Part shown: positions 1-38,344 of the stretch, in pieces | Numbering within the stretch: the stretch's first letter is position 1 | Layout: each line of letters starts with the position of its first letter | Origin: a virus | DNA: 38,344 nucleotides | Reading direction: 5' to 3' (one strand) | IMG/VR virus record: IMGVR_UViG_3300047586_000254 | Span: 1-38,344 of that record | The notes under the pieces: generated by a model | Seen by the model: the letters and a program-made list of their open reading frames with translations, nothing else | The model's database searches: none | Told to the model about the DNA's origin: nothing | Position numbers and translations under genes: made by a program

Positions 1-54
1 GCCCTTGACGAGGATGGCAGGCATGCCCTCCGCCGTCAGCGCTACGTCTGTCAT
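1..54 (-). CDS. 5' end of a phage structural gene, cut by the window edge
   Basis: Eighteen codons are visible, starting MTDVALTAEGMPAILVKG. The ATG shares an ATGA overlap with the stop of the preceding gene, and a GGAGG motif lies just upstream, which supports the start. In phages of this layout, the gene after the head-tail connector cluster usually encodes a tail tube, tail sheath or tail assembly protein. That is inference from gene order; too little sequence is present to identify the family. Confidence 0.6.
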   Translation of the reverse strand, partial: MTDVALTAEGMPAILVKG

Positions 55-416
55 GGGATCCTCCAAAGGGTCAGAGTTACATCGTGATCAGGCGAGTCGC
101 CCTCCTTGCGCACGAGCTTGGGAGTGGACTGGGTCTTGATCCGCCAGTGCCCGGTCACGCTCCCGTCCCGGGCGGTGTAGAAGAGCGGGGGCTCGTTCTC
201 CACGATCCACTGCTGCAGGATGGCGACCTCGGCCAAGGTCTTCACGCGGCCGGAGACGGACTGCTCGCTCAGCACGTCGCCTCGGGTGTAGACCACGGGC
301 CGGCCGGTCGTGTCCGACAGGACCTCCATGCCGAACGGAATCTGGGGTGTCTCGTCGGGGACCTCCCAGAGGGTGACGACGCGCACGCCATCGCTCAGCA
401 GAACCGTGCTGCTCAT
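51..416 (-). CDS. hypothetical connector/tail-region protein
   Basis: A 121-residue protein, coupled by ATGA overlaps to both neighbours, so it is clearly part of the morphogenesis operon. It is rich in beta-strand-type sequence, with no signal peptide, membrane segment or catalytic motif. I do not recognise the family. The position, right after a tail-terminator-like gene and before the first gene cut by the edge, suggests a small neck or tail protein. Confidence 0.7.
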   Translation of the reverse strand: MSSTVLLSDGVRVVTLWEVPDETPQIPFGMEVLSDTTGRPVVYTRGDVLSEQSVSGRVKTLAEVAILQQWIVENEPPLFYTARDGSVTGHWRIKTQSTPKLVRKEGDSPDHDVTLTLWRIP

Positions 417-877
417 GAGCCCTCCCAGAGGTTGACCTTCACGGCATAGAAGCCGGTCACGCGCCAGACGCGGGCGTAGTCATCGAAGTACAGCTCGCCG
501 CCGGCGTTGCGCTCGATACGCTCGATCTTGGTGCGGTAGAACTTGCCCTCCTCGGCGTCGTCGGGCGTCACCAGAACGAAGTCCCGGACGCCCGTGGAGA
601 AGCGGAAGTCCAGCAGCCGGAAGACGACAGCCGCCAGCTCAGCCGCCGCGTCCGAGCGAACAGCCCAGGCGTCGATCTGCAGCCGGGGCTGGTCAGCGGT
701 GATGTGGGAGTCCGACCCTACCGTGCCGAGCCCGCCGGGCATGACCACGCCCAGGGGATAGGTGCGGGCCCGGGGGATCCTCGTGTACCAGCGGTCCTCA
801 GCCGGCGTGCAGGCCTTCAGATAGTAAGCGAGCTGGTGCGGAAGGTGCCCGTGTGGCCAGTCGACCATGCCCATCAT
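413..877 (-). CDS. putative tail terminator/completion protein
   Basis: A 154-residue protein if translation starts at the ATG whose last base overlaps the upstream stop (TGATGA arrangement). A longer upstream extension in the same frame runs back through the previous gene and is rejected. The middle (LQIDAWAVRSDAAAELAAVV, roughly residues 70-90) resembles the helix-rich part of small tail-terminator/DUF3168-type proteins, which cap the tail tube at the neck. Position directly after an HK97 gp10-like gene fits that role. The family assignment is by gene order and general pattern only. Confidence 0.6.
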   Translation of the reverse strand: MMGMVDWPHGHLPHQLAYYLKACTPAEDRWYTRIPRARTYPLGVVMPGGLGTVGSDSHITADQPRLQIDAWAVRSDAAAELAAVVFRLLDFRFSTGVRDFVLVTPDDAEEGKFYRTKIERIERNAGGELYFDDYARVWRVTGFYAVKVNLWEGS

Positions 878-1542
878 CAGCCTCCCGCGTTGATACGTTC
901 TCCGGCCCTCTGGGCCGCTCCTAGCAGTCGCGCCTCGCACCACTCCACGCTCATCTCCCAGGCCGGGTAGATGAACGGCTGGGCGCGGCCGCTCACGCGC
1001 ACGCCCCACACGGGTTTCCCGCCTGGTTTCGGCCGGAGCCAGATCTCGTCCGTCTTCATGGTCAGGTAGGTGCGGCTCTTGCCCTTGATCTGTTTCATGC
1101 CCCCGGGGCCCTCAGAGACGGCCTTGCCGGGTCCCTTGGCATTGAGCTGGCGCCCCTGGGTCTTGGTGACGGGCAGCCAGCCCCACTCCTTGCGCGCCTG
1201 GACCTCCAGGGAGGGCGCCATCGAGAAGGGCACAAAGTGGGGAACGGTCCCGAGCTCCTGGAACTTGGCGTAGATGAGGTTGGTGCCCACGGCCACGCCG
1301 TTCGGCAGGACCCCGTAGGCGATCGAGTTGATAAGGTCCCCGGTGTTGTGGAGGGCGGGGCCTCCGTGCGCGTTTCTCAGGTTGAGGATGTACTCCTTGA
1401 CCTGCTCGCTGACGTGCAGCCCGATGTCCTCGAAGGCGACTGCCATCTCGTCGGCGAAGATCTCAGCCGCCGCCTGCAGGCCGGTCATCCTCAGCCCCCG
1501 GATCTCTAGGCGCAACGGGATCATGAGGGTGGGCTCGGTCAC
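877..1542 (-). CDS. HK97 gp10-like neck/minor tail protein
   Basis: A 221-residue protein with an alpha-helical N-terminus (AAEIFADEMAVAFEDIG), then the pattern HNTGDLINSIAYGVLPNGVAVG and YAKFQELGT. The 'tG-L..SI' and 'YA-fqE-GT' pattern is typical of HK97 gp10-family neck proteins, which join the connector to the tail. It is longer than most members because of a basic insert of about 60 residues between residues 120 and 180 (KTQGRQLNAKGPGKAVSEG). Its ATG overlaps the stop of the head-closure gene by four bases. Confidence 0.8.
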   Translation of the reverse strand: MTEPTLMIPLRLEIRGLRMTGLQAAAEIFADEMAVAFEDIGLHVSEQVKEYILNLRNAHGGPALHNTGDLINSIAYGVLPNGVAVGTNLIYAKFQELGTVPHFVPFSMAPSLEVQARKEWGWLPVTKTQGRQLNAKGPGKAVSEGPGGMKQIKGKSRTYLTMKTDEIWLRPKPGGKPVWGVRVSGRAQPFIYPAWEMSVEWCEARLLGAAQRAGERINAGG

Positions 1543-1880
1543 GGCGTCCAGGCCTCCAGGTCATACTCCAGGTGGAAGTTGCGCGCCTGACCGTCGACGT
1601 AGGCGATGCGGTAGCGCGGGGGCTCGCCAGGCACGGCGCCCCCCTCCTTGTAGCGCACGTTCCAGATCTCGCAGCGCTCGGTGACGTCGGGGAAGAAGGG
1701 CGTCACCATGCGCCGGCTGAGCGCGGTGCCGACGCCGCCCGCCAGGTAGCGGAGGCTCCCACTCATACGGATCCAGCCGCAGGGGACGTCGGCATGCAGG
1801 AGGACCGGCGTGTCCTCGGGCTCGGCGTTCTCGTCGTCCTCGACGAGCTTGTAGATGTCGCAGAGGAAGGGGAAGGCCAC
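1539..1880 (-). CDS. phage head closure / head-tail joining protein
   Basis: A 113-residue protein. Size, position after the connector and before an HK97 gp10-like gene, and the beta-rich pattern with 'CGWIRMSGSLRYL' and 'YRIAYVDGQARNFHLEYDLE' fit small head-closure (SPP1 gp16-type) proteins that seal the DNA-filled head. No catalytic motif is expected. The identification rests mainly on gene order and size. Confidence 0.65.
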   Translation of the reverse strand: MAFPFLCDIYKLVEDDENAEPEDTPVLLHADVPCGWIRMSGSLRYLAGGVGTALSRRMVTPFFPDVTERCEIWNVRYKEGGAVPGEPPRYRIAYVDGQARNFHLEYDLEAWTP

Positions 1881-1882
1881 GG

Positions 1883-2533
1883 TCAGATCCCCACGACGAT
1901 CGAGGGCCGGTAGCAGCCGTAGAGGGCCTTCTTGACGTCGTAGCGGAGCAGGTTCTCCAGGGTCTCCTTGCGGGCCTGGTGATCGCGCTCGCCGGATATC
2001 TCGCCGTCACGCACCGAGCCCCAGGGAGCTATCTCGTCGCGCCGGCTGACCGTGTCGTCTCCGCGCACACAGATGGCCTCGATCAAGTCGTAGAGGACTC
2101 GCACGCCGTTGGCCGGCAGCGTGAAGCCCCACTTACCGGTGATGGTGAGCGGGTGACGGAAGCCCACCCGCTCGCGCTGGCGGAAGCCCGGGTAGAAGGT
2201 GAAGTGATAGTCGGCGATCGGCGGGACCAGGGGCTCCAGCATCCAGCCGGCGCTCGTGATCTCGAGCTGCGCGGTGATGTCACCGAGCGTGTCTGAGACG
2301 ACGGACGTCACCGAGTGCAGGCACTCGGGCAGGGCGATCGCCTGGCCGCCGGGCGGCCGCAGGCGCCGCGCCACGTCCTCGGCGTCGACGGTGAGTTGCC
2401 GACTCAGCTCGGCACGAAGGATGTCCATGGCCCTCGCCTCCATGGGCCCGCAGGTGTCAGCCGTCAGGGCTTGCACTTCGGCCAGCTTGGAGTAGGCCTT
2501 TAGGTCTGCGAGGCTGGTGATGACAAGGGCCAT
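1883..2533 (-). CDS. head-tail connector (adaptor) protein
   Basis: A 216-residue protein preceded by a clear ribosome site (AAGGAGGAG before ATG). The N-terminus has the helical pattern of gp6/gp15-type adaptors ('LADLKAYSKLAEVQ...ARAMDILRAELSRQL'), which sit under the portal ring. The middle carries a beta-rich block (FTFYPGFRQRERVGFRHP) and the C-terminus a helical segment (KETLENLLRYDVKKALYG). The gene lies between the fibre gene and the head-closure gene, as expected for a connector. Confidence 0.7.
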   Translation of the reverse strand: MALVITSLADLKAYSKLAEVQALTADTCGPMEARAMDILRAELSRQLTVDAEDVARRLRPPGGQAIALPECLHSVTSVVSDTLGDITAQLEITSAGWMLEPLVPPIADYHFTFYPGFRQRERVGFRHPLTITGKWGFTLPANGVRVLYDLIEAICVRGDDTVSRRDEIAPWGSVRDGEISGERDHQARKETLENLLRYDVKKALYGCYRPSIVVGI

Positions 2534-2546
2534 GGTCCACTCCTCC

Positions 2547-4496
2547 TTAGGAAGGTACGTCCGCCACCATCAGGCCGACCGTCTTGAGGGCCGTGAGGAG
2601 CGCGTTGAACTCGGTGACCGTGGGGTTGGTGACCTCGGTGCTCTGCGGGACGTTCGCCGCCACCGGATTCGGTGCCACGACGGTCCACTCCGCGCCGTCC
2701 CAGGTCATGATCTGATCGGTGTCCCGCTCCAGTACGCAGTCGCCCAGCTCGTTCTCTGGTGCGCCTTTCGCCAGGAAGTGGATGGTGAGGTACATCGGCG
2801 CGCTCAGGGTCCAGGTGCTCCCGTCATTGCCGTACGCGCCCAGGGTCGTGCCGTCGCCCGCGTACTCCAGGTTGGCCGTCGCACCAGACACCCGGTAGCA
2901 GACCAGCCAGTAGCTCGTGCCCAGGGTCAGGTTCACGTCTGCGAAGTCGAACACCGGACGCTCGTGAGCCGCCATCCCGGCCACGTAGTCCGCGTCGCTC
3001 TGCGCCACCTGCACGCCCGGTTTCCCCGCCACGTTCGTGTAGATGAAACCACGGAAGGTGATTGAGGCACTCTCGAATCCGAACTCGGTTTCCAGCCGGT
3101 AGTGTCCTTCGCCGTTGCCGGTGAACTTGGTGCAGTGATAGGCACCATCCGAGTAGTTCGCGGAGAACATGTGGTCCGTGCTCCCCACCGTCTGAATGAG
3201 CCCCAGAAGGCCGGGAAGCGCGGCCGCGTTGGCGACGGAGGGCTTCCAGGTCATATCCGCAGCAGCCAGGTAGGCATCTTCCAGGTCTGAGCCGGGAATG
3301 CCACCTTCGGGCTTGACATAACCGCCTTGAGTAGCACTGTCAGCCAACCCAAGGCTCGCTTGCACTTCCGTGGTCAGGTCGGTTGCTGGGATGCCGTCCT
3401 CGGGCTTCGTGTAACCGCCTTCACTGACTAGCGTCCAGGCCGCATCCTTCCAGGTCATGATCGCGCCCAGGTCCCGCTGCAGGATGCAGTCGCCCGGGGT
3501 GTTCGCCGGTGCGCCGGCTTCCAGGAAGTAGACGAGCAGGTACATCGGGGCGCAGGTCGTCCAGGAGCCGCCATTGGAGCTGTAGGCTCCGGTCGAGCCA
3601 GTGGTCGCCGCTTTCTCGGCGAGGGTCCCGGGGTCCGCTTGGCTACAGACGAGCCAATAGGTCGTGCCTTCCACAAGGTCGGCGTCCGCGAACTCGAACT
3701 CGATGGGCTCGCCGTTGCCGGTGGTGGTCACTTCGTCGTCGGCGTCAATGGAAACTGGGTTTGGCCAGGGATGGCCCGAGCTGGTCGAGTAGATGGCTGC
3801 GTGCACCTTCTGGGGGTCTAGCGCCTCCGAGGGCGGCATCGTCTGCAGCCGGTAGGCCCCGCGCCCTCGGCCGGTGAAGGCGGTGGCGTGGAAGGGCGTG
3901 GTGTAGTCATGGGGGAAGACTCCGCCGGTGGTGCCGACGGTCTGGACGAGCGCCTTCACGCCGGGCAACGCCGCCGCATCGGCCACCGAAGGCTTCCAGG
4001 TGACCGTCGGTATCGTGCCCGGGGCGAGATCCTCCGCCGGGATGCCACCTGCGGGAGCCTGGTAGGCGCTGTCCGCCTTGCCCAGGCTCGTTTGCACGTC
4101 GGTAGTCATGTCCGAGCTGGGGATGCCGTCTTCGGGCAATTCGTAGGCGCTGTCGGCTGCAGCCAGGCTGTCCTGCACCGCCGTGGTCATCGCGCTGCTC
4201 GGGATCCCGTCCTGCGGAAGCACATAGGCGTCACCGGACTGCAGAGCTGAGTCGGCTTTCCCCAGGCTTGCGGTCACGCCGGCCGCCAGATCATCGGTGG
4301 TGATGCCACCCTCTGGAAGCTGGTAGGCCGTGCTGCCGGCGGTCAGATCGGCTTGCACGTCGCTGGACAGAGACTCGGCTGGGATGCCACCCTGCGGCAC
4401 TGCCAGACCGGCGTTAACCGAGTCCACCAGTGAATTCACAAGGTCGCTGACGGCCGGCGCCCCGAGGGAGCCGGCCGGTATGCGGGTCAGAGGCAT
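2547..4496 (-). CDS. repeat-containing head fibre protein with duplicated beta domain
   Basis: A 649-residue protein preceded by TAAGGAGG. The N-terminus (MPLTRIPAGSLGAPAVSDLV) is shared in pattern with the next upstream gene. Residues about 32-162 contain tandem copies of a roughly 25-residue unit of the form GIPSSDMTTDVQTSLGKADS, typical of head fibre proteins. Two long, similar domains then follow (about residues 169-350 and 418-600), each starting WKPSVA-AAALPG and containing YWLVC, APMYL and GDC-L-RD. Another GIP repeat pair lies between them. It probably makes a trimeric fibre anchored on the capsid that binds cell surfaces; this is inferred from repeats and position between capsid and connector genes. 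Confidence 0.75.
   Translation of the reverse strand: MPLTRIPAGSLGAPAVSDLVNSLVDSVNAGLAVPQGGIPAESLSSDVQADLTAGSTAYQLPEGGITTDDLAAGVTASLGKADSALQSGDAYVLPQDGIPSSAMTTAVQDSLAAADSAYELPEDGIPSSDMTTDVQTSLGKADSAYQAPAGGIPAEDLAPGTIPTVTWKPSVADAAALPGVKALVQTVGTTGGVFPHDYTTPFHATAFTGRGRGAYRLQTMPPSEALDPQKVHAAIYSTSSGHPWPNPVSIDADDEVTTTGNGEPIEFEFADADLVEGTTYWLVCSQADPGTLAEKAATTGSTGAYSSNGGSWTTCAPMYLLVYFLEAGAPANTPGDCILQRDLGAIMTWKDAAWTLVSEGGYTKPEDGIPATDLTTEVQASLGLADSATQGGYVKPEGGIPGSDLEDAYLAAADMTWKPSVANAAALPGLLGLIQTVGSTDHMFSANYSDGAYHCTKFTGNGEGHYRLETEFGFESASITFRGFIYTNVAGKPGVQVAQSDADYVAGMAAHERPVFDFADVNLTLGTSYWLVCYRVSGATANLEYAGDGTTLGAYGNDGSTWTLSAPMYLTIHFLAKGAPENELGDCVLERDTDQIMTWDGAEWTVVAPNPVAANVPQSTEVTNPTVTEFNALLTALKTVGLMVADVPS
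4010..4403 (-). repeat. tandem coding repeats of the head fibre (GIP...SLGKADSA units)
   Basis: About five degenerate units of roughly 75 bases encode GIP-S-DL--VQ-SLGKADSA-type peptides. Two further units lie at about 3,260-3,415. They are in frame, and differences fall mostly at synonymous or conservative positions, so they are protein repeats and not a CRISPR or a non-coding satellite. Confidence 0.75.
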
Positions 4497-4506
4497 CTCG
4501 GCCTCC

Positions 4507-5013
4507 TTAGGCTACGCAGGTGTCGGTGAAGTCGGCACCAGTGGCATCGGGGGCGATCCCCAGGATCTCGGCGCACACGGTGGTGAAGCCGAGGGAGTCG
4601 TGGTTGGCGTAGATCTTGGTGCCGGCGCCAGGGGTACCGTTGGTGTCGTAGGTGAGCACCACGGTGGCCACGCCGTCGACCACGGCGGGCGTGGTGTCGT
4701 CGATGGCCGGCGCTCCTACGGGCGCGGCCGTCACGGTCTCGACCGGGGTCAGGGTGACCAGGCCGCCGGCGGAGTTGATCCAGGTGTGGATGTTGCCATT
4801 CTCGTCCTGGAACTCCAGCTTGACGGTCTTGTGGTAGGTACCGACCGGGGCGGCTGTGACCACGGCTCCGCTGGATGCAGCGGTCGCGGGCACGGCCACG
4901 AGCTTGATCTGTCGCTGCCCGGTGGTGGCGAGGGCCTGAAGGATCAGGGCGTTGATGACGGCCTGGAACTCCGGCGTGCCCACCGAGCCCGACGGGATGG
5001 TGGTGAGCTTCAT
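4507..5013 (-). CDS. small capsid fibre/decoration protein sharing the fibre N-terminus
   Basis: A 168-residue protein preceded by AAAGGAAAGCT before ATG. It starts KLTTIPSGSVGTPEFQAVIN, matching in pattern the neighbouring fibre's LTRIPAGSLGAPAVSDLVN, so both probably use the same capsid-attachment module. The remainder is beta-rich, resembling an Ig-like or jelly-roll domain with a repeated VTAAPVG motif at about residues 52-58 and 94-100. The C-terminus contains two cysteines. A decoration or short head-fibre role is inferred from position and shared N-terminus. Confidence 0.6.
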   Translation of the reverse strand: MKLTTIPSGSVGTPEFQAVINALILQALATTGQRQIKLVAVPATAASSGAVVTAAPVGTYHKTVKLEFQDENGNIHTWINSAGGLVTLTPVETVTAAPVGAPAIDDTTPAVVDGVATVVLTYDTNGTPGAGTKIYANHDSLGFTTVCAEILGIAPDATGADFTDTCVA

Positions 5014-5050
5014 AGCTTTCCTTCTTTCTGTCCCGGGAGGGACGCGGGGA

Positions 5051-5554
5051 CTATCGGGCCTGGCCCTTGCCGCGCACGGCGTGCTCGCCCTGGGCGGTGG
5101 TCATCGGGCCGTGGTAGGGGGCTTCAAAGTCCTTGCGGACCGCGAGGCGGAAGAGACGCGTGCCCAGGAGCACGATCTGCTGGTCCTTGTCGTCGACCTT
5201 GAACGGCACTCCCCTGAGCGCACGCGCCTTCGGGTTGCCGTTGATCCTCATGGGCCCATACGACGCCGGGCCGTCCAGGATCAGCCAGTCAGCCAGGCCG
5301 GCCGTCGTGGCCTCCTCCTGGGCGATCGCGTCGGCCTCCTCGATCGGCTGGAACGTCGGCGCCGGATCCTCGCCCACTTCCTCCGGCGGCTCTTCTGAGC
5401 CGAAGGGCATCAGAGGTACGGGTTGCGGCAGGCCGGCGGCCGCCAGGGCTTCTCGTTCATCCGCGAGTTGCTGTGGGGTCTTGGCCACGGGTTCCGGCTT
5501 CGGCTCCTTGGGCGGGGCCTTGGCTACGTTGTTCTTGGGCGCAGTGGTGGTCAT
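5051..5554 (-). CDS. hypothetical capsid-region protein
   Basis: A 167-residue protein when started at the ATG with GAAGGAGAT upstream; a 21-residue upstream extension has no ribosome site. The first half is rich in Pro, Glu and Ala and probably disordered. The second half (FKVDDKDQQIVLLGTRLFRL) looks folded. It has no membrane or catalytic motif. Being immediately downstream of the major capsid gene, it may be a head completion or decoration protein, but I do not recognise the family. Confidence 0.6.
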   Translation of the reverse strand: MTTTAPKNNVAKAPPKEPKPEPVAKTPQQLADEREALAAAGLPQPVPLMPFGSEEPPEEVGEDPAPTFQPIEEADAIAQEEATTAGLADWLILDGPASYGPMRINGNPKARALRGVPFKVDDKDQQIVLLGTRLFRLAVRKDFEAPYHGPMTTAQGEHAVRGKGQAR

Positions 5555-5643
5555 AGCTCTCGATCTCCTTCCGTGCCCGAAGGGGTATGAAGGCCAGGGG
5601 GCCGGTGGGGCACGCACCGAGCCCCCGACAGCCGCGACGGGGT

Positions 5644-5668
5644 GGGCGCAGGGGGTGAGCCTGCGCCC
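5644..5668 (-). terminator. strong hairpin after the capsid gene
   Basis: A perfect nine-base-pair inverted repeat, GGGCGCAGG / CCTGCGCCC, with a seven-base loop lies about 75 bases past the major capsid stop. There is no T-run on the minus strand, so it may stabilise the capsid message or cause partial termination instead of acting as a full intrinsic terminator. Confidence 0.5.
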
Positions 5669-5739
5669 GTGTCTCGTCTCGGGTTGGCCACATGGTGGGG
5701 AAGCGATGGAGTCTGGAAGTGAAACTCCCAGTTAGTGAA

Positions 5740-6681
5740 CTAGAACGGCAGCTCGATGCTCTCGCAGATGACGGTCGCGTCGAACTCCTGGACGATCGGG
5801 TCGTCATCCAAAAAGACGGAGTAGTAGCGCATGTCGTTCATGATCGCGTCCTTGCCCTCGACCGTCTTGCGGATCCTGACGTCCCAGGTGGACACGATGA
5901 CGAAGTTCTGTGGGTCGCCCAGGATGATCGTGCCGTCGGGGATGCTCGGGCAGTAGACGATGTCCAAGCCCAGGGGCTTGTTCGCCACGTCGGTGCCGAG
6001 CAGGGCCAGGTCGCCGGCGCCGGTTGCGCGGCTGGAGACCATCTCCACCCAGGCGATCCGGGTCGCGGCGTTCATCATCCACTTGACGTTGCCGGTCCTG
6101 AAGAACTTGGGCGGCATGGCCTTATACATCCCGAAGAGGTGGTCCTTCGAGAAGGTCCCGCCGTTGATCCCGGACGCCGTCACGATGTGGCCGCTGTTCC
6201 GGACCTGCTTCAGCCACCCGTCGTTCAGGGTGAGGAAGTCGTAGTCCGGGTCGGTGTCGTCGGCGAAGGCGGTGTCGCTGTTCCAGTGCAGGTCCTCGAG
6301 ATCGAGGCCGAGCTGGGTGGTCATCATGCCCATGATCTTGTCTTCGAGGGCCTCGCCCTCGATGTTGTCGTGGAACATGTCCTCGCTGCACTCCCAGGGG
6401 AGGCAGAGGCGCGCCACGGAGTAGGGCACGTGCGCGAAGGTGTTGGCGGCCCGGTAGGTGTCCGGTCCGGTGCCCTCGTGCTTGCCGCGCACCAGGCGCT
6501 TGCCGATGTAGATCTTGTCGATCTCACCGGTCTTGGCCGACATGCGCAGCTTGCGGCACTGCTGGCTGAAGGGCGCGATGTCGAAGATCATGACGTAGAA
6601 CTGCTTGACCTGCTCCGGGAGCATGAGCCCGTAGGCCATGTCGTTGGACGTCATCTTCACTACTGCTTCTCGGGGATCCAT
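5740..6681 (-). CDS. major capsid protein
   Basis: A 313-residue protein with the layout of HK97-fold capsid proteins of PBSX/SPP1-like phages. The N-terminal helix (LPEQVKQFYVMIFDIAPFSQQ) precedes a segment resembling an E-loop with basic residues (IYIGKRLVRGKHEGTG). An axial-domain pattern follows (PYSVARLCLPWECSEDMFHDN, KFFRTGNVKWMMNAATRIAW, LLGTDVANKPLGLDIVYCP). The C-terminus has beta-rich sequence ending VICESIELPF. It lies between the scaffold-like and decoration genes and is bracketed by hairpins, as expected for the most expressed structural gene. Confidence 0.85.
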   Translation of the reverse strand: MDPREAVVKMTSNDMAYGLMLPEQVKQFYVMIFDIAPFSQQCRKLRMSAKTGEIDKIYIGKRLVRGKHEGTGPDTYRAANTFAHVPYSVARLCLPWECSEDMFHDNIEGEALEDKIMGMMTTQLGLDLEDLHWNSDTAFADDTDPDYDFLTLNDGWLKQVRNSGHIVTASGINGGTFSKDHLFGMYKAMPPKFFRTGNVKWMMNAATRIAWVEMVSSRATGAGDLALLGTDVANKPLGLDIVYCPSIPDGTIILGDPQNFVIVSTWDVRIRKTVEGKDAIMNDMRYYSVFLDDDPIVQEFDATVICESIELPF

Positions 6682-6722
6682 GGAATGCCTCGCTTTCAGG
6701 CGTGGTGGACTTTTTGGGCAAT

Positions 6723-6754
6723 AAGAAAGGCCCCACTTCGAGGGCCTACTTCTT
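6723..6754 (-). terminator. hairpin between scaffold-like gene and capsid gene
   Basis: On the minus strand the sequence forms AAGAAGT-AGGCCC, an eight-base loop, then GGGCCT-TTCTT. That gives a six-base-pair GC-rich stem extended by an A/T-rich outer stem and followed by a T-rich tail. It is a plausible partial intrinsic terminator or RNA processing site ahead of the major capsid gene. Confidence 0.5.
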
Positions 6755-6841
6755 GTTGCTCGCGCTCGTCCGTGCCCGAAGAGCGTGGCGTGGTCTATGG
6801 GGTTGGCGGGGGAGCGGCCCGGGGGCCGCAGGAAACGGTGG

Positions 6842-7900
6842 TTAGATAAGGCCGCTCCACATCGAGGTGCTCTTGCCCTCGGCCGCGATCTCAGCGGCGC
6901 TCTTGGTCACGTTCGACTGACGCTGGCCCTGGGTCTTCTCGATCCGGTCCAGGCGCTCGCCCAGTGGAGCCACGGCCTCAGCTACTGCCTTGGTCACGTC
7001 CGCCTTGGCGAGGCCCGAATAGGTCCCTTCGGTGTCGCCCGGCTTGGCCGCGCCGCCGGCGTCCATACCCTCGGTGTCTTTGCCGTCACCGGGGCCGGCC
7101 TTCTCGACGGTGTCGCACTTGCTCACGTCGATCGAGGCGCCGCATTTCGAGCACTTGACGAACGGCCCTGCGGCCTTCGCCACGCCCTCAGCACCGGCCT
7201 CGTCCTGCCCGTCTCCGATCGACTTCTCGATCTTGTCCAGGCGCTCGGTGAAGGTGAGCAGCCCTTCGTCGACCGCCTCCTTCATGGCCTTCTTGACCTC
7301 GTCGGCCGTCATACCCATGTCCTCAGCTCCTTCCTCTGGGCCGGGTCTGCCGGCCGCTTTGCGAATGATGTCGCGTGCCCATCGTGCGAGCCCGCTGAAG
7401 GCGGACTTGCTCACTGTCCCGTCCTCCTCCGTCAGGTCTCCTTGATCCTCGGGTTCATCTTCTGAGGCGCCTTTCTGGATGGGCGGCTTTCCATCGAGAT
7501 CCTCGCGGATCTCGCCGGGCATGTCCGAGTCGGTCAGGTCGGGATGCAGGCGCCGCCAGGCGTCCCGGATCCGCTCTTTCACTCTCGGCATGTCCTCCTC
7601 AGGGATGTTCCCGTTGGTCCCTTGGTAGCCGTTGTCACCGATGCCCGAGACTGCCTGCCCCACCATCTGCGGGTGAGGCTTGCCGGGCTCCTTCGTGAGG
7701 CGGAACTTCCACTGCGTCGGGTCGTGAGGATCCGGCGCGTGGGCGAAGTCGGCCTCGCTGTAGTCGACGCCGCCCTCGGTCTTGACCGGCTGAGCAGTCG
7801 CCGAGTGGACCGCCTTCTTGACCATGAAGACTCGGTTGTTCGCGCCCCTGCCCACGACGTCGACGCGGTCGACCTCCAGGTCCGTCAGCTTTTGGGCCAT
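6842..7900 (-). CDS. putative scaffold protein with coiled coil and zinc-ribbon motif
   Basis: A 352-residue, highly charged protein between the protease and capsid genes, the usual place for scaffold. The N-terminus (LTDLEVDRVDVVGRGANNRVFMVKK) is a motif often found in XkdF-type phage proteins. Two similar coiled-coil segments occur (ERLDKIEKS near residue 220 and ERLDRIEKT near residue 315). Between them is a zinc-ribbon-like pair, CSKCGASIDVSKC. The start overlaps the protease stop by one base. Scaffold function is inferred from position, charge and coiled coils. Confidence 0.65.
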   Translation of the reverse strand: MAQKLTDLEVDRVDVVGRGANNRVFMVKKAVHSATAQPVKTEGGVDYSEADFAHAPDPHDPTQWKFRLTKEPGKPHPQMVGQAVSGIGDNGYQGTNGNIPEEDMPRVKERIRDAWRRLHPDLTDSDMPGEIREDLDGKPPIQKGASEDEPEDQGDLTEEDGTVSKSAFSGLARWARDIIRKAAGRPGPEEGAEDMGMTADEVKKAMKEAVDEGLLTFTERLDKIEKSIGDGQDEAGAEGVAKAAGPFVKCSKCGASIDVSKCDTVEKAGPGDGKDTEGMDAGGAAKPGDTEGTYSGLAKADVTKAVAEAVAPLGERLDRIEKTQGQRQSNVTKSAAEIAAEGKSTSMWSGLI

Positions 7901-8595
7901 CAGTCATCTCCTCCTTCCACGGTGAAGTCCACGCCGGCGCCCATCGGTGTCGGGTTCTGGCCGAGCGGGATCCGCGCGCCCTTGCCCTGGATGGAGTAGC
8001 CAGTGAACTTGCCCTTCTTGATCTCGTCCCACTGCTTCTGGGGCCAGACGGTGCCCATCACCCAGGAGCCCTTGCGGACCGTCTGCGTGCTGCCGTCCGT
8101 GCACTGGATGACCATGTCGCAGGGGGCGATGTAGGACTCCACGACCTCGGCGCCTTTGAGCGCCGGCCCCTGGTGCAGCTCGCCGGCCCGGCGGCTGCGG
8201 ACCATGTAGTCGTGGGCCGTCTTCTCGATGTCGTCAGCCGACAGGATGTCGCCCTGCAGGTCCTCCCTGTCAGGCTCCAGGACCACGCCCAGGGTGAAAC
8301 GCTTGTCCGGACGGCCCGCCTTCTCGACGGGCACGAGGATCTCGACCTGCTTGGTGATCGGGACGACCACCTGCTCCATCTCCTGAGGCTCGCCCAGGTC
8401 GACGTTGCCGGCCTCGTCGATGGTGTAGGGGTAGCGCCACCAGGCGTTCTCCTGCCAGCGCCTGACGACTACGTGATCGTCGTCCATCTCCTCGATGCTG
8501 AAGTCGGCGTTGCCGAGGGGATCCCGGCCGAGCCGGGCAGCCAGCGCGGCGGTCACTTGGTCCTGCTTCCACTGGTACGTGCCAGGCGTAGCCAT
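7900..8595 (-). CDS. prohead protease, XkdF/peptidase S78-2 family
   Basis: A 231-residue protein started at the ATG five bases after GGAGG; a GTG six bases further upstream would sit inside the ribosome site. The segment FTLGVVLEPDREDLQGDILS, followed by AHDYMVRSRRAGELHQG, then ESYIAPCDM and GSWVMGTVWPQKQWDEIKKG with TGYSIQGKGAR, is the characteristic pattern of XkdF-like serine proteases of PBSX-type phages. These mature the prohead by cleaving scaffold. The gene directly precedes the scaffold-like gene, which fits. Confidence 0.8.
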   Translation of the reverse strand: MATPGTYQWKQDQVTAALAARLGRDPLGNADFSIEEMDDDHVVVRRWQENAWWRYPYTIDEAGNVDLGEPQEMEQVVVPITKQVEILVPVEKAGRPDKRFTLGVVLEPDREDLQGDILSADDIEKTAHDYMVRSRRAGELHQGPALKGAEVVESYIAPCDMVIQCTDGSTQTVRKGSWVMGTVWPQKQWDEIKKGKFTGYSIQGKGARIPLGQNPTPMGAGVDFTVEGGDD

Positions 8596-8617
8596 ACTCA
8601 CCTCCGGAGAAAGGAAA

Positions 8618-8633
8618 GGCCCGTTGCCGGGCC
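8618..8633 (-). terminator. small GC hairpin with T-rich tail upstream of the protease gene
   Basis: On the minus strand GGCCCG, a four-base loop and CGGGCC are followed by TTTCCTTTCT. This is a compact terminator-like hairpin directly before the ribosome site of the protease gene. It could tune expression of head assembly genes relative to portal and minor head genes. Confidence 0.5.
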
Positions 8634-8673
8634 GAGGGATGCTGGTGGTTCCGAGTGGTTCCGGGAACCAGGT

Positions 8674-8931
8674 CTACGCGGTCAGGTAGTCGCCGACGAG
8701 GGGCTCAAGAGGCCCTTCGAGACTGACGAGCGTGTCGAACGTGTCCTTGCAGGCCATGACGAACGCGTATGGGTTGTCCGTGGCGTTCGGGTAGTCGCCT
8801 GAGCCGATCGGCTGCAGCCAGGGGTCCACGCTCAGCATCCCGACCGCCAGTTCGTCCCCGGAGAGCTTGCCGTCCTCCCAGGTGATCGGCATCGTGATCC
8901 GCTCGAAGAGGACCACCGCGTCGAGGCGCAT
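8674..8931 (-). CDS. small hypothetical phage protein
   Basis: An 85-residue protein whose ATG shares a base with the stop of the minor head polyprotein gene (TGATG), so it is translationally coupled. It starts MRLDAVVLFERITMPITWED and is acidic, without membrane or catalytic motifs. I do not recognise a family. It probably helps head assembly, judging only from position. A longer frame running into the previous gene is a shadow. Confidence 0.65.
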   Translation of the reverse strand: MRLDAVVLFERITMPITWEDGKLSGDELAVGMLSVDPWLQPIGSGDYPNATDNPYAFVMACKDTFDTLVSLEGPLEPLVGDYLTA

Positions 8932-11897
8932 CAGACACCCGCCATGAGCCCGAGGAAGAAGCGCGCGCTCTCGGGGTCCTTGGACCAGATCTTCGCCTGG
9001 TAGTCGAGGCTGCCGAACAGGTGCTCGGCGGCCGAGGACATCAGCTCGGTGGCGTAGCGCGTCCCGTCGGGGGAAACGTAGCTCTTGCCGGCGTAGTCGG
9101 TCCAGAAGTTGTCCTTGCGCGTCATCTCGTTGGAAGCATAACCCTTTCCGAGCCACACCAGTTGGTTCTCCGGCGTGGGGGCGCTCGTGCGCTCCTCGTA
9201 GTATTGGGCGACCTTGGCATGGAGCCCGGGCACGACGTCCTCGAAGTAGTGCCCCAGCTCGTGGCGGGCGACGCGCTCGGAGCTGACGTCGCCGGGTTCC
9301 AGGTAGATGCCGTTGCTCAGGTAGCAGGAGGACTTGCGCCCAGTGCCCGCCCCGGGGTAGGTGCGATAGACCTTCAGGCTCCCCGTGTAAGGGACCGTGT
9401 CGACCCAGTCCTTCGGGTAGACCTGAGTCGCCTGCTTCAGCGTGGCCGTCTGAGGCTTGATCCCGTTCCCATATTGGATCTGCAGGTCGCCGCCGACCGG
9501 ACGCACCTTGGCGAGCAGCTCCTTGGCCACCTCAGCCCGGGTTGCCTGCCCCTGGGTCGCGGTCTCCCAGTCCTTGCGAGCCGCGAAGAACTGTGACGTC
9601 TTGGCGTGGTAGACCTTGTAGGCCTCGTTGACCGCCGCCGCCTTGACCGAGTCCGGCTTCCCGCGCATCCGCGCACGCACCTTGGCGATGTCCTTCTCCG
9701 CCTTGTCCATGGCCTCACGGGCGCTATCGACCTTCTGCTTCAGGGGCAGAGTGACCTTCTCCACGGCCGCCATGCGGGAGTCGATCTCGTCGCCCAGCAC
9801 GTTGCCCAGGCGCTGCACGTCCTCGTTGGTGACGACGCCGGCAGCCCTAATGCCGCGTGCCTCTTCCTCCCAAGTCGGCGGGACGAAGGCCGGCAGGTTC
9901 ATCTCCAGGTCCTTCTCGACCGGCACGGCCACTGGAGGCGCTGGCGGCTTGACCTCAGGATCCACGGTCCCGTGCTCGTCCGGCTGCTTCAGGCTCTTAG
10001 CGTCCGAGACGCCCTTCTTCTCGTAGCGGACGGCACAGCGGCAGTTGATCGTGTTGTCGGCCGTGGCCCCGCGCGAGCAGTCGCCGGGCACCATCAGCTC
10101 CTGGATCATGCCCTTGGAGTTGGCAACCTTGAACGGCTTGTCGATATCGACGGTCTGCCCGTTGGCCATCCGGTGCCAGAGGCGTGTGCGGTTCGAGCCC
10201 ACCTGCGATCGCCAGGTCTTCTTCTGGACACCGGCGTCGGTGGCGATCCCGAGCTGGCCCCGGCGGTTGGCGGTGATGACTTCCGTCCGGGCGATGCGCT
10301 GGCCTCGGACCTCGTTGAAGGCTGGTCCGAGCTGCTGGACGCGCTGGGAGAGGCTGTCGATGCCCTCGCCCTTGGAGAGACCGTCGGCTAGGGAGTTGAC
10401 CAGGCTCTGGTGCGTCTCGGCGCTGACCTGGTTGACCACCCGCTTGATCGTGGTTCCCCTCAGGGCCTCGTCGGCTCCGGATACTGCCAATTCCCAGCTT
10501 ATCTGTCCGGAGAAGTTGACTCCCGAGCCCGTGAGCCCGGAGGCGAAGCTGGCCGTCTGGTCCTTGTCAAAGACGTACTCGCCGTTTGGCTGCGGCTTCA
10601 TCCCCAGGCGCTCATAGAAGGGCCCCGCGCTCACTGTCGCGCCCCAAGTGGTGATCCCATGGCCGTCGTCGGCAGCGATCGCCGAAGCCTCGCGCATCAT
10701 GCGCCGGCCGACGCCTGCGCCCTTGGGCGACGTCGGGTCGACCGCGATGCCCGAGACCTCCACCATGCCGGTGTGCTCCGAGAAGCGGTGATCCATGATG
10801 CCGCCCAGCTTCCCGTCCGGGCCGAAGAAGCCCGAGACGTTGGCCGAGCCGTTCCTCTGCACGTCCTTCAGCAGCGAGTCAGCCAGGTCGCCTCGAAGGC
10901 CTCCCCACTCGGACACCTGAGTCCGAAGCGCGTCGACCTCCGCCGCGTCGATCGCCCGGTAGGTACCCTGCGGCCCTTCCAGGAAGCCGACCTGCGTCCA
11001 GGCGCCCCCAGTGTCGGGCACGCGCTGGGCGAGGTTCATGGTCTTGACGGGGTCGAGCCGGTAGTAGCCTGAGTACTTCTGCTCCTCGAAGCCCAGCCCC
11101 TTCCAGAAGGCGTCCGAGTCAGGACCCGGCATGGCCTTGATGCCCAGGCCCTTGTCCGTCGCTACGTTCGCCAGCTCGCGGACGAGTTGCAGCCCGGATC
11201 CGGGTACGCTCGCGTCCAGTGAGCCGAAGCTGTCGATGACCATGTGGTCGCTTTCGTTGCGCCAGTTGGCCACGGCCAGGGGCCGGCTGGCGCCGTCACG
11301 CAGGATGGCGTTGTTGGAGCCCTGGTTCTGCAGCCTCAGGTTGACCGCTGACCACATCGAGCGCGCCGCCATGGAGTCCTCGTCCTGTAGCGGGGCCAGC
11401 TCTTTGAGGAGGCGCTGAGACTGGACCCGGGTGAGGTTGCTGGTGAAGCCGGGCTTGGCCGCCCCTGCTGCCGGCAGGCCGCTGACGCCGCCCGTGCCCA
11501 CGGCCTCCGTCAGCCCCTGCTGCAGGATGGCCTGCAGCGTCTTGCTGCTCTCCGTCATCGTCTGCGTGCCGGGGTCGTAGGACTGTTGGCGCAGGGTGAC
11601 GTCCTCCAGCCAGGCGTGGTAGTTGAGCGCCGTCTCCGGAGGCAGGTCCTTCAGCGAGGCCTTGGCGACCGGGAGCAGCGTCGGAGGATGCGCCTTGACG
11701 TATGCCACGTAGAGCTGCTGCTCGCGCTTCAGCCAGGCGTTGATCTGCTCAGCCAAGAGGGCCATCTGCCAGGACATCGCCCGGACGTCCAGCCCGGACC
11801 CGCGTGGCAGGCCGGCCTTGATCCACTCCTCGTGCTCGTAGGCCGCCGCTTTGAGGACCACGCGCCTGAGCGCGGCCTTCGCCACTTCGATACTCAC
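8931..11897 (-). CDS. minor head polyprotein: two GNAT domains, Mu F-like head morphogenesis domain and zincin domain
   Basis: A protein of about 988 residues from the GTG at 11,897, which overlaps a short upstream frame by GTGA. Visible parts are: a helical N-terminus (1-165); a GNAT-like domain (190-285) ending FWKGLGF; a second GNAT domain (340-445) with IAVDPTSPKGAGVGRRMM and PFYERLGM; and a phage Mu F/SPP1 gp7-type head morphogenesis domain (490-630) with RIARTEVITANRRGQ and NCRCAVRYEKKG. A coiled coil follows (700-790), then a metallopeptidase-like domain with HELGH at 879-883. The minor head domain predicts packaging in the virion. The enzymatic domains could modify virion or host proteins on DNA entry, which is inference. 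Confidence 0.8.
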   Translation of the reverse strand: MSIEVAKAALRRVVLKAAAYEHEEWIKAGLPRGSGLDVRAMSWQMALLAEQINAWLKREQQLYVAYVKAHPPTLLPVAKASLKDLPPETALNYHAWLEDVTLRQQSYDPGTQTMTESSKTLQAILQQGLTEAVGTGGVSGLPAAGAAKPGFTSNLTRVQSQRLLKELAPLQDEDSMAARSMWSAVNLRLQNQGSNNAILRDGASRPLAVANWRNESDHMVIDSFGSLDASVPGSGLQLVRELANVATDKGLGIKAMPGPDSDAFWKGLGFEEQKYSGYYRLDPVKTMNLAQRVPDTGGAWTQVGFLEGPQGTYRAIDAAEVDALRTQVSEWGGLRGDLADSLLKDVQRNGSANVSGFFGPDGKLGGIMDHRFSEHTGMVEVSGIAVDPTSPKGAGVGRRMMREASAIAADDGHGITTWGATVSAGPFYERLGMKPQPNGEYVFDKDQTASFASGLTGSGVNFSGQISWELAVSGADEALRGTTIKRVVNQVSAETHQSLVNSLADGLSKGEGIDSLSQRVQQLGPAFNEVRGQRIARTEVITANRRGQLGIATDAGVQKKTWRSQVGSNRTRLWHRMANGQTVDIDKPFKVANSKGMIQELMVPGDCSRGATADNTINCRCAVRYEKKGVSDAKSLKQPDEHGTVDPEVKPPAPPVAVPVEKDLEMNLPAFVPPTWEEEARGIRAAGVVTNEDVQRLGNVLGDEIDSRMAAVEKVTLPLKQKVDSAREAMDKAEKDIAKVRARMRGKPDSVKAAAVNEAYKVYHAKTSQFFAARKDWETATQGQATRAEVAKELLAKVRPVGGDLQIQYGNGIKPQTATLKQATQVYPKDWVDTVPYTGSLKVYRTYPGAGTGRKSSCYLSNGIYLEPGDVSSERVARHELGHYFEDVVPGLHAKVAQYYEERTSAPTPENQLVWLGKGYASNEMTRKDNFWTDYAGKSYVSPDGTRYATELMSSAAEHLFGSLDYQAKIWSKDPESARFFLGLMAGV

Positions 11898-12034
11898 GCC
11901 GCCACCTGCTCCATCTCCCGGCGCAGAAGGTCGGCCAGGTCCTCGTCCACCAGCTCGATCGCCGCCAGGTAGCTGGCCCACAGCATCGGGTCCTCAGGAA
12001 GGGCCAGCCCGTAAGCGCCTTCGCGTGCGCGCAC
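11894..12034 (-). CDS. short coupled frame between portal and minor head genes
   Basis: A 46-codon frame from a GTG, reading MRAREGAYGLALPEDPMLWA and ending EMEQVAA. Its TGA overlaps the GTG of the polyprotein gene, the coupling used across this operon. The peptide is helical and acidic and reads like real coding sequence, but no ribosome site precedes the GTG. The same frame continues upstream past an in-frame TAG to an ATG at 12,103, so this could also be the rest of a broken 65-codon gene. Confidence 0.4.
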   Translation of the reverse strand: MRAREGAYGLALPEDPMLWASYLAAIELVDEDLADLLRREMEQVAA

Positions 12035-12104
12035 GGCGGGCCACTACGGCTTCGGCTGCGGCTTCAACGGCCGCGTTCGCGATCTTGGGCGCATGGTTGG
12101 CATG

Positions 12105-14117
12105 TCACTCCTCCTCGGTCGTCTCGCGGACGCCGGTTATCAGCCCCGCCGCGTTGGTGATGAAGTCCTTCTTGGTGATCGTCTTCTTGGGCTTGCCGTT
12201 CTTGGGCGCCTCGAGCACGATGGCGCCCTTCTCAATCTGCACGATCGGTGGGCCCTGGCTGGCGATGGCCTCAGCCAGCTCGTGCACGCCGTCGTCCCGG
12301 ATCAGGTTGTGGCCCTGGGGGAAGACCTCCTCGACCTGCTCGATGACGAAGCCCAGGTCGCGGGCCATCTCTTGCAGCCGGCGAAACTCGGACCAGCTCT
12401 TGGTGACCGCCGCGTTGCCGGGCGGAGGCGCGATCGCTCCTGGCGCCGGCGCAGGCGGCTTGCCACCTTGGGTGGCCACGCTGTTCATGGCCGCCTGCAG
12501 GTCGTTCATCGGGACCACGGTGCCAGTGCCCGAGACGTCGCCGGGGAAGGCTCCGACGTTGGAGCCGCGGGTGATCTCGAACGGTCTGCGGCCCCACTCT
12601 TCCAGCTCGGGGTCGATGGTCTCGCCGGTGTCGGGGTCGATGCCGGCCTTGCCGTAGTCGTTGGCGTCGCGGACCTCATTGACCGTCAGCGCCTGCTGGT
12701 AGTAGCTGCGGGTCCGGGCGATCTGTTCCTCGTCAGAGAGGGCCATTTCATTGAACTTGAACTCGATCGGCAGCTCGTCGCCGAAAGTGTCCTCCAGAAG
12801 CCATTGCAGCCGCGTCTCGTAGCGCTGCTGGTCCGGCTTGATGACCTGCTCCTTGAACGTCAGATCCTGGTCCTTGGAGTTGGCCAGGTTGGCGTTCTCC
12901 ACGATCGTCACCTTCGAGGGGCTCACGCGGTGGGCCATGATGACCTGGTCGCGACACCACTTGCGGTACTCGATGAAGGAGGCGTCCTCCTGGCCGGAGG
13001 CGCCGACGGTCAGCTTCTCGATGCTGATGCTCACGTTGGACCCGGCCTCGGTCTCGAGAAGCATGGTCTTGTGAGCCTCGCCTCTCAGGCCCTCGCGCAT
13101 GTAGTTGACGACGTAGTCGCGGGTGTCCGGATCCAAGCGCCCGCCGTTCACGCAGATGGCCAGCCGGGGGACCGCGTTGTTCAGGAAGAACTGCTGCTGG
13201 TAGGCCTGGGCCGCCTCGTCGCCCAGCATGTCGCCCAGGGCGGGCAGGTGGTCCGGGTGGCCGTAGAACGGGTTGGTCGGGGTGACCTCGAAGAACATCA
13301 TGATCTCGTTGGTGCCTTGGAAGCGCTCCGGGTTGGCCGTGTCCTCAGCCGCGCGCCCGTAGTCGCGGAAGTGCCGGTACTCGCCCATCCACTTCTGGAC
13401 CCAGCCGTCCCGGTCCTTGCGCCGGCGCAGGGTGTAGGCGTGCATATGGAAGAAGCCGTCCGGCTCGCCCTTGCCGTTGCGGGTGATCTCAAAGCCGCCC
13501 CAACCGACCGACTCCTCGTCCTTACGGATGGCGTTCAGCAGCTCGTCGATGGACTTGCCGTCGCGTCGGGCGCAGCCCTCCAGCCACTTCTTGACGCCGG
13601 CCTGCAGCTCCTTCTGGTCGGTGTCCTCGAAGCCCTCCTTCAGGTCGAGGCGCCAGCCCAGCCCCACGCAGTTGGCGGTCTTGGCGTCCACGCAGGCCTT
13701 GTGGGCGACGTTGCGATCGTAGAGCTGCACCATGGCCAGGGGATCCACCAGGGGCGGAGCGCACTTGACCTCGTCGTAGGCCCACTTGCCCAGGTCCAGG
13801 CGCTCAGAGGTGCCGGCGCCGTCGAGCTTCTCGCGGGCGGGGGCCTCGATGATCGAGGCGAAGGCCGCCGGCGTCTGCTTGTTGGGAGGGGTCTTGTCCC
13901 GGGTGTCGATCGTCGCCGAATGATCCACGCGCGCCAGCGCCCGGGAAGCCGCCTGGCGGGCCGCGTCGCCCTCCGGGCCCTGCAGCAAGGAGGCCGAGTC
14001 GACGCCGGGCGCGCTGGAGTACTGCTGCAGCACGTTGCCCGTGGGGTCGATCGCGGAGAGCGGGTTGGGGATGTCGCCGGGCTTACCGCCCTTGTCCCTG
14101 CCAGGTACTCCGGCCAT
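12105..14117 (-). CDS. portal protein, PBSX-family-like
   Basis: A 670-residue protein between terminase and the minor head gene. Typical portal features are the N-terminal Pro/Ala-rich region, then KWAYDEVKCAPPLVDPLAMV and NVAHKACVDAKTANCVGLGW. The body contains GEYRHFRDYGR, EIMMFFEVTPTNPFYGHPDH and QQFFLNNAVPRLAICVNGG. The conserved end of the portal stem/crown region is visible as YRKWCRDQVIMAHRVSPSKV and FKEQVIKPDQQRYETRLQWL. The 'TPTNPFYGHPDHLPAL' pattern is typical of PBSX-type portals. The C-terminal 120 residues are proline-rich with a predicted coiled helix. Its ATG overlaps the terminase stop by one base. Confidence 0.88.
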   Translation of the reverse strand: MAGVPGRDKGGKPGDIPNPLSAIDPTGNVLQQYSSAPGVDSASLLQGPEGDAARQAASRALARVDHSATIDTRDKTPPNKQTPAAFASIIEAPAREKLDGAGTSERLDLGKWAYDEVKCAPPLVDPLAMVQLYDRNVAHKACVDAKTANCVGLGWRLDLKEGFEDTDQKELQAGVKKWLEGCARRDGKSIDELLNAIRKDEESVGWGGFEITRNGKGEPDGFFHMHAYTLRRRKDRDGWVQKWMGEYRHFRDYGRAAEDTANPERFQGTNEIMMFFEVTPTNPFYGHPDHLPALGDMLGDEAAQAYQQQFFLNNAVPRLAICVNGGRLDPDTRDYVVNYMREGLRGEAHKTMLLETEAGSNVSISIEKLTVGASGQEDASFIEYRKWCRDQVIMAHRVSPSKVTIVENANLANSKDQDLTFKEQVIKPDQQRYETRLQWLLEDTFGDELPIEFKFNEMALSDEEQIARTRSYYQQALTVNEVRDANDYGKAGIDPDTGETIDPELEEWGRRPFEITRGSNVGAFPGDVSGTGTVVPMNDLQAAMNSVATQGGKPPAPAPGAIAPPPGNAAVTKSWSEFRRLQEMARDLGFVIEQVEEVFPQGHNLIRDDGVHELAEAIASQGPPIVQIEKGAIVLEAPKNGKPKKTITKKDFITNAAGLITGVRETTEEE

Positions 14118-15730
14118 CAGCCAATCACTGCTCCTCTCACCAGGCCGAGGGTCGAGCGCCTGAGCGCGATCTCGGCGTAGCTGTCAGCGTGTGCGAAGTG
14201 ATCGGGACCCCGCTGAACCCACACGGCCTTCTTCTGGCCGGTCTGGGGGTCCTCCTCGATCTTGCGCAGGACGTTGGTCATCTGCCGCACGTACTCGGTC
14301 AGCTCGTCTTCCACCCGGGGGATGCGGCGCTTGCGGAGCTTGTAGACGTCCCGCCAGGCGTCCAGGGCCTCGGTCCGGTTAACCGTCACGATGCGGGTGT
14401 TCTCGGCGTCAAAGCCCCAGCTCGCCGTGCCCTTCTGCTGGCCCCCGTAGTAGGCGCACCAGACCCGCCCGGGGAAGCGCTTGTTGAAGGCCCGGGCCGC
14501 ATGGGTGTTGGGGAGAGCGTCGATGACGCAGAAGCGGACGTCGTAGGTCTCCATGAGCGCATCCAGGTGACTGAACAGGGCGTCGGTCTGGGGCTCGTGC
14601 TGCACGCGGATGGTGAGCACGACATCGCCGTGCGGCTCCTTGATGACGATGTGGAGGCCGTTGCCCTGGTCCACGCCCATCACGCAGCCCTTGCCCCGGG
14701 GAGGCATGCCCCACTTGCCGCCGCAGGCCAAGAGATCGGCTTCGGAGAGGCCGCCCTCGGCGCCCAGGTAGGGCAGGCCCAGCTCGGAGTTGAAGAACTC
14801 GCCGGGGAACTTCGTCTCCCGCCACAGCTTGAGGAGCGCGGCCGGCTTCGTGTAGCAGCCATCCTCGGTCTCCTGCTGGCTCACGATCGTCGAGATGAAC
14901 TTGGTGATGTGGTAGCCGCGCCGGGCCCGGCTCGGGTAGAGGGCCACCCAGTAGCCCTTCGCGGGATCCAGGGCGTGGCCGCAGCGCAGGCACACCAGGG
15001 TCTCGCGCCCGGGTCCGCCCTTGACGAAGCAGATGTCCGTCCGGGGGTCGTCCGGGGCGCCGTGGTGATCGAGGAACTCGTCCTCGAGGCAGTGCCATCC
15101 CGAGCAGCCCGGGCATTTGAGCAGCCAGTGCCGTTGATCGGTGGCGATGAAGGCCGCGTCGATGCCGTACTCCGGCAGGCTGGGCGTGCTCACGTCCAGC
15201 TCCCAGCCCCAGGCCGAGTGCCCCAGGCGCTTGCGGGCCAACTCCACGTTCTCCGGCTTCATCTCGTCCAGCTCGTCAAAGACCAGGAAGTCGGCCGGCA
15301 CGGACTTCATCCGCGTCCGGCTGTTGGTGCCCCGGAAGTAGATGGCGCCGTTGGGCCCGATCTGCTTGTAGCCGGCCGTGTCGGTGTCACGGACCAGGGA
15401 GCGGAAGTACTCACTGTCCCGGACGGCCGGGCCGAAGCGGTCCCGGCTGAACTCGCCGACGTCGTTGTCGGTCGGGAAGTAGTAGATGACGCGGCCGCCA
15501 TGGACGACGCAGAAGTGCAAGGCCCGACTGATGGCGTACTCGCTCGCGCCCATCTGGGCCGCCTTGCGGATGATCACGAAGGGGGCGACGTCCCGGTAGA
15601 TGCCCTTCAGATACTCGTGGCCCTCGTAGGAGAACGGGTCGCTCCCGATCTCCCGGTTGACGAGGCACCACTTACTCAGGGACGGCGAAGCCGCGAGGCA
15701 TGATGTCACCTGGCTGTGGACCTGGCGCAT
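14117..15730 (-). CDS. terminase large subunit, GpA-like
   Basis: About 537 residues if started at the ATG at 15,730; longer upstream starts and a GTG at 15,712 are possible, and no candidate has a convincing ribosome site. It powers DNA packaging. The ATPase P-loop-like segment is RKAAQMGASE, as in GpA-family terminases. The Walker B-like segment is FLVFDELDEM. A zinc-binding pair CPGC / CLRCG follows. The nuclease half shows GVDQGNGLHI, VIDALPNTHAARAF and DHFAHADSYAEIAL. It overlaps the small terminase gene by about 59 bases with this start. Confidence 0.85.
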   Translation of the reverse strand: MRQVHSQVTSCLAASPSLSKWCLVNREIGSDPFSYEGHEYLKGIYRDVAPFVIIRKAAQMGASEYAISRALHFCVVHGGRVIYYFPTDNDVGEFSRDRFGPAVRDSEYFRSLVRDTDTAGYKQIGPNGAIYFRGTNSRTRMKSVPADFLVFDELDEMKPENVELARKRLGHSAWGWELDVSTPSLPEYGIDAAFIATDQRHWLLKCPGCSGWHCLEDEFLDHHGAPDDPRTDICFVKGGPGRETLVCLRCGHALDPAKGYWVALYPSRARRGYHITKFISTIVSQQETEDGCYTKPAALLKLWRETKFPGEFFNSELGLPYLGAEGGLSEADLLACGGKWGMPPRGKGCVMGVDQGNGLHIVIKEPHGDVVLTIRVQHEPQTDALFSHLDALMETYDVRFCVIDALPNTHAARAFNKRFPGRVWCAYYGGQQKGTASWGFDAENTRIVTVNRTEALDAWRDVYKLRKRRIPRVEDELTEYVRQMTNVLRKIEEDPQTGQKKAVWVQRGPDHFAHADSYAEIALRRSTLGLVRGAVIG

Positions 15731-16118
15731 CTGCGTCGGGGAGAGACTCCTCAGTGAGTCGAAAGACAATTCCACTAACGGTGGCGTCTGGTTTGACGAC
15801 AAGCTCGGCTCCATCCTTCCCGGTGTGCTCGACCCGCTCGATGTAGCCACGGTCCTTCGCCTGGGTCTTCAGGTAGAAGATGATGGCCGTGATATCACCG
15901 GACAGGATCCGGGAGTAAAGCGATGACTCGGCGTTGTCCTTCATGGTCTCGCGGGCGTCTTCCAGCGCCTCTCTCAGGCTGGGGCTTCGGTCGCAGCGCC
16001 GCTTAATGGTGCGCCGGCTGAGTCGGTAGCGCCGGGCGATCGCCGCCACGTTGCCGTGCAGATCATCGATCGCAGCGAGCAACTCCTCGTGCGAAGGCCC
16101 TTTTTTTATAGCGGGCAT
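15672..16118 (-). CDS. terminase small subunit
   Basis: A 148-residue protein with a helix-turn-helix near the N-terminus (GNVAAIARRYRLSRRTIKRR), followed by a helical oligomerisation region (LREALEDARETMKDNAESSL) and the segment ITAIIFYLKTQAKDRGYIER, typical of small terminases. It recognises the packaging site and lies immediately before the large subunit. Confidence 0.82.
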   Translation of the reverse strand: MPAIKKGPSHEELLAAIDDLHGNVAAIARRYRLSRRTIKRRCDRSPSLREALEDARETMKDNAESSLYSRILSGDITAIIFYLKTQAKDRGYIERVEHTGKDGAELVVKPDATVSGIVFRLTEESLPDADAPGPQPGDIMPRGFAVPE

Positions 16119-16128
16119 GTGGGCAACC

Positions 16129-17415
16129 TCACGCGTCGGAGGAGCGCTCCAGGATGGGCGTCATACCCATGCCAGCAAGCCGCTCCAAAGTGACTGCCAC
16201 GTAGCGCGGCTCCAATTCCATGCCGTACACGACCCGGCCGAGCTGCTCACCCGCCACGATCTGACTGCCGCTACCGCAGAAGGGCTCGTAGCAGATCTCG
16301 CCCTCCACGGTGTGTTGGCGCATGGGGATGGCGAAGACCTCCACCGGCTTTGAGGTGGGGTGCCCGTTCGAGGTACCGTCGTTCACGATGTCCAACTCCC
16401 ACACCGACTTCGGAAACTCCTCCGAGCAGCGCTTGGGCTTATGGCCCTTCACCCACCCGAAGAAGCAGGGCTCGTGCTGCCACATGTACCAGGTGCGGGA
16501 AAGGACCGGCCGGTTTTTGACCCAAATGATCTGCTGGTGCACAAGCACGCCGTTGCTCGCCCAGGCCCGATGGACCAGGTCCGAACGGACCCCCGCGTGC
16601 CAGCAGTACCACGCGGCATCTTCGGTGATGGCCAGCTCCTTGGCCACCTTACAGAAGTCCTCGTAGAGCGTGTCGGGGTCGCCGACGTGGTCCCAGTCTT
16701 TGTAGCTCTCCGAGCAGTCGACGCCGGCGTGCTCCTTGCCTTTCTTCTTCTGACGCCCCCAGGAGAGCGGCCGGTTGGTGCCGTCGTAGTCGACCGCGTA
16801 GGGGGGATCCGTGGCAAAGAGAACGGCCCGCTGCCCATCCATCAGACGGGCGACGTCGTCTCTGTTGGTGGAGTCGCCGCAAAGGAGCCGGTGGGCGCCT
16901 ATCGGCCAGAGCTGCCCATGCTCCGTTCCCCACCTCTTCTGCAGCTCATCGGCTATGTCCAGGCGGGGCTCCGGCGCTTCGGCCGGGGTGCCGATGACAA
17001 TGTGGTGCTGCTCTGCCAGTGCCTTGAGGTGGGCCATGAGGCCCGCTTCCTGCGTCTGTGCGTCCTTCAGGATGCTCTCAAGGACGTCCTTGTCCGCGAC
17101 CGCCATGGCCGCGATCGGATCGAGAGACAGGATGGCAAGGCCCTCTTGCTCCTCGGGGATGTCCACGAACAGCACGGGGGCCTCAGGCACCCCGGCGCTC
17201 AGGTACTCCTCGATCCGGGCGTGGCCGTCAAGCACGTAGCCCGTGCGCTTGTTGACCAGCACGCGGTCGATGATCCCCAGCTCGCGGAGAGAGCCGCGCA
17301 GGGCGTCCCGTTGCTTGTTTGGGTGGCGCCGGTAGTTCTTCGGGTTGGCGAGGAGCTGGTCGACCGGGACCATGGCCCAGTCGACGATCTGACACCGAAA
17401 CGGCTCCTCGGTCAT
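16129..17415 (-). CDS. ParB-like/DNA methyltransferase fusion
   Basis: A 428-residue protein. The ATG at 17,415 overlaps the upstream stop as ATGA, preferred over longer starts. Residues about 15-100 form a ParB/Srx-like N-domain (LLANPKNYRRHPNKQ, YVLDGHARIEEYL). The methyltransferase domain has ATDPPYAVDYDG before FCGSGSQIVAGEQ, the beta-class order for N6-adenine or N4-cytosine methylation. The tail ends PRYVAVTLERLAGMG. Such phage-borne enzymes usually lack a partner nuclease and may protect phage DNA from host restriction. It stands just upstream of terminase, so it is expressed with late genes. Confidence 0.88.
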   Translation of the reverse strand: MTEEPFRCQIVDWAMVPVDQLLANPKNYRRHPNKQRDALRGSLRELGIIDRVLVNKRTGYVLDGHARIEEYLSAGVPEAPVLFVDIPEEQEGLAILSLDPIAAMAVADKDVLESILKDAQTQEAGLMAHLKALAEQHHIVIGTPAEAPEPRLDIADELQKRWGTEHGQLWPIGAHRLLCGDSTNRDDVARLMDGQRAVLFATDPPYAVDYDGTNRPLSWGRQKKKGKEHAGVDCSESYKDWDHVGDPDTLYEDFCKVAKELAITEDAAWYCWHAGVRSDLVHRAWASNGVLVHQQIIWVKNRPVLSRTWYMWQHEPCFFGWVKGHKPKRCSEEFPKSVWELDIVNDGTSNGHPTSKPVEVFAIPMRQHTVEGEICYEPFCGSGSQIVAGEQLGRVVYGMELEPRYVAVTLERLAGMGMTPILERSSDA

Positions 17416-17513
17416 TTCGGCCGCCGGCATGCGTAGACGATGATGGCCACGCCGACGACCGCTGCTTCCCAGCACAGGACGCCGAGGACCACCCACTCCA
17501 GGACCGTGCTCAT
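17412..17513 (-). CDS. 33-residue single-membrane-segment peptide
   Basis: A tiny gene of 33 codons between HNH and methyltransferase genes, joined to both by four-base ATGA overlaps, which strongly supports translation. The peptide MSTVLEWVVLGVLCWEAAVV, with more hydrophobic residues and a basic end (YACRRPK), is one membrane-spanning segment with the C-terminus probably in the cytoplasm. Function is unknown. Small membrane peptides in late operons are sometimes lysis or anti-host factors, but nothing here shows that. Confidence 0.7.
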   Translation of the reverse strand: MSTVLEWVVLGVLCWEAAVVGVAIIVYACRRPK

Positions 17514-17821
17514 GTGCCCTCCTTCAATGCCCGCAGGTACGCTCTTCGCGCCTGCCAGTTCTCGAACAGCGGCCGGGCGAGATCCCAGCAGCCGCATTGG
17601 ATCCACCAGTCAGGGGCCCGCTCCTCCAGGGCCCGTTCTACGCCAGGGTCAGCGTGGTGCAGCCGGTCGTGGCACCAGAGGCAGAGAGGGACGCGCGGCA
17701 GCCGGGCGTCCTCGAGCTTCGAGCGGCCGCCCATGCCCTTGTCCACCGGGAAGTGGGCGTTCTGGATGACACCCCGCCAGCCGCAGCAGAGACAGACCGT
17801 CCCGCCTTCACCGGGCGCCAT
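17510..17821 (-). CDS. HNH-type endonuclease
   Basis: A 103-residue protein from the ATG at 17,821; longer starts are implausible. It contains paired cysteines VCLCCGWRG, then NAHFPVDKGMGGRSK and LCLWCHDRLHH, the pattern of small phage HNH nucleases. These often act with terminase in DNA packaging or specific cleavage. It is three genes upstream of terminase small subunit, in the same operon. Confidence 0.8.
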   Translation of the reverse strand: MAPGEGGTVCLCCGWRGVIQNAHFPVDKGMGGRSKLEDARLPRVPLCLWCHDRLHHADPGVERALEERAPDWWIQCGCWDLARPLFENWQARRAYLRALKEGT

Positions 17822-17993
17822 GGTGGACCAGGGCCGCCTTGCTCTCCGAGACGGGCCGGAGGAAGCGCTGCGGGCGGGTCCGGGGAGGCTGGCACATGAG
17901 CAGGCGCAGGCACTCCTCGGCGCACTCCTCGGCCTCGTCGCGGCGCCCATGTTTGCGGCCGCAGATGCGGCAGGGCCATTGCGGGTTGAACAT
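17808..17993 (-). CDS. small Cys-rich hypothetical protein
   Basis: A 61-residue basic protein with a zinc-knuckle-like arrangement: C-x2-C near the N-terminus (WPCRICGRKHGRR) followed by ECAEEC. It overlaps the HNH gene start by 14 bases. Metal binding and nucleic acid contact are plausible. I do not recognise a named family. Confidence 0.6.
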   Translation of the reverse strand: MFNPQWPCRICGRKHGRRDEAEECAEECLRLLMCQPPRTRPQRFLRPVSESKAALVHHGAR

Positions 17994-17995
17994 GG

Positions 17996-18481
17996 CTACC
18001 TGCCCACGACCCAGGCCTCGACGATCCAGGTCGGATTGCCGCCCTGGGAAGGAGTGGAGGTCGCGCGCAGGCGGAACTTGTTGCCGAGAAGGGTGGGCCG
18101 GAAGACGCCGGCTGCTGCGTCGACGGAGTAGTCGGTGTCAGAGGTAGCGCCGGTCGCCCCGCCCAGGGTCGCCACCTTGGCCACGCTGCCCGCATTGCCC
18201 GCGATCTGGGCGTAGTGGCCCACGTTGGCCCACGCCTGCTGATCGGGGTCCAGGCACTCGTCCACGAACAAATCGAGCTTGTCACCGGCCACGCCGGTGG
18301 TGGTCACGCTTACCTGCACCTGCACGACGGTCTTGGCGGCGAACCCGCCGGCCGTCCCGCCGTTCGGCGTGCCGACAGCGCCGCTCGCATCCTTGTCCAC
18401 GTGCCAGCCAGCCGCGAGCTGCTCGATTAGCGGCGACGCGCTGGCCATGATGGCTCGCATGGGATCCCAGAAATCGGACAT
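17996..18481 (-). CDS. first gene of the late operon, putative structural protein
   Basis: A 161-residue protein from the ATG with AGGAGG upstream. A 22-residue extension upstream is rejected. It is rich in Val, Thr, Gly and Ala and has alternating beta pattern (TVVQVQVSVTTTGVAGDKLD, FRLRATSTPSQGGNPTWIVE), like decoration or adhesion domains. There is no signal peptide. It follows the predicted late promoter by about 165 bases. Function is unknown; a virion component is a guess. Confidence 0.65.
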   Translation of the reverse strand: MSDFWDPMRAIMASASPLIEQLAAGWHVDKDASGAVGTPNGGTAGGFAAKTVVQVQVSVTTTGVAGDKLDLFVDECLDPDQQAWANVGHYAQIAGNAGSVAKVATLGGATGATSDTDYSVDAAAGVFRPTLLGNKFRLRATSTPSQGGNPTWIVEAWVVGR

Positions 18482-18652
18482 GGCGTGGTCCTCCTGGAAG
18501 GCGGGGATGGGACGGGAAAGCCCAGGCGGGGGGCCCGGGCTGATCACTGAAGAGGGGGCAAAGAAAGAGCCGCCCGGGAAGGACGGTCTGGCTAGCGAGA
18601 TGTCACCGGTGAGCCGCCGGGCGCACCTCAGGCATCATCACATGGTGCCGCT

Positions 18653-18682
18653 ATCCTACTACGCCACCGATGGCATAGTCAA
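18653..18682 (-). promoter_or_regulatory. predicted late promoter
   Basis: On the minus strand TTGACT (18,677-18,682) and TAGGAT (18,653-18,658) are separated by 18 bases, close to a housekeeping promoter. The start would be near 18,646, ahead of the first late gene. The -35 overlaps the stop codon of the upstream regulator gene, and an operator-like palindrome fills the spacer. Confidence 0.6.
18660..18677. promoter_or_regulatory. operator-like palindrome inside the late promoter (site A)
   Basis: The sequence TACGCCACCGATGGCATA matches the consensus TACGCCAYYGATGGCATA found at two switch-region sites (33,904 and 34,165). The arms are seven bases with six pairing. Its core is identical to site D at 34,195. 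Occupancy would block polymerase between -10 and -35. Confidence 0.65.
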
Positions 18683-19146
18683 GGCCTGAAAACATGCTTG
18701 GCGCGGTGCGCGACAAACAAGAGGCCGACGGCTTCATCGAGAAATACGTCAAAGGTGGCCCGACTGATGTGATCGCTCTTGGTAGGCGTGAGCCCCGAGT
18801 AGTGTGCCGCCATTTCCCAACCCTTCGCCTCCTGGCAGGCCGCTGGCGTTCCTGTCGGACCTGGCCGGCGATAGAAGGCGTGCAACAGTCGGTGGCTCAG
18901 AGGTGCCATGACCGCCAGCCGGAACATGGCGCGGTCGATCGCCTTGTTCTGGCGCATGATGCGTTCCTGGCTGGCCTCAAGCTCGCCACCTGAGCGCGGA
19001 CCAGGTTCGGAGGGGGTCCGAGGTCCGTAGTCTCGGACTTTTGTTCCGTCATGGAAGGCAGCATATTCTTCCAGCGCCACCTGCAGGTCTTCGACGTGCC
19101 GGAAATACCTTTCCTCTCCCCACCTCGAAACTGTGTGCGCGGTCAC
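18679..19146 (-). CDS. candidate late-gene regulator
   Basis: A 155-residue protein starting at GTG, five bases after a near-perfect AAAGGAGGT ribosome site. It is mainly helical, with MRQNKAIDRAMFRLAVMAPL and LSHRLLHAFYRRPG, and ends FDVFLDEAVGLLFVAHRAKH. The 'R..FD..LD.AV.LLFVA.R' ending resembles small phage late regulators. Position directly before the late promoter and terminase side supports this. It is a prediction; activation was not shown. The gene also lies immediately downstream of the cargo cassette. Confidence 0.55.
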   Translation of the reverse strand: MTAHTVSRWGEERYFRHVEDLQVALEEYAAFHDGTKVRDYGPRTPSEPGPRSGGELEASQERIMRQNKAIDRAMFRLAVMAPLSHRLLHAFYRRPGPTGTPAACQEAKGWEMAAHYSGLTPTKSDHISRATFDVFLDEAVGLLFVAHRAKHVFRP

Positions 19147-19224
19147 ATGGACCTCCTTTGTCGATCGCGCAAGGACGTTGCCACGGCCAGAAGCAACAGT
19201 ATCAGCCCGGCGGTGGGGCGGTCT

Positions 19225-22125
19225 TCATACTTGCTTTATGGTCGGGCTCCCGTCGAGGGCGCGAACGAGTTCAGCAATCTTCTCCGCCAGCTCGGCCTTG
19301 ACGATAATCTTCAACTGCACTTGAGCAAAGCTGGCCCCATTCTCGTCTACGCAGGTTGCAAGTTGCTGAAGCAGAGAGTAGAGGGCGTCCCGTCTAGCTT
19401 CTTCAGACAGGCTGATGCCCATAAACGAGAAGAAGACTTCGGCCTCGGCTGACGTTGAGACTCCCCTGCCCCCGACAACCGGCTCAGGTCCGGGACCATC
19501 ACCCTCTCTCCCTCCATTCTCGTCTGTCCCCGAGCCGGATCCTTCGGCACTTTTGACTAGCCGCAGTCCTGGTTGCCCCACCGCGATCTCGCTGGCCTGG
19601 GTAACAGCACGATCCGCGCCATCGGCACCGGTCAGACGGAGGCCGCCAGACTTGACCGCCTCAAAGATTGCCTCTTGCAGGTCAACGTCCCCTTGGGGCA
19701 ACAGTGACATCCGCGGCGCGCTCCAGAACGAGTCCCGAATCTCGTCCAAGGGTTTCTCGTAGTCGTCAAGGCGAAGGTTGTGGACTAGCACCTTGGCGGT
19801 GAAGCCGCCAATTTCAAATGCCTTGTCAGCCTCGACTAGCGCCTTCCAGACCACGGTCCCGTCGAGCGAACTCTGGTTCTCTTGCTCCAGAGTTATCGTT
19901 CTCTCGACCCGCGGCTCTCCCTGAGCCTCCTGACCCATTCCGAGGTAGATAACGTGCTGGAAGGCCTGCTTGACTGCCCGTTCCAGCTCGCGCCGGGCAT
20001 CTGTCATCTCGTCCTTGGCCTTCTCAGCTAGCTCGGGATCTCCCTGCACTTCCCCCATCCCTGAGACCCGCCGCCACGCCAGATAGTTCACCGCGGCCTT
20101 GCGCGCGTTCTGCCGACGTTGCGTATTCACGACCGCGAAGACCGCCGAGGATGCCCACTTCACCGTAAGCTTGTCGGGGCCGAGTCCCAGCGCTGCACGA
20201 ATGGCCGCTCGCGTGTCTTGGTCGACGCCGTTTAAAAGCGAGAACTGACGAGGGTCGAGCACAACGAGGCGAGTCGTGCGGGCGTCGTCGATACCAGAGT
20301 CTGCAAGCACCTCCCGAGGCGAGCGTGTTAGGTCGGCGTTGACAAACAGTTTCGTCTTGAACGGGCCCGTCGACACAAGCCTCTCTGCTGTTCCTGCAAC
20401 CTCGCTGTCTCGGTCCTCATCGTTGATCCCGCTAGTCGCGGCGCGTACCAGCATGTTTAGTGTCTGCCGCGTCGACATGAAGAGACGAGGCGATTGCCCT
20501 CCTTTTCCTGGGTTCACCTCGGCGGAAGCCAACCCGCCGCCTTCCGCGTCTTTGATCTCGCTGATAATCCCGTCCGCGTCCGCGTAGGTGAACGAGCTAT
20601 CAGGCGCGAAAGCCGCGGCTTTCAGTTCCTGCTCGGTGGCTCCTTGACGGCCTCCGCCGCGCGGCCCCACAATGGAACACAAGAACAAACACGTGGCCGC
20701 GCGCTCCGTAGCACGTGGATTGGCGAGCGCGAACAGCGTGTTACAGTGTGCCTTATCCAGCAGCCGAGCGGAACCAGACTCATCATCCGTACCGACGATG
20801 TCAGTCGACGCTAGCTGGCGGTAGTTCGCCTGAGCCCGGACGTCTGCAATGAGACCTGACCCTATCACGGCCTCTCGGACGTTGGGCTCTGAGAGAACGA
20901 TGTCGCCAGGGCCGATCAGCAGGGGTGTCCAACCACCCTTTTGCGCACGCTCGCTCAACGCGTAAACCGTCGCGGCAAAGATGCGCATTGTGGACCTCAC
21001 CCGCTGGAATCCGGCTAGCTTCGACCACTCCTGTTCCGCGTAGTGAATCAGCTGTGGGTGGAAGGGATAGCAGCGGTCCACACTCGCCGCCCACTCGCGA
21101 GCCCACGGCATTCCCAGCGCATCGAATACCTTGGATTTCCACGGCTCAACCATGCGTTGCTCAAACAAACGCGAGGTAGCCGCCATTACTTCATTCGGGG
21201 CGCGATTCTCGAAAAGACGCCGACGTAGGATCGCGGAAAAGTCCGTGTTGTCATTGATTGTCGCGGGCTTTCCGTTGCGATTTAGTAGCTGGTCGAGTTC
21301 ACCCCGACGTGATAGTCCTTCGTCATCGAGATCCATGCTGTCCTTCTCGGACGCGATCATGACGACGACCATGGCAACGTGCGGCACGTCGTTAACAACG
21401 TCGAGAAGGGCTCGAAGGAATGCCATGTCCCTAACCGCGAGATCGTGAAGGGCCGTGTCGGAGAGCTGGCGGACGTAGTCCATGATCTCGTCGACGAGGA
21501 TGAGGACCGGTCGGCCGACCGCGATAAGTGCGTCCGCAAGCTTCGATTTGTCGGCGTAGTACGGTTGGTAGCGTTTGAAGAGCGCGACATCACCGCCAAA
21601 GAGACGCCACAGAAATCGCTCTTGCAGTGACACGGCCGGACCATCATGCTCGGGGACGCCTTTGCCCGCTGTCATGTTGTCACAAGCCAGGATGACAACC
21701 TGGGGCTGTCCTAGTTCGCCAGCAATCGCACCCCCGACCATCTTCTCGGCCTGTCCGAATGCAGCTTTGCCAATGTCGGTCGCCAAGAGGGCTTGGGGCG
21801 CGGCAGCTGCATGGTAGAGCCCGATGAGACCGTGGGACTTACCTCCCCCCATCGCCTGATCGAGTCGCCAAAGAGCGGGCGCGGCAGTGTAGGCCGCCCC
21901 TCCACCCAGCCGTACAATCACCTTCGCCATGAGGTCGATGAATTGGGGCGACGGGTGCGTGATTTCGCCATAGTATCCAGGGATCGCGTAGGGCGGTCGT
22001 TCAGCAGCAGTCCCGTAGGCGGCCTGAAAGAGGGACATCTGGACGTCGTCGATTGAGCCCGCGGACCGCACCACCTCTGCCCGGATCTTAAGGGTGTCCC
22101 ACCACGGTGTGACTGTCTGTCCCAT
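19225..22125 (-). CDS. DUF499-type P-loop ATPase of the defence-like cassette
   Basis: A 966-residue protein resembling the DUF499 family, known from defence islands beside DUF1156 methylases. Walker A is AMGGGKSH (residues about 91-98) and Walker B is ILVDE (about 209-213), followed by YVRQLSDTALHDLAVRDMAF. The segment HVAMVVVMIASEKDS looks like a sensor strand. A Gly/Glu-rich linker (GSGTDENGGREGDG) near residue 870 separates a C-terminal helical domain ending IAELVRALDG. It lies 16 bases after the methylase stop in the same direction. It may move on DNA or couple ATP hydrolysis to sensing; that is inference. The coding sequence is less GC-biased than surrounding phage genes. Confidence 0.82.
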   Translation of the reverse strand: MGQTVTPWWDTLKIRAEVVRSAGSIDDVQMSLFQAAYGTAAERPPYAIPGYYGEITHPSPQFIDLMAKVIVRLGGGAAYTAAPALWRLDQAMGGGKSHGLIGLYHAAAAPQALLATDIGKAAFGQAEKMVGGAIAGELGQPQVVILACDNMTAGKGVPEHDGPAVSLQERFLWRLFGGDVALFKRYQPYYADKSKLADALIAVGRPVLILVDEIMDYVRQLSDTALHDLAVRDMAFLRALLDVVNDVPHVAMVVVMIASEKDSMDLDDEGLSRRGELDQLLNRNGKPATINDNTDFSAILRRRLFENRAPNEVMAATSRLFEQRMVEPWKSKVFDALGMPWAREWAASVDRCYPFHPQLIHYAEQEWSKLAGFQRVRSTMRIFAATVYALSERAQKGGWTPLLIGPGDIVLSEPNVREAVIGSGLIADVRAQANYRQLASTDIVGTDDESGSARLLDKAHCNTLFALANPRATERAATCLFLCSIVGPRGGGRQGATEQELKAAAFAPDSSFTYADADGIISEIKDAEGGGLASAEVNPGKGGQSPRLFMSTRQTLNMLVRAATSGINDEDRDSEVAGTAERLVSTGPFKTKLFVNADLTRSPREVLADSGIDDARTTRLVVLDPRQFSLLNGVDQDTRAAIRAALGLGPDKLTVKWASSAVFAVVNTQRRQNARKAAVNYLAWRRVSGMGEVQGDPELAEKAKDEMTDARRELERAVKQAFQHVIYLGMGQEAQGEPRVERTITLEQENQSSLDGTVVWKALVEADKAFEIGGFTAKVLVHNLRLDDYEKPLDEIRDSFWSAPRMSLLPQGDVDLQEAIFEAVKSGGLRLTGADGADRAVTQASEIAVGQPGLRLVKSAEGSGSGTDENGGREGDGPGPEPVVGGRGVSTSAEAEVFFSFMGISLSEEARRDALYSLLQQLATCVDENGASFAQVQLKIIVKAELAEKIAELVRALDGSPTIKQV

Positions 22126-22141
22126 GACCCATCCTTCCCGC

Positions 22142-24850
22142 TCAATCGAAGAGTGATCCCTGCCCGGTTCTCATCTTCTTGTTGGGCGTCTTCCGTTTTG
22201 ACACAGCAAGTGCTTCGTCCGCCGATGCCCCGACGCCTCGTCGATTCCTCAGGAGACTGTTCCACGCAACTGCGTCAGGATCAGCTTCCGGAAGTTTTAT
22301 GGACAGGTACCGCATGGCTGCCCACAAGTAAGCGTCATCAGAATTCCGGTTCGACAAAGCTAATACGTCGCCTGCGGCATCCAGTCCTGCCGGCCACGCT
22401 TGAGCCATGGCCATCGCGACATCAATAGCTGCTGAGTTGTCGTTAATATCGCCTTTGAACTCGCGCGAGTAGGCCAAGCGAGTGCCCTTGTCTGCGTCGG
22501 CGAGGATTCCCTTGAGCCTCTCGAGGGGAAGATCGGCCGCCAGAGATTCCCAACGAGCTTCGGACTTAGGGGCGACGGATCGTCCGTACAGACGCGCCCA
22601 AGAAAGAGCGAAGCGGGTGCGGGAATCAAAGGTTTCGAGCGGAAGGTTGTCGATCTGTATGGCAGCCGCCTCGTCCACCGCACGACGGGCAACAAGAAGA
22701 TATCGCTCTGGGTCCACCGTTTCCCCCCGGTTGTCCAACACGGTGCTATATCGGCCCACGACCTCCATCGCTGGACCCGCGGAAGCCATGCGCTGATCAG
22801 TTGGGGCGAGCCCTACAGCTTCCCACGCTGGGACCCGGGCTTTGACCTCATTCCTCACCTCAGCTTCCACCAGGCTTGCTCTGCCTTCCGGACGGCAGGC
22901 GGGCGCTGGTCGGCACGACATCGTGAGGGTCGTGACGATGTTGGAGAAGCCTGCCTTACCGCCCTTCTCCGTTTTGGCCGGCCAGGACCCCGTTAGAACC
23001 AAGCCGGCGTTGGTAATTGCGCCGAGGAGCCGGTGCCAGACCTCGGGTTCCCCATGGCCGAATACAATCGTCACAACGCCGTCGGGTCGTACTACCCGCC
23101 GGCTTTCGGCGAACGCCCGCGCTATGAGACGATCGTACCTTTGCCGAGTGCGGAAATCGTCATTGCTGGTTCCGCCCTTCTTCACGATTATCTCGTCCGT
23201 CTTCTCCTGGACCCCGTGCGGGTCTGCGGTGAAGGCGAATTCGGGCATGACCGACGCCAGCGAGCGCTTCAGCCAGACGTAGAAGAGATCGGACGCATCC
23301 GTATAGTCAATCATCGCGTCGTAGGGGGGGTCCGTGACTACTGCCGCCACCGACTGATCGGGTAAGGGCACAGCAAGCGCAGTACCACGCGTGATTCTCG
23401 CTGGCACGCCCGGGCGCCTGTTCACTTGGCGTGACAACGCGGCAAGCGTGCCTTGTGCAATCGACTCCCATGTCCCGGGGCCGTCGCCCAAACCAGCTTC
23501 GAAGTAGTCGTACGAGAACGCCAGGCTCGATTCTGTCTGGAAGATATCGGAGACGCCCTGTCGGCTGATTGCCAAAACGCAGCCCCTAGTGGCTCGGCGA
23601 AGCTTGCGCGCCATGACGGCGCTCGCGTAGCCGCATAGCGCGCTCGCATAGTCTTCGGAGACGCCGGACCGAATGAGTTCTGCCCCAAGCTCCTTGATAG
23701 TCCGGGCTAGTCGAACAAAACCGAGAGTCTGCCTGGCGTTGCACATATCGCCGTAGGTGCGAGCGCCGTAGACGGTTGCCTGGACGGTCCACGTGTTGCC
23801 CTTGGGGATTTCCTCGTGGGGAACAGCCGGAAGACCCTCTTCGAACGGAGGCTCATTGGCAAGCGCGAGCTCGGCGTCCAACGCAGCTCTCGCCTCTTCT
23901 GGAGTGACCTCCCGGTACGTCTTGCCGCATCTGTCATCCAGGTCCGCAGCCAGCAGCAGCGCATCCTGACCCCTTCGCTCACTGGCTAGTCGCGTATGTA
24001 CGTCTTTTGGATGTACATGGCTGCAGAAGGGGCACACGGCGACCTTTCCCGAAGCGGAGTATCTGCTTTTTCCCGCTAGCACCCTGGTCGGCACGCCCGT
24101 AGGTTCCCCTTCTTGCACTACCACCTGCCACTCGCCGCTCTGCCTATCCGCGACAATTCCAAAGCTCTGGCCGGAGTCTCCTTTCCCGGGATTGGGAGGG
24201 CGCAACGCAAGCGAGCCCACCAAAGGAAATCTGCGACCGCACTCCTGGCAGGGCAGCGTCACCGCCCACAGGTAGCCCCACGGCTGCTTTCCGCAGACTT
24301 TTGGGTAGAAACCCTGCATTGCAGCCGAAAACCGTGCCGACACCTCATTGAGAACGTTGGTGACGTCAGCGAGAAGACGTGGCTGTAGGCTGTCGGGGGA
24401 ACGAAGCGGCAAGGCAGGTTCATTGGACCAGTCCCTCAGGGGGTAGTCTGCGAGAAGCCGTCCGGCCAAGGTCGCCACAATCGAGTAGTCGATGCCATAC
24501 GCTTCGGTCCCGTAGCGAGCAGCCTCGAGCGGGAGCATCGCTCTACCTGAGAACGGATCCAAGAGCGAAACCGTCCCCTGATACCAACGGCCAAGCTCAG
24601 TCTGTACCTCCTTCTGGGCTGAGTCGTAGTCCTTCAGCGCACGGCGTACTAGGTCCTGAAGGCGTCGCTGCTCCGATACATCGTCGGGCCACGGTAGGAG
24701 GCTTGTGATAACAGCCGCGCGCGCTTGCGCCAATGGCCGCTTAGCAAACCAGGGGAACAGCATCGCCTCGCTGTTCCCACTGCCCCACCCGGAATAGGAT
24801 GCCTCACTAACCTCGGCGCACGGAAACCAGCGCTCAATCATCCGGGTCAT
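22142..24850 (-). CDS. DUF1156-type DNA methyltransferase of the defence-like cassette
   Basis: A 902-residue protein. The N-terminus (SGNSEAMLFPWFAKRPLAQA, then RAAVITSLL) matches the DUF1156 pattern 'WWARRPLAAARA'. The AdoMet motif is LLDPFSGRAMLPLEAARYG (about residues 96-114), and the catalytic motif DPPY is at 507-510, followed by DAMIDYTDASDLFYVWLKRS. Cysteine pairs (CQECG near 190 and CPFCSHVH near 260) may bind zinc. The order is AdoMet motif first, then DPPY, with a long insertion between. The ATG overlaps the helicase stop by four bases. It probably marks self DNA by adenine or cytosine methylation. Confidence 0.88.
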   Translation of the reverse strand: MTRMIERWFPCAEVSEASYSGWGSGNSEAMLFPWFAKRPLAQARAAVITSLLPWPDDVSEQRRLQDLVRRALKDYDSAQKEVQTELGRWYQGTVSLLDPFSGRAMLPLEAARYGTEAYGIDYSIVATLAGRLLADYPLRDWSNEPALPLRSPDSLQPRLLADVTNVLNEVSARFSAAMQGFYPKVCGKQPWGYLWAVTLPCQECGRRFPLVGSLALRPPNPGKGDSGQSFGIVADRQSGEWQVVVQEGEPTGVPTRVLAGKSRYSASGKVAVCPFCSHVHPKDVHTRLASERRGQDALLLAADLDDRCGKTYREVTPEEARAALDAELALANEPPFEEGLPAVPHEEIPKGNTWTVQATVYGARTYGDMCNARQTLGFVRLARTIKELGAELIRSGVSEDYASALCGYASAVMARKLRRATRGCVLAISRQGVSDIFQTESSLAFSYDYFEAGLGDGPGTWESIAQGTLAALSRQVNRRPGVPARITRGTALAVPLPDQSVAAVVTDPPYDAMIDYTDASDLFYVWLKRSLASVMPEFAFTADPHGVQEKTDEIIVKKGGTSNDDFRTRQRYDRLIARAFAESRRVVRPDGVVTIVFGHGEPEVWHRLLGAITNAGLVLTGSWPAKTEKGGKAGFSNIVTTLTMSCRPAPACRPEGRASLVEAEVRNEVKARVPAWEAVGLAPTDQRMASAGPAMEVVGRYSTVLDNRGETVDPERYLLVARRAVDEAAAIQIDNLPLETFDSRTRFALSWARLYGRSVAPKSEARWESLAADLPLERLKGILADADKGTRLAYSREFKGDINDNSAAIDVAMAMAQAWPAGLDAAGDVLALSNRNSDDAYLWAAMRYLSIKLPEADPDAVAWNSLLRNRRGVGASADEALAVSKRKTPNKKMRTGQGSLFD

Positions 24851-27800
24851 GCTGAGTCCACCCGATCACGTGCGTCGAGAAGAGCCGAACCGGGAATAGT
24901 GAAAATCGCCTGCTGTTGAATGAGACCGGCGAAGGTTGAAACAGGATCACGGTAAACCCCGAACACGAGGCCTTGCCCCTCCCCACACCGGTCAATCACG
25001 TATAGCCAGTAGTCGCCGCGCTGCTGTGTGGCAATAAGTATTTCGTTCCCGGTCAGGCGAACCCCTGTCGAACTCGCCGATCCCCATAGGCCCTTTACTT
25101 CGATGCACCGCTGCATCTGCCCCCGCGTTGCATAGAGGTCATAGCCCCGACCTTCCGTGTGCACATCGGCGACCGCCCATCCGTCAGCTGCAAGCAAGTC
25201 GCGGACACGCTTGGTGGCAATTCGCTCGCTATCCGCCTCTGTGGGCTCGGCCGGTATCCCTTGCGCTCTGACCAGTACGTGAGCAGTCAGTCGGAGACCG
25301 CTAATAACTACGTCGGTAAGAACGCGCAGCTCGGCGAGCCTCTCGTCCACCATCCGCTGCACCCGGCTCCTGGTTTCCACGCGCCTCTCGCGCTCCGGCA
25401 CGTCTTGACTGATCCTACCGGGAAGTGCCCGCAGTTCCTTCTCGGCTTTCTGGAGCCAGGCAATCTGGGCAGCCTTCCGCTTCTCCTGATCTTCTAGAAG
25501 CAGCTGTTGGGCACGCGCCTGGGCATCGTATAGCCGAGCGGGATGCATCGGTCCCTCCGAATTCCCGCCAGACTCTGTCAGATTCGCCAACACCTCCCAC
25601 CGGACAGGCCTAGCTCCTGCCTCATCAACCCGGATGAGAGCGGTCCAGGGGGAGTGCTTCTTGCCGCCTCCCTCTGTGACTTTGGCTTCAAACGCGAACA
25701 GACCATAGTCCTGTATGGATGTTGGGTCAGCGACAGTTCCACCACGAAAGACGTCAGGAGCAAGCCGCGACTGCGCCGCCAACACGAGACTATTGAACGC
25801 CGGCTCTCCGGGGCCAATGGTGGGGACACCGGTCAAGACGGCTCCAGCAGCCAAGGCCACGGTCACCGCATTCCCGCTGGTAGCGACGACCGCTCGCCGT
25901 CTCCCTCCAAGCTCGGCGCTCAAGAGCGAGCCGTCGATAGTACTAAGCTGGTAGATCCCTTCACCGCTCGCTGTCTGGGCCAATCTAAACACATCGGCTC
26001 GGTCCAACCTCTGGAGATAGGCCTCGACGATTGCGGGGTTGATCCGCTCCAATACGTCATCCCGCAGCTGCCGTATGGCAGTAGCGACGTCAACTGCACT
26101 GGCCAGGACCGCTTCCTCTTTTCGGGCCTGCTCGGCCGCTGCTACGAGTTTGGAAGCCGTGATCATCTTTGCAGCCGACAGGGCAGCGGTCCTTTTCGCT
26201 TCGTCCTGGCCGTAGGCGTCGGCAAGAAGGGTAGCGAGCCGCTCGTCGCCGAGCCCGGTCAATTCGGCGACGAGCGAGAGGGAGTCGAACATCTTGCCTT
26301 CGAGCTGGTTGGCGGCGTCGACGAAGTTCCGAAGCAATACCGCAAGAACGTCGCCCTCTCGAGTATCTTGGGCGATAAGGTTGAACAGCTCCACGTCGCG
26401 CGTCTGCCCAACACGGTGTATGCGACCCATGCGCTGCTCAAGGCGTACAAGTGACCAGGGGATATCGTAGTTGACGAGTACTCGCGCCGCCTGCAGGTCG
26501 ATGCCCTCGTTGCCTGCGTCCGTGGACACAAAGATTTGAAAATCGTGAGACATGAATGCGGCGCGGACCTCGTCTCGAACCTGATGGGTATCGCGGCCCG
26601 AATAGCGTCTCGCGCTAAAGCCCTCGTGGACAAGGCGTTTGACAAGCCAGTCCGCGGTATCCGCATATTCTGTAAACAAGACCGCTTGCTCGGAATTTCC
26701 CGGCTTGATTCCTTGTTCTCCCAGACATTCCACGACCAGTGGTTTCCACTTCGAGACCGGGTGATCACCGCTCGTCACGAGAGGCTCCAATCGCCCAAGC
26801 AAGTCTTCTATCGCTCGTCTTTCGCGTGCGGCAGACTTGGAGCCTTCGGTGACTACGCGAGCCTCTTCTTGGGCTGACGGATCCTCGTCGTTGGGATCGG
26901 CGGCGAGCGTCGCTTCTGCTGCCGAGACGGAGCCCATGCTCGCGGAACGGCGCCTTAGTGTCTCCGCGAGGGCATACAGGGAGGAGGCAGCTCGCTTGCC
27001 GTAGACCATGCGAGCGAGTGGGGCTGCCGAGGCAGGGAAGAACTCGTCGACCATCCCCAGCGCTTCAGTGTAGAACGCGTACTCCTGCACGCTGAGCGGT
27101 ATGGTCTTGTTGGTAGCTCGTCGTCCCTTGAATAGCGGCGTCTTGCCGTCATAGTCGACGAGGTCCTCTTTCATCCGGCGTAGGAAATGGATGGGGCCGG
27201 GTTTTATCGGTCGTAGTTCCGGCTTAGGGTCGTTTCCCGGGTCTGGATAGACCGCTGGGTCGACCAAGTGCAAGAGATGCCGGAAGAGCCATTCCGATCC
27301 ACGATGCGGAGTCGCAGTCATGAGCAGTGCTAGGCGGCTGTTCTTGGCCAACAGCGAACCAACCCGGTAGAGAGTCTCAGCGGTTGGGGTCAGACGATGG
27401 GCTTCATCAAAGACGACTATGTCCCAGGCCCCACGGTCAGGACGTATCGCGTCTTGGACGGACGCGTTGTTAGCCGCCAACTCGAGCGAAATCACCCACA
27501 TATCGTGGGGGGCTACCAGACCGTGCTGCTGGACTGTCTCGTTAGTTATGCGCCTCAGCTCTCCGCCGAAGAAGCGCTCGAAGTCGGCCTTCCACTTTGA
27601 GACAAGACCGGCGGGGACCACTATGAGGGCACGATTCACGAGACCGAGCCTCTGCATCTCCCGCAAATACATTCCTGCCATGATGGTCTTGCCTGTGCCC
27701 GGCTCATCGGCGAGAAGAAACCGAAGCCGGGGCTGGGGGAGCATCGCCCCGTACACAGCGTTCGACTGGTGGGCGTAGGGCCGCAGGGGAGTCGAAGCAA

Positions 27801-28071
27801 GCAACGTTGCGGCTCCGTCGGAAGCAGCGGAGGACATCCACTGCGTCCACAAACCAGCTAGGACGCGACGCGAATCGCCACCCCCATCCGGTTCAAGGAT
27901 TTGGATGTTCTCAGCCTCAGCTTCGGTCTGATCTACCCTTTCGAGGCCTCCGGTGTCGGTGCGAACGTATAACCTCCAGCCGGCGGCTGATTGGATTGCG
28001 TCCTCAATAGTCACCCACTCAGGCAGATGTTGCCCTGGAATGTGGATGCGCTGGCCGACTTCTAGTTGCAT
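24847..28071 (-). CDS. SNF2-type helicase with C-terminal DUF3883-like domain
   Basis: A 1,074-residue protein, the first gene of the cassette. SF2 motifs are visible: DEPGTGKT (122-129), FDEAHRL (221-227), MTATPHRGSE, FTEYADTADWLV, FVSTDAGNEGIDLQ and QRMGRIHRVGQ. The last 120 residues contain GYDLYATRGQMQRCIEVKG, a D...E-K pattern of DUF3883/PD-(D/E)XK-like domains, so it may cleave or bind DNA ends. SNF2 proteins of this build (DrmD) serve in class 1 DISARM. No DrmA, DrmB or DrmC is present here. The start has a weak AAGGCG ribosome site; 78 bases separate it from the previous gene, and I find no strong promoter there. Confidence 0.87.
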   Translation of the reverse strand: MQLEVGQRIHIPGQHLPEWVTIEDAIQSAAGWRLYVRTDTGGLERVDQTEAEAENIQILEPDGGGDSRRVLAGLWTQWMSSAASDGAATLLASTPLRPYAHQSNAVYGAMLPQPRLRFLLADEPGTGKTIMAGMYLREMQRLGLVNRALIVVPAGLVSKWKADFERFFGGELRRITNETVQQHGLVAPHDMWVISLELAANNASVQDAIRPDRGAWDIVVFDEAHRLTPTAETLYRVGSLLAKNSRLALLMTATPHRGSEWLFRHLLHLVDPAVYPDPGNDPKPELRPIKPGPIHFLRRMKEDLVDYDGKTPLFKGRRATNKTIPLSVQEYAFYTEALGMVDEFFPASAAPLARMVYGKRAASSLYALAETLRRRSASMGSVSAAEATLAADPNDEDPSAQEEARVVTEGSKSAARERRAIEDLLGRLEPLVTSGDHPVSKWKPLVVECLGEQGIKPGNSEQAVLFTEYADTADWLVKRLVHEGFSARRYSGRDTHQVRDEVRAAFMSHDFQIFVSTDAGNEGIDLQAARVLVNYDIPWSLVRLEQRMGRIHRVGQTRDVELFNLIAQDTREGDVLAVLLRNFVDAANQLEGKMFDSLSLVAELTGLGDERLATLLADAYGQDEAKRTAALSAAKMITASKLVAAAEQARKEEAVLASAVDVATAIRQLRDDVLERINPAIVEAYLQRLDRADVFRLAQTASGEGIYQLSTIDGSLLSAELGGRRRAVVATSGNAVTVALAAGAVLTGVPTIGPGEPAFNSLVLAAQSRLAPDVFRGGTVADPTSIQDYGLFAFEAKVTEGGGKKHSPWTALIRVDEAGARPVRWEVLANLTESGGNSEGPMHPARLYDAQARAQQLLLEDQEKRKAAQIAWLQKAEKELRALPGRISQDVPERERRVETRSRVQRMVDERLAELRVLTDVVISGLRLTAHVLVRAQGIPAEPTEADSERIATKRVRDLLAADGWAVADVHTEGRGYDLYATRGQMQRCIEVKGLWGSASSTGVRLTGNEILIATQQRGDYWLYVIDRCGEGQGLVFGVYRDPVSTFAGLIQQQAIFTIPGSALLDARDRVDSA

Positions 28072-28139
28072 CTTCGCCTTCGTGGTTGCGTGGGTACTCG
28101 AGTTCCCACTTTACATCCAGGGCCGGCATCGGAGCGTGC

Positions 28140-28158
28140 TCTCGCGTGGTCAGCGAGA
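28140..28158 (-). other. small hairpin at the junction before the cassette
   Basis: TCTCGC and GCGAGA form a six-base-pair stem with a seven-base loop, overlapping the stop codon of the preceding gene. It lacks a T-run. It marks the boundary between the replication operon and the cargo genes and may reduce readthrough. Confidence 0.3.
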
Positions 28159-28443
28159 CACAAGACCTGTCCCGTCTTCCTGCGGCGGGTTCACCCGCCC
28201 AAGCCCCTTCTGCACTCCCCGGGGCCACGGCGGCTCCTGCATGAGCCGCTTGTAGTCCTCTTCCGTCATCGCACTCTCCTCGACCCGACGGCGGGTTACC
28301 TGGCCATCGATCAGCTCCAGGACAACAAGGATCCGCCCGCGCCACCTCCGCCTTGCCCGTGCCCGGAGATCACCGATGATCTCCTCCAGGCCCGGGTCCC
28401 TTTTTTTAGGTGTTGCAGGTGTCGCAGGCGGATGGCTGCTCAC
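28150..28443 (-). CDS. hypothetical phage protein
   Basis: A 97-residue protein from a GTG that overlaps the upstream stop (GTGA). The N-terminus is Pro/Thr-rich, followed by a basic segment (LRARARRRWRGRILVVLELI) and RRRVEESAMTEEDYKRLMQE. There are no recognised domains. It is the last gene of the replication operon before the cargo. Confidence 0.6.
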   Translation of the reverse strand: MSSHPPATPATPKKRDPGLEEIIGDLRARARRRWRGRILVVLELIDGQVTRRRVEESAMTEEDYKRLMQEPPWPRGVQKGLGRVNPPQEDGTGLVSR

Positions 28444-28868
28444 GCTGCCTGCTCCTCGGCCCGCTTGACTGCCTCGAGCCATTCCGGCTTGCTCGTCACG
28501 AAGGCGACGCAGTCCTCGCGTGGCCGGCCCGCCCTAAGGTGCGCGGCGCACCGGGCCACCCGCTTGGCGTAGGCGGCCACGGCGAGCTTTTCGGCCTCCG
28601 CCTGGTTCTTCATGTTCGGGTAGTTCTCCCGAATCGCCGCCTTGGTGAGGGGCGAAGTCGCAGGCAGGTGGTCCCCCGGCTCACGGCCCTCCTCCAGCCA
28701 GTAGCCTCGCTCAAGCCAAGCCCAGAACACTCGCCGCAGCCAGTCCCCTACCTGATCTCTTATCCCGTCCACCGCCTCCGCCGCCTTGAGCGCTGCGCGC
28801 TTCTGCTCCGGGGTGGCAGCGTAGTCGGCGATGAACCGGCGCACGGTCCCCAGCCACGGGCTATCCAC
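28440..28868 (-). CDS. hypothetical phage replication-region protein
   Basis: A 142-residue helical protein starting at GTG right after AGGAGGTGATCC. It contains VGDWLRRVFWAWLERGYWLE and EKLAVAAYAKRVARCAAHLR. It overlaps the replisome-organiser gene by eight bases. I do not recognise a family; co-expression suggests a DNA replication or regulatory accessory. Confidence 0.6.
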   Translation of the reverse strand: MDSPWLGTVRRFIADYAATPEQKRAALKAAEAVDGIRDQVGDWLRRVFWAWLERGYWLEEGREPGDHLPATSPLTKAAIRENYPNMKNQAEAEKLAVAAYAKRVARCAAHLRAGRPREDCVAFVTSKPEWLEAVKRAEEQAA

Positions 28869-29745
28869 GGATCACCTCCTGCCATTCCGCCTCGCTCACC
28901 AGGGCCCTGGCCGCCTCATCCCCCAGCTCACTTCGCACCCGGCGGGCGTGAGCCACCGAATCGTCCTGGGCCCCGCCATCCCTGGCCATGAAGTACTCGA
29001 CCTTCTCCCCATTGCGGAAGATCAGCTCGACCGAGTCGTAGATCGTGCCGGTGTCGTTTACGCCCATGTGGTGGGGAGAGGCCCGACAGCCGTTGACGGC
29101 CGCCCTGAGCTGCTCCGGCGTGTAGCCCTCCCGGAGCCGGGCCTGGATCTTCCGCCGGCGCTCCGGCCCGAACTTGGCGTCCGGGTGCCCAAGGGCCCGC
29201 TTCCAGTAGGCAAAGACCCCCGCCGCCTGGTCGGGCTCGCCCGACGAAGGTGGTTTTGTCTTGTCCGTCTTGTCTTGTCTGTCCTTTGCGCGCGCGAGGT
29301 CACTGATGGGCGTGACCGCGTCACGCTCGGACGTGACATCGTTCGATTCTGTCTCCTGATCGTCACGCTCTCGGGCGCGCTGCGCCCGCTTTCTCGCGGC
29401 TGCTTGGACCCGGACCCGGAACAGGCTGCCCTGGTTTTCCTCCCAGTCGTGGATGAGCAGGCGCCCGCAGTCTGCACGGACAAGGAAGCCCGGCTTGTCT
29501 TTGGTGCCGGCCGCAAGAAGGGCGGAGACGAAGGCCTCCGGGTCTCCCTCCCAGCCGGCGGCATCCGCGATGTCTTCTGGCTCGAAGTCCTCTAGATCGC
29601 CGTCAGGCGCATACTCGAGGGCCCACCACCACAGGCAGTGAAGCAGGCCGACCACGTGGGGTACCGGGACGGCAAGGGCCTTGGCCACCCGCCTGGTCTT
29701 GGGATGGGCCCGCAGGCCGGACTGCGAGGGGATCCAGTCGCTCAT
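28861..29745 (-). CDS. phage replisome organiser / replication initiation-like protein
   Basis: A 294-residue protein. The N-terminal winged-helix-like part (LRAHPKTRRVAKAL, then VVGLLHCLWWWALEYAPDGD) is typical of phage replication organisers in Gram-positive hosts. A charged linker (RERDDQETESNDVTSERD) follows. The C-terminal domain (YWKRALGHPDAKFGPERRRK with RLREGYTPEQLRAAVNGCRA) resembles the DnaD/DnaB-like helicase-loading domain. The gene neighbours VRR-NUC and SSB-like genes. It should bring the host helicase to the phage origin; no origin repeats were recognised in or near it. Confidence 0.75.
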   Translation of the reverse strand: MSDWIPSQSGLRAHPKTRRVAKALAVPVPHVVGLLHCLWWWALEYAPDGDLEDFEPEDIADAAGWEGDPEAFVSALLAAGTKDKPGFLVRADCGRLLIHDWEENQGSLFRVRVQAAARKRAQRARERDDQETESNDVTSERDAVTPISDLARAKDRQDKTDKTKPPSSGEPDQAAGVFAYWKRALGHPDAKFGPERRRKIQARLREGYTPEQLRAAVNGCRASPHHMGVNDTGTIYDSVELIFRNGEKVEYFMARDGGAQDDSVAHARRVRSELGDEAARALVSEAEWQEVIRG

Positions 29746-30065
29746 AGCTCCATCACGTCCTCCAGGCAGCGAGCAACGACGTACTCGCCGCCGCTGGCCC
29801 TGATCGCTTCTTGAAAGCCCTGCTGGTCCGGGGAGAGCCTGCCCGTCGCGGTCTTACACTCGAGGAACACCGTGCGGCCCTCTTTCACGCAGATGAGGTC
29901 GGAGAGACCCCGGTGGGAGCCCAGGCTCTGCTGGATACGGATGACGTACCAACCGCGCAGACGCAGGTAGTCGCGCACCTGCTGTAGAACCTCGCTCTCC
30001 GGTTGGCGCCCCTGCGCCCGCGCGAGCAAAGAGCGCGCCTCGTCCGCACTCATGCGCTCAGTCAT
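29742..30065 (-). CDS. VRR-NUC domain nuclease
   Basis: A 107-residue protein. The segment ESEVLQQVRDYLRLRGWYVI, then GLSDLICVKEGRTVFLECKT, shows the VRR-NUC catalytic pattern (E, then D, then E-x-K). The QQGFQEAIRASGGEYVVARC end is also typical. Phage VRR-NUC proteins act as structure-specific nucleases in replication or recombination. The stop overlaps the next gene's start by four bases. Confidence 0.85.
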   Translation of the reverse strand: MTERMSADEARSLLARAQGRQPESEVLQQVRDYLRLRGWYVIRIQQSLGSHRGLSDLICVKEGRTVFLECKTATGRLSPDQQGFQEAIRASGGEYVVARCLEDVMEL

Positions 30066-30079
30066 AGCAACTATCGTGC

Positions 30080-30297
30080 CTAGAGAAGGCGCAGCTGGCG
30101 GTCTTGAGGGATCTCGCCGTCCTCGTCTGCCGGCTTCGCTTCCGGACTGACGGGTGCCTGCTCGAGCGATCCCTCATCGATCAACACCCCCTGGTAGATC
30201 GCCCAGGCAAGCTCCTGGGCGAGCGAGGGTTTACCGCGCGGAGGTCACGGAGGAAGGTCCGAGTGGAGGACGAGGGGATTGGGTCTTCGAGACTCAT
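30080..30297 (-). pseudogene. small frameshifted gene between VRR-NUC and Cys-rich genes
   Basis: An ATG at 30,297 is coupled by ATGA to the previous gene and has GGTGAGGG upstream, but that frame stops after 38 codons at 30,181. A different frame downstream reads SLAQELAWAIYQGVLIDEGS and continues to a stop at 30,080 with typical protein sequence, yet it has no start of its own. A minus-one shift near 30,238 (CGCGCGGTAAACCC) would join them into one protein of about 72 residues. The cause could be a real frameshift mutation, programmed slippage or a sequencing error. Confidence 0.45.
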
Positions 30298-30578
30298 CCC
30301 TCACCGTCCTCATCCTCGTCAAAACTGCCCAGCCTACTGCCCATTTTTCGGTACGCCAGTCGTTGCTCGGGGGTAGGGCGCCTGCCCAGCCGGTAGGGGT
30401 GAAGTGGGCAGCTAGCGAGGTGACATTCGCGCACCGTCTTGGGCGACCCGCAGCAACATTCCAGGCACTTAGCCCGAATGGCGGTGACGGGTGTCTTGAC
30501 CTCTTGACCCCCGGTCCCCTCCCCACCGGATGAGCGGGAAGGGGCGAACGGGGCGAACCTAGAAGGGGATGTCGTCAT
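30294..30578 (-). CDS. Cys-rich zinc-binding-like phage protein
   Basis: A 94-residue protein from the ATG at 30,578, inside the end of the SSB-like gene. It contains AKCLECCCGSPKTVRECHLA followed by SCPLHPYRLGRRPTPEQR. This 'KC-EC--G----VR-C----CPL-PYR-G-' pattern occurs in many Gram-positive phages and probably binds zinc. Its role is not established. The C-terminus is acidic (DEDEDGEG). Confidence 0.75.
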   Translation of the reverse strand: MTTSPSRFAPFAPSRSSGGEGTGGQEVKTPVTAIRAKCLECCCGSPKTVRECHLASCPLHPYRLGRRPTPEQRLAYRKMGSRLGSFDEDEDGEG

Positions 30579-31041
30579 AGCCGGAGTCCTCGGAGCCGGA
30601 AGCGTCTTCACCTGCCGGCGCCGCTGCGTCATCGGCCATGGTCTGAGCGATGTCGGCGAGGGCCGGGAAGACGTCCTGGATCTTGTAGCTCGAGCGGCTC
30701 ACGCCGTCGGAGCCCACATACGGCTCGTCGACCACGTGGATGAAGCCCATGCGGCCCACGAACTTCTCGGTGTCCAGGCGCAGCTTGGACTGGGGGATCT
30801 CCGCCCCCAGGGCCTCAAGGGTGCGCTTGAGCTTCCAGAGCGCCTTGTCGGCGAGCGAGGTCTTGAGGTAGCCCACCATCCCCTCAGTGCCCGGCTCGAC
30901 CGAGACGAAGCACCAGTTGAGGTAGTCGGCCTGCTGGCCGGCCTTGACCTCGATCGACTGCACCCGGGCCCGGTAGGCGCCGGCGGGCAGGTATCCGGCG
31001 CCGGTCTCGACATCAGTGAAGTCAACGTTAAGCACGCTCAT
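30559..31041 (-). CDS. DUF669/SSB-like protein with DDIPF tip
   Basis: A 160-residue protein matching the DUF669 pattern of phage replication operons (LPAGAYRARVQSIEVKAGQQ, then LNWCFVSVEPGTEG and TLEALGAEIP). The acidic C-terminus ends SGYDDIPF. This resembles the DDIPF tip by which bacterial SSB recruits partner proteins. It probably coats single strands and recruits host or phage recombination enzymes. It starts four bases overlapped with the ATPase gene's stop. Confidence 0.8.
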   Translation of the reverse strand: MSVLNVDFTDVETGAGYLPAGAYRARVQSIEVKAGQQADYLNWCFVSVEPGTEGMVGYLKTSLADKALWKLKRTLEALGAEIPQSKLRLDTEKFVGRMGFIHVVDEPYVGSDGVSRSSYKIQDVFPALADIAQTMADDAAAPAGEDASGSEDSGYDDIPF

Positions 31042-31781
31042 GCGGCGGCCTCCTTGGTGGCCCGGGGTTTGTGGAGTTCGGGAAACATGGCCCGGTGGAG
31101 GGCATCGAAGGTAAGAGGGATAACGGCGGGGACGCTGGCGCCGGAAGGCACTCGTATCTTCGCCCGGCGTCCCTTGGCGGCCACGGTCTGGCCCAGGTAG
31201 CGCTGGTTGCCCTCCTCGTCCTTCTGGGGGCCGGGGCAGTAGATCACCGCGTCCACCCAGCCGCAGAGTTCGTCCGGCAGGGTCTTGCCGTTAAGAGCCG
31301 GGCGGGTGACGTTGTCTCCGTCCACCTCCACGTCTTGGGAGAGGGTGATGAAGACCACGTTGAGAGGCAGGTCGCGGAAGGCCCGGCAGAGCTTGCGGGA
31401 CCGGTCGATGATGTAACCCCAGTCCGACTCGCTCGAGAGATCCTGGTAGGCGCGCTTGACCGCGGGGAACTTGCGGATCACGTAGTCGGCGAGCTTCTTC
31501 TGCATCTCGGTGAGCGAGTCGAGCACCACCGATTCGTAGGGGTGACCGCCGGCGCGAAGGTAGGCGAAAGACTCCTCCAGGTCTTCCCACTCGTCGATGG
31601 TCCACACGTCGATGTTCTTATCCCGCACCGAGAGCAAGCCGCTCTCGGCCGAGAGGAACAGGGGCTTGGGCCAGGTCGCTGCGGCAGTGGTCTTGCCGGA
31701 TCCCGGGGGACCATACAAAACCACTTTGGCATAGTCCATCGCCATGTCCTTGGTCGATGTGATATGAGGATTGGCGGTCAT
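31038..31781 (-). CDS. Sak4-like RecA-fold ATPase
   Basis: A 247-residue protein from an ATG with GGAGGG eight bases upstream. Walker A is YGPPGSGKTTAAA, with Walker B-like SVVLDSLTEM and a later NVVFITLSQDVEVDG. Size and position beside an SSB-like gene and a Cas4-like exonuclease fit the AAA_24/Sak4 family, which promotes single-strand annealing in phages. The operon therefore carries a full recombination set. Confidence 0.82.
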   Translation of the reverse strand: MTANPHITSTKDMAMDYAKVVLYGPPGSGKTTAAATWPKPLFLSAESGLLSVRDKNIDVWTIDEWEDLEESFAYLRAGGHPYESVVLDSLTEMQKKLADYVIRKFPAVKRAYQDLSSESDWGYIIDRSRKLCRAFRDLPLNVVFITLSQDVEVDGDNVTRPALNGKTLPDELCGWVDAVIYCPGPQKDEEGNQRYLGQTVAAKGRRAKIRVPSGASVPAVIPLTFDALHRAMFPELHKPRATKEAAA

Positions 31782-31927
31782 CACGACCCTCCGTTCAGGT
31801 AGTGGGCCCGCTCCGCGGCGTCTGCCCTTTTGTCCCAGTCCGACTCGGCGTGCCACGTGCCGTTCGGCTCGTGGAACCCGACCGTCCAGAGGCCGGGCTC
31901 GCTCTGCAGGTAGACCCATGCGCTCAT
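31781..31927 (-). CDS. 48-residue hypothetical protein
   Basis: A 48-codon gene tightly linked to both neighbours: its ATG overlaps the exonuclease stop (ATGA), and its TGA overlaps the ATPase ATG (TGATG). It reads MSAWVYLQSEPGLWTVGFHE and contains NGTWHAESDWDKRADAAERA. The pattern of aromatic beta strands then a short helix is common in small phage proteins. Function unknown. Confidence 0.7.
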   Translation of the reverse strand: MSAWVYLQSEPGLWTVGFHEPNGTWHAESDWDKRADAAERAHYLNGGS

Positions 31928-32997
31928 GCTGCTTCCTCCAACTCTTCGTACTCTTCGTGGATGCGCTCCCGGATGCGGAAGCCGGTCTCAAGGAGTTCGT
32001 CCGACCACTCAAGACACAAGGGGAAGAACTGGCACTGGGCACAGGTGCGGTCCACGCTCTTGAACCGGTGCCCTTCGGAGACGAGGCGGGAGGTAGCCCA
32101 GATGCGCTCGCCGATCTCCCTAAGCTCCTCCGCGTTCCGGTGGACCGGCTGGCGGACGAAGAAGGTGTTCCCCCTCTCCAGGAGCATCTGCAGGATCGCC
32201 TGGTAGTCGGCCGGGTCCTGACCGCGCTCGAGGAGGGTCTGGTAGTAGATGTCGTAGGTGGTGTCGATCCCCTGGTCTTGGGAGGTGCCGCCTTTGGCGA
32301 GGAGCTTAGGCACCGTGGGAAGCTTCTTGCGAAGCACGTTGTAGATGACCCCGGCCGGGTAGCCATACTTCTCGTAGGCTTCCATGACCGGACGCGGTGC
32401 TTCCGCGCGGTCGATCAGCTGCGTGAGTCCCCACAGGTACATCCCGCACTGCTCGTCCATCTGGAGCATCTTGAGCGAGGCTCGGTCGATAGTCTTCCAG
32501 GCCTTGTCCTCCCAAAGCCAGAACGCCCCGTCCAGGATCACCAGTCCGTCCGGTTTGAACCGGAACTGGTACTTGGTGGAGGCACGGCCGCTCGGAGTAA
32601 GGACCGGCACCTCCGCCTGGAACTGCCGGGTGACCACCTGGAGGCCGGCGTCCTTCTCCCGGGCCCAGGGGGCATATCCGGCGGCCACGTCCTTAAGGAG
32701 CACCGTCTTCTCCCGGATCGCCTGCCACTCTTCCTCGAAGAGGGTGGTGGCCGCCGCGATCCGGGCCTCTTCTTCCTCCGCGGCGCGGTCGATGGCCGCG
32801 AGCATCACGTCGAGGTCATGCGTTCCGGTCAGCTTGTGGTGTTCGTAGAGGGCATTGAGGCCGGCGTCCATGACGGACCCCTCACGCAGGCCAGGCGCCT
32901 TCACAACGGGGGAGAGCCGGCGGTCGTACTCGAGTGAGCCTCGATACGGGCAGCGCCGGCGCGTCCTAAGCTCGGAGTAGGTGAGGTAGCGCTTCAT
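31924..32997 (-). CDS. Cas4/RecB-like PD-(D/E)XK exonuclease
   Basis: A 357-residue protein. The N-terminal YLTYSELRTRRRCPYRG and the C-terminal CAQCQFFPLC supply the four cysteines expected for an iron-sulfur cluster of Cas4/AddB-type nucleases. The core shows FKPDGLVILDGAFWLWEDKA, with the D and E-x-K elements, plus MDEQCGMYLWGL. It probably resects double-strand DNA to feed the Sak4/SSB-like recombination proteins. It is preceded by GGAGGC before ATG. Confidence 0.82.
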   Translation of the reverse strand: MKRYLTYSELRTRRRCPYRGSLEYDRRLSPVVKAPGLREGSVMDAGLNALYEHHKLTGTHDLDVMLAAIDRAAEEEEARIAAATTLFEEEWQAIREKTVLLKDVAAGYAPWAREKDAGLQVVTRQFQAEVPVLTPSGRASTKYQFRFKPDGLVILDGAFWLWEDKAWKTIDRASLKMLQMDEQCGMYLWGLTQLIDRAEAPRPVMEAYEKYGYPAGVIYNVLRKKLPTVPKLLAKGGTSQDQGIDTTYDIYYQTLLERGQDPADYQAILQMLLERGNTFFVRQPVHRNAEELREIGERIWATSRLVSEGHRFKSVDRTCAQCQFFPLCLEWSDELLETGFRIRERIHEEYEELEEAA

Positions 32998-33025
32998 GCC
33001 TCCCCCCTTCCAAAGTCGTTCGTCT

Positions 33026-33054
33026 TTGACAAGTTCACTTGGCTCACCTAATCT
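33026..33054 (+). promoter_or_regulatory. rightward promoter-like sequence, antisense to early genes
   Basis: TTGACA (33,026-33,031) and TAATCT (33,049-33,054) are separated by 17 bases. The -35 is perfect and the -10 retains only the key T, A and T. No rightward gene follows closely. A transcript would run into a hairpin at 33,076, then, if it read through, antisense across the early genes toward the repressor. Confidence 0.45.
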
Positions 33055-33075
33055 TTCTCTTGCGTGTTTGCGCGG

Positions 33076-33105
33076 GGCCGCTTGTCAGAGCGGCCTTCTT
33101 CTTTC
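33076..33105 (+). terminator. rightward intrinsic-terminator-like hairpin
   Basis: GGCCGCT, a six-base loop and AGCGGCC are followed by TTCTTCTTTC on the plus strand, a good terminator shape. Together with the promoter-like sequence just upstream it would produce an RNA of about 45 bases. The minus-strand reading lacks a T-run. Confidence 0.5.
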
Positions 33106-33143
33106 TGGAACTCGGGTTCTGATCTCCGCCTCACCTCCTCTCG

Positions 33144-33332
33144 CTAGCGCCCGAAGGCGACCCACAGCGTCAGGCCCAGCCACAGGGCGATGCCGACCGC
33201 CCAGAGGGTCAGGCAGATACGGTCCTTGCGCTTCCGCGCTTTTCGCCGGCGAGCGATGCGCTGAGCGTCGATGCGGGAGAGGCGAAGGTCCTCTTCTTTG
33301 GTGGGCCACACCCTCTCCTGCCAGGTGCTCAC
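33144..33332 (-). CDS. small basic membrane protein
   Basis: A 62-residue protein starting at GTG two bases after the preceding stop. A very basic region (RRKARKRKDR) comes before one membrane segment (ICLTLWAVGIALWLGLTLWV), suggesting an inside-to-outside orientation. Early phage genes of this shape sometimes alter host membranes or exclude other phages; no function is shown. Confidence 0.6.
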   Translation of the reverse strand: MSTWQERVWPTKEEDLRLSRIDAQRIARRRKARKRKDRICLTLWAVGIALWLGLTLWVAFGR

Positions 33333-33334
33333 GC

Positions 33335-33673
33335 CTAGCTCGCGATCTCGTCAAATAGGGTGGGGGACCACTCTAGGTCCGCGATCACGTCGTCCAGCTC
33401 CCTCGCTGTCACGAGGAGACTCATGGCCCGGGAGCGCAGGCCGTCGCGGGTGCGTTTGAGAGCAGGGAGGTCCTCGTGGGTGGCGATGAAGACACCATTT
33501 CGTTCCGGCAGGCCGGCGATGGCCAGGTGCCGACGCCGACGAAGGATCTGCATCCCTCGCCTGACCTTGCGTTCGCTCCAGGCCAAGCGCAGGGCCAAGG
33601 CCCTTACGGAGGTACCTTGCCCGCGGCCGACGGGGAGGGCCAGTTCCAGAGGGAGAAGGGAGGTCGGGGTCAC
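33335..33673 (-). CDS. winged-helix-like DNA-binding protein
   Basis: A 112-residue protein from a GTG whose TGA-overlap (GTGA) couples it to the preceding gene. The segment SVRALALRLAWSERKVRRGM, with QILRRRRHLAIAGLPERNGV and FIATHEDLPALKRTRD, has the helix-turn-helix and wing pattern. The C-terminal helix resembles RARELDDVIADLE-type ends. It may regulate early genes or assist replication. Confidence 0.65.
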   Translation of the reverse strand: MTPTSLLPLELALPVGRGQGTSVRALALRLAWSERKVRRGMQILRRRRHLAIAGLPERNGVFIATHEDLPALKRTRDGLRSRAMSLLVTARELDDVIADLEWSPTLFDEIAS

Positions 33674-33900
33674 GCTGCCTCCCCCCGGTTGTCTTTCTCG
33701 GCGGCTAGGCGGGCAGCCCGGGCATTCACCGCTTCCCGGAAAGCCGGGTTGCTTTCGTACTCCTCCAGGAGAACGGCCTGGATGGCCTGTGCCTGCTCCT
33801 CGGTTATGGGAAGCGGCCGGCGGTTCAGACCGACCCGCTCGGCGGGATAGAGATCCCCTTTGATCTTCACGTAGCGGGTTTCCGGAGAAGGAGTCTTCAT
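33670..33900 (-). CDS. hypothetical early protein
   Basis: A 76-residue mostly helical protein, reading MKTPSPETRYVKIKGDLYPA and containing LPITEEQAQAIQAVLLEEYE. It starts three bases after the Cro-like stop; no clear ribosome site is seen, so it relies on coupling. No family recognised. Confidence 0.6.
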   Translation of the reverse strand: MKTPSPETRYVKIKGDLYPAERVGLNRRPLPITEEQAQAIQAVLLEEYESNPAFREAVNARAARLAAEKDNRGEAA

Positions 33901-33902
33901 CT

Positions 33903-34145
33903 TTACGCCATCGATGGCATACAGTGGTCGTCAGAGAAGAGGTCTTGGATCCCACAACGAAGCACCCGGGCGTAGCGGATGAGGCTCTCGGTTCCCGGGG
34001 AGACGCGCCCGGTAGCATGCCGGCTGACAAGCGCCTCCGTGGTTCTGACCAGCTCGGCCAAGCGGCGCTGGGTCATGAGCGGTTCTCCGGGCTCGCGCTT
34101 GGTCCGGTTGTAGCTATCGATGGCCCCGCTTAGGTCGAACCGCAC
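33903..34145 (-). CDS. Cro-like helix-turn-helix regulator
   Basis: An 80-residue protein from a GTG, with GGGGAG eight bases upstream. The XRE-type motif is PLMTQRRLAELVRTTEALVS, then RHATGRVSPGTESLIRYAR. It is divergent from the repressor, with the operator region between, as Cro is. The C-terminal residues CMPSMA are encoded by an operator-like palindrome (site B). It is the first gene of the leftward early operon. Confidence 0.78.
   Translation of the reverse strand: MRFDLSGAIDSYNRTKREPGEPLMTQRRLAELVRTTEALVSRHATGRVSPGTESLIRYARVLRCGIQDLFSDDHCMPSMA
33904..33921. promoter_or_regulatory. operator-like palindrome at the end of the Cro-like gene (site B)
   Basis: The sequence TACGCCATCGATGGCATA matches the consensus found in the late promoter and switch region, with a perfect GCCATCGATGGC core. 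It overlaps the last codons of the Cro-like gene. It may act as a roadblock or auxiliary looping operator, as I see no promoter aligned with it. Confidence 0.6.
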
Positions 34146-34164
34146 TGTCTGCTCCCCGGTTGCT

Positions 34165-34182
34165 TACGCCATTGATGGCATA
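34165..34182. promoter_or_regulatory. operator-like palindrome over the early promoter -10 (site C)
   Basis: TACGCCATTGATGGCATA matches the consensus exactly at variable positions TT. It covers the -10 start and transcription start of the predicted leftward early promoter. Centre-to-centre distance to site D is 27 bases. Confidence 0.7.
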
Positions 34183-34208
34183 ATACACGAACATGCCACC
34201 GATGGCTA
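34180..34208 (-). promoter_or_regulatory. predicted early leftward promoter
   Basis: On the minus strand TAGCCA (34,203-34,208) and TATTAT (34,180-34,185) are separated by 17 bases. The -10 is close to consensus and the -35 moderate. It would make the Cro-like transcript from about 34,174. Sites C and D overlap its -10 and -35, so repressor binding should shut it. Confidence 0.6.
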
Positions 34209-34209
34209 G
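34192..34209. promoter_or_regulatory. operator-like palindrome over the early promoter -35 (site D)
   Basis: The core GCCACCGATGGC (34,195-34,206) is identical to the core in the late promoter, but the outer flanks differ (CAT/TAG instead of TAC/ATA). It lies 37 bases upstream of the repressor start, so it might influence repressor synthesis as well. Confidence 0.65.
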
Positions 34210-34242
34210 CTATTTTGTCGACCTTGGCATAGATTGTCCGGT

Positions 34243-34602
34243 ATGAGCGAAAAACGGACGGACAAGCCCCTGAACCAAGCCCTTCGCGAGCTGATGGACA
34301 AGGTCGGCTGGACTGAGGAAGAACTGGCCAGCCGAACCTCGGTTACGCAAGGCACGATCAACAAGTATCTTCGCAGCCGGCGGGGACGGGAGATGAACTC
34401 CCGGTCGGTGGAGACCGTCCGGCAGATCGCCGCCGCCCTATCGGTCACCCCTGAGTACTTCCTCGAGTACCGCCAGTGGAAGGCCAAGCAGCTGGTCGCA
34501 GAGGCGATGGCCAAGGGGCTCATCGACCTCGAGGACATCGAGTTGATTCTGGCTGGGAAGAGATACCGAGAGAAGCGGGGTTCAAAGGTGCCTGGGCTGT
34601 GA
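34243..34602 (+). CDS. phage repressor-like XRE regulator
   Basis: A 119-residue protein. Helix-turn-helix residues about 16-60: LRELMDKVGWTEEELASRTS, then VTQGTINKYLRSRRG and VRQIAAALSVTPEYFLEYR. It lacks the LexA-like peptidase domain of long CI repressors, so induction must use another route. No ribosome site precedes ATG. A TAGATT sequence 8 bases upstream of ATG could be a -10, which would make the message leaderless; an in-frame TTG at 34,234 is the alternative start. Its TGA overlaps the GTG of the next gene. Confidence 0.75.
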   Translation: MSEKRTDKPLNQALRELMDKVGWTEEELASRTSVTQGTINKYLRSRRGREMNSRSVETVRQIAAALSVTPEYFLEYRQWKAKQLVAEAMAKGLIDLEDIELILAGKRYREKRGSKVPGL

Positions 34603-35426
34603 GATCCAGCGGCGGCTGGGCAAAGGACAAACTCGATATTCTCACGTGCTACTCGAATGCGTTCGCGCTGGCCACGAAGAAGGCCGATGGGGGGGCATTC
34701 ATTGATGGATATGCCGGACCCGGGCTGAACTTTATCCGTGACACCAGCGAGGTCAGGCCGGGTTCACCCATCATTGCTTTGCAGGCGAGGTTTGGCAAGG
34801 TATTCCTGATCGAGCGAAACCCGAAGGCGGCTCGGCGACTCAGAGACCATCTAGCCCAGACCGCGGCGTCCGAGGTCGAGGTCGTTGAGGGTGACGTTAA
34901 TGTCGAGGTTTTCAACTGCCTTGCCCAGATTGAGTCCTGGCGGCCGGTGCTCGTATTCCTTGACCCGACAAGAGCGGACCTCGAATGGTCGACGGTCGAA
35001 CGCATTGCCTCGCACGATGAGACTCGACGGACTACCAAGCCCGAACTCCTGATCAATTTCCCAAGCGACTTCGACCTCCTTCGAAAATTCCGCATCGGCA
35101 GGGGCCCGGCCGCACCTGATCGTATCAGTGCGTTCTTCGGAACTGATGAGTGGCAGGATCTGGAGAGCGTGAAGCTTCGGGGCATGGGTGCTCGCGTCAC
35201 CGCTCAGACGAGAAAGGAGCTCCTAGAACTGTACGCGAAACGCCTACGTGAGGTGCTAGGCTATCGTCATGGACCGCTTGTTCGACCGATTCGTGCTCGC
35301 AGTTCTCGGGGACGCACCTGCTATTTCCTCGTCTTTGTGAGCGATCATCCACTGGGCGAGAAGCTCATGAGGCATTGTTTCGGCAAGACGAGCGACGGTC
35401 AGACACAGCTGGCACTGGACTGTTAG
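34599..35426 (+). CDS. TcmP-like three-Cys-motif partner protein
   Basis: A 275-residue protein starting at the GTG that overlaps the repressor stop (GTGA), which rules out the longer frame inside the repressor. The pattern KDKLDILTCYSNAFALA, then FIDGYAGPGLN, GSPIIAL, FLIERNPKAARRL and FLDPTRADLEWSTVERIA, with LLINFPSDFDLLRK, is that of TcmP proteins. They have a methyltransferase-like Rossmann fold and are found beside three-Cys-motif (DUF5131/Gp37) proteins, as here. The function is unknown; it could modify a small molecule, tRNA or protein. The coupling implies synthesis in the lysogen. Confidence 0.82.
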   Translation: MRSSGGWAKDKLDILTCYSNAFALATKKADGGAFIDGYAGPGLNFIRDTSEVRPGSPIIALQARFGKVFLIERNPKAARRLRDHLAQTAASEVEVVEGDVNVEVFNCLAQIESWRPVLVFLDPTRADLEWSTVERIASHDETRRTTKPELLINFPSDFDLLRKFRIGRGPAAPDRISAFFGTDEWQDLESVKLRGMGARVTAQTRKELLELYAKRLREVLGYRHGPLVRPIRARSSRGRTCYFLVFVSDHPLGEKLMRHCFGKTSDGQTQLALDC

Positions 35427-35500
35427 TTGACGAGCCTTCCCATCCCCTCAGGGTGATACCTTATGAGTGCTGATGCCCGAATCGGAGGAAGGGAGGGGGG

Positions 35501-36232
35501 ATGGCGAAGTCAACAATCGAATGGACCGAAGCAACGTGGAACCCGGTAACGGGTTGCACCAAGATCAGCGCCGGGTGCCGGTACTGCTACGCCGAGCGCA
35601 TGGCTATCCGCCTTCAGGCAATGGGACAGCCCGCCTACACTTCGGGATTTGGCCTCGCCCTCCATCCCGAGAAGGTGGACCAGCCGCTCGAGTGGCGGAA
35701 ACCGAGCACCATCTTCGTCAACTCCATGAGCGACCTATTCCACGAAGATATCCCGGCCGAGTTCATTAGGGACGTCTTCGCTACTATGCGGGAAGCTTCC
35801 TGGCATCGCTTCCAGGTCCTCACGAAACGGGCCGAGCGGCTCGAAGAGCTGAACGAGTGCCTCGAATGGCCTGAGAATGTGTGGATGGGGGTGACCGTCG
35901 AGCGGCAGGACTACACCTCACGCATCGATCGTCTCCGAAGGACTGATGCACGGGTCAAGTTCCTCTCCTGCGAGCCCCTGCTGGGGCCACTCGCCCGCCT
36001 GAACCTCGAGGGGATCAGCTGGGTCATCGTCGGTGGGGAATCTGGGCCTTGCGCTCGTCCGGTCGATCCAGCATGGGTTAGAGATGTCCGGGATCAGTGC
36101 ACAGAGGCCAGCGTGCCATTCTTCTTCAAGCAATGGGGAGGTCGCAACAAGAAGAAGGCCGGCCGGGACCTTGATGGCCAGCTATGGAGCCAGGTGCCCG
36201 CTCCGAGCCTTTCACCGCTCCCCGCTTTCTGA
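35501..36232 (+). CDS. DUF5131 / phage Gp37-Gp68 family three-Cys-motif protein
   Basis: A 243-residue protein preceded by GGAGGGG. The N-terminus STIEWTEATWNPVTGCTKIS, followed by AGCRYCYAERMA, carries three cysteines in C-x5-C-x2-C, radical SAM-like. Further hallmarks are IFVNSMSDLFHEDIP, FQVLTKRAERL, WMGVTVERQDY and FLSCEPLLGP. The ending WVIVGGESGPCARPVDPAWV, then FFFKQWGGRNKK, is the classic family signature. It pairs with TcmP. The enzyme reaction is not known. It overlaps a convergent small gene by 21 bases. Confidence 0.88.
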   Translation: MAKSTIEWTEATWNPVTGCTKISAGCRYCYAERMAIRLQAMGQPAYTSGFGLALHPEKVDQPLEWRKPSTIFVNSMSDLFHEDIPAEFIRDVFATMREASWHRFQVLTKRAERLEELNECLEWPENVWMGVTVERQDYTSRIDRLRRTDARVKFLSCEPLLGPLARLNLEGISWVIVGGESGPCARPVDPAWVRDVRDQCTEASVPFFFKQWGGRNKKKAGRDLDGQLWSQVPAPSLSPLPAF

Positions 36233-36358
36233 GCGAGACGGCCGGAGAGTGGTCTCCAACCACACTCTCAGCTTCTCGCACAGCTCCTCCGCCTCGTCGC
36301 CTTCCGGCACTTGCCCCAACAGTACGACCACTTCCTTTAGGATTTCCCGGCCGGTCAC
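36212..36358 (-). CDS. 48-residue acidic protein downstream of a LexA-like box
   Basis: A 48-codon gene starting at GTG, six bases after a perfect AGGAGGT. It reads MTGREILKEVVVLLGQVPEG, then DEAEELCEKLRVWLETTLRP and SRSESGER. It is acidic, helical and unrelated to anything I recognise. Transcription is leftward, against the repressor side. Its 5' untranslated region of about 90 bases begins near a LexA-like box and a TATCAT -10. Adjacent to a serine integrase, it might be a recombination directionality factor or an antirepressor, but this is speculation. Confidence 0.55.
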   Translation of the reverse strand: MTGREILKEVVVLLGQVPEGDEAEELCEKLRVWLETTLRPSRSESGER

Positions 36359-36436
36359 AGACGTACCTCCTGCAAGACGCCCGGGTTCGCGGCGGGCAGT
36401 GAAACTACAAAGGAAGCTGGCGTCCCTCTGTTGGTG

Positions 36437-36450
36437 CGAACAAGTGTTCG
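36437..36450. promoter_or_regulatory. LexA-like SOS box
   Basis: CGAACAAGTGTTCG is a palindrome of the CGAAC-N4-GTTCG type and differs from the Gram-positive LexA consensus CGAACRNRYGTTYC at only the last base. On the minus strand TATCAT (36,454-36,459) would be a -10, placing the transcription start within this box. Damage could therefore release the small leftward gene. Confidence 0.55.
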
Positions 36451-36519
36451 TTCATGATAGGGACCCTGACGGACAGATGCGACCCCTGCAAGGCCGCAAA
36501 TTGCGCGCATCTTGCGCTG

Positions 36520-36536
36520 AGCGGACAAGGTCCGCT
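36520..36536. repeat. perfect inverted repeat upstream of integrase
   Basis: AGCGGAC and GTCCGCT form seven-base arms around a three-base loop. A shorter palindrome, CGCAA-A-TTGCG, lies at 36,495-36,505. They stand between the LexA-like box and integrase start, and may be regulator sites or an RNA hairpin in an integrase leader. Confidence 0.4.
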
Positions 36537-36606
36537 GTGGACGGACGCATTGTGCGGAGAAATCCTGCCGGGAGCCGTCCGCCGTACTAGGTACACTCCT
36601 CATCTG

Positions 36607-38034
36607 ATGCGCACCTTCGCCTACATCCGTGTCTCCAAAGAGCGCGACGATATGATCTCGCCGGAGATCCAGCGAGACGAGATCACCGCCTACTGCAACA
36701 AAAAGGGTTGGGAGGTCTCCGAGTGGTTCCAGGATCTCGACCTATCGGGCCGCTCCTGGGACCGCAAGAAGCGCCGCGGCCTGGACGACCTCATGGCCCG
36801 AGCCCTCGCCGGCGAGTGCGACGCGGTCGTCTTCTATCGCATCGATCGCCTCAGCCGCGAGGAGGAAGACTTTCACGCGGTCCTGGCAGCGCTGCAGCGC
36901 GCCGGCGTCGTGTGCGACTCGCCCGGCAACCCGAACGACGGGTCCCCGGAGGCCTCGCTGATATGGTCGATTTCGGCCGCGCTGGCGAAGTACGAGTCGG
37001 TACGTCTGGGGGCCAGGATACGCGACGCCCACCGGAAGCTTGCCCGGATGGGACGCTGGTCGGGCGGGCCGGTTCCTTGGGGATGGAAGCGGGTTCGGGA
37101 CGAGAACGGGGTACGGTTAGTCGGCGTTCCGGAACTGACAGAGATCCGTCTGTGGATGCATGAAAAGTATCAGCAGGGGTGGGCGCTTAGGCGGATTGCT
37201 CGAGCACTGAACGAGAAGGGAGTGCCGACCAGGTCAGGCGGGAGCTGGTTCGAAAAGACAGTGCTAGTCATACTCACCACCCCCTTGCAGGTCGGCGCCC
37301 GAGTGGCTGACGGCGAACTGGTCTTCGGCGGGAACGTTGAGCCCCTCATCCCTTACGAGGTCTTCCGCAAGACCACGCTCGCCGTGGAAGCTCGCAAGGG
37401 AGGGCCACAGCGTGGGCGCGAGCCCCGAGTGCCCTTGACCGGACGTCACGTACGCTGCGGGACCTGCGGAGGGCCCATGTACTGTCGCTACGCCCACAGC
37501 GTCAACGACCTGTACTACCAGTGCTATCACAGGAGCCATGGCCTCTGTGAGCGCGGTGTCGCGGTGAAAGCCTCGTGGCTCGTCCCCGAGGTCGAGAGGA
37601 AGCTGCTTGCCCGGGTGGGGGAGACGAGGGCCCGGGAACGGAGTCTCAGGATCGTCGACCCGGTCGAACCGTTGGCGAATGAGGTGCAACGAATCGAGGC
37701 AACCCTTGGGCAGCTGACCTCACTGTTCGTCGACGGAGAACTCCTCGAGGGGGAATACCGTGAGGCACGCAAGCTGCAGTTGAAGCACCTGACAGACGTG
37801 CAGAAACGCCTCGACAACGCTGTGAGGCGCGTGGAGGTCATCGTGCGGGCCGATTATGTCGAAACCGTTCTAGCCGGCCTTTCCGACATCGGACCCGAGG
37901 GCTGGGCAGCCCTGAGCGTGCCGGCGAAGCGGGACATCTTCGATGTCGTACTCGACCGAGTGATCGTCTACCCGAAAGACCAACCCAGGAACCGCTGGGC
38001 TCCTCCCCATAAGATCAAGATTCTCTGGCGCTAA
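36607..38034 (+). CDS. large serine integrase
   Basis: A 475-residue protein started at ATG 36,607; a 51-codon upstream extension lacks a ribosome site and is atypical. The resolvase domain begins AYIRVSKERDD with catalytic Ser10, and the arginine-rich FYRIDRLSREEEDF follows. The recombinase domain contains GWALRRIARALNEKGVPTRS. The zinc ribbon is RCGTCGGPMYC with QCYHRSHGLCERG. A coiled-coil motif follows (LDNAVRRVE region). TACACT at 36,592 could be a -10 placing the start close to ATG. It catalyses attP x attB integration and, with a directionality factor, excision. Confidence 0.93.
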   Translation: MRTFAYIRVSKERDDMISPEIQRDEITAYCNKKGWEVSEWFQDLDLSGRSWDRKKRRGLDDLMARALAGECDAVVFYRIDRLSREEEDFHAVLAALQRAGVVCDSPGNPNDGSPEASLIWSISAALAKYESVRLGARIRDAHRKLARMGRWSGGPVPWGWKRVRDENGVRLVGVPELTEIRLWMHEKYQQGWALRRIARALNEKGVPTRSGGSWFEKTVLVILTTPLQVGARVADGELVFGGNVEPLIPYEVFRKTTLAVEARKGGPQRGREPRVPLTGRHVRCGTCGGPMYCRYAHSVNDLYYQCYHRSHGLCERGVAVKASWLVPEVERKLLARVGETRARERSLRIVDPVEPLANEVQRIEATLGQLTSLFVDGELLEGEYREARKLQLKHLTDVQKRLDNAVRRVEVIVRADYVETVLAGLSDIGPEGWAALSVPAKRDIFDVVLDRVIVYPKDQPRNRWAPPHKIKILWR

Positions 38035-38061
38035 CCAGCGACGTAGCTCCCGCTCTTTGTC

Positions 38062-38298
38062 ATGTCGTGCGAGTTCGCCCCGCGTGGGTACCTCTCTGTA
38101 GGCAGAAGTGCGAACTCTGCGGAGGCGGACTTCTTCCGTATCAAAGCCTGGAACTCGCAGGCCGAAGCCGCCGGCGACCATCTGGGCAAAGGACGGCGTA
38201 TTGCCGTGGAAGGTTCACTGCGCCAGGACGTTTACGAGAAGGACGGCGAAGAGCGCAAGGCTGTCTCCGTGGTGGCCAAGCGGCTCGAGTACCTGTAG
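38062..38298 (+). pseudogene. ssb: C-terminal fragment of host single-stranded DNA-binding protein
   Basis: From about 38,089 the frame reads YLSVGRSANSAEADFFRIKA, then LGKGRRIAVEGSLRQDVYEK and VVAKRLEYL, which is the second half of a bacterial SSB OB-fold. The expected N-terminal 30 or so residues are missing; an in-frame ATG at 38,062 has no ribosome site and precedes phage-side sequence. There is no acidic SSB tail, so this may be a secondary SSB. The break next to the integrase suggests attB is inside ssb. Confidence 0.75.
38071..38117. other. probable attachment site (attR) at prophage-host junction
   Basis: GAGTTCGC (38,071-38,078) and GCGAACTC (38,110-38,117) are inverted repeats around a centre at about 38,094, within the segment TACCTCTCTGTA. 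The 47-base span and place between the integrase and ssb fragment match serine integrase att sites. The exact crossover cannot be fixed without the left end. Confidence 0.5.
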
Positions 38299-38344
38299 CG
38301 GGGCCGGTCTGCGGCCGGCAAGGCCGGCGCCCAGCATGGCCGCA

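Follow-up and report, generated by a model that had tools for sequence, protein, structure and literature searches.

The closest described relatives of the locus reported here are the MuF polymorphic toxins of temperate phages (PMC5576092), in which a MuF protein of the packaging module ends in a variable C-terminal effector, a metallopeptidase in 20% of cases, and is accompanied by a small downstream ORF; that work describes MuF toxins with metallopeptidase domains together with such small ORFs or immunity genes, and its main text mentions neither GNATs nor acetyltransferases. The polyvalent proteins (PMC5512222) are large, virion-linked phage proteins that join unrelated enzymes, and the sections of that survey drawn on here include a zincin hub domain and RimI-like GNATs, the phage GNAT typically adjoining an ART domain. 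Tandem GNATs are also known as free enzymes or secreted effectors: VipF, MshD and 2wpw each consist of two fused GNAT folds, of which the N-terminal one is non-catalytic in VipF and MshD, and those tandem GNATs that have been characterised have a single active domain (PMC10936415). Among head proteins, SPP1 gp7 reaches the inside of the procapsid in low copy number, directed there by the portal, and of virions without it only about 25% are infectious (PMC6316719). MuF fusions have been proposed to carry toxins by gp7-like head targeting.

Here we describe a minor head gene in a 38-kb virus contig (IMG/VR record IMGVR_UViG_3300047586_000254), whose full 38,344 nucleotides we call the window. 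Judged by its sequence, the product is a minor head protein of the MuF polymorphic-toxin or polyvalent kind, in which a tandem GNAT is a new and fixed insert. It shares with the MuF polymorphic toxins the packaging-module location, the variable C-terminal effector, the small downstream ORF and the temperate phage, but differs from them in carrying a tandem GNAT ahead of the MuF core, as part of a conserved vehicle. Unlike the typical phage GNAT of the polyvalent proteins, its GNATs do not adjoin an ART domain, and the order tandem GNAT-MuF-zincin is not described in the sections of the survey cited above; in contrast to VipF, MshD and 2wpw, the GNAT pair forms part of a head protein. We consider it likely that this portal-associated protein serves as a polymorphic-toxin-like vehicle with a stable core and an exchangeable C-terminal module, whose packaging and delivery we infer by analogy.

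Domain layout and genomic setting

The gene order terL-portal-MuF-XkdF-type protease-capsid places the minor head gene downstream of the terminase and portal genes and upstream of those for the protease and capsid (Table 1). In an alignment with its sister gene in the related phage L196, the starts of the two genes coincide; the GTG codon concerned, at 11897, overlaps the stop codon of an upstream ORF of 30 codons. The GC content at third codon positions is steady (0.84-0.92) over the whole length. The presence of a large serine-type integrase indicates that the phage is probably temperate; a search of the record for a tyrosine-type integrase found none.

The original prediction had read the protein as two GNAT-like segments preceding a MuF domain, with a zincin motif, HELGH, near the C-terminus. 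This assignment was borne out by Pfam, by a profile match between the two GNATs, and by AlphaFold and Foldseek, which supported the folds of both the GNAT pair and the zincin. The multi-domain head gene is real, and none of the evidence for its domains lies at chance level: Phage_Mu_F (PF04233), for instance, matches residues 500-623 with an E-value of 3.3e-11 (44.4 bits versus a cut-off of 29.6). The N-terminal region gave no match in a Pfam search of residues 1-149, nor in HMM alignments of the N-terminus against other MuF proteins.

Two further loci in the window are of separate interest. Three genes at 19225-28071 (minus strand) form an Hma-like cassette (HmaA helicase, E 1e-85; HmaB methylase, 7.5e-36; HmaC ATPase, 4.6e-31), a probable defence system carried by the phage, and a gene at 16129-17496 (minus strand), upstream of the terminase genes, encodes a fusion of a ParB-like N-terminal part and an N6/N4 DNA methylase (phrog_498).

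Table 1. Features of the minor head locus and of the packaging and integration genes, in window coordinates; the GNAT boundaries are approximate.
Feature	Position	Strand	Evidence or remark
Small ORF, 85 aa, candidate immunity/inhibitor gene	8674..8931	-	overlaps stop of minor head gene as TGATG
Minor head protein gene, 988 aa, GTG start	8931..11897	-	ORF open across whole span; adjoins terL and portal
Zincin domain, aa 781-988	8934..9557	-	alignment, conservation, model, Foldseek match to PPEP-1
HELGH, aa 879-883	9249..9263	-	HExxH invariant in 28/28 aligned sequences
Linker and coiled segment, aa 645-780	9558..9965	-	effector-swap junction at ~aa 645-650; L196 protein ends here, L200 C-terminus differs
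MuF core, aa 484-631 (IARTE ... INCRC)	10005..10448	-	PF04233; phrog_2468, E 9.8e-30; alignment
GNAT2, about aa 312-452	10542..10964	-	Pfam Acetyltransf_1/7; loop K392-G-A-G-V-G397; Tyr428; model
GNAT1, about aa 150-291	11025..11450	-	GNAT fold, degenerate active site; VPG[ST][GA].Q at aa 231-237; Trp265 at Tyr position
Helical N-terminal region, aa 1-149	11451..11897	-	helices at low pLDDT; 43% identity to L196 over aa 1-165
Portal protein	12105..14117	-	PF04860, E 1.8e-24
Terminase large subunit	14117..15850	-	GpA_ATPase; phrog_675, E 2e-105
Large serine-type integrase	36454..38034	+	phrog_95 integrase, E 3e-90; phrog_125 DNA invertase

A recurring core and an exchanged C-terminus

Scans of viral and genome contigs with a single protein (the whole sequence or its N-terminal half) returned just one MuF relative and none of the GNAT-MuF type; the sister phages were found with a profile of GNAT2 (L196) or of the portal (L200/L201, L199 and L202). 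L196 has the same gene order as the window, with 70% identity in the terminase and 54% in the portal, and its 652-residue protein consists of the N-terminus, both GNATs and the MuF core, ending before the zincin. Identity to the window protein is 43% overall and varies by part (GNAT1 and GNAT2 35% each, N-terminus 43%, MuF core 51%). The 901-residue protein of L200/L201 is 33% identical to that of the window, and its C-terminus gives a DUF3626-like match (E 1.5e-5) and also resembles gp2 of mycobacteriophage D29, while L199 and L202 are partial relatives with the same core.

A stable core made up of the helical N-terminus, the tandem GNAT and MuF recurs in four other divergent phages. The C-terminus is exchanged at one junction after the MuF core: the window has a zincin, L196 none and L200 the DUF3626-like module. 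The comparison goes beyond the original prediction in placing the GNAT part in the conserved core and the zincin in a swappable module with a candidate immunity gene. Outside the sister group, a GNAT was found in none of 138 MuF or zincin loci. The sister phages, with a zincin, with another effector or with none, provide a clean natural comparison, and this set, together with a candidate zincin inhibitor, would allow testing whether MuF head proteins deliver toxins.

In sister phages, large ORFs with no family match lie between the portal and MuF genes (L202:4056-7420) or after the portal gene (L204:3755-5392). A further MuF protein (L130:4099-7941) contains an intein-like insert inside its INCRC motif (PF14890, E 0.0029).

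The tandem GNAT pair

GNAT2 scores above the Pfam cut-off as Acetyltransf_1 (match at about residues 367-436) and GNAT1 has no Pfam match; the two are linked to each other by phmmer (1.9e-6, an E-value for a single comparison) and by hhalign with family alignments (97.6%). An AlphaFold model of residues 2-480 contains two units, each with the order b-a-a-b-b-b-a-b-a-b, and most blocks have a pLDDT of 76-97; the mean pLDDT of 73 and pTM of 0.41 make the packing of the domains in it unreliable. MAFFT alignments that split the rows of host GNATs were left out of the modelling, and the alignment that was modelled took only the motif A-B stretch of those GNATs, so that the model of GNAT2 leans on assumed homology. 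That of GNAT1 does not, as the alignment there contains its own family only, and it shows the full GNAT topology at a pLDDT of about 83-97. The best Foldseek matches of the pair in the PDB are tandem GNATs over about 270-330 columns (VipF 7wx5, 2wpw, the Eis family and MprF), and in BFVD it matches, among others, ctQWe10 (a minor capsid protein) and a virion component of a Staphylococcus phage.

GNAT1 additionally aligns with the phrog_1917 head proteins of Herelleviridae (hhalign 96.2%, E 2.4e-9), whose member in phage A3R carries the annotation "structural head protein confirmed by immunogold Electron Microscopy". The phrog_1917 gene adjoins terL (for example L156:1889-2770 and L210:2474-3274), is found in 522 phage records and, like GNAT1, encodes a degenerate GNAT-like domain, which lies at the C-terminus; unlike the window protein, its product has a single such domain, no MuF and no effector module. 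If right, the tandem GNAT would join the repertoire of phage head components, and its fold would be tied to a so far unexplained head protein in the widely used phages of Staphylococcus, Listeria and Bacillus. A chance resemblance of GNAT1 to GNATs was rejected on the basis of the phmmer result, the hhalign matches (to GNAT2 and phrog_1917) and the model topology. A recent capture of a host gene by the window phage alone is disfavoured, because five divergent phages share the core and the better match of GNAT1 is a virion protein.

The active sites of the two domains differ. GNAT2 of the window phage retains G395-V-G397 in the loop and Tyr428 at the catalytic position, with Lys392 in place of the Gln/Arg, and is predicted to be catalytic; GNAT1 retains the GxG/A of the CoA loop, has lost the preceding Gln/Arg, and has Trp or Phe at the position of the catalytic Tyr in all four family members that cover it. 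GNAT1 is therefore best described from its residues as a GNAT fold, and is not classed as an active acetyltransferase; it goes part of the way towards refuting the original prediction, which called for AcCoA-binding residues in the domains. The original prediction, in which both GNATs are active and are delivered together with the protease, draws on the GNAT topology of both domains and the GxG loop that both keep in the window phage. The loss of the Tyr and the Gln/Arg in GNAT1 makes two active acetyltransferases in the head protein unlikely, and the use of a single domain by tandem GNATs of known activity (PMC10936415) both fits the degenerate GNAT1 and speaks against this reading, which we regard as barely credible; as a claim of two working enzymes, the prediction over-read the sequence.

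Across the sister group GNAT1 is better conserved than GNAT2, with its VPG[ST][GA].Q motif invariant in all five phages that share the core, while GNAT2 erodes: its loop is lost in L200 and its first half is missing in L199, the Tyr being kept in both. These patterns bear on a competing explanation that we place a little short of even, in which the pair is purely architectural, a catalytically dead spacer or a head module contacting portal or DNA, like the GNAT-like domain in the head proteins of Herelleviridae, and only the C-terminal module acts as an effector. The invariance of the VPG motif despite the loss of Tyr and Gln/Arg, the decay of GNAT2 in L200 and L199, and the annotation of phrog_1917 as a virion head protein, for which neither a MuF nor an effector partner was seen, all point in that direction. 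However, GNAT2 keeps its GxG and Tyr428 in both the window and L196 at a domain identity of 35%, which scaffolding alone would not require, and its Tyr persists even in L200 and L199. If the pair instead works like other tandem GNATs, GNAT1 would be non-catalytic, perhaps a CoA-binding or assembly domain, and GNAT2 would be the only possible acetyltransferase, with an activity that is dispensable in relatives. A more elaborate, two-tier version, in which the head protein injects the fixed tandem GNAT (GNAT2 active, GNAT1 regulatory) to modify a host target at entry alongside the swappable toxin/immunity module, strikes us as quite improbable.

The zincin, its linked small gene and possible delivery

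The suggestion that HELGH marks a zincin was upheld. The motif (H879-E880-x-x-H883) is present in 28/28 aligned sequences and the third ligand, Glu951, in all 26 that reach that position, so that by alignment the active site is complete; two further Tyr residues are invariant. The fold is predicted to be PPEP-1-like: the model (pLDDT 83) has PPEP-1 as its best Foldseek match in the PDB (probability 1.00), with an E-value of only 1.5e-3 and a TM-score of about 0.5, and a sequence comparison with the PDB gave no significant match. The domain resembles the PPEP-1/ATLF-like zincins (M34-related) in its best structural match and in having HExxH with a downstream Glu, but differs from them in belonging to a phage-specific family with 68 residues between HExxH and Glu. 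It is common to many phages of Lactococcus, Streptococcus, Flavobacterium, Bacillus and others. An ADP-ribosyltransferase annotation of one relative is unsupported, as the HExxH sits in the stretch concerned.

Zincin-MuF genes are linked to a small downstream gene. An ORF of 50-120 residues directly follows the MuF gene in 39 of 41 zincin-MuF loci versus 4 of 26 short-MuF loci (Fisher p 1.3e-11, with related sequences counted as independent). The 85-residue ORF of the window is matched by an HMM built from four of these ORFs with an E-value of 2e-5 (best control 0.18), the zincin-less L196 has no such ORF, and L200, with another effector, has a different one of 69 residues. This linkage matches the pattern reported for MuF toxins and their immunity genes (PMC5576092) and makes the 85-residue ORF a candidate immunity gene travelling with the zincin.

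The zincin could instead be a maturation protease, cutting the fusion or other head proteins in the procapsid and freeing its domains, with no toxin involved and with the small gene encoding a head or chaperone protein. Self-processing has been proposed for the MPTase domains found in polyvalent proteins, P1 DdrB among them, in the sections of PMC5512222 used here. Yet a separate XkdF-type protease already adjoins the minor head gene, L196 manages without any zincin, an unrelated domain takes its place in L200, and the paired small ORF tracks zincins rather than MuF as such; we hold this role to be unlikely.

Under the preferred vehicle reading, a few copies of the protein would bind the portal, enter the head in the manner of SPP1 gp7 and leave with the DNA. 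The substrate of the zincin would then be either a protein of the host or the fusion that carries it, and the lysogen producing it would be protected by the downstream gene. The virus may in this way carry and inject a multi-part weapon on infection. Delivery into the host is plausible by analogy, although it does not follow from the targeting of SPP1 gp7 to the inside of the head that this protein leaves together with the DNA. Architecture, conservation, module swapping and the linked small gene are observed in sequence and models; what we infer is packaging, injection, a protease target, immunity and any acetylation.

Finally, the small proteins share a feature at their C-termini. The window ORF ends in GDYLTA and departs from most of the others: 29 of the 39 small proteins encoded after zincin-MuF genes (L006-L065) end in [IVLM][YF], against a background of 1.9%, a count that spans several families and includes relatives that are not independent. 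Such a tail may enter the zincin active site.

Follow-up and report, generated by a model that had tools for sequence, protein, structure and literature searches.

The IMG/VR virus record IMGVR_UViG_3300047586_000254, analysed here over its whole 38,344 bases (hereafter, the window), almost certainly displays the attR end of a temperate phage that was integrated by a serine integrase, at a GA dinucleotide, into ssb2, a second SSB gene of its actinobacterial host. The site, its register, the linkage between integrase and site, the empty and occupied sites and the presence of two ssb genes were established on relatives together with the attR of the window. In the proposed mechanism, the window would represent most of a tailed-phage genome residing in the chromosome of an actinobacterium from an order that includes the MAG RBG_16_64_13. 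The integrase would recombine a near-palindromic attP of ~50 bp (GTAGGCAGAA-N14-GA-N14-TTCTGCCTAC) with an attB inside ssb2, with the crossover at the GA that opens the second Glu codon of EEADFF, a point in the loop preceding strand 3 of the OB fold. The resulting attR would consist of a phage arm up to 38121 and host ssb2 from 38122, with the N-terminal part of ssb2, its start codon and its ribosome-binding site left at attL, outside the record. The features concerned are the following:

1–36600, truncated prophage body (PHROGs and collinearity with the G010 prophage)
5740–6681 (−), capsid (PHROGs)
12105–14117 (−), portal (PHROGs)
14117–15850 (−), TerL (PHROGs)
36607–38034 (+), large serine integrase, 475 aa (Pfam: PF00239, PF07508, PF13408)
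38071–38117, 47-base dyad with 8-bp arms (38071–38078/38110–38117), a chance inverted repeat
38098–38107 (+), attP-derived arm GTAGGCAGAA, the phage half-site of attR (match to the G011 and G002 junctions)
38108–38121 (+), 14-bp phage-side spacer of attR (length constant at all junctions)
38122–38123 (+), putative crossover dinucleotide GA (attP symmetry centre in G011, G002 and G010; start of ssb2 homology)
38122–38298 (+), 3′ part of host ssb2 (EADFFRIKAW...KRLEYL, stop), N-terminal part missing (identity to intact ssb2; PF00436)

Prophage and integrase

PHROGs searches recovered head and tail genes in the window, and the phage is collinear with a prophage in G010, a genome of the same order (64%, 61% and 58% identity for TerL, portal and capsid, respectively). 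The left edge of the window (base 1) falls within a phage gene, with an open gene start at 1–54 (−). Thus, the record was cut inside this gene, attL is absent and the other prophage end lies beyond the record.

Three further loci of the prophage body deserve mention. At 19225–28071 (−), a three-gene block of the prophage matches HmaC (ATPase), HmaB (methylase) and HmaA (helicase) and is a candidate anti-phage defence system of the Hma type. The gene pair that immediately precedes the integrase (34557–36232, +) matches the PADLOC candidates PDC-M41A and PDC-M41B and possibly represents further defence cargo at the prophage end. Finally, a 160-aa phage protein (30559–31041, −) weakly matches a phage SSB family and terminates in DSGYDDIPF, like the acidic tip of SSBs; from these sequence features, it is probably a phage-encoded SSB.

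The original prediction of a serine integrase followed by a C-terminal SSB fragment was borne out. The integrase contains the Resolvase N-terminal catalytic, Recombinase and zinc ribbon domains, all above the Pfam cut-offs, as well as a YIRVS motif with Ser10, and its stop codon precedes the crossover core by 88 bp. The SSB fragment corresponds to positions 41–103 of the 104 of PF00436, at 38107–38292 (E 7e-14), with the stop at 38298. Large serine integrases as a class recombine attP with attB without host factors, and excise with the help of an RDF; the integrase of the window is predicted to be an active recombinase.

The integrases located at split ssb2 genes in G010, G011, G002, G016 and G017 are 46–59% identical to that of the window. 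Among the 18 genomes of the order, integrases more than 50% identical over the full length are encoded by G002, G010, G011 and G016, all at split ssb2 genes; G017 carries a decayed integrase, 46% identical overall, which also adjoins a split ssb2. The nearest phage records searched are ~27% identical, and the viral contigs searched, with both the integrase and an integrase alignment, yielded no close relative, only one 31% fragment. When 299 genomes sampled from the class were examined, no further homolog was found at E below 1e-40, so that integrase and target gene were encountered together only within the order. The distance from integrase to junction is 49–88 bp in the window, G011 and G016, ~0.7 kb in G010 and ~1.7 kb in G002. 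Separately, G018 encodes a 47% identical integrase (L118, 16869–18311, −) away from ssb2, which is intact and 13 kb off, suggesting that the choice of target is not fixed across the wider integrase family.

The ssb2 gene and its canonical counterpart

A scan of genome contigs with the fragment retrieved intact ssb2 genes in actinobacterial MAGs, at eleven loci (L003–L006, L008–L011, L013, L015 and L016), each coding for 95 aa and spanning PF00436 positions 1–103. The fragment is 74–88% identical to intact ssb2 at the nucleotide level and 95–98% identical to the closest at the amino acid level. It has no acidic tail, as originally remarked, and neither do the intact copies, which end in RLEYL (RLQFL in G013) rather than in the canonical acidic tip (DDxPF). 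This lack, together with the absence of any ssb2 match in at least one member of the order (G014), might suggest that the integration is real but that ssb2 is a gene of a mobile element and not a host paralog. We consider this improbable: nearly all genomes of the order carry ssb2, and it lies directly upstream of, and in the same direction as, a gene for a ~960-aa LuxR/MalT-like regulator (L003, L004, L005, L008, L014, L016 and L012), with conserved host genes beyond the latter in the intact loci checked.

The earlier guess that the interrupted gene could be a dispensable second ssb, which called for another full-length ssb in the host, gained support as well. A canonical ssb of ~150 aa is present in 13 of the 13 host genomes searched, with a DDIPF end in all 11 copies read through, and ssb2 is only about 31–38% identical to it. 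The best attB match within the canonical SSB gene is 23–26/50, versus 38–44 in the ssb2 loci. Collectively, these results support the view that the prophage breaks a non-essential second ssb and spares the essential one, as judged from relatives in the case of the window's own host.

Several ssb2 copies are damaged. In G017 (main contig of 4.6 Mb), ssb2 is a broken pseudogene, the 3′ half of which was not found in the genome; next to the decayed integrase, at ~10000–10400 of L119, a short insertion breaks the N-half some 24 codons in. The 3′ end of ssb2 is frameshifted in L017 and L018, which therefore represent damaged copies, not clean half-genes. In G012 (L018/L060), this frameshifted 3′ remnant starts at the same crossover point and adjoins host-like genes, and looks like the scar of a lost element.

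Junction anatomy and occupied sites

The ssb2 gene is split at the same codon in G010, G011, G002, G016 and G017, and the missing N-halves were located in these genomes. As anticipated for the other prophage end, G010 has the N-half on the contig that also holds the C-half; in G011 and G002, it is found on partner contigs. L052 (G001; a weak SSB match on the minus strand) was left out of the counts of attL halves. All nine junction halves align on GA in a single register, the core GA occupying positions 1 and 2 of the second Glu codon in EEADFF, and share the layout GTAGGCAGAA, 14 bp, GA, host for attR and host, GA, 14 bp, TTCTGCCTAC for attL. The arm GTAGGCAGAA is 10/10 identical in the attR of G011 and G002 and is mirrored as its exact reverse complement in their attL; G010, G016 and G017 show up to three arm mismatches, and the decayed G017 has GG instead of GA. 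Over 24 nt, the phage half-site of the window is 15–18/24 identical to the other phage halves (chance P about 3e-4 at 15 or more).

The 24 bases before 38122 match intact ssb2 at 5–10 positions, versus 16 of 24 for the attR phage halves of G010, G011 and G002. Hence, the proposed insertion within a host ssb is upheld, with ssb2 homology from 38122 and a phage-type half-site before it, but the host-derived part begins at the core GA and not at 38035, right after the integrase. When attP was rebuilt from the halves in three relatives (the window holds one half only), its symmetry was 20/24 in G011, 17/24 in G002 and 15/24 in G010, and that of attB was 8/24, 5/24 and 8/24, respectively, i.e., not palindromic. 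The symmetry of these sequences points to GA as the likely crossover dinucleotide. An attP of ~50 bp with inverted arms around a 2-bp core and a less symmetric attB is the normal arrangement for large serine integrases. No intact attP of the GTAGGCAGAA-N14-GA-N14-TTCTGCCTAC pattern was detected in the viral contigs searched; the attR-like pattern occurred there in 11 stretches, by estimate no more than expected by chance.

The 47-base dyad between integrase and SSB fragment had also been put forward as an att candidate. The 8-bp repeat does exist; its att role does not hold, since an equal repeat turns up in 28% of 264-base stretches drawn at random from the window and in 21% of shuffles. The left arm of the repeat consists of ordinary phage sequence, and the right one falls in the spacer that separates the phage arm from the core, the real arm being GTAGGCAGAA at 38098–38107.

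In G010, the two halves of ssb2 reside on one 180-kb contig, with the cores 59.06 kb apart, and are separated by a 59-kb prophage, the collinear relative of the window phage. In G011 and G002, attL and attR are on separate contigs, and G002 seems to be a mixed bin, given its several ssb2 copies. An empty site in a related genome, proposed as a check, was found among the eleven intact loci: G011 (occupied, two contigs) aligns with G013 (empty, L016) on both sides (79% over 3.7 kb upstream, 87% over 10 kb downstream), and the two aligned blocks are separated by ssb2 alone.

These sites also bear on the idea that the SSB fragment represents a small, complete phage gene with its own start (ORF 38062–38298, 78 aa). 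There is indeed an in-frame ATG at 38062 and an open 78-aa frame. However, homology to host ssb2 begins only at 38122, the upstream 24 nt resemble attR phage halves, the residues before the core vary between elements, no ribosome-binding site is visible before 38062 and half an OB fold would be missing. The empty sites and the N-halves in other genomes largely refute this idea, which we regard as very unlikely. Equally hard to sustain is an assembly or binning chimera in place of integration: all genomes are MAGs or metagenomic contigs and some (G002) look mixed, but six separate assemblies agree in the nucleotide, in the integrase lineage and in having mirrored phage arms, and both ssb2 halves share a single contig in G010.

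Returning to integration at ssb2, the integrase is at the C-half end of the gene in the window, G011 and G002 and at the N-half end in G010, G016 and G017; related prophages are found in opposite orientations at the same ssb2 nucleotide (L053 and L012 of G010 versus the window, L014 and L017). In the integrase tree, G010 and G016 are joined with a support of 0.99 (G017 was left out), and a single switch of orientation is thus enough. Because attP is nearly palindromic, the flip would require no more than TC in place of GA relative to int.

Lysogenic state and known systems

The lysogen would have no intact ssb2 and would keep its canonical SSB. As the split deprives the C-half of its start codon and of the initial OB-fold strands, SSB2 should be inactive, and its function would presumably be lost in the lysogen. 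The LuxR/MalT-like gene downstream would be cut off from the ssb2 promoter and may lose its promoter, and excision would be expected to restore ssb2. The ComEC family is present in 15 of 18 genomes, too widespread to mark competence, and no com gene was recognised beside ssb2 at the loci checked.

Integration into second copies of housekeeping genes has parallels. Bxb1 reportedly integrates in groEL1, where attB lies, as in ssb2, in what is by name the second copy of a housekeeping gene, in that case a chaperone paralog and not an SSB. The same likeness and difference apply to bifidobacterial prophages in dnaJ2 (PMC6109161). Among the closest known cases is the Streptococcus mitis prophage phiB6, inserted in ssbB (PMC2828477; also PMC12637031). 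Like the window phage, phiB6 is temperate, disrupts the coding sequence of a second SSB gene (of the competence type in phiB6) and has its att core just downstream of int (36 bp, versus 88 bp in the window); unlike the window phage, it comes from a different phylum, with no shared phage genes shown, and has a 9-bp core. The target choice is also alike in that the second ssb is hit and the canonical one is untouched (for the host of the window, as its relatives suggest), although streptococcal ssbB is known to act in transformation and ssb2 is not so known. Pneumococcal PPH085 prophages (PMC8637289) likewise use a serine integrase at an ssb locus, but in Firmicutes, with the att site listed between ssb and the neighbouring SDR gene. 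According to a survey of large serine recombinases (PMC10083194), targets are enriched in DNA-competence genes and, as here, integrases of diverse kinds share a single site within a gene; its main text does not name an SSB among the targets. Both the insertion of phages into second SSB genes and the use of single conserved sites by serine integrases have precedents; relative to the databases and literature searched, what appears new is the integrase lineage with its attP and attB, the host order and the existence of two orientations.

By analogy, participation of ssb2 in natural transformation would be in line with both phiB6 in ssbB and the enrichment of competence genes among serine integrase targets, and lysogens might then lose competence. 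It is conceivable, if rather unlikely, that ssb2 is the transformation-type SSB of the order, targeted by a specialised integrase lineage, that the prophage reversibly silences DNA uptake or the ssb2–LuxR operon and that the attP core was flipped once, hence the opposite insertions at the same nucleotide.

Our results define, by sequence prediction, a serine integrase together with its attP and attB, all from an uncultured actinobacterial order, and add a second phylum to the short list of phages breaking a second SSB gene. Such a target agrees with the notion that integrases prefer dispensable paralogs and competence genes, and the opposite orientations of related phages at one nucleotide constitute a natural test of the polarity rule for the core dinucleotide.
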